Shown in pieces: positions 1-64,000 of a stretch of DNA of 64,000 nt. The notes beneath the pieces are model-generated. The model had not been told where the DNA came from. It did not search any database and worked only from the letters and a program-made list of their open reading frames with translations. The stretch comes from Limnohabitans sp. INBF002 (lineage in GTDB: Bacteria; Pseudomonadota; Gammaproteobacteria; Burkholderiales; Burkholderiaceae_C), in contig NZ_AP027055.1 in the NCBI RefSeq assembly GCF_027924905.1, forward strand, positions 1,302,001 through 1,366,000, read 5' to 3'. The first letter of the stretch is position 1; every line of letters starts with the position of its first letter. The translations under genes and the position numbers were made by a program.

Positions 1-173
1 TCGAGTCTGAAAAGACGGCGTTGCACGACAAACTCGCCACACCCCTGCCCCCTGCTGAAATTGCCGAAGCCGGCAAGCGCCTCAAAGCGGTGGAAGACGA
101 ATTGGCCGAGCTAGAAGTGCGTTGGCTAGAGCTGACTGAGGCGATGGATGCGATAGAAGCTGCGATGGCTTAA
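1..173 (+). CDS. C-terminal end of an ABC-F family ATPase (partial)
   Basis: The open frame enters from the left edge (first full codon at base 3) and stops at 171-173, leaving 56 residues. The peptide is acidic and helical, with the pattern ELAELEVRWLELTEAMDAIE near its end. That pattern is typical of the coiled-coil C-terminal domain of YheS/Uup-type ABC-F proteins, which act at the ribosome rather than in membrane transport. Neither ATPase cassette is inside the window, so the subfamily cannot be fixed. The gene ends 5 bp before the convergent end of the HTTM gene. Confidence 0.6.
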   Translation, partial: ESEKTALHDKLATPLPPAEIAEAGKRLKAVEDELAELEVRWLELTEAMDAIEAAMA

Positions 174-178
174 ATCAT

Positions 179-1027
179 TTAAATGAAGCGCGCACTTAAC
201 TGCGCGCTGCACCAAATGATGGCGGGGAACGCACACAGCCACGCCCAGAAAAATCGGTTCAAGCCAAAGAACCAAAACACCAAAAAGTGAAACAGCGCCG
301 CCACGGCGCAAAACACAGCGGCGAGTCGTGGGTCGACCAAGCTGATGGGAAACAAAATTTCCCACACGATGAAGCCCCACGAGCCCAGCATGGCCAGCCA
401 CTTGTTGAGCAGCGGGTGTGTGGCCGACAACGGCCCGTAAATGGCACCGTTCAAAAAGATGGTCATGGCTGAGCCATTGCGCCATTCACGGCGCAGCAGC
501 TTCACCGCACCCGACATGAAATACGACGTGATGGCTTGAATGGCGATGTACCAAAAACCCGCTTGCCAGCCCAGCTCAACATGGACCAAAGCCCCCACCA
601 CTTGCGAGATGAGCAAGCCCGTGAGCACCACCAAGGTCATGAAGTCGCTGCCCCCGTTGAACGCACCTCGCCAGCGGATGAGGATGAGCAAGTTGCCCAC
701 AAACAAAAACCCAATCAGCGGCAACGATGCGCCCTGCACTGCCAACGCAACCGCCGCACACAGGCGCAACACCAAATGCAGCTGATGCATCTGCGGCTTG
801 AAAAGCACATCGAATAAAGCACGCACAGGCGCGTTAGGAATATCAGCCCGTTGTAAGGGCCAAGACCAAAACGCATCGTCTGCGGTGTACTTGCCCATGC
901 GCAAGTATTCCAGCGTTTGAATCGTGAGGCTCCAAGCAAACACCAACTCGGTGGCGCGAATAGCCATCAAGGTAGGCGCGTCGACCAAAGCGTGAATGAA
1001 CGTCTGCATGAACCCAGCACTTAACAT
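179..1027 (-). CDS. HTTM-domain integral membrane protein
   Basis: 282 residues, very hydrophobic, with six to eight likely membrane segments. The stretch around residues 165-200, SGAVKLLRREWRNGSAM followed by FLNGAIYGP, resembles the HTTM domain related to vitamin K-dependent gamma-carboxylase. In that family a conserved Lys and a W(R)xG(S/T)A element lie between helices. The enzymatic role of bacterial HTTM proteins is mostly unknown, so no substrate is assigned. The start codon overlaps the stop of the upstream gene by 7 bp (ATGTTAA), which indicates translational coupling. An alternative start is Met7. The pair lies 34 bp downstream of the giant tpsA gene but could be an independent unit. 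Confidence 0.6.
   Translation of the reverse strand: MLSAGFMQTFIHALVDAPTLMAIRATELVFAWSLTIQTLEYLRMGKYTADDAFWSWPLQRADIPNAPVRALFDVLFKPQMHQLHLVLRLCAAVALAVQGASLPLIGFLFVGNLLILIRWRGAFNGGSDFMTLVVLTGLLISQVVGALVHVELGWQAGFWYIAIQAITSYFMSGAVKLLRREWRNGSAMTIFLNGAIYGPLSATHPLLNKWLAMLGSWGFIVWEILFPISLVDPRLAAVFCAVAALFHFLVFWFFGLNRFFWAWLCAFPAIIWCSAQLSARFI
187..208 (-). terminator. possible weak terminator of the HTTM operon
   Basis: A perfect 8-bp stem (AGCGCGCA / TGCGCGCT) with a 6-base loop overlaps the last codons of the HTTM gene. On the minus strand it is followed by TTCATTT, which is only a modest U-tract. It is followed at 175-186 by the 12-bp palindrome TCATTTAAATGA. It sits at the meeting point of two convergent genes. 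Confidence 0.3.
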
Positions 1028-1539
1028 GTGGCGGCCTCCACTGGCGAGGTCATCATCACTTGCGTGTCCACAGTTTCAGAGCGGCCATCCAGCACCATGC
1101 GCAGTTCAAACTGGCGGTGTGTGAAGTTCACATCACGTGCGCGCAGCACTTGGTCACATAGGCGCTGCATCATCTTGTAGCTCACCAAACCGCGTGGGTC
1201 CGCGCCCTCGGGCAAGTCATACAAATCGGCCCAAAAATGGTCCACCATGTTTTGCTGGGCTAGACCCATGTTGGTGTCTGGGTTGTGCACGAGATGGCTC
1301 AGTCGGCGCACGCGGCGCGGATAAATCAGCACCCACTCGGACCACTGCAGCTCACCCGAAGCCAGTTGCACCGCCGAGCGTGCGTAGAGATGCGGCACAT
1401 GCCCCACCGCATGAAAGAACTTCCAATTCGGAAAAAACGCGCGCAGCAAAAACAGCCAAGGCCCCTTGATGATGGGAGTCTTGACGACAAGCGTGGCGAT
1501 GAGCACCAAGAAATACAAAACGAACAAAACTTCGGTCAT
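1021..1539 (-). CDS. hypothetical protein with one N-terminal membrane segment
   Basis: 172 residues. Residues 3-20 form a hydrophobic helix; the rest is a soluble, Arg/His-rich region with no motif I recognise. The end of the gene overlaps the start of the HTTM membrane protein by 7 bp, so the two are almost certainly co-translated and may act together. The ATG at 1539 is 34 bp after the tpsA stop. The short gap contains an imperfect 7-bp stem-loop (1554-1573) but no clear terminator, so read-through from the TPS operon is possible. Function unknown. Confidence 0.6.
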   Translation of the reverse strand: MTEVLFVLYFLVLIATLVVKTPIIKGPWLFLLRAFFPNWKFFHAVGHVPHLYARSAVQLASGELQWSEWVLIYPRRVRRLSHLVHNPDTNMGLAQQNMVDHFWADLYDLPEGADPRGLVSYKMMQRLCDQVLRARDVNFTHRQFELRMVLDGRSETVDTQVMMTSPVEAATC

Positions 1540-1573
1540 AAGCGTGAAATTCTAGACACGAAGAAGCGCGTCT

Positions 1574-4500
1574 TTATTGACCCGGTGGCTTCTCGCTGAT
1601 GACCATCAACGTCTCCACGCCGCCAATGCCCACTTTCAGTTGCAGCGGGAACGCGCCAGGCGGCACGGTGGTTGCCACAAAAGTTTTGGTGGTGGCCTCG
1701 TAACGCAACCACTCGGGCAGTGGCTTGCCATCTGCTTGTGTCACACGCACTTCGGTGTTGGTGGCTGTTGCGGCCGGCACCTGCGACTCAATGGAGAACG
1801 AGAAGCTGCGTCCGGGAGCTGCGGCTTCTGACGACACCGCCACTGTGATCAAGCCCGTTTGGTTGCTGGATGCTGGGCGAGTCACAGCCACTGACACAGC
1901 GCTGTCACCGTTGGCCGTGCCAGAGGATGCACCATTGGCTGCAGCGGTGCCTGTGCTTGCCGGCGCACTCACTTTGGCGGTTTGCGCCGCTGATGTTTCA
2001 GCGCGAACCACCAACGTACCGGCATTCACTGCGTTCATCAGTTGTGGGTGGTTGATCATCACGATGCCGCCCTTGTAGAGGATGGAACCCGACCATGCAT
2101 TCTTGGGGTTGAACAAATCAATCTTGGCATTGCCCGCTTCAAAGTTTGAGTTGCCGCCTACTTTGATGGGGCCGGTTTGCACAATGTCAAAACCGCCACT
2201 GTTGGCATTCACCTTGGCACCAAAAACCGATATGCCCAAATCGAGTTTGCCGTTGCTCTTGAGATCGGTGTCTCCCACTGTTTTCACTTGACCCAGCGTC
2301 AAGGGGCCGCCGCTGGTGAGTTTGAGCGTGCCCGCGGTATCCACCGACACAAGATCGGCAAAGCTGTTGGCGGCGTTGGTCAACGCCACGTTGCCTGTGG
2401 CGGTGATCAGGTCTGTCTTGCCACCCACGGTCAGTGGGGCTGTTTGCGTCAAATCACCTTGGTCCACCGTGGCCATCAAATCGCCCGTCACGGTACTGGC
2501 ACCCAAGGTCAAAGCGGAGATCGCGTGCACAGTGACGTTGACAGCATTCACAGCCATGGGCTGCACAAAGGTGTTGGCTTGGGCAAGCACCACATCGCCC
2601 TGTATGGCGTTGAAGGTGCTGGTGCCTGTCACGGTCAGTGGCGCATTTTGTGTGACATTGCCTGTGGCCGCGGTCACACTCAGATTTCCTGTGACGGTGC
2701 TGTTGCCCAAGATCAAACCATCGCTTCCCACCAACTGCACGTTGTTGGCTTGCAAACTGACGGCCCCACCAAACTGGTTAGGCATATTGGGCAAGGTCAC
2801 ATTGCCCGTGCCGGCATTCAGCGTGCTGATGCCCGTGACATGCAACGCAGCGTTTGGCGTTGTACTTTGCAGAATGTTGCCGCCGTTGGTTTGCACTGAC
2901 AAATTACCGCCCACGCTGGCAGAACCTAGGTCAACTTGCTGGCCTTGTGTAGCTGCCGTCAAATTGCCCATCACAGTGGCTTGTCCAAACGACACGGTAC
3001 CGGTTGTGCTGCTCATGTTCAAGCTACCTGTGATGTTGGCACCACCTAGGTTCATGTTGTCACGGCTTTGCAAGGTCAAGTCGCCGCCAGTGATGAAGGC
3101 GGTGCCTAGGTCAATCGAACCTTGGGGTGCAAGCAAAGTCATTGGACCGGTGTTAGTCACGTTGGCCAATTGCAAATTACCGCTGGTCGCCACCGAGGTG
3201 GATGCCCCTTGCAAAGCTAATGCGCCACCAAAATTATTGAGTGCATTGAGAAGCGTGATGGTTCCCGTGCCCGCTGTAATCGAGGTGTTACCCGTCACCA
3301 CAAATTGACCTGTCTGGGCCATCGCGCCTCCACCCGTTTGCACGCTCATGCTGCCGGACACCGTACTGGCTCCCACAGACACCGCACCGCCATGGCTGTT
3401 CAGCGTCAAACTACCAGACGTGCTGATCGTGCTGGAGGTCAATGCGCCTTGCGTTTGCAAATTGACTGACCCACCACTTTGTAGCGGCCCCAAGGTCAAA
3501 GGTGCATCTGTTGTCACCGACACATCGGCCCACGAACCGCTGTTGACTTGATTGAAGGTCAGCCGACCTGTGAAGGTGTTGTTGGCGCTGGTCAGCGCGG
3601 CCACTTGGTGTGTACCTGCATCGGCAGTCAAGGTCGCAGCACCACCGATGTTCAGACTGGTGTTGGCACGTTGTGACACACCACCCGTTTTCGTGGTCAA
3701 TGCCAACTGACCGCCGATGTTCACATCACCCAAGGTCAATGCCATGGCTGATTTCAAATTCAGATTGAACACGGGTATCTGAGTCGATGTGGAAGTCGAC
3801 GCACCATCGGTGATGCTTCGGAAAATCAAGGTGTCCGTGGTTGACGTCAACGTAGTGTCATCCCCCAAAATCATCTGATCGCTGTAGGTTTGTGAACCAG
3901 TTGTCGTCACGCCACCGCCGTTGATCTTGGCAATTGCGTCAACGATCAAGCTTTGACCATCCACAGGGCGATCAAACGTAACTGATGTAGCACTCAAAGT
4001 AACCACTGGGCTAGTCAAGGACACACGCTCGCCATAGTGCTGAGTGCCAGTGGTCTTGATGCTGGCTGTTTGAATTTCCACCTTGTTATCTGAAGTCCCG
4101 CCACCGTCTGTCTCTAACCAACCAATGTCCACATCGCCCTTGAAGGTGGTCGTGCCTAGGTTGTTGACCGTCAAGCCCAAGCTTTGTGCAGCGGCTGTGA
4201 TCGTGCGGTCAAAGTTCACACCCAAGGCGTTGAGGGTCGTTGTGTCACCCAGCACCACAGCGTTACCGTAACTTTGTGCGCCTGTTGTGGTCACTTCACC
4301 ACCATCGATATGCACCGTGCCATGCACGCCACCGTTGTCCTTGATCGTCAAGCTAGCCAAGGCAGTGCCCTGTCCCACTTCTTTGGTGAACGTCGTCACG
4401 CCTGAATCTTCAATCGTCAAGGCTTGTGGACCATCGAGGGTGTCAGCAAACGTCACACCTGCACCGGTCAAAGTCACAGGTACCGCGCTGGTCAAGGACA

Positions 4501-7500
4501 CACGCTCGCCATAGTGCTGCGTGCCAGTGGTCTTGATGCTGGCTGTTTGAATTTCCACCTTGTTGTCTGAAGTGCCACCACCGTCTGTCTCCAACCAACC
4601 AATGTCCACATCACCGTTGAAGGTGGTCGTGCCTAGGTTGTTGACCGTCAAGCCCAAGCTTTGTGCAGCGGCTGAGATCGTGCGGTCAAAGTTCACACCC
4701 AAGGCGTTGAGGGTCGTTGTGTTACCCAGCACCACAGCGTTACCGTAACTTTGTGCGCCTGTTGTGGTCACTTCACCACCATTGATATGCACCGTGCCAT
4801 ACGTGCCACCGTTGTCCTTGATCGTCAAGCTAGCCAAGGCCGTGCCTTGTCCCACTTCTTTGGTGAACGTCGTCACGCCTGAGTCTTCAATCGTCAAGGC
4901 TTGTGGGCCATCGAGGGTGCCAGCAAACGTCACACCTGCACCGGTCAAAGTCACAGGTGCCGCGCTGGTCAAGGACACACGCTCGCCATAGTGCTGCGTG
5001 CCAGTGGTCTTGATGTTGGCTGTGTTGATGTTCACTTGGTTAGCGGAAGTTCCGCCACCGTCTGTCTCTAATGAGCCAACATCCACATCGCCCTTGAAGG
5101 TGGTGGTGCCCATGCTGTTGACGATTAACGTGCCAATTCGCTTGGCGCTTGAACTAACCGTGTCATCAAATGTGGCATGGCCAAAGTTTGCACTCGTGTT
5201 GCCCACGGAGGCATTGACCGTCAAGTTCACTGCAGTTGCGTCTTTACCATTCACTGATTTAGCGAACGTCACGTCCAACGCATTCAGCGTTGTTGTGGGC
5301 TTCCACACCTCCACTGCATTTTGATAGTCTTGTGCGCCTGTTGTGGTCACTTCACCACCATTGATATGCACCGTGCCATACGTGCCACCGTTGTCCTTGA
5401 TCGTCAAGCTAGCCAAGGCCGTGCCATGTCCCACTTCTTTGGTGAACGTCGTCACGCCTGAGTCTTCAATCGTCAAGGCTTGTGGGCCATCGAGGGGGTC
5501 AGCAAACGTCACACCTGCACCGGTCAAAGTCACAGGTACCGCGCTGGTCAAGGACACACGCTCGCCATAGTGCTGCGTGCCAGTGGTCTTGATGCTGGCT
5601 GTTTGAATTTCCACCTTGTTATCTGTAGTGCCACCACCGTCTGTCTCTAATGAGCCAACATCCACATCGCCCTTGAAGGTGGTGGTGCCCATGCTGTTGA
5701 CGATCAACGTGCCAATTCGCTTGGCGCTTGAACCAACCGTGTCATCAAATGTGGCATGGCCAAGGTTTGCACTCGTATTGCCCACGGAGGCACTAACCGT
5801 CAAGTTCACTGCAGTTGCGTCTTTACCATTCACTGATTTAGCGAACGTCACGTCCAACGCATTCAGCGTTGTTGTGGGCTTCCACACCTCCACTGCATTT
5901 TGATAGTCTTGTGCACCTGTTGTGGTCACTTCACCACCATCGATATGCACCGTGCCATACGTGCCTCTGTTGTCCTTGATCGTCAAGCTAGCCAAGGCCG
6001 TGCCCTGTCCCACTTCTTTGGTGAACGTCGTCACGCCTGAGTCTTCAATCGTCAAGGCTTGTGGTCCATCGAGGGTGTCAGCAAACGTCACACCTGCACC
6101 GGTCAAAGTCACAGGTACCGCGCTGGTCAAGGACACACGCTCGCCATAGTGCTGAGTGCCTGAGGTCTTGATGCTGGCTGTTTGAATTTCCACCTTGTTA
6201 TCTGTAGTGCCACCACCGTCTGTCTCTAATGAGCCAACATCCACATCGCCCTTGAAGGTGGTGGTGCCCATGCTGTTGACGATCAACGTGCCAATTCGCT
6301 TGGCGCTTGAACCAACCGTGTCATCAAATGTGGCATGGCCAAGGTTTGCACTCGTATTGCCTACGGAGGCATTGACCGTCAAGTTCACTGCAGTTGCGTC
6401 TTTACCATTCACTGATTTAGCGAACGTCACGTCCAACGCATTCAGCGTTGTTGTGGGCTTCCACACCTCCACTGCATTTTGATAGTCTTGTGCGCCTGTT
6501 GTGGTCACTTCACCACCATTGATATGCACCGTGCCATACGTGCCTCTGTTGTCCTTGATCGTCAAGCTAGCCAAGGCCGTGCCATGTCCCACTTCTTTGG
6601 TGAACGTCGTCACGCCTGAGTCTTCAATCGTCAAGGCTTGTGGTCCATCGAGGGTGTCAGCAAACGTCACACCTGCACCGGTCAAAGTCACAGGTACCGC
6701 GCTGGTCAAGGACACACGCTCGCCATAGTGCTGCGTGCCAGTGGTCTTGATGCTGGCTGTTTGAATTTCCACCTTGTTGTCTGAAGTGCCACCACCGTCT
6801 GTCTCCAACCAACCAATGTCCACATCACCGTTGAAGGTGGTCGTGCCTGGGTTGTTGACCGTCAAGCCCAAGCTTTGTGCAGCGGCTGAGATCGTGCGGT
6901 CAAAGTTCACACCCAAGGCGTTGAGGGTCGTTGTGTCACCCAGCACCACAGCGTTACCGTAACTTTGTGCGCCTGTTGTGCTTATTTCACCACCGTTGAT
7001 GTAAACGTTACCGCCACCACTGATCGTCAAAGTGCTCAAGGGATCCGCTTGTCCCACTGCTTTTTGGAATGTCAAATATCCACCGTTCACGACATTCAGC
7101 GAATAGTGCTGGTTGGCTTCTGAATCCAAAGCGCCATTAAAAATCACATCACCCGAGCCACTGTCAATCGCAACTGCGTTTCCAAGTGTGATGTCGGCAG
7201 TTGACGATCCAAACGCCATGTCTGCATGGCTGGATTTAAAACGTCCTGCCAACATCACGGAATTGGGTGATGTGGCTTTCACACCATTCACGAATTCAAA
7301 ATTCACATCTGTGGGCGTAGCGCTCAATGCACGGTTTGCATCGCCTAATTGCAAACCACCCGTATTTAAGAAATCAACTGCATGGGTGAATTTGTTTGAC
7401 GCACCTTTGAAAACCAAGTTGTAACCATCTGCGAATAATGTTGTGAATGTGGATGCTGTCACGTCACCCAAGAAGCTCACCGTTTGGCCGAGCTTCGTAT

Positions 7501-10500
7501 GCGCGATGACGATGCTGCCGGCTGAAACCGCATCATTAAAGTTGGCACCGTTGCTGCTGCTCAACGTCAATGTTGCGACATCGGCAATGGCTTTTTCAGC
7601 GGTAACGACACCCAAAGTACCGGCTTTGAACGTGACAGACTGAGTGCCGTCGACACCATTAAGTAAGCCATTGAAAGTGATATTCGCCCCGTTGCCTGAA
7701 CCATTGACATAAGCCGTGGTGTCGAACTCTGTCAAAGCTGAAGTGAGCACGACATCATTGTTAAAGAGGATGGATGACTGGCCGCTGGTTCGAATAAATT
7801 CGCCCTTGATGCGTGTGGTGGTCGCTTGAGTTTCAATGTGCAGAGGTGCAGCAATGGTTAATGATTTACCCACATCCCCACCAAAAGTAACATCGCCTAA
7901 AGCATGAACAACCAAACGCTGTGCACCGTCAACGGTTGATTCGAAGGTGACATTCGAGCCGGTCAGCGTCGCTTCTTGCGTGCTCAGCGTGACAGCGCCC
8001 TTGTAGACTTGATCAAAACCAGTTGTATCAACCGCGCCGCCCGCCAAAATGGCCGCACCATCAATGGTGAACTTGCCGTTGACGGTGGTTGCTCCACCTA
8101 AAGTTACTTGACTTGCCGTGAGCTTGGTTTCATTTGCAAATACGACCTCGCCACGCAACGTCAAATTACCACTTGTTGATATTTCTCCGCCACTAAACTT
8201 TGCTTTACCCGTGCCCGTTGTTATTAAATTCAAGGCATAAACATCGCCACTGACTTTGCTGCGTAAATCAATATCAGCGTTGCCTGCATCCAACGTCAGG
8301 TCATTCAACAAGTTGAAATGCGTGCTTGGCGTACCCAACACCATGTTGTGACCCAGCGACTTCACTGTGCCAGCCATTTCTAAAGTACTTGGCAGCACGG
8401 CCTCTAAACCGCTCTCAAAATGCAAAGCAGATGTGCCACTGAGAGCGCCCAGCTGCACAGTGCCACTATTTTTAAACTCCGTGAAATGGGTCACGTAAGT
8501 TTTGTCGCCTTTGAAGCTCAGGTTGTACGCCAATGCCTCTGTGCTCAGGGTGTCGACATACACCGAACCAATGAACGTGGCAGAACCTGTATCAAGAATA
8601 GACAAACTGCCTAAACGCGCGGTGTCACTGCCCATATCCTTGGAAGCCAAGATCGTTCCATCACTTGCCGTTTTCAAAATCAAAGCAGCGGTTTGCCCCG
8701 AAGCATTTGCAACCGTATCTGCAAACTCAATCTTTGCACCTGCCGATATTCGTATGGAAGCAGCAGACAACGTCAACGGGTCCTTGATGGACACCGTGCC
8801 ACCGACAGCTTTTGCTGTGATCGAACTACCTGAGACATCGGTGTAACCCAGCGCATCGGTTTGCAAACTGTGCAACGGCTGCAGACTGCCCACAGGCCTT
8901 TCAAACTGAGTCACACCAGCGCTGTTCGCCACAAAATCAAAGCCACCGTCAAGCTTGCCGCCGATCTTGATCAGCACAGCGGTCGAAACCGTACTTCCCG
9001 TATCTAAAGTGGTGTCGTCCAGCAAGGTGACATTGCCAAGCAATGGATTGGCCGAGTCATATCGCCCCAACACCATCGCTTGGTTCGTGGACTTGAATTT
9101 GCCACTCAATGCAAGCTCGCTAGGTGCCGTGGCCTTCATGCCGCCAGCAACCACAAAATCATCCGTCGTTGAGGTATTGATCAACTTCAATGCCTGCGTG
9201 TTCTTGAACTCCACAAGGTCAGTCAAGGTGCTGCGTTCCAAAATTGACACGCTGTAGGGCATGGCTTCAGTCACTAGCGTCTTGGCATTCAGACCTGCTT
9301 CAAATGTGAAGCTCGCTGCATTGCTCAACGTGAGCGTATTCAACGCTTTATCGCCACCCACGACGCCCTTCCATCGCACGATGCCCCCTGTACCTGCATC
9401 GATACCGACAGACTCCGTTTGAACACCTGCAGCGTTCAGCGTTTGTTCAAAGGTGATGTTGGCCCCTGCGCTAGCAACCGCTGTGCTATCGAAAATAGTG
9501 TTGCCGGCATTGCTAACAAGAACGGGTGACTTAAACCACTGCGGGCCACTGCTGCGCACCTTGCCACCCGTGATTTCAATGCCATCGATCGCTGTCATGT
9601 CAATGCGTGTTGGTGCAGCAGACGCGCCAACGGCACCCGCCAGCAAGGTATGACCGCTGTCAATCACGGTGAAACTTTGATCACCGTTCACAGTGCTTGC
9701 AAATGTGATGGTGTGGCCATCAAACGTTGGGTTGCTCATCAACTGCACAGGACTGTTGTAAGTCTGTACGCCTGACGTGGCGATCGAGCCCAGTTTCAAT
9801 AACGTGCTGCGCAAAGTCAGGTTGGCGGCGTTGCTCACGCTGATGAGGCCGCCCATGTCATTGCCCGTGTTGTTCAAGGTCACGTCTGCGTTTTGCACGG
9901 TCACGCTGGTGGTGCTGTCAGCCAACACGGTGGTGCCCGCCACTTGACTCACCGAACCACTGGTGGTGCTGATGCTCAAGGCACCAGTGCTGTCCACATT
10001 GCCCAATACCACTTTGGCATTGCCGCTGATGTTCGTAGTGCCGCCTGCAGTCAAGGTGCTGGTGGCATCCATCATCAAGGCCGATGAAGTGGCTTGTGTG
10101 GTCGTGCCTGACACAGTCAAGTTAGTTGCCGCTGTGACGGTTGAATTCACCATCGAGACGCCAGAAGCGTTAGATGCGTTGTTTGAAATCCCCACCAAAC
10201 TCACAGCACCACCGGTGATGGACGATGTGCCTGCATCACCGCGCAGCAAAATGCCCATGGCGTAGTCGTCTACAGAACCCACCGATTCACCACGCACCGT
10301 CACAGCGCCTGTGCCTGCACTGATGGATGCATTGAACAACGCCACGCCACCTGAATAATCGGCTGCGCTGCTACCTGTGTTGCCCACACTCGTGGATTTG
10401 TGTGTGGCATAGCCTGTGGCCAACGACGTGCCACCACCTAAGGTGATGTTGCCGTTCGAGCTGTTGATGCTCGAACCCGAGTTGAGCAAAATGCCACCGT

Positions 10501-13500
10501 AATTGGTGGTGTCGCCATCGCTGTTGGCCCAAAGGGTGATGTCGCCACCATTGCTGCCCACCGCCACATTGCTGGCTTGTGTGATGTCGCCCGAGGCTTT
10601 GAACAGCAAGGCTGCATTGGCCAAGCTGCTGCTCACGTTGGCATTCAAATTGATATTGCCACCGTACAAGCTGATGGGGCCGGCAATACTGATGGGGCTG
10701 GCAATGGTCAAGTCAGCCACGTTGGACGACTTGCCCCATGTGAAGCCCGAGATGGTGTTGGCAAAGGTGTAGTTGCTGATGCCTGCACTTGCAAAAGTGG
10801 TGCTCGGCTCAATCGTCACGGTGCCTGAGCCTGTGAAGCCAACCGTGGTCGGTGCTGTGTTGTTGGTAAACACCACGCCCCCCGCACTGCCCACGCCTGT
10901 AGCACCGGTGTAGCTGTTCACACCGGTGAGGCTGAGTGTGTTGCCACCCAATTTGTTGAGTTGACCCGAACCAGAAATGGCGTTGCCCACTGACACAACA
11001 TTGTTGTGGTTGAAGTTGAGTGTGGTGCCTGCGGCAAGGCTGACGGTGTTGGTCCCCAACGAAGCCAAGGCGTCTGTGCCATCACCCACATTCAAGGTGC
11101 CGCCAGAGACGGTGGTGAGGCCGCTGTAGGTGTTGACACCCTTCATCACCCACTTGCCAGTGCCCGCTTTGGTGAAGCTGCTGATACCGACGTTATTGGC
11201 CAGCACGGGGGTCATGGTGTTGTCGGCGGTGTTGGTACCTGTCAAGGTCAGCAAACGACCCGCTGTGCCGCTGTAAACCAAAGCACCTGTGTTGGTGAAC
11301 ACCAATGCACCTGTGCCAGAGGCATCTACTGTGGCACCGCTGTCACCCAAGGTGAACAATCGGTCTGTGCTGGTGGCGGCGCCTGTGTACTTGAGCGTGG
11401 CATTGTTGATGACCAAGTTAGCCGCTGCGTTGGTGGACTGGCCGATGTTGCTGGCCACGCCGCCATTGGCCAAGCTCGACACAGACAAAGTACCACCTTG
11501 CAAGTTGGTCACACCGGTGTAGGTGTTGGCAGCGGTCAACGTGAGTGTGTTGCTGCCGTACTTCACCACATAGCCTGTGCCACTGATGGTTTTGGCAAAA
11601 GTGTAGTTGGCTGTTTGGTTAAAGCCCAAGCCTGCGTTGTTCAACACATCGGTCACCAACGAACCTGTGGTGCTCAACTCCAAATAACCCGCATCGACAG
11701 TGGTGTTGCCGCTGTAGGTGTCGACGCCGCGCAAATACAAGGCACCTGTGCCCTGCTTCACCAGATTGGCGCCCGTGCCAGAAATGATGCCCGACACAAT
11801 GCTGTTGGTGCCGGTGTTGTCCACGGTGAGCGTGCGGCCATCGGCCAAGCTGATGTTGTATGCGCTGTTGACGTCTGCGCCACGCAGCAACACATCGCCG
11901 GTCAACACGTTGGTCGTGCCAATCGCGCTGTTGAGCGTGATGTTGCCACCGTAAATTTTGATGGGGCCATTCACCGTGTTGCTGGAAGCCCAAGTGATGT
12001 TGGCCGTGTTGGTCAGGCTACCCACTGTCAAGGCACTCAAACCCGTACCCAACACCCAACCGGTGCTATTAACTGCGCTGGAGAAGCTGGCCGAGGTGGG
12101 CGCAATCGTCAAGGTGCCGGTGGTGTTGGCATAGGTCAACGCACTGGCGAGTGACAGGCTGTCAGCAGTCATCGAGATATTGCCTGTGGCTGATTGCACA
12201 GCGCTGCCCGATTTAGAGCCTAAGTAAATCGCGCTGGATGCGTTTTGGAAACTGATGCTGTTGGTGCCTGCATCCAACGTGATGTTGCCGGTGGTCGACA
12301 AGACATCCATCACACCGCTGCCCCAAGAGCTACCCACTTGCAATCCAGCAGTGCCAGCTGCTGCGCGACCCGACAAAGTCACACCACCACCATTGGTAGC
12401 CAACATGCGGAAGTTGCCTTCAATCACAGCACCCGGGGTGCTGCTGGCCACACCGTCCACCACCACACGAATCGCATCGACGCCTGTGTTAGCAGAACGC
12501 AATTCAAACGCCGCGCCAGGCGTCACACCAGGGTGAAGTCCTGGCAAGAACGCATAAATACCCGACGACTTGGCGTTGATCAAAATCTGACCCGTGCCTG
12601 AGTTGATCGTCGTGTTGTCAAAGTTCACAAAACCCGAGCCGCTCGTTGCGCCGTACCCGTACAACGACACATCACCACCGCCTGAAGAAATTTGGCTGCG
12701 CTTCAACACAATGCCGCTGAGCCAGTTCGAACCGCCTGCAAACGCCACCGATGTGCCGCTGGCGGCATAGCCATCACCCACTGTCAAACCGTGCCATGTG
12801 CTTTGGCCATTGGCAGCAGCACTGCCGCCCATCCACACATGACCACCTTGGGTGGTGATGGTCGCGCCTGTCTCAAGCAGCACCATGCCTGTTCTGTTGC
12901 CACCATCGCTGTTGGCCCAATACACCGTGCTGCCGCCAGTGGTCAGCACATCCACATTGGCCGCTTGGTTGATATCCCCTGTCGACTTGAACAACATGGC
13001 CGCATTCGCAACCGTGCTGGTGATGTCTGCACTCAAATTGATCGTGCCGCCATAAATGCTGATCGGGCCAGCAATGCTCAAAAGCGAATTGACGGTGATG
13101 GTCGATGTGTTGCCATCACGCCCCAAAGTCAAGCCCGTGAGCGAGCTGCCAAAGCTGTACGCACTGGTCGACAAAGTGCCGCCAAAGCTGCCTGCCAGCA
13201 CCGGCTGAATCGTGACAAAACCATTGCCTGTGAAAGCACCCGGTGTCACGGGCAAGGTGTTGTTGGTGAACACCAAGCCACCGCCTACGTCACCCGTGGC
13301 TGTGGCACCTGTGTAGGTTTGTGTGCCCGTGAGGGTCAGCACATTCGGACCCAGCTTGGTCACCGTGCCTGCGCCGCTGATGTTGCCCACGTATGAGGCT
13401 GCGTTTGAACGGCTGAACACCAAGCTCGCACCAGAGGTCACCGCCGCGTTGCCTGTGATCGCGCCAGTGGTGCCTGCATCACCAACTTGCAAAATGCCAG

Positions 13501-16500
13501 CGCTCACGGTGATGGCACCGGTCGATGTGTTGGCACCTGTGAGCTTGACCGTGTTGGCCCGTTGCTTGGTCAAGGTGCCAGCGCTTTGTACGCCCGCGAA
13601 GGTGTAGTCGGTGGTTGAATCTAACAACAAGCCACTATTGGCTTGCACATTGCCAGACAACAGGCGACCGGCAACGCTACCCAATTCACCAATGCTGATT
13701 TTTTTGCTGCCACTGGCGATGAGGGTTGCAATGTCTGCATCACCCAGCACAAAGCCTGTTGAGGTGGTGCCACCCAAATTCAAAGTACCAGCACCGCTCA
13801 GGTTTTTGTAATACAAGTTGCCTGCGCCTTGCGATGCACCTTCGCTCACCGTTAAACCTGCACCCACCTCAACGCTCAATGCAGTAGAACTGGTTTCGCC
13901 ACCGAGCCACCAGAGTGTGAAGTTAGACACACCTCCCGACGCGGCAAAAGTCACTTTGCTATCCCCTAAGGAGCGAATGACCAAGCTATTGAGACTGTGC
14001 CCTTGGAATGTCAGGTTGCCCTTGATGTTGTAGCCCGCACCCGATCCTGTCGGTGTAGCACTGCCCGAAATAATGATGCCAGCGGTGCCACCATCCACCA
14101 CCGTGGTGGCGGTCAAGTTGGTGTTCACCACACCTGTCAAAGTGACCGCATGGCTGCCTGTGTTCTCGACAACACCCGTGCCCGTGATGCTGATGCCATT
14201 GGCAAATGAGGCTGCAGCGGCTGTGTCAAAACTCAAACGGCTAGCCACCGACACACTGCCAGTGCCTAATGCATTGCCAGCACCGCCCACAATCAAATTA
14301 CCAACAGAAACCGTCGTGACGCCCGAGTAGTTGGTATTGCCCCCAGTCAAGGTCAAGGTACCCGAGCCCGACTTGGTCAAACCACCCGTACCCGCCATCA
14401 CGCCCGCATAAGCCACGCTCTTCGAAGCATCCACACTGAACGTGCCACCACTGGCATCCAAAGTGATGCCACGGTTGGTGTGGAGTGTGAAGCTGTCGGT
14501 GGCCTGCAATGTGCCGCCGTTGAGGGTGATTAGGTCTGGCGTGGCACTGACAGGTGCGGCACCGAGGTAGCTGTCAGCCGCCACTTGCAACGTGCCTGCA
14601 ATTTGTGTCTTACCCGTGTAGCCCAACTCTGGGCTCAACGGGGGCTTGGCCACCACAGTGAGGCCCGTTGGAATGATGGCCAATGCCACGTTGCTGCCGT
14701 CAGGCAACACACCCGTCGGTGTGGTGGTGCCGGTCACGGCCCAGTTGGCGGCGTTTGACCAGTCACCACCCGATGCACCCACGTAGGTGGCAGAGGCCAG
14801 CTGATTGATATTGGCTGTGCCGCCCTGCCCGTTCAGGTTGACGGTGTAGTTGCCCACGTCAGTGCCTGCGATGGTTGCAGCGGTGATGGTCACTGTTTTT
14901 GCTGTGCCCACATGACGTGTATCAAAAGCACCAGTGACAGATGACACGGATACATCATCACCCGTGATCTTGTCGGGCAAGGTTGTGCTGCTGATGCTCA
15001 GGTTGGCGTTGGCGTTGCCGTCATAGGTTTTGCTGCTGATGACCAAACCAGAGAAGCTCAGATCTTTCTTCGCCACCGTCAACAAGCTGCCGCCGGTTTG
15101 GCTCGTGGCATAGCCCAACTTTGTGAAACCATCGGTCAGTGTGTAAGGCGTGGCGCGATACACCAGTTTGTTGCCTGTGGAATACGTGGCGCCTTCAATA
15201 ATGACGCCGAGGCCTGCGACAGCGTCATCACCGTTCACCGCGGTGCGCACAGTAGACAGTGCCGTGGTGCCATCGGGTTTGAAGTTGTTCAGCGTGGTGG
15301 TGTGGTCGTAGCCATACGTCACGGTGAAGCTGTCAATGTTTGTCGTTGCCGTCGGTTGTTCGCGGTAAATCGCATTGATCACATTGGGGCTCAGCGCCAC
15401 AGAGTAACGGGTCGCGGCTTCGTCCGAGTTGTAACGGAAGTGGCCTGAGCCGCTGCCCACCAGGTCGGTCAACCCAGTGCTACCCGTCACGCTGCCGCCC
15501 ATCAGGCGGATCACGCCGTTCGTGCCAGCTGTGAGAGTGGGCGTGCCAGAAACAAGAATGTTGCCGCCCGTTGATGTGCCAGCCGCCGTGTTTTTGCCAG
15601 CATTCAACAACACGGCATTGGCGGTGGTGCTGGTGGTCACCACATCAGCAGCCACCGTCAAATCACCGCTGAGTGTTTCAATGCGCACATCACCCGTGGC
15701 CGTGATACCTGTGGGGTTGACCGTGCCAATCGTCAATGCACCGCTGTTGACATACGTCAGGCTGCTCACACCGCTGGCGGCCAAGGTGCCCACGTTGTTG
15801 CTGGTGTGGTCCAAGGTCACCGCGCCACTGAGCAAAGCCAGTTTGTCAGCCGTGATGTAGCCTGATGCGCCATCGGTGATGGTGGTGCCCGTGAGCTTGA
15901 CGGTGCTGTTGGTCGCAGTCAGCGGCGCGTTGATCGCCAGGGCTCCGCCGTAAACGGTGATGGGGCCATTGGCTGTCAACGTTTGGTCGATTGTCAACGC
16001 TTGCGTGTTCAAGGGGCTGCCGAATACCAAGCTGCCCATGGTTTGGCCATTGGCGTTGAAGGCGAACTTGCTGCTGTTAAAGGTTTGCCCAAACGATGCC
16101 GTGCCATCCACGCCCTGCACTTTGACTGCACCCGTGGTCCCTATGGCAATGGTGGGCGTACCCGTGAGCAGCTTCAAATAAACCGTCACATCAGACGAGC
16201 TGGTGTCTAAGCCCGCCACCCCCGACTTAGAACCGAAAGTAATGTTTGTCGTGGCCGCGTAAATGCCTGAGGTGGCATCCGAGTTGAGCCAACGAATGGG
16301 ACCAGAGACGGCCAACACGTCCACTGGGCTGTAGATAGCCGAGCTCCAATTGTTTGACACACCACTCAGCGTAATACCACCCAACGCTGCAGTGGCATAC
16401 ACCTTGGTAGACGCGCCGCGCAGCGACAGGCCATGACTGCCACCGCTCGTGCCAGTACCCACAATCGAAATGGCATTTGACGTGGTGTTACCAGACTGAA

Positions 16501-19500
16501 TGACCGTTTGTGTCACACCATCTGTCGCATAAGGTGACGTGCTGTTCACCCCGAAAGCAATGCCGTAGCGCGTGGCTTCACCGCTGAGGTTGATCAGGCC
16601 CGTGGCAGAAGTGATGTTGAGGGTGCCACCGCCTGTGGTGAGAACGCCCATTTGTGTGTCGCTCGGTGTTGCAGCAGCGTCGACAACACCCACCACATCC
16701 ATGCGGCCACTGGTGGTGGTGAGGCTGCCTGTGGTCGTGGCTGACAACAAAACGCCAACCTTCAAATCAGACGAACCGCGCAACACCAACGCACCCGCAC
16801 CCGAGTTCAACGTGAAGCTACCCGTGGTCGAAATACCAGCGGTGCCCACACCACGGGCATAGCCATCGGGTGTGCCATCGTTGGCAGTGCTGCCATTGGC
16901 GCCATCGTCAGCGCCACCCGCCAGCACCAAGTTGCCGCCACTGGTTTGGATGGATGCGCCACTGCCTAAAGAAATGTTGCCAGCACCCACGCTGTCGCTG
17001 TTGGCCCACAACACCACATCGCCGCCGGTGGTGGTGATGGACTTGCTGCTGCCCAACACGATGTTGCCCGAAGCTTTGAGCAACACATCGCCAGCATTAC
17101 CACCCGCCGTGGTGTTGATGTTGGCGCTGATGTCAATCGTGCCACCGTAAATCTTGACGGGGCCTGACAGGGTTAAGTTTGAACCAATCGTGATATTGGT
17201 GCTTGAGTCTGGTTTTCCTAAAGTCAATCCAGAAAGGCTGTTGGCAAATGTATAGCTGGGCGTGAACGATGCCGCGGTAAAGGACGCACTGCTTGGCTCA
17301 ATCGTCACCGCACCTGCACCTGTGAAACCGATGGTGGTGGGCGCCACATCGTTTTGGAACACCAAGCCACCGGCCACATCTGTCGCGCCGGTGTAGGTTT
17401 GCGCGCCTGTGAGCGTGAGCGTGTTGCTGCCGAGTTTGTTCAAGCTGCCTGCGCCAGAAATGGCGTTACCCACCGTGGTCGCCGCGGAATGATTGAATGC
17501 CAGTGTTCCCGTCACTGTGGCTGCGCCAGTACCCAACGTGCCCGTGCTGCCGCCATTGCCGACTTGCAGCGTGCCTGCGCTCACCGTGGTGGCGGCATAG
17601 CTGTTGGCGCCAGTCAAGATGAGCGTGCCCGCGCCTGCTTTTGTTAAGCCAGTCCCTGTCACGGGCCCTGCCCATGTCACGCTGCTGCCTTCGGCTGTGT
17701 TGAGTGTGGTGCTGCCTATCAAGGTCAAACCACGCTTGGCTTGGGTTGCTGTGGTGAACACTGGGTAGAAATACAAAGTCGCGTTGTTCACCACCAGCTG
17801 AGCGGCTTGCGTGCTGGTTGGGGCTGCGCCCAAGTTGTCATCGGTGCTGATGGCCAAAGTGCCAGCATTCACATAGGTGGCACCGGTGTAGGTGTTGGTC
17901 GCACTGAGGGTCAAGGCGCCTGCGCCCTCTTGCTTGACTTCACCCGTGCCTGAAATCACATTGGCAATGCCCATGGCGTTGCTGCGCTTGAACACCAAGG
18001 TGGCGTTGTTGACGATGTTGCCGCTGCCTAAGTTGCCCGTGGTGGTGGCATCGCCCACTTGCAACGTGCCTGCACTGATGGTGGTGCTGCCGGTATAGGC
18101 GCTGCCACCGGTCATCACCAACGTGCCTGCGCCTGTTTTGCTCAAACTGCCCGCACCGTTGAACAAGCCCGCCATGGTTTTGCTACCGCTGGCCACGTTC
18201 ACGTCCAAGGTGCCACCCACGGTCAAGGTGGTGCCTGCTGCGCTTTCAAAGCCGCCGAGCGTGGCGTTGTTGTTGACCACCAAAGAACCGTTTTTGAAAT
18301 TCAGCTTGCTCAACGCCACCGAGTCTTGGTAAGTCAGGCTGTCCACCAACACAATGCCTGACAACGCCCCTGCGCTGAGGCCAGCCACGCTGTCATCAAA
18401 GCTGATGGCTGCGCCGCCTGCGCCGCTTGGCACCAGCACTGTTTTGACGTTGTTCAAATCGGGTACGACGCCGGTGAGCGACAAGTTGCCCGTCACCGCC
18501 CAGTTAGCGGGGTTGAACCACTCACCCGTCGCACCGCCCACCCAAGTGACCGAATCCAAACGCGTCACATCAGCCGAGGTGCTGCCTGTGCCCGACACCA
18601 AATAGTTGGTGGCATCGGTGCCTGTCAAGGCCACGCCATACACGCTGATGGTTTTGCCTGTGGCCACGTTTTTGTCGGCAAAACTGGCCGTGCGGGTGAT
18701 GTCAAACACATCACCGCTCACACGCGTGTCGGTGGTGGTCACTGTGGCCACAGCAGTGCCGTCATACGTGCGGTTCACACCGGTGTAGGTCACGGTCAAG
18801 TTGCGCAGACCAATGCTGCCGGCCCCTGTGGCACTGGTGGGCAAGGTGTAGTTGCTCAGCGTGGTGCCGGTGTCGGCGGTGAAATCACTGGCGACCAAAT
18901 TGGCCGTCACGCTGTTGGCTGTCAGCACGTTGCGGCTGTTGTAAGCGCCTTGCGTTTGGGTGATGGTGGCGTGTTCAGTTGTGCCACCCACCGTGACAAA
19001 ACCGGTGAGGTTGTAGTTAGCCGAGGTCAATGCGGCATCGGTGTTGCCGTTGTAGGTTTTTTGAATGCTGCCGGTCAGCACAACCGACAAAGCCTTGGGC
19101 GTGATGTTGGCCGATGCACTGCCCGTGCTGTCCACGCTGTAGTTGGCCGCATCGGTGCCGCCTAGGCTCACACCTGTGACGCTGATGTTCACCGGCGCCA
19201 CGTTGTTGTTGCTGTCGTACGCCACGTTTTTGTTAACGAAATTGGCAGTGCGAGAGACCGTCAACACGTCGCCGTTCACATACCCATTGGTTGAGGTGAG
19301 GCTGGTGGTCACGCTCGCATTCAGCAGCCCGTCGTACTCTTTGGTCACGCCGGTGTAGGCCACCGTCAAGGTGCGCGGTGTGATGTCGGCTGTCGTGCTG
19401 CCCGTGGCCACCACGCTGTAGTTGTTGGCGTCGGCACCCGTCAGGCTCACACCGCTCACGCTCACGGCTTTGGCAGTGCCGACGTTTTTGTCGGCAAAGC

Positions 19501-22500
19501 TGGCTGTGCGATTGATGGTGAGGTCGTCCAGCGTTTGACCCACGCTCAAACGGTCATCGCTGATCGTAACCGTAGCAACCGTTCCGCCGTCGTACACACG
19601 GTTGTCACCGGTGTAATACACGGTCAGTACACGTGGGGTGATGTTGGCAGATGTGCTGCCCGTGGCCGCCACCGTGTAGTTGCCCGCATCCACCGACGTG
19701 ACGCCCGACGGGTCGCTCAAGCTCACACCTGTGACACTGATGGTTTTGCCACCGGCCACGTTTTTGTCACCGTAGTTGGCTGTCCAGTTGACGATGAAGT
19801 TATCACCCGCCACACGGTTGTCAGTGGTGGTCACGGTCGCGGCGGTGCCCGCGTCGTACACCTTGTTGATGCCGGTGTAGTTGATGGTCAAGGCGCGTCG
19901 CGTGATGTCGGCACTGGCGCTGCCTGTAGCGGCCACCGTGTAGTTGATAGCGTCTGTGCCACCCAAACCCACACCGCTCACGCTGACGGCTTTGGCGGTG
20001 CCCACATCTTTGCTATCGAAGTCAGCGCTGCGGCTGATGGTCAAGGTGTCACCTGCCACACGGTTGTCGGTGGTGGTCACGGTGGCGGCGAGAACGCCGT
20101 CATAGACCTTGTTCACACCTGTGTAGTTGACTGTCAGCGCACGTGGTGTGATTTCGCCATTGCTGGCGGTATAGGTGGTGGTGGCAGCGTTGTTGCTGTC
20201 AATCAACACATAGTTGGCCGCATCGGCTCCGCCGAGTGCCAAGCTGGTGAAGGTGTAGGTTTTGTCGGCGGCGCCCGTGACGTTTTTGTTGGCATAGGTA
20301 CCCACGCCGCTGAGTGTCACGGTGTCGGTCACAGACGCGCCGCTCACCAAGCCAACAGGCGCCAAGATGTAGTTACCCAGCACAGCGGTGTTGCCGTCGT
20401 ATTCTTTGGTCACGTTGGTGGCGTTGGCTGTCAGCGACTTGGGCGTCACTTCATACCCACCCACCACGTTGATGGTGTTGCTGAAGTTGCCACTGTTGGT
20501 GGTGATGGATGTGGCCCCCACGCTGTAGGTGCCCACCTTGAGCGTGCCCGAGCTGCTGAGCGAAGGGTTGCTTGCACCCAAGCTGAAGCTACCCACGGTG
20601 GTGCTGCCGTCGGTCACTGTCACTTGGTTGCCGCTCACGCTGGCTTGGCTGGGGTTGCTCGCCAGCAGGTCGTTCACGGTGTATGTGGTCACGCTGTTCG
20701 CAGTCGCCGACGACAAATACCCCGCAGCTGTCAGTGTGTAAGTGGGGGTGCTGCCATAGGTGGCTCTGGTGTCGGCCACTTTCACCAAGAGCTGGCCAAC
20801 AGGCACGATGGTGTAGTCGCCGTTGACGTAAGTGATGTTGTAGTTGCTTGACGTCAAGCCCGAGGGCACCAACACGCGGGTGTAAGTGCCATGCGTATCT
20901 TGGGTGTCTACGCTGTTGGCATCATTCGCAAGTTGAGCACTGCGGTCACGCGCAATGGCCAAAGTACCGCCCAACACCCCCGACGTTTGTCCGCCCACAA
21001 AACCGCTGTAGCGAACGCCTGCGTAGTTGGTGTCATCGGTCAGCGAATAAAAACGTGCATCGTTGTTGGCCGTGATGGTCAACGGTGCTGGTGTGATGGT
21101 GGCGTTGGAGGCCACCCATACCAAACGGTAGTTGGCGGCACGCGTGCCTGTGAGCTGCACGCTGCCTTGGTCCATCGATACGGTGCCTGCATCAGCACTG
21201 CTGAACACGGGACGCCCCGTCAAGGTCATGCCACCCGAAAGCAACTTATCTGCCGCCAGTGCATCGGTGTAGAGCTGGCTGTTGTTGGCGCTGGTCACGC
21301 TCAAGCTGCCGTAGCCTGTGGCAATGCCCGACAAAGCAGGTGCCACGGATGTGGTGGCGTCGTACACCTTGGTCAGGCTGGCATCAGCGGGCAGCTGCAC
21401 ATCCAGCGGCACGATGCGCGCGGTGGTGCTGGCCTGCGAGGTGATCGTGTAGTTGCCCACATCAGTGCCGCTGTAGCTGCTGGTGAGCGTGACGGTTTTG
21501 CCTGTGGCGGCATTGGCATCGCTGAACACGCCTGTGGCGCTAACGTCAACCACATCATTCAACACCAAGCCCGTTTTCACCGCACCGCTCACCGACACAG
21601 TGGCAGCTGTGGTGTTGTCATAGGTTTTATCAGTGGCCGTGATGCCGCTGATGGTCAAAGCCTTGGGCGTGATGTTGGCCGTGCTGGTGGCTTGGTTGGT
21701 GATGGTGTAGTTGTCTTTGTCGGCACCGGCGTAGCTGCTGGTGAGCGTGACGGTTTTGGCTGTGCCCACGTTTTTATCGGCAAAGGTACCCGTGGCCGAA
21801 GCCGTGACCACATCGCCACTGATGAGGCCGGCCAAGAACACATTGTTGGCATTGATGGTGGCAACCAAGCCGCCGTCATACACACGGTTGTTGGCCACAA
21901 AGCCTGACACCGTCAAGGCCTTGGGCGTGATGGTGGCCGTGGTAGTGGCCTGGCCTGTGATGGCGTAGTTCGCTAGGTCTGTGCCGTTGTAGCTGCTGGT
22001 CAGGTTGACGGTGCGGGCAGTGCCTGCTGCCTTGGCGGCAAACACACCTGTGGCAGACACATGCAAATCGTCACCGACCACTTGGCCATTGAACACGGCG
22101 TTGGTGGTGCTGACGGTGGCGTTGGTGGTGGCGTCGTACACCTTGTCGTTGGCAGCGATGCCTGACACGGTCACGCTCAAGGGGTTGATTTTGGCGCTGG
22201 CTGTGAGGTTGCCCACGATGGCGTAGTTGCCAGCTTTGGTGCCTGACAGTCCCAAGCTCGACGCGGTCAAGGTGACTGTTTTGGTGATGACGGTGCTGCC
22301 GCTGTAGGCCACGTTTTTGTCGGCAAAGGTGGCCGAAGCGCCTGAGGTGACCAAGATGACGTTGGCTGTATCTCCTGCCAACACACCGGTGAGCGTGCCA
22401 AAGTTACCGATGGTGGCGACCACTCCGCCGTCATACGTTTTGTCGTTGGCGGCAACGCCTGTGAGCGTGAGTGACTTCGGCGTGATCTTTGCAGTCGTGG

Positions 22501-25500
22501 TGGTCGGGCTGCCTGCAAAGCTGTAGTTACTCACGTCCGCCCCGCCGTAGGTGCTGGTGAAAGCCACCACTTGCGCGGCCAAGGCCGAGCCGCTGTACGC
22601 CACGTTGGCGCTGCCATAGGTGCCGGTGGCAGCCACGGTCAGCGCGTCGCCCGCCACCATGCCGTTGAACACGGCATTGCTTGTGTTCAAGGTCGCCGAG
22701 TTGGTGCCGTCGTACACCTTGTCGTTGGCGGCAATGCCTGTGACGGTGATGGCCTTAGCCGTGACAGTGCCGTTGTTGGCCGTGAGGCTGCTGCCCGTGG
22801 TCAGGCCATAGTTGCCAGCATCTGTGCCGCTCAAGGCCATGTTGCTGAGGGTGTAGGTTTTGTTGGTGCCGACGTTTTTGTTGGCATACGCGCCTGCGCC
22901 GCTGATGGTCACCACGTCACCGGTCACCACACCAATCGGTGTGCCCGACAAACCTGCAATGGTGGTGGTGCCGTCATACACCTTGCTGATGGTGGGCGTA
23001 GGCGCAAAGAACTTGGTAGTCACCGTTTGTGAGCCCACCACGTTCACTGAATTGTTGAAGTTCACACCGCTTGACAACACCACGCTGCTAGGGTCAGCCT
23101 TCCATTGATACGTGCCCACGTTGAGCCAGCCCGAGGTGCTGTTGGTGCCGTTCAAAGCCACCGCGTTGAACGTGGCCGATGCGCCGCTGGTGTCGGTGAC
23201 CGTGACCTGCCCTGCCCCGCTCACACTGGCACTGCCTGCGCCGGTGTTAAGCAAGTCGACCACGCCGTTGTTGGGCAACATGTACTTGGCTTCGGTCACG
23301 CTGTAGGTGGGGGTGGTGGCGTACACATTGCTGACTGTGCCCAAGCGCACCAACAACTCGTTGGCACCGACGATGGTGTAGTTGCCATTCACATAGCTAA
23401 AGCTGTAGTTGGTGGCTGCTGCCCCCGAGGGCACCAACACACCGGTGTAGCTGCCCGCTGTGCCCACGCTGCTGTTGCTGCGTGCGATGGTGGGCAAGGT
23501 GCTGAGGTTGCTGCTGCTCTCGCCGCTGGCAAAGCCGACATAGCTCACGCCGTAGTAACCGGCTGTGTCGGTTTGGCCTGCAAAACGGGCGTCGTTGTTG
23601 GCCGTGATGGTCAAAGCCTTTTTGGTGATGTTGGCGCTTAAGCCAGTGGGCTGGGTCAACGTGTAGTTGCCCACCATCGCACCGGTGATGCTGTCAGCCG
23701 CTGTCACAGCCAAGCCTGTGCCCACATTGGCACTGGCAAAGGTGCCGGCTTGCACCAAGGTCAAGCTGTCGTTGTTGACCACACCCACCAAGCTGCCACC
23801 GGTCAGCACAGCGCTGGTGGTGCCGTCGTAGGCTTTGTTGGCCACGGTGGTGCCCGTCACTGTCAATGCTTTGGGGTTGACCGTGATGGTGCCGGGCGTG
23901 GCATAGGTGATGGTGTAGCTACCGGTCGATGTGCCCGGCGCCACGGTGATGGCATAAGGCCCGCCACTGACCGAGGCCGTGGCCACCAAGCCCAACGACG
24001 ACACCGTGGGGTTCACGCTGAACACATCAGCCAACGTGGGCAAGGTGTACACCGGCGAACTGCCCGAGCTGCTGGTCAGGCCCAACACATCGCTGGCCGT
24101 CAGCGTGGTGCCATAGGTTTTGGTGGCGCTGGCCGTGACCGTGACCGACGGTGTGCCAGTGAACAAATAGCGGTTGCCCGTAGCGGTCACAGCAGATGGC
24201 GTCATGGTGGCGTAGCTAGCGTTCCACACCGCGCCGTTGGCGCTGTTGAGGTTGCCAAACACATCGTTGGCGGGCGATGCGCTGTACACCAACCAGCGGC
24301 TGCCTGTGCCCGTGGTGCTGAGTGCCGAAGCGCCAGCGTTGTTGATGAAGTTGCCTGTGGCCGCCAACGCGATGTAGCCGCTGTTTTGGCTGTCGGTGAT
24401 GGTGGCGCCTGAGTTGAGGGTGATGTTGCCGCCGGTCAGCAAAGTGACGTTGTCCACGAAGCTGTTGGCACCGCCCACGGTGATGTGGCCTGCGTCAGAT
24501 GCGCCCAACACGATGGAGCTGAAACCATCTTTGAATACCGAGGTGCCGCTGAACAAACTGCTGCCCACTGTCCAAGTGCTCCCCGTACCGGTGCCCACAC
24601 CGATGGTGGTGTTGGCTGTGTAGGGCTTGAGGGTGAGCGTGCCACTGCTTTGAACCGTGGCACTGCCATAGTCAATCAAATCACCAATGAAGGTGATGTC
24701 GCTGGATGACGAAGGGACGCTACTTCCCGATTTAAAACCAATGGTCGCGCCTTGCCCACTGATGGCTAGGTTAGCGCTGTCGTTGACACCCCTGATGGTG
24801 ATGGGGCCTGACTTGGCCAAGACGCTAGAACCACCCAATCCAGTTGCAACGTCAACTGCGGCTGTACCTGACTTTCCTGTGATGGAGATGCCGCCACCAG
24901 TACCTGTGGCCTCGATACTTCCGCCGAAATTGATACCCAAACTTGCATTGGTACCGTTGACCGCAGAAGCATCCCCCTCAACCATGATGGCCTGAGACGT
25001 GGTGTTAATCGAGCGCAACGTGTAACCGTTGCCATAAGAAGAAATGGCTTGAGCATTGACAGTAGCCGAACCAGTAGCCTTGCCAGAGATAGAAATTTTT
25101 CCGACGCCGGAGTCTACTGTCACGCCCCCACCCATCACACCAAATGACATGACATTGGCAGACGTGTTCACGTTCTGCCCACGCAAGATGATGTCGCCAC
25201 CACCGGAAGTGAGAGAAGTGCCAGACTGCAAGTTCACGCCGGAGATGTAAAGATCGTAAAGGGGCTCAGTCACCGAGTCACGTGTGGCCTCGCCGCGTGC
25301 GTAACCCGTGGTGATATCAGTGCCACCACCCAAGGTAATCGCACCACCCAAACCACCGCTGGTAGTAATAGATGAATTGGTCGACATCTGCGCATAGCCT
25401 GTGCCGTTGCCATCGCTATCGGCCCAGAAGGTGACGTCACCACCCGTGGTGGTGATGGTCTTGCCGCTTGCCAGTGAAATATTGCCTGAAGCCTTGAGCA

Positions 25501-28500
25501 AGATGTCGCCATTGGCTGCGCCACCAGTGGTGTCGAGATTGGCACTCACATTGATGGTGTTCGCATACACACTGATAGGCCCATTGATGGTGGTGTTGCT
25601 GGCAATCGTTACCGTATCTGTGTGCGCTGTGGTACCCGTGTCCTTACCAATGGTCAAACCGCTGACATCTGCACTGAGATTTAAGTTGGTGACAGGCCAA
25701 GACAGCGCGCTGGTGAAAGACGTGGCGCTAGGTTGCAAGGTCAACGTGCCGCTGGTGTAGGTGTTGACGCCTGTGCCGGCCGAGAGCGTGTTGCCTGTCA
25801 GCGTGATGTTGGCTGTGGATGTGGTCACCAAACTGTTGGCACACGTCGCCACCGCGCATCGGCCCATGGGCGTGACTGCGAGCGTGTAACCACCCCCCGC
25901 ATATTTGGCAAACGCAATGCCTGCGGTGCCACCGTCCAAAACAATCGGACCACTGGCTGACAAGAAGCCTGTGCCGTTGGTACTGATACCTTCGTAGCCG
26001 CCCCCTCCTACGCCAGTCAGGCTGATACCACCAGCACCTGTGGCTTGGAACAGGCTTCGGCCTTGGGTGCTTGCGTTGTTATAAAACCCAAGAAGAATGC
26101 CCAAGCCTGTGCCTTGCCCATTCAAACTAATGGCTGGCGTGCTGGCACTGCCCCCGCCAGCCACCATATTCATGGCTGAAACTGTACCGAGGTCAAAACC
26201 GTAACCATTGGTTGAAACAGCGACCAAGTTGATGGTGCCAGCACCTGCATTGAGCTGCATACCACTGCCCCAAAACGCCGAGCTTCCAGTTGACTTGGCG
26301 CGCATCAAGATGTTGCCGCCACCCGAATAAATGGAAGCCGTGTTCAAGTCAATGCCACGCGTACTAGACGAAATGGCGTAGCCATCGGGAATACCGTCAT
26401 TCGCCGTACCACTGTTGGCGCCATCATCAGCGCCACCCGCCAAAGTGATGTTGCCACCACCTTTGAGAGTGGTGCTGTTTGCACTGGCACCCGCTCGACC
26501 CGTATTGGTGCGAGAGTCAATCACAGCTGTAGTGCCGACAGAGATATAGCCATCCGTACCCGACGCCCTGTTGGCCCAATAGGTGATGTCGCCGCCGTTT
26601 GTTTTGACTGTCGTACTGGCGGCTTGTGTGATGGTGCCCGTCCCTTTGAGCAGAATATCTGCCCCTAAAGCGGTGCTGCTCAATGAGCGATTGACCGTGA
26701 TGTCAGCGCCATACGCCGTGATAGGGCCAGCTACGGTGACATCGGCGGTGGAGAACCCAACATTCAGGGCATTGGTTGTTTTACCAATCGTTAAACCCGT
26801 CATGGGTTGGCCGATGGGGTTCCAAATAAACCAGCTGGTGTCAACATCACGCGTGAATGAATTGGATGTGGACTGCCATGTCACCGTCCCTGTGGTGTCG
26901 ATGTTGGGGTAACCAGAGAAGTTGTAGTTGTCAAATTCAATCAGCACATTGCTGTTGGTTGAGGTAACCGCACTGCTCGCCGCAGAGCCCCACCACTGTG
27001 TGGAACCGTTGCGCAAATACAAAGCCGATGCTGCGCCACTGGCGCCTAAACCACCCGCTTTGATGTTGATAGGCCCACCATTGGCCAGAATTTGGCTGCC
27101 ATTGCGAATCAGGACCGCCCATTCATTGGCAGTGCCGATGATGGAAATGCCGCCACCAACCCCACTGGCCACGATGCGCTGGTAAGTGGCTGTTGAATAG
27201 CCTTCGTTACCTGTACCCAAATCCACGCCATGGTTCCAACCTGCACCTGATGAGGTGGCTGAACCCAGTAACTTGATCGCATCTGAACCGGCATAAGCAG
27301 ACTTCAGATCCACACCGTAATAGGTGCTGATACCAATTTTGTAAGAGCTGGTGCCTGATGAGCGGCTGATGCCTTCTAAGTAAATCTTGCCCACACCACT
27401 GTCGGCCACAAAGCCTGCACTACCCCAATGGGCAATGCCCCAGGCTTGATAGCCGCCGCCCACAGCGCCAGCCCAGCTTCGGCCTCGCATGGCAATGTCA
27501 CCACCACCTGAGAGCAAGCCCAAATAACCATCTGAGGTAATGCCGCCTGCCACTGTAGAGCTGACACCCGAGGCATAGCCCGTACCTGCTTGGTCGCCAC
27601 CTGCTAGGGTGATGGCACCACCGCCTGTGCCTGTGGTGCTTTTGCTACCCGCCAGACCAGTGCGGGTGTCGACGGTCAAGCCTGATGTGCTGACATAAAT
27701 ACTTCCAGAATCATTGCCATCGGTATCGCTGGCCAACAGCACCGCACCACCGTTGGTGGTCAGTGTGTTGGCCGCAGTGTTGCTGGTGATCGTGCCCGTC
27801 GCCATCAGTTTGATGGCTGAACCAGCCAAAGTGCTGGTGAGGTTGGTCTTGAGTGTGAGGTCTCCGCCGTAAACACTGATCGGCCCCGCCGCCGTGATGG
27901 CGCTGCCCAGCGTGACATTGCCTGTGTTCGTGGTCTTTCCAATACGCACGCTGGATGGACCTCCCGAGATACCTAAGGATGTGTTGTCTAACGTCGAGCT
28001 GAAGTTGTTACCTACGGACTCAATCACCACATCCCCCGAGGTCACGAGGTTGGTCTTATAAGAGCCGTTGGCTGCAAAGCTGGCTTTGTCAGCTTGAATG
28101 GTGATATCAGAAGAACTTGTCGTTGAGGAACTGGAAAGCACTGTGGTGCCGTCTGAGCCCAAATTGATGCCTGCTGCACTGCTGGGTTGTAAATACAAAC
28201 CTGTGTAGGTTCCAGTCAGGCCAGTAGGACTGAGGTCTTTAAGAGTGATGCTGCCCGAGCTAGACAACAACTTCAAAACACTGCCAGAAACACCCAGACC
28301 ACGCGAGGTACCCGACGCCTTACCACCCGTTCCTGTGATGTTGATTGCGCCTGCTTCGGTTTGAAGCACTGCGCCACTACCTAAGTTCACGCCCCAGGCC
28401 CAGTCTGTGGTGGTGGTGTTGGTGGCGTCACCCGTGATGCTGAGAGTGCCAACACCTGAGGTTTTGATGTCAGAGCCAAAAATCGAAATAGCAGCGTCGC

Positions 28501-31500
28501 CAAGGCCTGCTACACCCGTGGTGCCCCAACTACCCGTCAAACTGATGTTGCCGCCACCTGCGTTAATGACCGCGCGTGAACCGGTGGTGGCACCAATAGA
28601 AATTGCCTTGTCAGCTGCGGCGGTGTAGCTACCACCCGCTGCGGCGTAGGTGATGTCATTTCCGTTAGACAACACCGAAATACCCGCCCCTTGCACAATG
28701 CTGCCGCCTCGAATGCTGATGGGGCCAGCAATGTCGATGTTGGCGCCAATCGTCATAGCCGCCGTATTGGTGCTGCTGCCCATGGTCACGCCCGTGAGCG
28801 TGTTGGCAAAACTGTAGTTAGTCGTGAACGCGCTGCTAAAGCTGCTATTGGCCGCAGGTGCAATGCTCACGGCGCCCTTGCCGCTAAAGCCCGAGGTGCT
28901 GGGCGGCACATTGAAGTTGTAGCTGATGCTGGTCGGCGTGGCTGTGGCCGACAAAACCGTGGCGCCACTGTAGCTGGCGCCACCATTGAGCGTGAGTCCG
29001 CCCGTTGCCACCGTCAAATTACCCGTGCCGCTGAAAGCGCCTGTGTACGTCAGTGCGTCTGAGCGGTTGAAGATGAGTGCGCCATTGTTAATCACTGCGG
29101 CACTCAACGCGCCTAATGATCCAGCCAAGCCGCCCATACCCACCTGCAACGTGCCCGCACTGATGGTGGTGCTGCCACCGTAGCTGTTGGTGCCCGTGAA
29201 CGTGAACTTGCCGCTGCTAGCTGGATTAACCGTGAGCGAACCCGTGCCGGTGATGTTGCTGCTGATGGTTGCTTCTAACGCCCCCAAAGTTAGGGCACCG
29301 CTGGATGTGAATGTTTGTAGCGTGTAGCCCAATGCACTGCCCGTGCCGTTGGCCACTGTGCCGCCTGTACCAGCAGCCGCGCCCAAATAGCGCACCACCA
29401 CCAAGCCCGAACCGCCCGCGCCACCCGTTCTTGAATTGGCGCCGTTGGACGATGCACCTCCACCACCAGAGCCTGTATAAGCACCTGCAGATGCGCCATT
29501 GGCATACGAGTAACTGCCACCATCACCGCCCTCTGCATAAGTCACAGCAGAGCCACTGATAGAGAGCGACAAACCTAAACCACCAACGCCCCCAGTGCTC
29601 GTGCCGCCCGCACCGCCGCCGCCGCCAGCCAACGAGGTGCTTGAGGTAGAGCCACCGGCATAACCCTGTCCGGCAGTACCAGCGCCAGCACCGCCGCCGG
29701 AGCCCCCAAACGAACGGCTGCCGCCACCGCCACTGCCGCCTGCTGCGCCATTGCTGCGCTGTGCACCGCCGCCACCGCCAATGGCGATGAGGCCACTACC
29801 CAGCGCTGAATTACTGCCATTGGTTCCTGATGCACTACCAGCGCCACCAGTACCACCTGCACCCACGGTCACCGCATAGGAGGTGCCAGACAAAGAGGTA
29901 GAACCATAAAGCAAACCGCCCGCACCACCACCACCGCCTTGGCCTGAGTCATAAGCGCCGCCGCCGCCGCCACCGCCGCCCAAGACGAGGTAGTCCACAT
30001 TGGCGTCATAGCCAATGGTGGCAGCACCATCCAAACGGATGTTGTTGGCAAAGCTGGTAAGGCCACGGCCCAGCAACATGGTGCTGTTGTTGGCCATGAT
30101 GAGCATGCCCGCGCTGATGGCTGACGTGTTGTACAGGCCTAAAGTGCCACCACTGACCGTGGTGGAGCCACCGTAGGTGTTGGTGCCCATCAAGTTAATC
30201 TTGCCGCCCGTGGCGTTGGTGGTCAAAGCACCCGAACCGCTGATGTTGCCAAGCAGGGTGCTGTTGATGGTTGACATACCCAGCGTGCCAGAGGCATTGA
30301 ACGTCACCACCACCATACCGGCCATAGGGCCAGCGGTGATGACGTTGGCTGTGCCACCCGTGGTGAGCACGCTGCTACCTGCATAGGCAACCACCACCAC
30401 ACCTGAGCCACCGCTGGCACCGTTGTTATAGGTTGTATTGGTGGAATAAGCGCCACCCCCGCCGTTGCCCGTGTTTGCTGTGCCAGCCACAGGGCTGTTG
30501 GCGTTACCGCCCGCGGCATATGTGACGGTAGTGTTGGTAATGGCGCTGGTCACGCCTGGACCACCTGTGTAGCCAGATGCAGCGCCACCTGCGCCAGCAC
30601 CACCCACGTTGGCAGAGTAAACACTGCCAGCACCACCTGCAGCAGTTACAACGCTACCGATAGAAGAGCTGCCACCTGCCACAGTTTGACCGCCACCCGC
30701 TCCGACCGTGATGGCGTATTGGCCCCAATCAACGCCATAGCCACTGACCACTTGACCACCTGCGCCACCACCGCCAGCCTGTGGGTATCTTTCCCATGAG
30801 GCGTTGCTACCACCGCCACCGCCACCCACGACCAGGTATTGCATGGCTATACCCGTGGCAATGGTGGCATCACCATCGAGCTGAATGTTGTTGGCCAAGC
30901 TCACATTACCTAGCTGCAACGTGGTGCCTGAGCCAAGTTTGACCAAGCTGGTACCCAGGCCTGTGTTGTTGTAGACGCCTAAAGTACCTGCGCTCACGGT
31001 TGTGTCGCCGCTGTAGGTGTTGGCTGCCATCAGGTTCACGCGGCCTGAGCCCAATTTGGTCAGTGAGCCGCTAGAAAGGCCCAACCCACCCACCGATGTA
31101 GCGCCAGCCCCATCAAACGTGAGGCTGTAGTTACCCGTGATGGCATTACCCGTGCTTGGCACCAATGAGAGCGAGCCTGCGTCAGATTGAATTTTTGTAT
31201 CGCCTGTGAGCGTGACCGCCCCTAGGACCGAGTTGGTTCCCGAGAGGTTTCGCAAAGCCCCCGTGCCACCTATGCCCGTGCCTTGCACCGTGAGGTTGTC
31301 GGCTGTGGACACGCCGCCGCTGAACTGCAAAGCCGCGCCATTGGCCACCGTGGTGCCAGCAGCCGCAGAGCCTAAGGCGTTGGAATGGGCCACGGTCAGT
31401 GCACCCGCGTTGACGTTGGTAAGACCTGTGTAGTTGTTGTCGCCACTTAGCGTGAGGGTGCCAGTGCCTGCTTTGGTGAAGCTACCAAGGCCCTGCACCA

Positions 31501-34500
31501 CGCCTGAGAGCGTCAAGGCGTTGCTGCGGTTAACCGTCAAATTGGATGTGGCAGATAGCAGTAAATAGTTAGCCCCTGCCGCAAACGCACCGGTGGTACC
31601 ACCATTACCCAGCTGGAGCGAACCGTCATACACCATGGGGGCGACGCTATAAGCCGAGTCGCCGGTGAGCGCGAGCGCACTGCTGCCTTCTTTGATGAAG
31701 TAGCCGCTACCCGACATGGCACCGGCCCAAGTTTGGGCAGCGCTGGTATTAAAGATGAGCAAGCCATTGTTAGTAACGGTGCTGCTGGCCAGACTACCTA
31801 ACTCTAGGGTACCCAAGGCCGTTTGGCTGTATTGGGGAGCGCCTGATGAGACCGTGGTCGTGGTGTTTGAGAGAGTTACCCCTCCCGTGAAGGTGTTGGT
31901 GCCCGTGAGAGTGACTTTGGTCGTGGTGTAAAGCGTATCAACGCCGTAGCCAGATGCACCGTTTGAGCCAGTCGCTAGGCCCATGCTGCTAGCCCCGACT
32001 GTCATGTCGGTTCCCAGATAGTTGCCAGTTTTGTAGCCCGCCCCAGTGCCAGTGTTATTGGAGGTATCGGCCACAGCTTGGACATTGCTGCCACTTTGAA
32101 TCAGCTTGACGTACACAAACTTGGTATAGGTGCCGTCATACATTTGCACCTGTGCATTGGCTGTGTTGGTCAGTGGATTAAATGTTTTGAAATAAATGCC
32201 AGCTTGGGGTGTGCCGGTGATTGCTGTCCCGCTTTCCCGCGCTCCGGAGAGCCGATACAACACCTCAGCAACAGTACTATCGTTAGCAATGTTGACTGGC
32301 GTGGTTGTTAAATAGCCACTGTACAAAGCCGATCCTCGCGTGATACCTGTCACTTGCAACCCACCCGTACCGCTGATGTTGTAAGCCCCCGTCGTGTCAA
32401 CGTTTGTGTTAAATGCCAAGGTGCCGTTGTCAACAATGTTGGTCGACGCCAAGCTGCCCGTGCTGCCGCCATTGCCCAGCTGCAAAGTACCCGCGGTGAT
32501 GGTGGTATCGCCCGCGAAGGTGTTGGTGCCTGTGAGCGTCAATGTGCCCGTGCCCAGCTTGGTGAGGGTACCGCCCGAGCTGGTGAGTGCGCTTGTCCAT
32601 GTCACGTCGCGGCCGTTGGTGTCGATCTTGTAAGCCTGGCTGGCCGCATTGCTGGCGCGTGACGAGTAGTCGGTATTGTTGTTGGCGCTGTATTGCAAAG
32701 TGCCGCCACCAAAACCGAGGGTGCCCGACGAGCCCAAAGCGCCGCTACTGTTGACGTTCAAAGTACCTGCGTTGATGTTGGTGCCGCCTGTGAAGGTGTT
32801 GGCGCCAGACAAGGTGAGCATGCCCGTGCCGTTTTTGGTGAGGGTGGCACCCGTGCCTGTGAGGAGGTGCGAGAAGGTGATGTTGCCTGCGCCCGAGAAT
32901 GTCACGTTGCCATTAAAGATGGAGCGATAGGTTGGGTACCCCGAGCCAGCATCGGTTAACCCCCACGTGATGCCTGATGTGGCTGAATCAAAGGTTGCAC
33001 CACTCGTCCCTACCGTGAAACCACGGGTGCTTGCTGAGTCACTGGCGCCTGAGTAACGAAGCGTTCCGCCGTTGATGACCAATGCGTTTGCATCGAAGAA
33101 ACGCTGCCCCAAACCGCCTGTGCCAGCCCAGCCCCAGTTGGTCAACTCCAAGATACCGCCGGTGTTGACGGTGGTGATTGCTGTTGCACTGCTTGCAATA
33201 CTCCCCGAGTCGTAAATGGCCCCCGTGCTTGCAATTTTCAGGGTACCGGCGTTGACTGTGGTGGCGCCTGAATAGCTGCTGGAGCCACTGAGTGTGAGCG
33301 TGCCCGCACCTGCTTTAGTCAAGCCACCCGTGCCGCTGATTGCACCCGTGATTGAACCAGCACCAGAGTTAGTGACCGACAGACCACCTGCGCCAGCGTT
33401 GATGGCCCCTGCTGTCAATGCCCCCGAAGTCATGGTCATGCCAGACAAGGCGCGAGTTGAACCAACTGCGCCTCCCATGGTGACGCCGCCAGCCCCTGCA
33501 TCAATCGTCAAACCACTGTTCCCGGTCACGCTGGTTTTGGCATTGCTCAACGTAAATCCGTTAACAGCCCATGACTCATCCACCACATCGCCATCGAGGG
33601 CGCCTGTCATCCTTAAGGTGACTGACGAAACGTTCGGCGTTGTAATAGCAATGCCAATGCGGCGGTCCATTTGGTCAAAGTTACCGCGGTTAGAACCAAA
33701 TAGGTTGCCTTCTTGTTTGAGCGTGACCGCATATGAATAGCCACTCACCGAACCACTGGTATTGGTAAACGCCGTGCTCCAATTGGGTTTCAACGTGAAC
33801 AAATCAGTGAATGAAGCACCACCGTTGCTGCTAACCTGAACCTTAAAGTATTCGGCAGCAGCACCATCCCACGAGTCGATGGCGTAGAAGTTGAAGTTCA
33901 GCCCGACCGAGCTGTTGTTGAGGTTGTTGAACGTCAAATCAATCGACTGATTAACAAACTGTCCAAACGCCCGCTGGTTTTCAAAAAATGGGTTGGTTGA
34001 AGCGCCACTGATTTGGTTAAAACCATAAGTGGTGGCTAGTGAATCAAAGTTACTGTCAGATGTGACATCAAAAATTCGCTGGAACAGGCTGTCGGTTGCG
34101 TTGTCAACCGTGCCATTGAAGTTGACAGCACCGCCACCCGTATTCAGAACCAAGTTAGCCGCTGTCGCGCCGTTGTAAACAGCCAAGAAAGTCGAACCAT
34201 TGACTGTGAACGAGCCACCCGTTTCACCAGTGCGAACTGTGCTGATGGTTTGCCCAGTCACACCTTGAAAAACAATGTTTTCACCTGTAAGCGTTACATT
34301 GCCGCCCAATGTTGTAACGTTACCGCCTACACGAATTTGGTCACCAGACGAGTTGTTGTCGTGATCAGAAGTCACCACCAAGTTCAACTTGCCATTGCTT
34401 GAGCTGATGGCCTCATTCAAAAAGATATTCCGCGAGGCTTTCAATGTCAGCGTTGTGGTGGCACTACCCGCATAGCTGATGGGCGAGTTCAACAAAATAT

Positions 34501-36598: not shown

Positions 36599-36601
36599 GC
36601 G

Positions 36602-38386
36602 TCAGAAAGGAACGGTGACTTGCAGCCAATAACGGTTGCGGTCGCGCGTGCCGTCTTGGTCGTTGCCGGTTTGCGTGGGGTTGGGGTTGTGGCCTTGGCG
36701 GCGCGCCCATGTGGCTTTGAAGTTCACCCCATCGTCGTTGGTGTAGCCAATGCTGGCACCAAAGCCTTTGTAGGTGTTGCGGTTGTGTTGCGGCCCGCCG
36801 GGGTAGGACGGGTCATGTTGCAGCCACAGCTGGCCCCAGTCATAAAAGCCGGTAAGGTTGATGCCAGACTCAAGGCTGTGGCGCAGCTCAAACTGAATCA
36901 GTTGCGCATCGGTGCCCGAGCCCTCGCCCGTCGGATAAGCACGCACGCCGTTCATGCCGCCTAGCTGCATTTTTTCAGACGAATCCAGGTTCTTGTCGGC
37001 CAGCTGACCGGTGTACGACACAAAGGCTGTGGTCTGGTTGGTAAGTGACTGTTGCCAACTACCCATGACGCGTAGCTTGTTAAAGACACCTTCGGTGTGC
37101 ACGGTGGTGGCATCGGTTTGCTGACTGAGAGAGCCGTCCAAATTGATGCTGCCATGCGCAATCTGTAATAAATAGGTACCCGTTCCACCGCCCGGGTTGA
37201 GGTCACGGTAAAAGCCTGCGACCTGCGCAGCCATGACTTTGGCCTCGTAATCAGACATCAACAAGCCTTGAGCCGAGGTGTTTTGAAACTTTTTGCCATC
37301 AGCACTCAGCGTGACCGTGGCGCTGCGGTCGTCAGCACGCAACAGCGGGTAGACCCATTCCATGCCCTTGGTGATGGCTCGGCCCACGGCGCCCACCATG
37401 CCCTGCTCGCCCACGACCACTTCATAGCTCATGGCTGACACGTTCAGCCCCATGCGCCAACCGTCAGTGCCAACGGGCATGCTGTAAGCCAAGCGGGCGT
37501 AGTCGCTGCCTTGGGTGTGAACGGCCACGACGTTGAGTAAATCGGCCAGGTCGTTGGGGTTGAACCAATTCAGCGTGGCCATCAAACGCATCGCGCCTGT
37601 GGACCGAGAGCCGCCGTTGTCCATGGTCAACTCCGCCTGACGCGTGCGGCCTTGGTACAACTTAAGCAATAACTCTGTTTCACCGGCTTCGCGGCCTTGA
37701 CGCAATGAGCCTTGGACGCTCATGCCCGGCAGGTCATTGGCCAGCGCTAAGGCGCGGTCCAGCGACTTGGTGTTCAAAGGCTCGCCCGTGTGTTGCTGGG
37801 CTTCGATGATGGCAGTCACATGCGCTTGGGTGTTGGGCAAATCGGCAAGCTCTTGCTCGATCTCGACTTTGGAGAACACCGATTCAATGACATCCACCAC
37901 CAACACGCCGTCGGTCAGGTCTTGTGGCGGCAAGATGGCACGGGCCAAGTAGTTGTTCTGTCGGTAATACGACTCCACCACCATGCCGATTTCCAGCATT
38001 TGCTCGTAGCTCATGGGGGTGCCGATGTAGGGTTCGACAATGCCTTTGAGCTCCATGTCGCCCAGAATGGTGACGCCTTGGAATTTGATCGATTTGAGAG
38101 TGATGAGTGCCTGAGCGGCTTCAGCCGCTTCTTTGTCGGCCAGCATTTTGTCCATGGCGGCACCCACGGTGCCTGGCGCGTAAGCCGCATGGGGCTTGGG
38201 TTCGGCAATCTTTGTGCCGGTGATGGCCTCGGCCCATTCGGTGACAGGCAGGTCGGTTTTTTCCTCAATCGCGCGCAGCACGCGGCCTGCCTGCTTTGGC
38301 AAAACAGGGTCGTAGATTTCCAACGACCCAGCCAAAAGACACAGGAACGCAATCGCTGCAATGATTCGCGACCGAGTTAACTTCAC
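36602..38386 (-). CDS. TpsB outer-membrane transporter (ShlB/FhaC/HecB family)
   Basis: 594 residues. It exports the TpsA protein across the outer membrane. After an N-terminal hydrophobic segment (8-20; possible cleavage after AGS, residue 21) there is an atypical charged helical extension to about residue 95. POTRA1 spans about 96-171 (ITLKSIKFQG...VVDVIES), POTRA2 about 185-244, and the 16-strand barrel about 250-594. The barrel carries the Omp85/TpsB lid-lock loop signature VRAYPTGEG (481-489) and ends in a C-terminal Phe, as outer-membrane beta-barrels do. The stop is 3 bp before the longest tpsA frame, so the two are one operon. The extension replaces the usual proline-rich H1-helix linker, which instead appears in the small POTRA protein upstream. 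Confidence 0.9.
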   Translation of the reverse strand: MKLTRSRIIAAIAFLCLLAGSLEIYDPVLPKQAGRVLRAIEEKTDLPVTEWAEAITGTKIAEPKPHAAYAPGTVGAAMDKMLADKEAAEAAQALITLKSIKFQGVTILGDMELKGIVEPYIGTPMSYEQMLEIGMVVESYYRQNNYLARAILPPQDLTDGVLVVDVIESVFSKVEIEQELADLPNTQAHVTAIIEAQQHTGEPLNTKSLDRALALANDLPGMSVQGSLRQGREAGETELLLKLYQGRTRQAELTMDNGGSRSTGAMRLMATLNWFNPNDLADLLNVVAVHTQGSDYARLAYSMPVGTDGWRMGLNVSAMSYEVVVGEQGMVGAVGRAITKGMEWVYPLLRADDRSATVTLSADGKKFQNTSAQGLLMSDYEAKVMAAQVAGFYRDLNPGGGTGTYLLQIAHGSINLDGSLSQQTDATTVHTEGVFNKLRVMGSWQQSLTNQTTAFVSYTGQLADKNLDSSEKMQLGGMNGVRAYPTGEGSGTDAQLIQFELRHSLESGINLTGFYDWGQLWLQHDPSYPGGPQHNRNTYKGFGASIGYTNDDGVNFKATWARRQGHNPNPTQTGNDQDGTRDRNRYWLQVTVPF

Positions 38387-38509
38387 AAAATGAGTACTAA
38401 AACAACCATAAGGGTTGTATTAATGCAAATTCCGTGCCTTGCCGTTTTTTGACGGTTTTACTGGGCGAAATTGCCGCTTTGCGCGTGCGCCCTTTATATG
38501 AAACGCTTT

Positions 38510-38947
38510 TTAGCGTGAAGAGCTAGGAGGAATGGTCTCAATCACCTGAATAACCAGCTCGTCCCCCGTCAACGCTTGACGAGGAATGTAGGCCTGCACC
38601 ACCCAACCAGTTTGGCGGTAGGCCTCGGACACGGCATGGGTCAGTTGCTGCAAATCGTGTGCGGTCAAAGGCCGATTGGCAAAAGGTGCTGCCACCACTT
38701 GGAGCCGATCGGTCGCCAAGATCTTGTTGCCATTGAACTTAAAGCGCTGAGCCGTGACCACGGTGGCGTCGCTCAAAACCAAGGCGGGCGGCAAGGCTTC
38801 GCGTTTTTGAGCGGCTTGCTGCATCTGGTTTTGCCTGTTGCTTTGCTCGATTTGACGCATCAAAGCGCCCGCATCAGGGATGTTTTGAGCCCATGTGCCG
38901 CTGCACAGCACTGCCAAAACAGCAGCCGCTAACGATGTGTGACGCAT
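38510..38947 (-). CDS. free-standing single-POTRA periplasmic protein
   Basis: 145 residues. A signal peptide ends at TWA-Q (20/21). A Gln-rich helix follows (DAGALMRQIEQSNRQNQMQQ), then a PP linker, then one POTRA domain (about 67-136, RFKFNGNKIL to LVIQVIE), with the stop just after. This is the layout of a canonical TpsB N-terminus (signal, H1 helix, POTRA1) without POTRA2 or a barrel. AGGGGG lies 6 bp before the ATG. It is 123 bp upstream of tpsB on the same strand. Either it is a remnant of a duplicated tpsB or a separate chaperone-like POTRA subunit that helps deliver TpsA. The frame is intact and no barrel remnant follows, which favours a standalone product. A small stem (38503-38516) overlaps the stop. 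Confidence 0.75.
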   Translation of the reverse strand: MRHTSLAAAVLAVLCSGTWAQNIPDAGALMRQIEQSNRQNQMQQAAQKREALPPALVLSDATVVTAQRFKFNGNKILATDRLQVVAAPFANRPLTAHDLQQLTHAVSEAYRQTGWVVQAYIPRQALTGDELVIQVIETIPPSSSR

Positions 38948-39060
38948 AAATCCCCCTGAAACCAGTCAAACCTAAACAGGCTTAAGCATAGCGCGGGCGC
39001 AGAGTTTTCTGCCCCGCACTCAATCACATGCGATGTAAAACCTTGAAAATCCCATCCCCA

Positions 39061-39083
39061 TTTGTAAAGCAATGATTTACAAA
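39061..39083. promoter_or_regulatory. operator-like inverted repeat upstream of higBA
   Basis: TTTGTAAA-GCAATGA-TTTACAAA is an 8-bp perfect inverted repeat ending 2 bp before the higB ATG. Type II antitoxins such as HigA bind such palindromes to repress their own operon. No Shine-Dalgarno sequence can be seen before higB because the palindrome occupies that place. It also lies in the 138-bp divergent region shared with the TPS operon. Confidence 0.6.
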
Positions 39084-39085
39084 CT

Positions 39086-39364
39086 ATGATTCTCTCAATT
39101 TCACACAAAGCTTTAGCCCTTTTCTTTAAAACGGGGCAAACCAAAGGGATACAAGCCATTCATGCCACTCGCCTGCGAGATTTATTGACCACATTAAATG
39201 TCGCAGTTGGCCCGCATGATTTGAAACGCCCCTCTTGGCGGTTACACGCCTTGTCAGGTGACAAGGCTGGCTTTTATGCCATGACCGTCCAAGCCAATTG
39301 GCGACTGACATTTCGATTTGTAGGTGAAAACGTGGAGCTATTGAACTATTTGGATTACCACTGA
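39086..39364 (+). CDS. higB: HigB-type toxin (RelE/ParE superfamily)
   Basis: 92 residues. It matches the HigB family: the start MILSISHKALALFFKTG resembles the usual HxGLxxFFxTG opening, then IQAIHATRLRDLL, WRLHALSGDKAG, and NWRLTFRFVGENVELLNYLDYH at the end. Family members are ribosome-dependent mRNA interferases. The gene order toxin-then-antitoxin, with a 9-bp gap to higA, is characteristic. The start is fixed by the family N-terminus even though no ribosome-binding site is visible. The locus sits between the TPS operon and tRNA-Lys, a usual place for accessory modules. Confidence 0.88.
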   Translation: MILSISHKALALFFKTGQTKGIQAIHATRLRDLLTTLNVAVGPHDLKRPSWRLHALSGDKAGFYAMTVQANWRLTFRFVGENVELLNYLDYH

Positions 39365-39373
39365 AAGACAACA

Positions 39374-39688
39374 ATGAAATCAAAAATGCACAACCCCACA
39401 CCTCCTGGTTCCCTACTTGCAGGATGGCTCAAAGACCTCAATGTAAGCGTGACAGCTTTTGCCCAACACATTGGCATCAGCCGTGTGATGCTCTCACGAC
39501 TTATCCATGGGCATGCAGCTGTCAGTGCAGATATGGACTTGCGCCTATCCGAAGCGCTTGGAACATCGGCAGGGTTTTGGTTGGCACTGCAAAACCAACG
39601 CGACCTTTGGCAAGCGATGGAAACGGCCAAAGCTCGTGCGCCAATTCAGCCTGTGTCGATGGCTAATCCGATAACGCTTTCTTCTTAA
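39374..39688 (+). CDS. higA: HigA-type antitoxin (XRE family HTH)
   Basis: 104 residues from the first ATG; a second in-frame ATG at 39386 (MHNPTPPG) matches the usual family start better. The helix-turn-helix is at about residues 26-46 (VTAFAQHIGISRVMLSRLIHG pattern), followed by LSEALGTSAGFWLALQNQRDLW, the HigA/VapI signature. It should neutralise HigB and repress the operon through the palindrome at 39061-39083. Its end overlaps the convergent hypothetical gene by 26 bp. Confidence 0.88.
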   Translation: MKSKMHNPTPPGSLLAGWLKDLNVSVTAFAQHIGISRVMLSRLIHGHAAVSADMDLRLSEALGTSAGFWLALQNQRDLWQAMETAKARAPIQPVSMANPITLSS

Positions 39689-40136
39689 ACACCTCTGGCA
39701 AATTGCATTCCGCCAGTTCGGCTTCTAGCTGGACATCGCCAATCAAGTACTCACCGCGTTTGGCGAAGTTGTCTTTCATGCGTTTGCTGTAGACCTCCGA
39801 CACATTGGCCACCGCTCGGTTGACGGTTTTCATGGTGTCTTTGCTTTTCATGCCGCGTTTTTTGTCGATTTCTCGCTCATTGGCCTCAGACAGCACCATG
39901 TAGTGTTGCGCCAAAGATTCGAAATCTTGCGCACCTTTTTTCTGGCCTTTGCGCAGCAAAAGCGCCGACACATTCAGTTGCAAAGCCGCACATCGGTTGT
40001 ACAGATAAGACAAACGCGTGCCGTCACCGTAGGTTTGGTACTGTTTGCGCACTTCATCAAATGTGGCCAATTCAGCCGCTTGAATCGGCAAAGCCACTGC
40101 CATGGCGATGAGGAAATAGAGTTTGTAACTTCTCAT
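39663..40136 (-). CDS. small periplasmic protein of unknown function
   Basis: 157 residues starting at ATG 40136; a longer frame to 40157 adds seven residues that do not resemble a signal n-region. A signal peptide (MRSYKLYFLIAMAVALPIQA-A) precedes a Lys-rich, mostly helical domain with two Cys (NRCAALQLN and AECNLPEVF) that could form a disulfide. No family recognised. It is convergent with higA, with overlapping ends, and divergent from the small TPR gene. Confidence 0.6.
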   Translation of the reverse strand: MRSYKLYFLIAMAVALPIQAAELATFDEVRKQYQTYGDGTRLSYLYNRCAALQLNVSALLLRKGQKKGAQDFESLAQHYMVLSEANEREIDKKRGMKSKDTMKTVNRAVANVSEVYSKRMKDNFAKRGEYLIGDVQLEAELAECNLPEVFKKKALSD

Positions 40137-40165
40137 ATTTGATAGTGAAACTGTCAATTTTTAAT

Positions 40166-40183
40166 TTGGCACAGATTATGCAT
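40166..40183 (+). promoter_or_regulatory. sigma-54 (-24/-12) promoter candidate for the small TPR gene
   Basis: TTGGCACAGATTATGCAT matches the RpoN consensus TTGGCAC-N5-TTGCA with GG (40168-40169) and GC (40180-40181) separated by exactly 10 bases. The predicted start point (about 40193) leaves about 23 bases before the ATG at 40216. This suggests dependence on an enhancer-binding activator, none of which is encoded nearby. Confidence 0.45.
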
Positions 40184-40215
40184 AGCTAGAACAAATTGAT
40201 TTTCAGGAGCACCAC

Positions 40216-40500
40216 ATGTCATACAACCAACACCTCTCTGGCGGAAAACTGACCAGCTTTACGCTGAACGAACTCACGCAAGCTGCGGAAATGCTTGAAG
40301 CATCAGGCCGCTACGAAGAAGCGATTGACCTCTACCGTCAATGGCTCAAGCACAGCCAAGACGAGCGCAAGCACGTGGCTTGGTTCAATTATGGCTGGCT
40401 ACTGCAAAAACAAAACTTGTTCAGCGATGCCGCCAATGCCTATGACCAGCTGACGAACAATTACGCCAGCTACCTGTCTGGCACCGCCACTGCGGCCTGA
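40216..40500 (+). CDS. small tetratricopeptide-repeat protein
   Basis: 94 residues, preceded by AGGAGC 7 bp before the ATG. It has about one and a half TPR units: AAEMLEASGRYEEAIDLYRQWLKH and then VAWFNYGWLLQKQNLFSDAANAYDQL. The sequence resembles the N-terminal repeats of larger TPR or O-GlcNAc-transferase-like proteins, but it stops cleanly and has its own promoter-like element and terminator. It is probably a soluble cytoplasmic adaptor; a truncated remnant of a glycosyltransferase for the giant adhesin is a less certain alternative. Confidence 0.65.
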   Translation: MSYNQHLSGGKLTSFTLNELTQAAEMLEASGRYEEAIDLYRQWLKHSQDERKHVAWFNYGWLLQKQNLFSDAANAYDQLTNNYASYLSGTATAA

Positions 40501-40509
40501 TACGCCGTC

Positions 40510-40535
40510 AAACCACCACCGCCCTTGGTGGTTTT
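40510..40535 (+). terminator. intrinsic terminator of the small TPR gene
   Basis: A 9-bp perfect stem AAACCACCA / TGGTGGTTT with a 7-base loop, followed by a short T-run, 10 bp after the TPR stop codon. The roughly 80 bases from here to the next terminator are AT-rich, with a loose inverted repeat (40562-40590), and hold no gene I can see. Confidence 0.6.
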
Positions 40536-40616
40536 GTGGCCCTTGCATTGTTTACATAAGATTAATCGTATTTCTATTGAATATGATTAAAAATACAAAA
40601 TCGTTTCGGAAATGAA

Positions 40617-40646
40617 AAAAGGACTTAGATTTCTCTAAGTCCTTTT
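40617..40646 (-). terminator. intrinsic terminator of the tRNA-Lys transcript
   Basis: A 13-bp perfect stem (AAAAGGACTTAGA / TCTAAGTCCTTTT) with a TTTC loop. On the minus strand it ends in a T-run of six and lies 9 bp after the tRNA 3' end. It is A-rich on the other side too, so it may work in both directions. Confidence 0.85.
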
Positions 40647-40654
40647 AAGATTTT

Positions 40655-40730
40655 TGGTGGGACCAGCGGGGGTCGAACCCACGACAAACGGATTAAAAGT
40701 CCGCTGCTCTACCAACTGAGCTATGGTCCC
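40655..40730 (-). tRNA. tRNA-Lys (anticodon UUU)
   Basis: 76 bases on the minus strand, beginning GGGACCATAGCTCAGTTGG and ending GGTCCCACCA. The acceptor stem GGGACCA/TGGTCCC pairs fully. The D-arm (GCTCAGTTGGTAGAGC), anticodon arm CGGACTTTTAATCCG with loop CTTTTAA, and T-arm GTGGGTTCGACCCCCGC fold as a standard cloverleaf. CCA is encoded. It lies 62 bp downstream of tcdA. Confidence 0.97.
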
Positions 40731-40777
40731 ATCACGCGAGGTATTTAACGTTTGTTTCGTACCCTGCGAAGCCTAAA

Positions 40778-40807
40778 AGTATAACGCATTTTTCACGCTT
40801 TTGGCAA
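40778..40807 (-). promoter_or_regulatory. sigma-70 promoter candidate for tRNA-Lys
   Basis: On the minus strand TTGCCA (40802-40807) and TATACT (40778-40783) are separated by 18 bp, a close match to the -35/-10 consensus. The -35 box lies in the last codons of tcdA, so the tRNA can be transcribed apart from the tol-pal operon. Predicted leader about 40 bases. Confidence 0.55.
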
Positions 40808-41620
40808 TGGGCGCGAAGAAATTTGATCAAAAACCCATCCCGCTGCGCATTGCCCAAAAGTGGCCGTCACGCTGACCACAGAGCCGTAGCCATGGCAGTT
40901 CAATGAGCCGTCACCTTCGACGGCACAGCTCGCGTCGGGTGGTGCCACGGCTTCACGGCTGAACACACAAGTGACGCCCATTTTTTTGCCATCGCGCGCA
41001 GCGCCGTGTTCGCGACGCAGGTTGTAACGCAGTTTGGCCAACAAAGGGTCATGGCTGGTGTTAGACAGATCATCCACATCCACTTTGTGCGCCAAGCGTT
41101 TACCGCCCGCAGCACCCACGGTGATGAACAAGCAGCGCTGTTTCAGTGCCCAAGCCGCCATGGCGGTTTTGGCTTTCACCTGGTCACAGGCATCAATCAC
41201 GGCATCAACCGGCACACCCCCCAAAAGGCTTGGCCAGTTGTCGGGCTCTACAAAGTCTTCGATGCAGGTCACCACGCAGTCGGGGTTGATGTGGGCAATG
41301 CGTTGGCGCATGGCTTCGACCTTGGCCATGCCCACGGTGTCGTCGAGCGCATGAATTTGTCGGTTGATGTTGGACTCGGCCACGTGGTCAAGGTCAATCA
41401 GGGTCAAGCGCCCCACCCCGCTGCGTGCCAAGGCTTCGACTGACCAAGAGCCCACGCCGCCCACGCCCACCACCACCACATGCGCGGCACGAATGCGCGC
41501 GGCACCGTTCACGCCATACAAACGCTCTAAGCCGCCAAAGCGGCGGTCGGTGACAGAAGGCTCAAACACAGGCGGTGCGCTCCAAACGCGCGGCTTGCTG
41601 GCGCAAAGACACCACGGCAC
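40793..41620 (-). CDS. tcdA: tRNA threonylcarbamoyladenosine dehydratase
   Basis: It catalyses ATP-dependent cyclisation of t6A37 to ct6A in ANN-decoding tRNAs. The protein is an E1/ThiF-like Rossmann fold: VVVVGVGGVGSWSVEALARSG is the nucleotide-binding loop, followed by LIDLDHVAESNINRQ, DACDQVKAK and GAAGGKR, all typical of TcdA/CsdL. The 275-residue frame overlaps the transporter gene by 59 bp. A GTG at 41569 (VFEPSVTDRRFGG), with GGAG 10 bases upstream and only an 8-bp overlap, is a better start and gives 258 residues. It is last in the tolB operon, next to a tRNA-Lys(UUU) gene. Confidence 0.92.
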   Translation of the reverse strand: MPWCLCASKPRVWSAPPVFEPSVTDRRFGGLERLYGVNGAARIRAAHVVVVGVGGVGSWSVEALARSGVGRLTLIDLDHVAESNINRQIHALDDTVGMAKVEAMRQRIAHINPDCVVTCIEDFVEPDNWPSLLGGVPVDAVIDACDQVKAKTAMAAWALKQRCLFITVGAAGGKRLAHKVDVDDLSNTSHDPLLAKLRYNLRREHGAARDGKKMGVTCVFSREAVAPPDASCAVEGDGSLNCHGYGSVVSVTATFGQCAAGWVFDQISSRPLPKA

Positions 41621-42644
41621 CCAACACGATGGCGGCCAAGGCCACCACCGAGTTCAAGCTCAAGGTCGAAAGACCACTCAAGCCTTGCCCAATGGTGCAG
41701 CCCAGGGCGGTCACGCCACCGACGCCCATCAACACGCTACCCAGCAGGTGTTGGCCCAAATCGCGCGGGTTGGCAAAGCCTTCCCAGCGAAACGTTTTGC
41801 TTTGCAAAGCCGAGGCCGCAGAGCCGACAACCACACCCGCCACGGCGGCCACGCCGGTGGTCAGCACTTTAGAGGCGTCGCTGTAAAACATGAGCCAATC
41901 CAAGGTGGCCGCCACGGGGGCGACAAAGCTCAAGGCTTCTATGCGGCCCGAGCTGGTGGCGACATACACGGCATCCAACGTTTCTGGATGTTCAGGCACA
42001 AAGCCCAAATGACCGCTCACCCACCACATGGCCATCACGGTGCCGCCCACGCCAAAGCCTGCAACAAGACTGTCGCCGCACCAAAAATCTTTGTGACGCA
42101 ACACCCCAACCAACAAGGCTAGGCCAAGGAGGTAAGCCAAGCCGGGCACGCCCAGCATATTCAGATTGGCACCCGCAGGCATATCGACAAACACGGCGTC
42201 TACCGTGCTTACGCGCAAGACCGCCGTGATGCCTTTGAGGGTGGCAAAGGCACTGACGCCCATCACCACAAACACAACCAACGACTTGAGGTTGCCACCG
42301 CCCATGCGCACCAAGGTTTTGTTGCCGCAGCCTGAGGCGATGACCATGCCGTAGCCAAACATCAAACCGCCCACCAGCGTGGACAACCACATCAGGCGTG
42401 AGCTGGCGTACAAGGTTTTGCTAGGGTCGATCAGGCCAAAGTCGGCCAGAGCGGCAAAGCCGATCATCGCCACGCCAATCGCGCACAGCCATTGGCGTGC
42501 GCGCGTCCAGTCACCCATGTGGACCACATCCGAAATGGCGCCCATGGTGCAAAAGTGCGTGCGTTGGCTGATGGCGCCCAAAAGCAAGCCCCCTAAAAAA
42601 AAGGCCCATAGGACCTCTTTGGTGAGCGTGGCGATCTCGGTCAC
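41562..42644 (-). CDS. YeeE/YedE family transporter (thiosulfate uptake type)
   Basis: 360 residues with about nine or ten membrane helices. The three conserved Cys-containing elements of TsuA/YeeE are present: RTHFCTMGAISD near the N-terminus, IASGCGNKTLVRMGGGN, and TALGCTIGQGLSGLSTLS near the C-terminus. In the characterised homologue these cysteines relay thiosulfate through the membrane. The substrate here is inferred; other sulfur compounds are possible. The start overlaps the cpoB stop by 4 bp (ATGA), so it is translationally coupled to the Tol-Pal genes. That is an unusual operon partner. Confidence 0.85.
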   Translation of the reverse strand: MTEIATLTKEVLWAFFLGGLLLGAISQRTHFCTMGAISDVVHMGDWTRARQWLCAIGVAMIGFAALADFGLIDPSKTLYASSRLMWLSTLVGGLMFGYGMVIASGCGNKTLVRMGGGNLKSLVVFVVMGVSAFATLKGITAVLRVSTVDAVFVDMPAGANLNMLGVPGLAYLLGLALLVGVLRHKDFWCGDSLVAGFGVGGTVMAMWWVSGHLGFVPEHPETLDAVYVATSSGRIEALSFVAPVAATLDWLMFYSDASKVLTTGVAAVAGVVVGSAASALQSKTFRWEGFANPRDLGQHLLGSVLMGVGGVTALGCTIGQGLSGLSTLSLNSVVALAAIVLGAVVSLRQQAARLERTACV

Positions 42645-43372
42645 TTGAGCTTCGCCAGACGCTCAGAGGCCGCAGAGGCAGCCTCGGTGTGTGGATAGGT
42701 CTTCACCACATCGCCCAAGGTTTTGCGGGCGGCCTTGATGTCTTTCAACTCCAACTGACAATTGGCCACTGACAACATGGCGTCTGCAGAACGCATGTGG
42801 TTCGGGGCTTTGCTCAACAAGGTGTTGAAGTTTTTGATGGCGTTGTTGTAGTCGCGGTTGGCGTACTGGGCATTGCCCACCCAAAACAACGAAGGCACCA
42901 CGTAGCCACTCTTGGGATTGCGTTTGATGAAGTCGTTGAACGCAGTGCTGGCGGCGCCAAACTCGCCTTTGCGGAAGATGGCCAAGGCGTCTTCGTAGGC
43001 TTTGGTTTCTGCGGGATCAGCCACAAACTCCACGCCATCGACCTTGACTTTGGTGGGTTCAAACTTTTTCAAGCGGTCGTCCACGCCTTGAGACAACTCT
43101 TGCTGGCGGCGCAGCTCTTGCGTCAACTCTTCTTTTTCGCCGCGCAAACGTGCTGTTTCTTCGCGTAAGGCTTCAAACTGGTTTTGCTGTTCAAGCAAGC
43201 TGCGCTGGAAGTTTTGAATCTCTTCGCCTTGGCGTTCCACGCGTTCGCGCAAATCGAGAATCGCACGACGTGCATCGGTATCTTCAAACAACGCGGCATG
43301 CACGCCAGTGCTCAACAACACACCTGTGGCCAAGACCACAGCGCGGAGAGAAAAAGAAGGGTTCAATGTCAT
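42641..43372 (-). CDS. cpoB: cell-division coordinator CpoB (YbgF), periplasmic TPR protein
   Basis: 243 residues. After a signal peptide ending near VHA-A there is an N-terminal trimerising coiled coil (about 35-100, RRAILDLRERVERQGEEIQ onward) and a C-terminal TPR domain (about 120-243, EDALAIFRKGEFGAASTAF, then LFWVGNAQYANRDYNNAI). CpoB links peptidoglycan synthesis with Tol-driven outer-membrane constriction at the septum. Its start overlaps the pal stop by 4 bp and its end overlaps the YeeE-type gene by 4 bp. Confidence 0.93.
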   Translation of the reverse strand: MTLNPSFSLRAVVLATGVLLSTGVHAALFEDTDARRAILDLRERVERQGEEIQNFQRSLLEQQNQFEALREETARLRGEKEELTQELRRQQELSQGVDDRLKKFEPTKVKVDGVEFVADPAETKAYEDALAIFRKGEFGAASTAFNDFIKRNPKSGYVVPSLFWVGNAQYANRDYNNAIKNFNTLLSKAPNHMRSADAMLSVANCQLELKDIKAARKTLGDVVKTYPHTEAASAASERLAKLK

Positions 43373-43878
43373 TGGTAGTTCAGCGCTGCACGGCGGTTTT
43401 GTGAATAGGCAGACTCGTCAGAGCCTTGGGCCACTGGCTTTTCTTTGCCAAAGCTCACCGACTCCATTTGGCTTTCAGGCACACCCAAAACCGACAAAGA
43501 GCGACGCACGGCGTCTGAACGCTTTTGGCCCAAAGCCAAGTTGTACTCGCTGCCACCACGCTCGTCGGTGTGGCCTTCGATGTTCACGCGGCGGTTGCGA
43601 TCGGCACGCAGGTAGCGCGCATGTGCATCCAGCACGTTTTGGTATTCGGCCTTGACGCTGTAGCTGTCGAGGTCAAAGTAAATGATGTGCTCAACGCCCA
43701 CAGGGCCTTGCTTGATGCCTTGCATGGCACCCAAGCCACGCGAACTCAAGCCATTGACACCGCTTTGACCAGACGTACCGCCCGAGCGGTCGTCCACTTG
43801 CACGTCGTCCAACTTAACGCCAGAGGCGCAGCCCGACAACACAGCCGCGATGGAGACGAGTAACAGAAGTTTTTTCAT
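43369..43878 (-). CDS. pal: peptidoglycan-associated lipoprotein Pal
   Basis: 169 residues. The lipobox LSGC puts the lipidated Cys at about residue 17. A flexible Gly/Ser linker leads to an OmpA-like domain: IYFDLDSYSVKAEYQNVLDAHARYL, then the peptidoglycan-binding segment NIEGHTDERGGSEYNLALGQKR with the conserved Asp and Arg, then AVRRSL and SYGKE-like SFGKEKPV. It anchors the outer membrane to peptidoglycan and binds TolB. The gene starts 28 bp after tolB. Confidence 0.96.
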   Translation of the reverse strand: MKKLLLLVSIAAVLSGCASGVKLDDVQVDDRSGGTSGQSGVNGLSSRGLGAMQGIKQGPVGVEHIIYFDLDSYSVKAEYQNVLDAHARYLRADRNRRVNIEGHTDERGGSEYNLALGQKRSDAVRRSLSVLGVPESQMESVSFGKEKPVAQGSDESAYSQNRRAALNYQ

Positions 43879-43906
43879 AAGAATGATTCAAAAAAAAGAA
43901 AAAGAA

Positions 43907-45190
43907 TTAAGGCAAGACCTTGCTGAACGGGCCCCAATTGGGCTCACGCAAATCGCCACCTTGGCCAGACAAACGGGCTTTGATGCGGCCATCTAAGGTG
44001 GTGGTCATCAAAGCTTCGCGGCCATCTTGGTGGGTCGCATACACAATCAAGCGGCTGTTGGGCGCGAAACTGGGACGTTCGTCACGGTTGGTGTCGGTGA
44101 TGGCGGCCACGTTGCCGCTGGCAATGTCCATCACATGCAGCTTGAAGGCGCCGCCGATGCGCGAGATGTAGGTGAGCCAACGGCCATCAGGGCTGATGGC
44201 AGGTGAAATGTTGTAGGTGCCGTTGAACGTCACGCGGTTGGCTGGGCCACCAGACGCGGGCATGCGGTAAATCTGGGGCGCACCGCCACGGTCGCTCACA
44301 AAATAGATGGCCGTGCCATCGGGCGAGAACACGGGCTCGGTGTCAATGCCAGCCGATTGCGTCAGACGGCGGGGTTCGCCGCCCTGGGCATCAATCACAA
44401 ACAACTGCGAGCCGCCATCGCGGCTCAAGGTCACAGCCAAATTGCGGCCATCAGGCGACCAGCTGGGCGCGCTGTTGGAGCCACGGAAGTTGGCCACCAC
44501 GCGGCGCTTGCCGGTCGAGACGTCGTGCACATACACCACGGGCTTGCGGGATTCAAACGACACATAGGCCAATTGACCACCCGAAGGTGACCAGCTGGGC
44601 GAAATGATGGGTTCGGGGCTGGCCAAGGCCGATTGGGCGTTTTCGCCGTCCGAGTCAGCCACCCAGAGGTTGAAACGCGTGCCTGATTTGGTCACGTAAG
44701 CGATGCGGGTGGAAAACACGCCCTTGTCGCCGGTGAGTTTTTCGTACACAAAGTCAGCAATACGGTGGGAGGCCAAGCGCAAATCGCCGGTCACCACGGT
44801 GTAGCTCATGGCGCCTAGGTCTTGGCCGCGCACGGTGTCCCACAAACGCACACGCACGTCAAAGCGACCATCGGCCATGCGGCTGATGCTGCCTGTCAAC
44901 AGCGCGTCTGCGCCCTTTTGGCGCATGGCGCTGATGTCGGGGCGTTGGGTTTCGTCGGTCACCACGCCAGCGCTGACGCCGCGGAACTGGCCGCTGCGCT
45001 CAAGGTCGGCCTGCACGATGGCCGAAATCTTTTGGGGCGATGCTTCTTCACCACGCAAAGGGGCAAAGGCAATCGGCACTTGGGTCAAGCCCACGCCCGA
45101 CACTTCCACACGGAACTGCGCCCACGTTGGCAAGGCCAACAAGCCGGCGGTCAAAAGCCCAAGTGCGAAGCGAAAAAGGTGACGTGTCAT
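43907..45190 (-). CDS. tolB: Tol-Pal system periplasmic protein TolB
   Basis: 427 residues from ATG 45190, chosen because [25 protein letters not shown] is a complete signal peptide; the open frame reaches 45208. The N-terminal D1/D2 domain (about 25-160, [17 protein letters not shown], then DALLTGSI) precedes a six-bladed beta-propeller with repeated WSPDGR/FSPDGT/ISPDGR motifs. It binds Pal and TolA in the periplasm. It is first in its operon and divergent from msbA. tolQ, tolR and tolA, which usually precede it, are not in this window. Confidence 0.95.
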
Positions 45191-45283
45191 AGTGAGAGAG
45201 GTAGCCAAACGAATCCGCTGATTTTAGTGGCGAACGAGTGGCGATAATGGCCTGTAATGTGTTTCTTGCCACTCTAAGAATTT

Positions 45284-47080
45284 ATGACCACCACCGCCCC
45301 ATCGACCCCGTCTGACTCCTTGTACCAAAGGCTCAAACGCGTGGCCCCGTGGTTTGCAGGTCATCCTGGCGCGCTGGTGTTGGGCATTGTGGGCATTTTT
45401 GTAGGCGCCGCCACCGAGCCCGCCATTCCCGCCATGATGAAACCCCTGCTGGACAGCGGTTTTGACCGTGGCACCTTAGAGCTGTGGAAGATTCCCCTCG
45501 TTTTGCTGTTGTTGTTTGGTGTGCGCGGCTTTGCGGGTTTTATTGCGGCCTATTGCCTGGCCCGTGTGACCAACTATTCGATGGAAAAGTTGCGCCAACG
45601 CCTGTTTGAGAAGCTGTTGCGCGCTGATTCCCAGCTGTTTGCCACCCAGCACACCAGCGGCTTGACCAACACCATGGTCTATGAAGTGAACAACGGCGCT
45701 TCGCTGCTGGTGACCACCATGCTGGCATTTGCCAAAGATTTGGTCACCCTGCTCGCCTTGCTCGGCTACTTGTTGGTCCTCAATTGGAAACTCACCCTGA
45801 TTGTGTTTGCCATCTTCCCGCCCATCGCTTGGGTGGTGAAAAACCTGTCGCGCCGCCTCGACAACGTGACCCGCGCCAGCCAAGACGCCACCGACGAGCT
45901 GGCCTATGTGGTGGAAGAAAACGTGCTGGCCTACCGCATGGTGCGCTTGCACAACGCACAAGGCAGCCAAACCCACAAGTTCGGCAGCTCCAACCAAAAA
46001 CTGCGCCAGCTGGCTCTGAAAGCCGTTGTCGCCAACTCGGTGATGACCCCGCTCATCCAAATGTTTGCGGCCTTGGCGCTGTCCGCCGTCATCATGGTGG
46101 CGCTGTACCAAAGCACGGGCGATGGCGCAACCCAAGGCGTGACCGTGGGCAGCTTTGCTGCCTTCATCACCGGCATGTTGATGCTGATTTCGCCCATCAA
46201 ACACCTGTCTGAAGTGGCGGGCACGCTCACACGTGGCGTCACCTCTCTGGAGCGCGGCTTGAACCTGCTCGAGCTCGCCCCGGACGAAACCCAAGGCACA
46301 CACACCAGCGACCACGCCCAAGGCGAAATTTGCTTTGACCACGTCACGCTGCAATACCCGTCTGCCACCGCACCTGCCCTCAACAGCGTGAGCCTGACCA
46401 TCCACCCCGGCCAAACTGTGGCCTTGGTCGGTCCATCCGGCTCTGGCAAAACCACCTTGGCCAACCTGTTGCCGCGCTTCCTTGACCCCACCACGGGCCA
46501 AGTGCGCTTAGACGGCGTACCGCTCAAAGACTGGTCGCTGGCCAGCTTGCGCCGCCAAGTGGCCTATGTGAGCCAAGACGTGGTCATGTTCAACGACACC
46601 GTGGCCCAAAACATCGCCTTGGGCGAAACCGTGGACACAGCCCGTGTGTGGAGCGCCCTAGAAGCCGCCAACCTCGGTGACTTTGTGCGCAGCCTGCCGA
46701 GCCAAGAAAACACGCTGGTCGGCCACAACGCCACCCAGCTCTCAGGCGGCCAACGCCAGCGCTTGGCCATTGCCCGCGCCATCTACAAAGACGCGCCCAT
46801 CCTGATCTTGGACGAAGCCACGTCGGCCTTGGACACCACCTCTGAGCAAGCCGTCAAAGATGCGCTGAATGTGCTCATGCAAGGCCGCACGTCTCTGGTC
46901 ATCGCCCACCGCCTGTCCACCATTGAGCATGCCGACCTGATCGTGGTCATGCAAGCCGGCAGCATTGTGGAGACCGGCACGCACAGCCAACTCATGGCCC
47001 AAGGCGGCGCGTATGCAGCGCTGTACCACGTGGCTGCGCAAAGCACCGACAACCATTTCTCTGACTCACAAAGCATCTGA
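45284..47080 (+). CDS. msbA: lipid A export ABC transporter (MsbA-type)
   Basis: 598 residues, a half-transporter with a six-helix membrane domain (about 1-320) and a nucleotide-binding domain. Walker A is GPSGSGKTT (about 383-391), the signature is LSGGQRQR (about 486), Walker B is ILILDEATSALD (about 505-516) and the switch is IAHRLSTIEHAD. It flips lipid A-core across the inner membrane. The length and the IPAMMKPLLDSGF and YVSQDVVMFNDTVAQNI segments fit MsbA better than drug exporters. It is followed 7 bp later by a glycosyltransferase gene, which supports an LPS role. Confidence 0.92.
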   Translation: MTTTAPSTPSDSLYQRLKRVAPWFAGHPGALVLGIVGIFVGAATEPAIPAMMKPLLDSGFDRGTLELWKIPLVLLLLFGVRGFAGFIAAYCLARVTNYSMEKLRQRLFEKLLRADSQLFATQHTSGLTNTMVYEVNNGASLLVTTMLAFAKDLVTLLALLGYLLVLNWKLTLIVFAIFPPIAWVVKNLSRRLDNVTRASQDATDELAYVVEENVLAYRMVRLHNAQGSQTHKFGSSNQKLRQLALKAVVANSVMTPLIQMFAALALSAVIMVALYQSTGDGATQGVTVGSFAAFITGMLMLISPIKHLSEVAGTLTRGVTSLERGLNLLELAPDETQGTHTSDHAQGEICFDHVTLQYPSATAPALNSVSLTIHPGQTVALVGPSGSGKTTLANLLPRFLDPTTGQVRLDGVPLKDWSLASLRRQVAYVSQDVVMFNDTVAQNIALGETVDTARVWSALEAANLGDFVRSLPSQENTLVGHNATQLSGGQRQRLAIARAIYKDAPILILDEATSALDTTSEQAVKDALNVLMQGRTSLVIAHRLSTIEHADLIVVMQAGSIVETGTHSQLMAQGGAYAALYHVAAQSTDNHFSDSQSI

Positions 47081-47087
47081 GCACCCT

Positions 47088-47960
47088 ATGAGCCAAGCAT
47101 CCATCAGCGGTTTCACCTTCATTCGCAACGGCGTGGAGCTGGGCTTCCCGTTTGAAGCCTCCATTCGCTCGCTCCTGCCCTTGGTCGACGAGTTTGTGGT
47201 GGTGGTCGGCAAAAGCAACGACGACACCTTGGCGCGTATTCACGCCATCGGCTCACCCAAGATTCGTGTGATCGAAACCATCTGGAACGAACGCATGGCC
47301 GACCGCGGCTTTGTGTACGCCCAGCAAAAAATGATTGCGCAATTCGCCTGCACGGGCGACTGGGCGTTTTACCTGGAGGGCGACGAGGTGGTGCACGAGG
47401 CCGAACTGGCCAACATCCGCGCCAGCGTGGACCAGCACCACCACAACCCCGCGGTGGAAGCCCTGGTGTTTGACTACTTCCACTTCTACGGCACACCCGA
47501 CTTCGTGGCCAACAGCCCAGCTTGGTACCGCCGCGAATGCCGCCTGATTCGCAACACCATCCGCTCGTATGCGCCAGATGGCCAGTACTGGCTCATCACG
47601 GCCGACCACAAAAAAGGCCGCAACCCGCAAGCCGCTTTGGCCAATGCGCATATCTACCACTACGGCTGGGTGCGCAGCAATGAGGCGATGCAAAAGAAGC
47701 TGGACCAAGTGAGCAAGTTTTGGTCACACGGCGCGCCCACCATTCGCTACAGCCAGTTTGACGCCCAGGTGTTGCAGCCGTTCACGGGCACGCACCCTGA
47801 GCTGGTGAAGCCTTGGTTGGAAAGCTCGGCCGAAAAGAGCTTCACGATTGACCCCGATTACAAGCTGACCAAGCGTGAGAAGCGTCACCGTTGGTTGATG
47901 AAGCTTGAGAAGGCGTTTGGACTGGACTTCAGCCGCAAGCACTTCAAGCTCGTGGCTTAA
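47088..47960 (+). CDS. family 2-like glycosyltransferase
   Basis: 290 residues. The ATG at 47088 (MSQASISGFTFIRNG) is 7 bp after the msbA stop; the longer frame from 46965 lies inside msbA and is rejected. The opening SGFTFIRNGVELGFPFEASI is typical of GT-A glycosyltransferases related to WaaE/KdtX. VDEFVVVVGKSNDDT is followed by the probable metal-binding acidic motif LEGDEVVH (about residue 97). No membrane segments. It probably adds a sugar to LPS core or another surface glycan; the exact donor and acceptor cannot be told. It converges with rng, sharing 4 bp at the stops. Confidence 0.82.
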   Translation: MSQASISGFTFIRNGVELGFPFEASIRSLLPLVDEFVVVVGKSNDDTLARIHAIGSPKIRVIETIWNERMADRGFVYAQQKMIAQFACTGDWAFYLEGDEVVHEAELANIRASVDQHHHNPAVEALVFDYFHFYGTPDFVANSPAWYRRECRLIRNTIRSYAPDGQYWLITADHKKGRNPQAALANAHIYHYGWVRSNEAMQKKLDQVSKFWSHGAPTIRYSQFDAQVLQPFTGTHPELVKPWLESSAEKSFTIDPDYKLTKREKRHRWLMKLEKAFGLDFSRKHFKLVA

Positions 47961-49447
47961 AGCAACACAATGTCGTACTGCTCCTGCGACATAGAGCCTT
48001 CCGCCTGCAAAGAAATCGGCTTGCCAATGAAGTCGCTCAAGCCAGCCAAGTGCTGGCTTTCTTCATCGAGCAACACATCAATCACATCGGGCGAGGCAAT
48101 CACGCGAAACTCACGCGGGTTGAACTGACGGGCCTCGCGCAAAATCTCGCGCAAAATGTCATACGTCACGGTGCGCGCGGTTTTCACGCTGCCTTTGCCG
48201 TCACACACGGGGCATGGCTCGCACAGCATGTGGGCCAGCGATTCGCGGGTGCGCTTGCGGGTCATCTCCACCAAACCCAAGGCCGAATAGCCGCTCACCA
48301 TGGTCTTCACGCGGTCGCGGGCCAGTTGTTTGCGGAACTCGGCCAACACCGCCTCGCGGTGGTCTTCGCGCGTCATGTCGATGAAGTCAGCAATCACAAT
48401 GCCACCCAGGTTGCGCAAGCGCAGTTGGCGGGCAATCGCGCCAGCGGCTTCTAGGTTGGTCTTGAAAATGGTTTCGTCGAAGTTGCGCGCGCCCACAAAG
48501 CCGCCGGTGTTCACGTCCACCGTGGTCAAGGCCTCGGTTTGGTCCACGATGAGATAGCCGCCAGACTTCAGTTCTACACGACGGCCTAGGGCCTTGCCCA
48601 CTTCTTCGTCGATGTTGAACAAATCGAAAATCGGGCGCTCGCCTTTGTAGAGCTGCAGCTTGTCCACCGCGCTGGGCATGAACTCTTGGCCGAAGGTTTT
48701 GAGTTTCTGAAACTGCTCGGAAGAATCAATGCGGATGGTTTGCGTCATCTCGCTCACCAAATCGCGCAGCACGCGTTGCAACAAGCTCAGGTCTTGGTGC
48801 AACAGCGATTTGGGCGGCAAGCGCGTAGAGGCTTCTTTGATGCGCGCCCAGGTTTTGCGCAAGTAGGCAATGTCTTCGCTCAGCTCAGCATCGCTGGCAT
48901 CTTCGCCGTTGGTGCGCAAGATGAAGCCGCCGGTTTTGCCGTCGGCTGCAGCGGCTTCGGCCAAGCCTTGCAAGCGTTTGCGCAAGGCTTCGCGCTGCTC
49001 AAACGGGATTTTTTGCGACACGCCAATGTGTTGGTCTTGCGGCAAAAACACCAGCAAACGGCCCGCAATGCTGATTTGCGACGACAAGCGTGCGCCTTTG
49101 GTGCCAATCGGGTCTTTGATGACTTGCACCAACAGGGATTGGCCTTCAAACACTTGCTTTTCAATGGGTACCACAGGGGCGGGCTCGCCCTTGTCGTTGT
49201 CGGCGTGACGCGCAGCCACGCTGCTCATCAAGTCGGCCACATGCAAAAACGCGGCACGCTCTAGGCCAATGTCGATGAAGGCCGACTGCATGCCCGGCAG
49301 CACACGCGCCACTTTGCCCAAATACACATTGCCGACCAAGCCACGCTCTAGCGTGCGCTCGACGTGCAGCTCTTGCACCGCGCCGGTTTCCACAATGGCC
49401 ACACGGGTTTCTTGGGGCGACCAGTTGATGAGGATGTCTTGTTGCAT
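47957..49447 (-). CDS. rng: ribonuclease G
   Basis: 496 residues from ATG 49447 (MQQDILINWSPQETRVAI); the frame extends upstream into maf and the longer form is rejected. The order is an N-terminal S1 RNA-binding domain (VGNVYLGKVARVLPGMQSAF), an RNase H-like and 5' sensor region, the DNase I-like catalytic core with LTTVDVNTGGF and IVIADFIDM, and the Zn-link CEPCPVCDGKG. It processes 16S rRNA 5' ends and degrades mRNA. It is last in the yebC-to-rng gene run, 13 bp after maf. Confidence 0.95.
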   Translation of the reverse strand: MQQDILINWSPQETRVAIVETGAVQELHVERTLERGLVGNVYLGKVARVLPGMQSAFIDIGLERAAFLHVADLMSSVAARHADNDKGEPAPVVPIEKQVFEGQSLLVQVIKDPIGTKGARLSSQISIAGRLLVFLPQDQHIGVSQKIPFEQREALRKRLQGLAEAAAADGKTGGFILRTNGEDASDAELSEDIAYLRKTWARIKEASTRLPPKSLLHQDLSLLQRVLRDLVSEMTQTIRIDSSEQFQKLKTFGQEFMPSAVDKLQLYKGERPIFDLFNIDEEVGKALGRRVELKSGGYLIVDQTEALTTVDVNTGGFVGARNFDETIFKTNLEAAGAIARQLRLRNLGGIVIADFIDMTREDHREAVLAEFRKQLARDRVKTMVSGYSALGLVEMTRKRTRESLAHMLCEPCPVCDGKGSVKTARTVTYDILREILREARQFNPREFRVIASPDVIDVLLDEESQHLAGLSDFIGKPISLQAEGSMSQEQYDIVLL

Positions 49448-49460
49448 GTGCAAATCCGGC

Positions 49461-50087
49461 TTAAACCTTGAATCCAAACGCGCGCAACAGCTGCGCGGTT
49501 TCAAACATCGGCAGGCCCATGATGCCAGAGTAGCTGCCGCTGATGTGCTCGATGTAAGCCGCTGCCCTGCCCTGCACCGCATACGCACCGGCTTTGCCCA
49601 TGGGCTCGCCGCTGGCGACGTAGCTTTGAATTTGTGTGCGCGTCAAAGGCGCGAAACGCACGTTGGACACACTGAGCGCTTGTTCGGTTTTGAGCGGTTT
49701 GCCTGATTTAGACAACGTACCCATGGCAACCGAAGTCAACACACGGTGGGTTTGGCCGCTCAAAGCGCCGAGGATTTGTGCGGCATGTTTGGCGTCATCG
49801 GGTTTGCCCAAAATGGTTTTTCCCAAAGCCACGGTGGTGTCGCTGCACAGCACGGGCGCAGCAGGCAAGCCACGGTGCTTCATGCGAGCCAAGGCGGCTT
49901 CTAGCTTGAGCAAGGTCACGCGCTGCACATAGGCGCGTGGGGCTTCATTGGGCAGCACTGCCTCTAGCGCTTCGGCGTCTTCACTCTCGTCAGCCAGCAG
50001 CAACTCATAGCGCACGCCCAGCTGCTCTAGCAGTTGGCGGCGGCGTGGGCTTTGTGAGGCGAGGTAAACGAATTTGGAGTCGGACAT
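49461..50087 (-). CDS. maf: Maf family nucleotide pyrophosphatase
   Basis: 208 residues. It has the Maf signature [14 protein letters not shown] (about 10-23), then [17 protein letters not shown] with the catalytic Asp, and [33 protein letters not shown] near the end. This form (DTTVA, with KAGAY) resembles the YhdE-type dTTP/UTP and modified-pyrimidine pyrophosphatases. It removes non-canonical nucleotides and is linked to septum inhibition. It lies between rlmH (58-bp gap) and rng (13-bp gap), the common beta-proteobacterial order. Confidence 0.93.
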
Positions 50088-50145
50088 AAAGGGGTATTTC
50101 TGCGATTAGCTTCAGCGGGGTGTTTACGCAATGGCGCCGCTTGCT

Positions 50146-50613
50146 TCACTCGCGGTGATAAGGGTGATTGGCGTTGATAGACCACGCGCGGTAGAGCTGC
50201 TCCACCAACAACACACGCACCATGGCGTGCGGCAGGGTCAGGTCTGAAATACGGATGCGCTCGTGCGCTTGCTTTTTGAACTCGGGGCACAGGCCATCGG
50301 GCCCGCCAATGACCAAGGCCACATCGTCCGCTTCGAGCTGCCAATGCTTGAGCTTGGCGGCCAAAGCCACGGTGGTGAGGTTGGTGCCGCGTTCGTCCAA
50401 AGCCACGATGCGACAGCCGCGCGGAATGGCGGCCTCGATGCGCTCACGCTCGGCAGCGTAGATTGTGTCTAGGGTTTTAGAGCTGCGCGGCTCGGTTTTG
50501 ACGGCCTTGAGCTCGACCTTCAGCTCAGACGGAAACCGCTTGGCGTAATCGTCCCAAGCGGTTTGTGCCCAGTCGGGCACACGTTGGCCGACTGCGACGA
50601 CCCACAGCCTCAT
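50146..50613 (-). CDS. rlmH: 23S rRNA (pseudouridine1915-N3)-methyltransferase RlmH
   Basis: 155 residues, the full family length. It is a SPOUT fold with [15 protein letters not shown] at the start, the cofactor-binding knot [14 protein letters not shown] (about 105-118), and the C-terminal [31 protein letters not shown] characteristic of RlmH. It methylates Psi1915 in helix 69 on 70S ribosomes. Its ATG overlaps the rsfS stop by 4 bp. Confidence 0.97.
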
Positions 50614-51419
50614 GCGTTGCGGGCAGTGGTCTTTTTAGCAGCTGGAGGACGCTTGCCCACTGGCTTACCAGCCGTGGTCGAAGCGCTGCGCGCTGCGGCT
50701 TTGGCGGTTGACTTGGCACCCTTGAGGCCCACCGTCTTCACAGGCAACTTGGCTGGCGCTGCTGACTTTTTGGCGGCTGTCGTTTTGGCCGGTGCGCTCT
50801 TAGCAGACGCTGTTTTAGCAGCCGTCGTTTTAGCGGGCGCTGCTTTGACTGGGCCGCGTGTGGAGGTGCTGCGTGTTGCAGGCTTGGCTGAGCCCGTGCG
50901 CTCATCGGCACCACCGCGTGTGGATGAACTACGAGCTGCACCGCGTGCGGCAGGCTTTTTGTCACCGGCCGCAGTTTTCTTAGCCGCGGGCTTTTTGCCA
51001 GCCGACTTCTTAGCAGGGGCTTCTTCAGGTTCAGCCGCTTTGACAGGTTTGGGCGCACCAAACTTCAGACGCACAGGCTTCTCGCCCCAAATTTCTTCGA
51101 GGTTGTAGTAGCTGCGGATGGTGGGCTGCATGACGTGCACGACCACAGGGCCGCAATCCACGATGATCCACTCGCCGTTGTCTTCGCCTTCGATGCGAGG
51201 CTTGCCAAAACCACCTTCGCGCACTTTGTCGCGCACGCTGGCGGCCAAGGCTTTGGTTTGACGGTTGGATGTACCCGACGCCACGATGACGCGCTCAAAC
51301 AGCGAGGACAAGTGCTCGGTGTCAAACACCACGAGGTCTTGGGCTTTGACGTCCTCCAGCGCATCCACGACGGTGCGTTGCAGTTTTTGGACATCTTTTT
51401 TGGCGGAGGTTTCGGTCAT
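50610..51419 (-). CDS. rsfS: ribosomal silencing factor RsfS with a long Lys/Ala-rich tail
   Basis: 269 residues, about twice the usual family length. Residues 1-125 are the RsfS fold: [70 protein letters not shown]. It binds uL14 and blocks subunit joining when nutrients are short. Residues about 126-269 are a low-complexity tail of [16 protein letters not shown] and [17 protein letters not shown] type repeats, like histone H1 or AlgP C-termini, strongly basic and presumably disordered. Such a tail might bind rRNA or DNA. It is coupled to rlmH (4-bp overlap) and follows nadD by 5 bp. Confidence 0.93.
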
Positions 51420-51424
51420 CTGTT

Positions 51425-52048
51425 TTATCGGTAAAGGCTGTGTTTTTCAATGTAGTGCTGCACAGCGGCAGGCAACCACGCGTGCATCTTCGGGTCTGGA
51501 TGTGTACCTTTGGCAACGTGCGCACGAATTTCGGTGGCACTCACATTCAGGCTTGGCATATCCAAGCGTTGTACGTCGGGGGATACCGCATTGTGCCACT
51601 GACTGGCCATGCCGCCCTGCCCGTCTAACGGCCGCTGAGCCACCACGACGGAGGCCAGACCCAAAATTTCTTGCCAACGGTGCCAGGTTTTGAAGGCATT
51701 CGCTTGGTCTGCGCCAATGAACAGGTACAAATCGGCTTCGGGTTGCTCGGCCTTGAGCTCTTGCAGGGTGTCAAAGGTGTAGGTGGCGCCTTCGCGGTCG
51801 ATCTCACGCGGGTCCACCACGGCTTGTGGAACTTCGGCAAAGGCCAAACGTGTCATGGCCAGACGATGCGGCGACGCCGTGAGCGTGCGGGTTTTGTGCC
51901 ACGCATCGCCCGTCGGGATGATGCGCAACTCGTTCAAATGAAACTGCGCAATCGCGTGCTTGGCCAGCGCAAGGTGCGCGATGTGCGGCGGGTCAAACGA
52001 GCCGCCAAAAATGCCTAGGCGCTTAGGGTGTTGCGTCACTTCAGCCAA
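51425..52048 (-). CDS. nadD: nicotinate-nucleotide adenylyltransferase
   Basis: 207 residues. It transfers AMP from ATP to nicotinate mononucleotide in NAD synthesis. The motifs [15 protein letters not shown] (nucleotide-binding, with the HxxH ATP motif) and [14 protein letters not shown] (equivalent of ISSTxIR) are clear, together with [14 protein letters not shown]. It overlaps the hemF end by 13 bp and lies 5 bp before rsfS. Confidence 0.95.
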
Positions 52049-52971
52049 TCACGCGGCACCAAAAAGTCATGCAGCAAGGCATGCTCTGGCGTGCCCGCTT
52101 CGGGCTGGTGCTGGTACGACCAGCTCACCAACGGCGGCATGGACAACAAAATAGATTCGGTCCGCCCACCCGACTGCAAGCCAAAGTGCGTGCCACGGTC
52201 CCACACGAGGTTGAACTCGACATAGCGGCCACGGCGGTACAGCTGGTGGTTGCGCTCGCGCTCGCCATACGGCGTGTTCACGCGGCGGTCGACGATGGGC
52301 AAATACGATTCCAAAAAAGCATCGCCCACGCTCTTGAGCATCTCAAAACTACGCTCAAAGCCCAGCTCAGCGAAGTCGTCAAAGAAGATGCCGCCAATGC
52401 CGCGCTGCTCGTTGCGGTGTTTGTTGCAGAAGTACGCGTCGCACCAAGTTTTAAAGCGTGGGTACAAGTCGTCACCAAACGGTTGCAGCGCATCGTGGCA
52501 CACCTGATGGAAATGCTTGGCGTCTTCGGCATAGCCGTAATAAGGCGTGAGGTCCATGCCGCCGCCAAACCAAGCCACGGTTTTGCCGTTGGCGGGGGTG
52601 GCTGCAATCATGCGCACGTTCATGTGCACGGTGGGCACATAGGGATTGCGGGGGTGAAACACCAAGGACACACCCATGGCTTCAAACGGCGCACCTGCCA
52701 ACTCTGGGCGGTGCTGTGTGGCCGAAGGCGGCAGCTTGGGGCCACGCACATGCGAAAAGCCACAGCCTGCACGTTCAAACACGGGGCCGTTTTCTAAGAT
52801 TTGTGTGATGCCATTGCCCTGCAACTGCTCGCCCGGGCCCTTTTCCCACTTGTCCACCAAGAATTTGGCTTGACCGTCTTTGGCTTCAATCGCGCTGGTG
52901 ATGCGGCTTTGAAGGCCAATGAGGTAGTCGCGGGCGGCGGCTACAACGTGTTCGTGGGTTTGGGTCGTCAT
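52036..52971 (-). CDS. hemF: oxygen-dependent coproporphyrinogen III oxidase
   Basis: 311 residues. It decarboxylates coproporphyrinogen III to protoporphyrinogen IX with O2 in haem synthesis. Family hallmarks are [55 protein letters not shown] and, towards the end, [34 protein letters not shown]. The gene is 7 bp downstream of the acyltransferase gene and overlaps nadD by 13 bp. Confidence 0.96.
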
Positions 52972-52978
52972 CGTGTGC

Positions 52979-53638
52979 TTAATTCAAAGAGGTTGCGTTT
53001 GGTGCTTGGGCCGCTGGCAAGGTGCGCGGCGGCAACGGACGAATGGGCGCAGCTTGGTTGACATGAAAGCCCTGGACGCCTTCATACACCTTGGCCATTT
53101 GGGCGTAGTCGGCTTGTACGTCGCCCGTCAAGCGCATGAAGTCGGTCACTTTGGCCAGTTTCTTGCCGTAATCAATGTGCAGCATGCACAAAGGCACATC
53201 TGCCCCCAAAGCCAGCTGATAAAAGCCACTGCGCCAGCCATCGGTGAGCTTGCGCGTGCCTTCGGGCGACAAACCAATCCAGAGTATTTCGTCGTTTTGC
53301 TTGTGTCGTTTCAGAGAATCCACCATTTCGCCCACCACGCCTTTGGGAGACGAGCGGTCAATCGGCACAGCACCAATGAAACGAATCCAGCGACCAAATA
53401 AGGGAATGCGAAACAAACTCTCTTTGGCAAAAAACTGCACGGGCAAGCCCACCGCCCACTTGACCGGCATCATGGTGATGAAGTCCCAGTTGCTGGTGTG
53501 GGGGTAGCCGATCAGCACGCCTTGTTTGGCGGGCAGTCCGTCAAACTCGATCTTCCAGCCCATCAGCTTGACCAACCATGCCGCCCAAGCTTGGGGTTTG
53601 CAGGGCACGGGCATGGGTTGAGAAAACTCAGCGCTCAT
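52979..53638 (-). CDS. PlsC-like acyltransferase (1-acylglycerol-3-phosphate acyltransferase family)
   Basis: 219 residues. It carries the catalytic HxxxxD block as HTSNWDF (about 47-53) and the substrate block [11 protein letters not shown] (about 121-131). [27 protein letters not shown] links the two. This form is the short, soluble or peripherally bound subclass, common next to hemF and purD in Burkholderiales. It probably acylates a lysophospholipid or a lipid precursor; the substrate is not determined. The last 20 residues are Pro-rich and likely disordered. Confidence 0.85.
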
Positions 53639-53649
53639 TTCAGCAAGAC

Positions 53650-54942
53650 TTATCGCGCGATCGCGCGATAGCCAATGTCAGTGCGGTACTGCACGCCATC
53701 AAAGTGAATGCCCTTGATGGTGTCGTACGCCTGCTGTTGCGCCAGCTTCAAGGTGCCGCCCAAAGCGGTCACGCACAACACGCGGCCACCGCTGGTCACC
53801 ACTTGGCCGTCTTTCATTTGCGTGCCAGCATGGAACACCACCACATCGTCGGTGTCTTGGGGCAAGCCAGTGATGGTGTCGCCCTTGCGGGGGCTCATGG
53901 GGTAGCCGTGCGCGGCCAACACCACGCCGATGGCGGTGCGGCGGTCCCACTCCAGCTCGAAGTCGTCGAAACGGGTTTGGGCGTTGGTGGCTGTGGCAGC
54001 CAACAGCACATCGACCAAATCGGTTTTCAGGCGCGCCATGATGGGCTGGGTTTCGGGGTCGCCCATGCGGCAGTTGAATTCAAGCGTTTTGACTTGGCCT
54101 TGAGGGTCAATCATCAAACCGGCGTACAAGAAGCCGGTGAACGGAATGCCGTCTTTTTCCATGCCCTTGATGGTGGGCAAAATGATTTCCCGCATGGCGC
54201 GGGCATGTACCTCAGGCGTGACCACGGGGGCTGGCGAGTACGCGCCCATGCCGCCGGTGTTGGGGCCTTCGTCGGCATCGAGCAAGCGCTTGTGGTCTTG
54301 GCTGGTGGCCAAAGGCAACACGGTTTTGCCATCGCACATGACGATGAAGCTGGCCTCTTCGCCTTGCAAAAACTCTTCAATCACCACACGCGCGCCGCCT
54401 TCGTTGTGGCTCACACCCAGCTTGTTGTCGAGCAACATGAAATCAATCGCTTCGTGCGCCTCGGCGGCAGTCATCGCCACCACCACGCCCTTGCCTGCCG
54501 CCAAACCATCGGCCTTCACCACAATGGGGGCGCCTTTGGCGTTCACGTAATCGTGCGCGGCTTGAGCGTCGGTGAAGGTGTCGTATTCAGCGGTAGGAAT
54601 GTTGTGGCGCTTCATGAACGCCTTGCTGAACGCTTTGGAGCTTTCCAATTGCGCCGCCGCTTGGGTGGGGCCAAAAATGCGCAAACCGTGGGCGCGGAAC
54701 TCGTCCACCACACCCGCCGCCAATGGCGTCTCAGGCCCGACCACGGTCAGCTCAACACCACTGGCCTGTGCAAATTCACGCAGGGCCACCACATCGGTGA
54801 TGTCGATGTTGTCCAAGCGCTTGTCGCGTGCGGTGCCGCCGTTGCCGGGGGCCACAAACACTTTTTGCACCTTGTTCGATTGGGCAATCTTCCACGCCAA
54901 AGCGTGCTCGCGGCCACCGCCGCCAATAACTAATACGTTCAT
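53650..54942 (-). CDS. purD: phosphoribosylamine-glycine ligase (GARS)
   Basis: 430 residues, full length. An ATP-grasp ligase of purine synthesis (second step). The N-terminal domain starts [18 protein letters not shown], with PGNGGTA and VGPETPL. The ATP-grasp core has [31 protein letters not shown] and [13 protein letters not shown], then [15 protein letters not shown]. Its start overlaps the yebC stop by 4 bp and the next gene starts 11 bp downstream. Confidence 0.97.
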
Positions 54943-55658
54943 AGTGCTGCGTTGTGATAGACCTCTTGCACATCGTCAAGGTCTTCCAGCGCGTCCAGGA
55001 TTTTTTGCATCTTCACAGCGTCATCACCCTCGAGTTCGATGGTGTTGTCTGCACGGTAGGTCACCTCGGCCACTTCGGGCTTGAGGCCCGCAGCATCCAA
55101 AGCGTTTTTCACAGCTTCAAAGCTGGCAGGTGGCGTCAGCACTTCAATCGCGCCGTCGTCATCGGTGATCACATCGTCCGCGCCCGCTTCGAGCGCAATT
55201 TCCATGATTTGGTCTTCATTGCTGCCTGGCGCAAACACCAGCTGGCCGCAATGTTTGAACTGAAACGCCACCGAGCCTTCGGTGCCCATGTTGCCGCCGT
55301 TTTTGCTGAAGGCAAAGCGCACTTCAGCCACGGTACGCACGCGGTTGTCGGTCATGGTGTCCACGATGATGGCGGCGCCGCCCACACCGTAGCCTTCGTA
55401 GCGAATCTCTTCGTACACCACACCGTCGAGGTTGCCCGTGGCTTTGTCGACGTTGCGTTTGATGTTGTCGGCCGGCATGTTAGCGGCCTTGGCTTTTTCG
55501 ATGGCCAAACGCAAACGGGGGTTCAGGCTCAGATCGCCGCCACCAAGCCGCGCCGACACAATGATTTCACGCGTAATGCGTGTCCAAATCTTGCCGCGCT
55601 TTTCGTCTTGACGCCCTTTGCGGTGTTGAATATTTGCCCATTTACTGTGGCCAGCCAT
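54939..55658 (-). CDS. yebC: YebC/PmpR family protein
   Basis: 239 residues. The conserved start [18 protein letters not shown], then [23 protein letters not shown], the acidic middle domain ([17 protein letters not shown]) and the [13 protein letters not shown] end identify the YebC/TACO1 family. Members are described as transcription regulators and more recently as translation factors that help ribosomes through difficult stretches. It is first in a closely packed run of nine genes down to rng and divergent from the HerA-like ATPase gene. Confidence 0.96.
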
Positions 55659-55727
55659 CAGAAATCCTCTTGAATTGAATTAACCTTATCTGGTTATTTT
55701 ACTTTTCAAGTGGATGGAGAACTTTCG

Positions 55728-57272
55728 ATGGCTGAACCAATGCTGATTGCGCTGCATAAGACTACCGAATGCCACATGCTGCCGGCACTCGCCAACCGCC
55801 ACGGCCTCGTCACAGGCGCCACCGGCACAGGCAAAACTGTCACGCTGCAAACGCTGGCTGAAGGCTTCTCCAAAATCGGCGTGCCTGTGTTCATGGCCGA
55901 CGTCAAAGGCGATTTGGCGGGCATCAGCCAGCCCGGCACCATTCCTTCCAAATTAGCCGCCTCGCTGCAAGAGCGCGGTGTGCCCATGCCAGAGCCCATC
56001 GCCTGCCCCACTACCCTTTGGGATGTGTTTGGCAAATCGGGCCACCCCGTGCGCGCCACCATCACCGACATGGGGCCGCTGTTGCTGGGCCGCATGCTCA
56101 ACCTGAACGACACGCAATCCGGCGTGCTGAACATGGTGTTCAAAATTGCGGACGACCAAGGCTTGCTGCTGCTCGACCTCAAAGACCTGCGCGCCATGCT
56201 GCAACACGTGGGCGAACACGCCCGCGACTTCACCACCGAGTACGGCAACGTCAGCGCCGCCAGCATTGGCGCCATTCAACGCGCCTTGCTAGAGATTGAA
56301 GCCCAAGGTGGCGATGCCTTTTTTGGCGAGCCCATGCTCAACATCCAAGACTTCATCCAAACCGATGCCAAAGGCATGGGCGTGATCAACCTCTTGGCGG
56401 CAGACAAACTGATGAATGCCCCGCGCCTCTACGGCACGTTTTTGCTGTGGATGCTCTCCGAGCTGTTTGAGCAATTGCCTGAGGTGGGTGATGTGGAAAA
56501 GCCCAAGATGGTGTTCTTCTTTGACGAAGCGCATTTGCTGTTCAACGAAGCGCCCAAGGTGCTGCTGGAACGCATTGAGCTGCTGGTGCGCCTGATTCGC
56601 TCCAAGGGCGTGGGCGTGTACTTTGTCACCCAAAACCCGCTGGACGTGCCCGAAACCGTGCTGGGCCAGCTGGGCAACCGCGTACAACACGCTTTGCGCG
56701 CCTTCACCCCACGCGACCAAAAAGCCGTCAAAGCCACCGCGCAAACGATGCGCGGCAAAGCGGGCCTCGACATTGAAAAAGCCATCACCGAGCTAGGCGT
56801 GGGCGAAGCCTTGGTCAGCCTGCTGGACGCCAAAGGCCGTCCGTCTGAAACTGAACAGGTGTATGTGCTTTTGCCCGGCAGCCAACTCGGCCCCATCACG
56901 CCCGAGCAACGCCAAGCCTTGCTGGCGAACTCGTTGGTGGCTGGGGTGTATGAGCAGACCTTGGACCGTGAATCGGCGTATGAGCGCCTGAAAGGTGCGA
57001 CGCCAGCCAGCACCAACAGCGCGACGGGCAATGCGGCAGGTGCAAGCGCAGGTTCAGGTGCGTTTGGCCAAGCCGCCGCGCCCTCGATGACCGATCAAGT
57101 GCTGTCTGGCTTGGGCGAAGCCCTGTTTGGCTCCACTGGCCCACGCGGCGGTCAGCACCAAGGGTTGGCGCAAGTCATGGTCAAGTCCGCCGTGCGCAAC
57201 ATTGGCTCAGCTGTGGGCCGCGAGATTGTGCGTGGCGTGATGGGCAGCATCTTGGGTGGCCGCAAGCGCTGA
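55728..57272 (+). CDS. yjgR: HerA-like helicase/ATPase (YjgR, DUF853 family)
   Basis: 514 residues from ATG 55728, chosen because GGAG lies 9 bases upstream; the open frame begins at 55710. Walker A is GATGTGKT (about residue 30), Walker B is [12 protein letters not shown] (about 260-271). [42 protein letters not shown] is a strong YjgR signature, in which Arg residues follow the LGNR motif. The Ala/Ser-rich linker at about 430-455 precedes a conserved C-terminal [25 protein letters not shown]. Cytoplasmic; the biological role is not established. Confidence 0.92.
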
Positions 57273-57316
57273 AGCGCCGCAACCAACGGCATACATTCCG
57301 CCAATAAGCGCCCATA

Positions 57317-57352
57317 AAAAACGCCGCCTGTGTTGCCACAGGCGGCGTTTTT
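57317..57352. terminator. bidirectional intrinsic terminator between yjgR and clpA
   Basis: A perfect 16-bp stem, AAAAACGCCGCCTGTG with its complement, and a TTGC loop (57333-57336). It has a T-run on both strands, so it ends the yjgR transcript from the left and the clpA transcript from the right. Confidence 0.92.
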
Positions 57353-57400
57353 GTTGATTGCGGCTTTATTAGAGCGGCCTGAAAAGACCTTGCCGCAGCG

Positions 57401-59734
57401 TTAGCTCGCCGCTGGCTCCTCAGACGCCGTGTGCTCACCCTTCACGGCCTTTTCCTTCTTAGGCAAAGGCGTGATGTCGAGCAGCACTTCTTCTTTGTCA
57501 TCGATGTCCACGCTCAAGCGACCACCTTCGGTGAGGCGACCAAACAGCAACTCGTCGGCCAAAGCCTTGCGAATCGTGTCTTGGATGAGGCGCTGCATCG
57601 GACGTGCGCCCATGAGCGGATCGAAGCCCTTCTTGGCCAAGTGCTTGCGCAGCGCGTCGCTGAAGGTGACGTCGACTTTCTTCTCGGCCAATTGACCTTC
57701 GAGTTGCAGCAAGAACTTGTCGACCACACGCATGATGACGTTTTCGTCCAAAGCCTTGAAGCCCACGATGGCGTCCAAGCGGTTGCGGAACTCTGGCGTG
57801 AACAAGCGCTTGATGTCGCCCATTTCGTCGCCCGCCGCGCGTGGGTTGGTAAAGCCAATGGTGGCCTTGTTCATGGTCTCAGCGCCAGCATTCGTCGTCA
57901 TGATGAGGATGACGTTGCGGAAGTCTGCCTTACGACCGTTGTTGTCGGTCAGCGTGCCATGGTCCATCACCTGCAACAGCACGTTGAAGATGTCTGGGTG
58001 GGCTTTTTCGATTTCGTCCAGCAACAACACGCAGTGCGGTTTCTTGGTCACGGCCTCGGTCAGCAAACCGCCTTGGTCAAAGCCCACATAGCCAGGAGGC
58101 GCACCAATCAGGCGGCTCACAGCGTGACGCTCCATGTACTCAGACATGTCAAAACGCACCAAGTCGATGCCCATGATGTAGGCCAACTGCTTGGCCGCCT
58201 CGGTCTTGCCCACGCCCGTGGGGCCGCTGAACAAGAAAGCGCCAATCGGCTTGTCGGCTTTGCCCAGACCTGAACGCGCCATCTTCACGGCAGACGCCAG
58301 CACCTCAAGGGCTTTGTCTTGGCCGAACACCACGCTCTTCAAATCGCGTTCGATGGTTTGCAGCTTGCTGCGGTCGTCGTTGGACACGTTGGCGGGCGGG
58401 ATGCGTGCGATCTTGGCCACGATGTCTTCAATCTCGGCCTTGCCAATGGTTTTCTTGCGCTTAGACGCCACCAAGATGCGTTGTGCGGCACCGGCTTCGT
58501 CAATCACGTCAATCGCCTTGTCGGGCAAGTGGCGGTCGTTGATGTACTTGGCGCTCAACTCGGCAGCGGCTTGCAATGCAGCCACGGCGTATTTGACGTT
58601 GTGGTGCTCTTCAAAGCGCGACTTCAGGCCTTTGAGGATGTCCACGGTCTCTTGCACCGTTGGCTCAACCACATCCACCTTTTGGAAACGACGGCTCAGG
58701 GCGGCATCTTTCTCGAAGATGCCACGGTATTCGGTGAAGGTCGTCGCGCCAATGCACTTGAGCTGGCCGCTCGACAAAGCAGGCTTGAGCAAGTTAGAGG
58801 CATCCAGCGTGCCGCCTGAAGCCGCACCCGCGCCTATGAGCGTGTGGATTTCGTCGATGAACAAAATGGCGTTGGGCTTGCTCTGCAAGTTCTTGATCAC
58901 GCCCTTCAAGCGCTGCTCAAAGTCACCGCGGTATTTGGTGCCAGCCAGCAAAGCGCCCATGTCCAACGAGTACACGATGGCTTCGGACAAAATTTCGGGC
59001 ACATCGCCTTGGGTGATACGCCATGCCAAACCTTCGGCAATCGCGGTTTTACCCACGCCAGCCTCGCCCACCAACAGTGGGTTGTTCTTGCGGCGGCGGC
59101 ACAAGATTTGAATCGTTCGCTCCACCTCGTACTCGCGGCCAATCAGCGGGTCAATCTTGCCGTCTTTGGCGGCTTGGTTCAGGTTTTGGGTGAATTGCTC
59201 GAGTGGCGAAGCCTTCTCGTTCTTTTCAGACGTGGCACCGCCCTCTTCCTGCTCGGCTTGGGCTGGCTCACCACCTTTGACGGCTTCAGGTGGGTCGCTC
59301 TTTTTGATGCCGTGGGCGATGAAGTTCACCACGTCCAAGCGGGTCACACCTTGTTGGTGGAGGTAATAGACCGCGTGCGAATCTTTCTCACCAAAGATGG
59401 CCACCAGCACATTTGCACCGGTCACTTCTTTTTTGCCATTGCCTGTGGACTGCACATGCATGATGGCGCGCTGAATCACGCGCTGGAAACCCAACGTGGG
59501 CTGTGTGTCCACCTCTTCGGTGCCCGACACCTGTGGGGTGTTGTCGGCGATGAAGTTGGACAAGGACTTACGCAAGTCGTCAATGTTGGCGGAACAAGCG
59601 CGCAGCACTTCGGCCGCGCTGGGGTTGTCGAGCAGAGCCAAAAGCAAATGCTCAACGGTGATGAATTCGTGACGCTGCTGACGGGCCTCGACAAAGGCCA
59701 TGTGCAAGCTGACTTCAAGTTCTTGGGCAATCAT
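57401..59734 (-). CDS. clpA: ATP-dependent Clp protease ATPase subunit ClpA
   Basis: 777 residues, full length. The N-domain (1-145, MIAQELEVSLHMAFVEARQQRHEFITVEHLLLAL) binds ClpS. AAA module 1 has Walker A GEAGVGKTA (about 223) and module 2 has GPTGVGKTE (about 504). The pore-loop region and the ClpP-binding IGF loop (TIGFTNP, about 627) are present. It unfolds proteins for ClpP. The C-terminal about 15 residues (GEHTASEEPAAS) are a divergent acidic tail. It follows clpS by 95 bp on the same strand. Confidence 0.97.
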   Translation of the reverse strand: MIAQELEVSLHMAFVEARQQRHEFITVEHLLLALLDNPSAAEVLRACSANIDDLRKSLSNFIADNTPQVSGTEEVDTQPTLGFQRVIQRAIMHVQSTGNGKKEVTGANVLVAIFGEKDSHAVYYLHQQGVTRLDVVNFIAHGIKKSDPPEAVKGGEPAQAEQEEGGATSEKNEKASPLEQFTQNLNQAAKDGKIDPLIGREYEVERTIQILCRRRKNNPLLVGEAGVGKTAIAEGLAWRITQGDVPEILSEAIVYSLDMGALLAGTKYRGDFEQRLKGVIKNLQSKPNAILFIDEIHTLIGAGAASGGTLDASNLLKPALSSGQLKCIGATTFTEYRGIFEKDAALSRRFQKVDVVEPTVQETVDILKGLKSRFEEHHNVKYAVAALQAAAELSAKYINDRHLPDKAIDVIDEAGAAQRILVASKRKKTIGKAEIEDIVAKIARIPPANVSNDDRSKLQTIERDLKSVVFGQDKALEVLASAVKMARSGLGKADKPIGAFLFSGPTGVGKTEAAKQLAYIMGIDLVRFDMSEYMERHAVSRLIGAPPGYVGFDQGGLLTEAVTKKPHCVLLLDEIEKAHPDIFNVLLQVMDHGTLTDNNGRKADFRNVILIMTTNAGAETMNKATIGFTNPRAAGDEMGDIKRLFTPEFRNRLDAIVGFKALDENVIMRVVDKFLLQLEGQLAEKKVDVTFSDALRKHLAKKGFDPLMGARPMQRLIQDTIRKALADELLFGRLTEGGRLSVDIDDKEEVLLDITPLPKKEKAVKGEHTASEEPAAS

Positions 59735-59829
59735 GTGGTTTCCTTCGGTGCTTGCAACTGAGATTCAAATGTATATGGAAACAAAAGCCGTTTATTCAAT
59801 AGGCCTGTTTCGTAAGTGCAAACGATAAG

Positions 59830-60177
59830 TTATTCGATGGGTTCGGCCACACATTGCAGGGGGTGTCCGGCTTTGCGTGCGGCATCTAACACTTGGTCAA
59901 CTTTGGTGGCCGCAATGTCTTTGCTGTACACGCCGCACACGCCTTTGCCGTCCAAGTGGATTTGCAACATGATTTGCGTGGCTTGTTCGCGGTCTTTGCT
60001 GAAGAACTCTTGCAACACCACCACCACAAACTCCATGGGCGTGAAATCGTCGTTGAGCATCAACACCTGAAACATTTGCGGCGGCTTGGTGCGCTGCGTC
60101 AAGCGCTCTAAAACGACCGATCCGCCGTCGTCGCGGTCAGGCTGTTGAATTTTGGGCGTTGTTTTTTTAGTTGGCAT
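59830..60177 (-). CDS. clpS: ClpA adaptor protein ClpS
   Basis: 115 residues from ATG 60177 ([14 protein letters not shown]); an ATG at 60198 would give 122. It recognises N-end-rule substrates and delivers them to ClpAP. The adaptor fold shows [27 protein letters not shown] with the conserved Asn-Asp-Asp and Met of the pocket, [22 protein letters not shown], and the N-terminal flexible extension. It overlaps the end of icd by 11 bp, making icd-clpS-clpA one probable unit. Confidence 0.95.
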
Positions 60178-61441
60178 GGGTTTCTGACATTTGTTCAATC
60201 ATCACATCGCCAAAGGCCGAGCAACTGACCTGCGTTGCAGCGTCCATCAGGCGTGCAAAGTCGTAGGTCACACGTTTGGTGGCAATCGCGGCCTCCATGG
60301 CTTTGATGATGGTGTCGGCGGCTTCGGTCCAGCCCATGTGGCGCAGCATCATCTCGGCGGACAAGATCATGGAGCCTGGGTTGACGTAGTTTTTGCCGGC
60401 GTATTTGGGCGCTGTGCCGTGGGTGGCTTCAAAACAAGCCACGGTGTCCGACATGTTGGCGCCTGGCGCAATGCCAATGCCGCCCACTTGCGCGGCCACG
60501 GCGTCAGAGATGTAGTCGCCATTGAGGTTAAGGGTGGCCACCACCGAGTATTCGGCCGGGCGCATGAGGATTTGCTGCAAAAAGGCATCGGCAATGACGT
60601 CTTTGATGATGATGCTCTTGCCTGTTTTGGGGTTCTTGACGCGACACCATGGGCCGCCATCAATGAGGGTCGCTCCAAACTCTTTTTGAGCCAAGGCCAA
60701 GGCCCAGTCACGAAAGCCCCCTTCGGTGAACTTCATGATGTTGCCCTTGTGCACGATGGTGACGCTGGGCTTGTCGTGGTCGATGGCGTATTGAATGGCT
60801 TTGCGAATGAAGCGCTCGGTGCCCTCAATGGACACAGGCTTGATGCCAATGGCCGAGGTGTCGGGGAAGCGAATGGTGGTGGCGCCCATTTCGGTTTTCA
60901 AAAACGCGATGAGCTTTTTGGCTTCGGCGCTTTCGGCGGCGTATTCGATACCGGCGTAAATGTCTTCCGAGTTTTCACGGAAGATGACCATGTTGGTTTT
61001 TTCAGGCTCTTTCAGGGGCGAAGGCACGCCTTTGAAGTACTGCACAGGGCGCAGGCACACAAACAAATCGAGCGCTTGACGCAAAGCCACATTGAGCGAA
61101 CGGATGCCACCGCCCACAGGCGTGTTGAGTGGGCCTTTGATGGACACCTTGTACTCGCGCATGGCCTGCGCAGTTTCTTCGGGCAGCCACACATCAGGGC
61201 CATAGACCTGGGTGGCTTTCTCGCCTGCAAACAGCTCCATCCAATGGATTTGGCGCTTGCCGCCATACGACGTGGCCACAGCTGCGTCGACCACTTTGCG
61301 CATCACCGGCGTCACGTCTTGGCCCACGCCATCGCCCATGATGAAGGGGATGATGGGCTGGTCTGGCACATTCAGTGAGGTGTCGGCATTGACCGTGATT
61401 TTTTGACCGGCGGCAGGCACTTGGATGTGCTGGTAAGACAT
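60167..61441 (-). CDS. icd: NADP-dependent isocitrate dehydrogenase
   Basis: 424 residues, the size and type of E. coli Icd. It converts isocitrate to 2-oxoglutarate in the TCA cycle. [15 protein letters not shown] opens the nucleotide side. [17 protein letters not shown] carries the substrate-binding Ser (S115), which is the phosphorylated residue in E. coli. [15 protein letters not shown] and [17 protein letters not shown] are family blocks, and [20 protein letters not shown] is the cofactor loop. It is divergent from the DUF192 gene. Confidence 0.97.
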
Positions 61442-61513
61442 GAGCGGCGTTTCCTAGAGGGTGAAAATTTCACTTTCGATTCTAGCCAGCAGGCCTGCGA
61501 TACAGTCGCAGGC

Positions 61514-61957
61514 ATGAAGCGCGCACTGTTTACCCTCCTCTTTTCAGCTTTGGCTTTTGCGGCCTTTGGCCAAGACACGCCACAAACCAACCTGCCTCGC
61601 ATCAAGCTGCAAGCGGGCATGTTTCAAATCGACACGCAAGTGGCACAAACGCCGGACCAACGCAGCATCGGCCTGATGTTTCGCAGCGAAATGCCGCAAC
61701 ATGAGGGCATGTTGTTTGTGTTTGAACAGCCCGCCACGCAGTGCTTTTGGATGAAAAACACCTTGTTGCCGCTGACCGCCGCCTTTGTGGCCGACGACGG
61801 CACCATCGTGAACTTGGCGGACATGAAGCCACAAACCACCGAGTCACACTGCTCTGCCAAGCCCGTGCGCTTTGTGCTGGAAATGCACCAAGGCTGGTTT
61901 GCCAAAAAGGGCCTCAAAGCCGGTAGCCGCTTGAGCGGTGTGGCGTTTAAGCCTTAA
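61514..61957 (+). CDS. secreted DUF192 family protein
   Basis: 147 residues from ATG 61514, chosen because MKRALFTLLFSALAFAAFG-Q is a clear signal peptide; the longer frame from 61403 overlaps icd and is rejected. The DUF192 core follows: FQIDTQVAQTPDQRSIGLMFRSEMPQHEGMLFVF, CFWMKNTLLPLTAAFVADDGTIV, then VRFVLEMHQGWFAKKGLKAGSR. Periplasmic; no function is firmly established for the family. It is divergent from icd and ends at a shared terminator with sodB. Confidence 0.9.
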   Translation: MKRALFTLLFSALAFAAFGQDTPQTNLPRIKLQAGMFQIDTQVAQTPDQRSIGLMFRSEMPQHEGMLFVFEQPATQCFWMKNTLLPLTAAFVADDGTIVNLADMKPQTTESHCSAKPVRFVLEMHQGWFAKKGLKAGSRLSGVAFKP

Positions 61958-62011
61958 ACCTTGTCAAAGTAGCAGCGTCAGTACGCCCACTTAAACGACC
62001 GACGCCCACAA

Positions 62012-62039
62012 AAAAAGCCGCCTTGTTAGGCGGCTTTTT
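62012..62039. terminator. bidirectional intrinsic terminator between the DUF192 gene and sodB
   Basis: A perfect 12-bp stem, AAAAAGCCGCCT / AGGCGGCTTTTT, with a TGTT loop. It has a T-run on each strand and ends both convergent genes. Confidence 0.92.
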
Positions 62040-62079
62040 CACGTCTCAACGGGCTTCACGCCCCCGAAAACACACTGAA

Positions 62080-62661
62080 TTAAGCGAAGTTGCTTTCAGC
62101 GAAAGACCAGTTCACCAGTTGGTCGAGGAACGTCTCAACGAACTTAGGACGCATGTTGCGGTAGTCGATGTAGTAAGCGTGTTCCCACACGTCCACAGTC
62201 AACAAGGCTTTGTCGCCAGTCGTCAAGGGTGTGCCAGCGGCGCCCATGTTGACGATGTCCACAGAACCGTCGGCCTTTTTGACCAACCATGTCCAGCCAG
62301 AGCCAAAGTTGCCCACGGCGCTTTTGACGAAAGCTTCTTTGAAGGCGGCGTAGCTGCCGAATTTGGCGTTGATGGCTGTAGCCAATGCACCTGTGGGTTC
62401 GCCGCCGCCTTGTGGCTTCATGCAATTCCAGAAGAAGGTGTGGTTCCAAATTTGGGCAGAGTTGTTGTAAATGCCACCGCTGGACTTCTTGACGATTTCT
62501 TCCAGGGCCATGCCTTCGAACTCAGTGCCTTTTTGCAGGTTGTTCAAGTTCACAACGTAAGCGTTGTGGTGCTTGCCGTGGTGAAACTCCAAAGTTTCTT
62601 TGGAGTAATGAGGGGCCAATGCGTCGATGGCGTAAGGCAGTGCGGGGAGCGTATGTTCCAT
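62080..62661 (-). CDS. sodB: iron superoxide dismutase
   Basis: 193 residues. Metal ligands are H27 ([13 protein letters not shown]), H74 ([11 protein letters not shown]), D157 and H161 ([13 protein letters not shown]). The active-site Gln at position 70 (SAQIWNH) and [16 protein letters not shown] mark the Fe type rather than the Mn type, which would have a Gln in the C-terminal half. Cytoplasmic dimer, no signal peptide. It lies 35 bp downstream of xseA on the same strand and has a strong terminator after it. Confidence 0.96.
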
Positions 62662-62696
62662 GAAGTCCTCTTGTGTAAAAACGTGAATTGTAAAAA

Positions 62697-63980
62697 CTAA
62701 ATGCGCGTGGGTGCAGCAACCCGTAATTCAACCACGCCATCGGCAAGGGTTGCTTGCAGGGCTTGGCCTTCTGTGGTCTGCGCCACAGAGGTGATGGCTT
62801 GGCCATCAATGTCGCTGAGCCAGGCAAAGCCGCGTTGCAAAACGAGCTTGGGGTCAAGCAACTCAAGGCGCAAAGCCGCACGGTGCAAGCGCTCGCGGGC
62901 AGTGGCTGGGGTTTGCTGCACACCACGGGCTAGGCCGCTGGCGAGTGTGGCCAGCTCGTTGTGGCAGCGCTGGGTGCGGGTTTGCACCGCTTGGGTCAGG
63001 CGTTGTTGCAGGCGCAAGAGCTGCATTTTTTCGGTACTAAGGCCTTCAGACGGGCGACCCAAGCGGGCTTGGGCGCGGTCTAGCCGCTGCTCTTGGGTAT
63101 CGAGGTGGCGATGCACGATGGTTTGCAGCGCCCCGCCCCACAGCTGCAGGTTGGACAACAACTCCGCTTGCGGCACCGCGCACATTTCGGCGGCGGCGGT
63201 GGGCGTGGGCGCGCGCAGGTCGGCGCAAAAGTCGGCAATCGTGAAATCAGTTTCGTGGCCCACGCCGCTGACGATGGGCACGGGGCTGTTGACGATGGCG
63301 CGGGCGAGGTTTTCGTCATTAAAGGCCCACAGGTCTTCCATGGAACCACCGCCGCGCACCAGCAAAATGACGTCGATGTTGGGCTGCTGGCTGAGTTGCT
63401 GCAAGGCTTGCACCAAGGTGGGCGGTGCATCCGGACCTTGCACCAAGGATGGGGCCAGCACCACAGGAATATGCGGTACACGGCGCTGCAAAGCCGTGGC
63501 CACGTCGTGCAGCGCCGCAGCGCCCAAGGATGTGACCACGCCAATGCCACGCGGCATGGTTTTGAGGGGCCGCTTGCGCTCGGCATCAAACAGGCCTTCG
63601 GCTTCGAGCTTGGCTTTGAGCTGCAAGAACTGCTCAAACCACGCGCCCTGCCCAGCGCGGCGCATGTTTTCCACAATCAGTTGCAGTTCGCCACGCGGCT
63701 CATATACACCCAAACGACCACGGATTTCGACCAGTTCACCGTCCGCTGGGCGAAAGTCGAGCATTTGGGCGGCGCGCTTGAACATGGCGCAACGGAGCTG
63801 CCCGCCCGCATCCTTCAACGTGAAGTAGCAATGACCGCTGGCCGCGCGCGTGAAGCCGGAAATCTCACCGCGCACGGCGATGGGGTTGAAACGCGCCTCA
63901 AGCGCATCAGCCACGGCGCGGCATAGCGCGCCGACTGCCCAAATACGTGGCGTCAAACCTAGCGATTCCGTGGTCGACAT
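62697..63980 (-). CDS. xseA: exodeoxyribonuclease VII large subunit
   Basis: 427 residues from ATG 63980 ([17 protein letters not shown]); a GTG at 63995 is an alternative. The N-terminal OB fold ([33 protein letters not shown]) precedes the catalytic domain with [17 protein letters not shown], the [25 protein letters not shown] core and [32 protein letters not shown] long coiled coil follows. It degrades single-stranded DNA with XseB, which is not encoded next to it here. Confidence 0.95.
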
Positions 63981-64000
63981 AGAGGACTCATCCACAAAAA

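Follow-up and report, generated by a model that had tools for sequence, protein, structure and literature searches.

The window, which is the whole 64,000-nucleotide stretch of DNA that was analysed, contains a two-partner secretion (type Vb) locus. A small gene, a gap of 123 bp, tpsB and then tpsA follow one another on the minus strand; the TpsA has an N-terminal TPS domain and its gene directly adjoins tpsB on the same strand. The features of the locus are listed in Table 1.

Table 1. Features of the locus, numbered from the first letter of the window
Feature	Position	Strand	Basis or remark
tpsA, 11,674 aa; TPS domain aa 79-330	1574..36598	-	ORF, Pfam
tpsB, 594 aa, GTG start	36602..38386	-	ShlB 1.3e-21, POTRA_2 3.2e-11; CdiB 6wim by profile
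TpsB POTRA1, aa 96-168	37883..38101	-	Pfam POTRA_2
TpsB N-terminal extension without detectable H1, aa 23-95	38102..38320	-	H1-linker profile
Conserved hydrophobic N-segment of TpsB, aa 1-22	38321..38386	-	87% identical, 8 genomes; pS 0.25
Small stand-alone POTRA protein, 145 aa	38510..38947	-	ORF, ATG start, Pfam
POTRA_2 domain of small protein, aa 66-137	38537..38752	-	Pfam 3.6e-13
H1-like helix and linker of small protein, about aa 22-62	38762..38884	-	H1-linker profile, CdiB 6wim alignment
Signal-like N-terminus of small protein, aa 1-21	38885..38947	-	end set by eye at AQ
HigB-like toxin / HTH HigA-like antitoxin pair	39086-39688	+	between 164-aa gene and small gene in window
164-aa protein, signal-like start	39663..40157	-	8/84 genus genomes

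The small gene has AGGGGG four bases before its ATG; a promoter and terminator scan found neither on the minus strand. Its product reads, in order, a signal-like start, DAGALMRQIEQ, PP and a POTRA domain (PF08479; 49.6 bits against a curated cut-off of 24). Residues 21-63 match a profile of the H1 helix and linker built from one-piece TpsBs only (i-E 8e-11), and the small-protein family profile aligns with the solved structure of CdiB (6wim) over H1, linker and POTRA1 (E=3.7e-11). The initial annotation had described this protein as the usual TpsB N-terminal layout followed by a stop, and the open reading frame and both domain matches agree. Among the matches listed, its next-best relatives after other stand-alone genes are TpsB N-termini, at 36-41% identity. 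POTRA domains also occur outside Omp85 proteins in FtsQ/DivIB; these differ in being inner-membrane cell-division proteins with a POTRA of another family and no known link to tpsBA. In the genome itself, a single contig of 2.59 Mb, POTRA_2 occurs at two places only, the small protein and its TpsB, which leaves no second TpsB as a potential partner.

The TpsB has a ShlB-type barrel (PF03865). When the profile of its family is aligned with CdiB 6wim, the match spans POTRA1, POTRA2 and most of the barrel (E=1.4e-20). Both POTRAs are thus kept, as first annotated; POTRA1 is found by Pfam, while POTRA2 has no Pfam match and is recognised only through the alignment to CdiB. The TPS domain of TpsA (PF05860) is matched at 7.8e-41, and three 1,500-aa pieces of the protein that were scanned contain PATR, YDG, MBG_2 and DUF5649 repeats.

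Conservation and selection of the gene pair

The POTRA_2 search covered 84 genomes of the genus and gave a match in 64; among the matches were short frames lying before longer ones of about 600 aa. Thirteen complete pairs of small gene and tpsB are present in 12 genomes, always on the same strand. G450 has a fourteenth small gene, after which a matching tpsB begins but is cut off by the contig end. All 14 small genes seen are open and complete, one of them beside a contig end. The small proteins are 29-94% identical to that of the window (13 compared) and the TpsBs of the pairs 32-99% (12 compared). A TpsB-family search at E<=1e-150 recovers 15 members in 13 of the 84 genomes. These form a single clade (SH-aLRT 100) in a quick tree of 94 of the 104 TpsBs, the other 10 being left out for low profile score.

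The annotation had proposed to look for conservation of the small gene beside tpsB, and had taken its absence or decay in close relatives with the same tpsBA as a refutation. It is intact and directly upstream, at 45-149 bp, in 13 of the 15 clade members. The two exceptions are a truncated gene and a contig end. In G467 tpsB is cut to 420 aa, there is no tpsA in the surrounding 6.2 kb, and the POTRA_2 search found no short POTRA frame in the genome. In G461 (contig C20) tpsB comes after the 3' end of a tpsA, inside which the contig ends; the upstream side of tpsB lies beyond the contig end. The genome-contig scan gave one relative (L033), which by length and sequence is the same contig as that of G419. 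G422 (L067 10549-15744, minus strand) has two tandem pairs with a homologue of the 164-aa gene between them and one tpsA of 11,248 aa; no tpsA directly follows the second pair.

The small gene is under purifying selection and evolves faster than tpsB. Between the window and G399, dN/dS is 0.24 for the small gene and 0.046 for tpsB. Over eight genomes, dN/dS is 0.13-0.44 for the small gene in 19 of 28 pairs, most of them with high dS (the other nine are saturated), and 0.05-0.20 for tpsB in all 28. Within the small protein H1 is the most constrained part (pN/pS 0.33), followed by POTRA (0.42), linker (0.53) and signal (0.79). Decay or a chance reading frame is rejected by the 14 open genes, the POTRA match and the dN/dS values. 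Judged by sequence, the small gene and tpsB form an old unit that is intact and under selection.

Its origin was considered in two ways. Duplication of the neighbouring TpsB's POTRA1 is not favoured; the partner POTRA1s form their own clade (SH-aLRT 98). A single clade of the small POTRAs is not rejected (p-AU 0.79), in a poorly resolved tree of 77 columns. Recent fission of one gene is not favoured either, because the TpsB keeps its POTRA1. The two genes share a reading frame in 7 of the 13 pairs, against 4.3 expected by chance, a count that includes near relatives and is neutral on fission. The mirror-tree correlation of small protein and barrel (0.87) is expected from shared descent and is set aside as evidence.

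The TpsAs beside these pairs are very large. Complete ones have 11,674 (window), 11,248, 10,490, 10,053 and 9,102 aa, and cut ones at least 9,454, 7,442 and 3,241 aa; further cut ones of 1,274, 516 and 502 aa stand where contigs or the sequence examined end early. Close to other tpsBs of the genus, nine closed TpsA-like frames measure 1,207-4,457 aa. These lengths come from a chosen sample. The clade counts as one origin, so the giant TpsA and the split transporter may be linked by descent alone.

H1 and linker encoded as a separate small protein

The locus resembles FhaC/FhaB and CdiB/CdiA, the type Vb systems, in its ShlB-type barrel, two POTRAs and adjacent tpsA with a TPS domain. In FhaC, the pore is filled by H1, which moves out into the periplasm; the linker sits at the FHA substrate site on POTRA2, to which it may regulate access; H1 is dispensable and the linker is essential (PMC5422565). 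In CdiB, deletion of H1 lowers the transporter level and secretion, but deletion of H1 together with the linker is tolerated (PMC7644211). Both transporters carry H1 and linker in the TpsB chain (PMC5422565, PMC7644211), whereas here the two are found in a second protein with an extra POTRA; the partner TpsB has another N-terminus than FhaC and CdiB. Thirteen of the 15 loci retain a third gene, a possible third partner.

The distribution of H1 was followed with a profile trained on 50 one-piece TpsBs of the genus that have the [DNS]AG motif, a match being an i-E under 0.01. The profile matches 13 of the 14 small proteins, none of the 13 partner TpsBs and neither of the two unpaired clade TpsBs. 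The one small protein that it misses, that of the second pair of G422 (G422b), scores 3.2 bits, although PDAGSLM is visible. The FhaC/CdiB form with H1 and linker in the TpsB chain is therefore seen in 0 of 13 partner TpsBs, and other one-piece TpsBs are without it too. Of 38 one-piece TpsBs that lack the [DNS]AG motif, 35 also fail the profile and three match it; all are without a small gene in the DNA examined. H1 can thus be lost without a copy in trans, and what is special here is the persistence of H1 in a second gene. Many one-piece TpsBs without the [DNS]AG motif (L059, L099, L103, L133 and others) have long N-terminal linkers with WVQFPPRP-like repeats, as seen by eye.

The TpsB was initially annotated as having an odd charged extension in place of the helix and linker. 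The missing helix holds, in so far as no H1 is detectable; the charge does not, as 20 of its 73 residues (27%) are charged compared with 21% +/- 7% in the H1-linker stretch of 54 one-piece TpsBs, which is not clearly unusual. What is unusual about this N-terminus is the undetectable H1 together with a highly conserved hydrophobic N-segment. Over eight genomes, residues 2-22 are as conserved as POTRA1 (87% and 86% identical), against 25% for the signal of the small protein. Synonymous divergence in the first codons of tpsB is 0.25, compared with 0.41-0.61. Unlike those of an ordinary signal peptide, the first 22 codons are thus conserved both in the residues they encode and at synonymous sites, and the low synonymous divergence makes a constraint at the nucleotide level possible. 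In most clade members a small-x-small pattern follows the hydrophobic run (by eye), which is compatible with cleavage by signal peptidase; a bolder alternative is that the segment is an uncleaved inner-membrane anchor.

The H1-linker stretch, which many one-piece TpsBs have at the N-terminus, is recognisably encoded here, with a POTRA and a signal-like start, as a separate small protein. Its partner TpsB, in which no H1 is detectable, keeps POTRA1, POTRA2 and barrel and carries a different, conserved hydrophobic N-terminus.

Distribution beyond the genus and other short POTRA frames

No further pair of small gene and tpsB was found among the matches listed for overlapping samples of 399 family, 399 order and 398 phylum genomes. 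About 160 matches were listed for each search, with the best 10 (family), 9 (order, phylum) or 3 (family, TpsB profile) candidates per genome, so that an uncommon stand-alone gene beyond the genus may have escaped detection. Among the matches listed for the TpsB profile in the family sample, only G000 and G080 exceed 1,000 bits; the next genome scores 436. Viral contigs gave no such pair. Twelve plasmid records matched, and the one examined (H3) encodes a full-length TpsB. In the literature searched, which leaves out most subscription papers, no description of a stand-alone POTRA or H1 partner for a TpsB was found.

Eight short POTRA frames from outside the genus were examined; others, such as those of G223 (204 aa) and G816 (104 aa, one stop), were left out. 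L079 and L222 were rejected as stand-alone genes as they end at a contig end, and L080, L223, L224 and L225 as they are TpsBs spread over two frames. The other two of the eight are orphans with a single POTRA, L220 (5952-6536, minus strand, 194 aa) and L221 (2163-2603, plus strand, 146 aa); L074 (3879-4355, plus strand, 158 aa) is a further orphan of this kind. No tpsB was found near them in the sequence examined (12 kb for L220 and 7 kb for L221). Within the genus but outside the clade, a barrel ORF of G416 (L078) is preceded at 6 bp by a short POTRA frame, but this ORF has no POTRA1. The locus was rejected as a further pair; it is one TpsB in two pieces, with no extra POTRA. L078 (5890-11225, plus strand) consists of a POTRA1 piece, then POTRA2 and barrel, then a tpsA-like frame of 1,207 aa, and is either a split gene or a frameshift.

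Possible roles of the separate module

The initial annotation proposed a three-part secretion system in which an extra POTRA is supplied in trans, perhaps as a periplasmic chaperone for a very large substrate. The genomes speak for the three parts: the 13 pairs among 15 clade members, the H1-linker split, purifying selection and the giant TpsAs. As for the chaperone, the anatomy is better matched by a module of H1, linker and POTRA docking on TpsB than by a freely acting protein. The reading towards which we lean, without great confidence, is that of a type Vb locus with a split transporter, whose H1-linker-POTRA module acts in trans. The small protein would be exported to the periplasm and dock on the POTRAs of TpsB, forming a third POTRA on the arm. 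As in the account of FhaC (PMC5422565), its H1 and linker would rest in the pore of the barrel and on POTRA2, until displaced by the TPS domain of TpsA. Being a separate chain, the module could leave the pore entirely while a chain of about 10,000 residues is exported, and would return afterwards as a plug. The separate module with its added POTRA suggests a detachable gate-and-dock subunit, which may be of benefit for giant substrates.

It is also conceivable, if somewhat doubtful, that the small protein is a free receptor for the TPS domain or a holding chaperone, which would capture the TPS domain or nascent TpsA in the periplasm and pass it on to TpsB with no plugging. POTRAs of several TpsBs bind TPS domains, and the need for a chaperone may depend on the size of TpsA (PMC5422565), which is very large here. 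However, a pure receptor would need no H1 or linker; yet H1 is more constrained than the POTRA, and the H1-linker stretch is absent from the partner TpsB. A regulatory or competing subunit, which would hold the substrate site of TpsB and keep the transporter shut until a signal comes, with no help to export, is distinctly unlikely. It has a model in the FhaC linker on POTRA2 (PMC5422565), but alone it does not explain the added POTRA. That the small gene is a functionless vestige, left over from a truncated copy of an ordinary TpsB N-terminus, is highly improbable: the protein does resemble one-piece TpsB starts, and orphan or split pieces do occur (L074, L220, L078), but all 14 genes are open, 13 of 15 clade members have the pair, and dN/dS has the values given above.

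Two known systems with additional envelope proteins resemble the proposed split transporter in part. The Burkholderia bcpAIOB locus, a TPS locus, also has an additional small gene; its product BcpO, which BcpA requires in order to function, is predicted to be a periplasmic lipoprotein in some species (PMC5422565). The account of BcpO in that source mentions no POTRA or H1. In TAM, the Omp85 outer-membrane protein TamA has three POTRAs and acts together with another envelope protein (PMC4104836, PMC11014939). Unlike the present case, the POTRAs of TamA lie in one chain, and TamB belongs to the inner membrane and is no POTRA protein.

If a module acting in trans is the correct reading, a periplasmic subunit of its own can serve a TpsB whose substrate is very large; one paper has described TpsBs as not forming hetero-oligomers (PMC2808357). 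What H1 and linker contribute is unsettled: H1 obstructs the pore and has to vacate it for export (PMC5422565, PMC7644211). With the module on a separate protein, its deletion, titration or exchange leaves the barrel chain intact, which makes the question directly testable.

A more far-reaching proposal, rather unlikely as it stands, is a trans-envelope transporter of several subunits. TpsB would be anchored in the inner membrane by its conserved, perhaps uncleaved hydrophobic N-segment, the H1-linker-POTRA module would be the detachable gate, the 164-aa protein would be a helper in one subclade, and an adhesin of about 10,000 residues would be exported without interruption.

By its distribution, the 164-aa gene is linked to one subclade of the locus; all eight genomes that have it also have a clade tpsB. 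The gene has no match in G447, G449, G450, G461, G468 and G475, some of which are incomplete, and is therefore placed outside the core. Its product has two invariant cysteines in the alignment and no meaningful Pfam or PDB relative. It immediately precedes the small gene, at 9-106 bp, in G399, G419, G423, G400 and G422. Its position is interrupted elsewhere: the toxin-antitoxin pair intervenes in the window, and another tpsB with the start of its tpsA does so in G080. In G467 the 164-aa gene remains beside the truncated tpsB.
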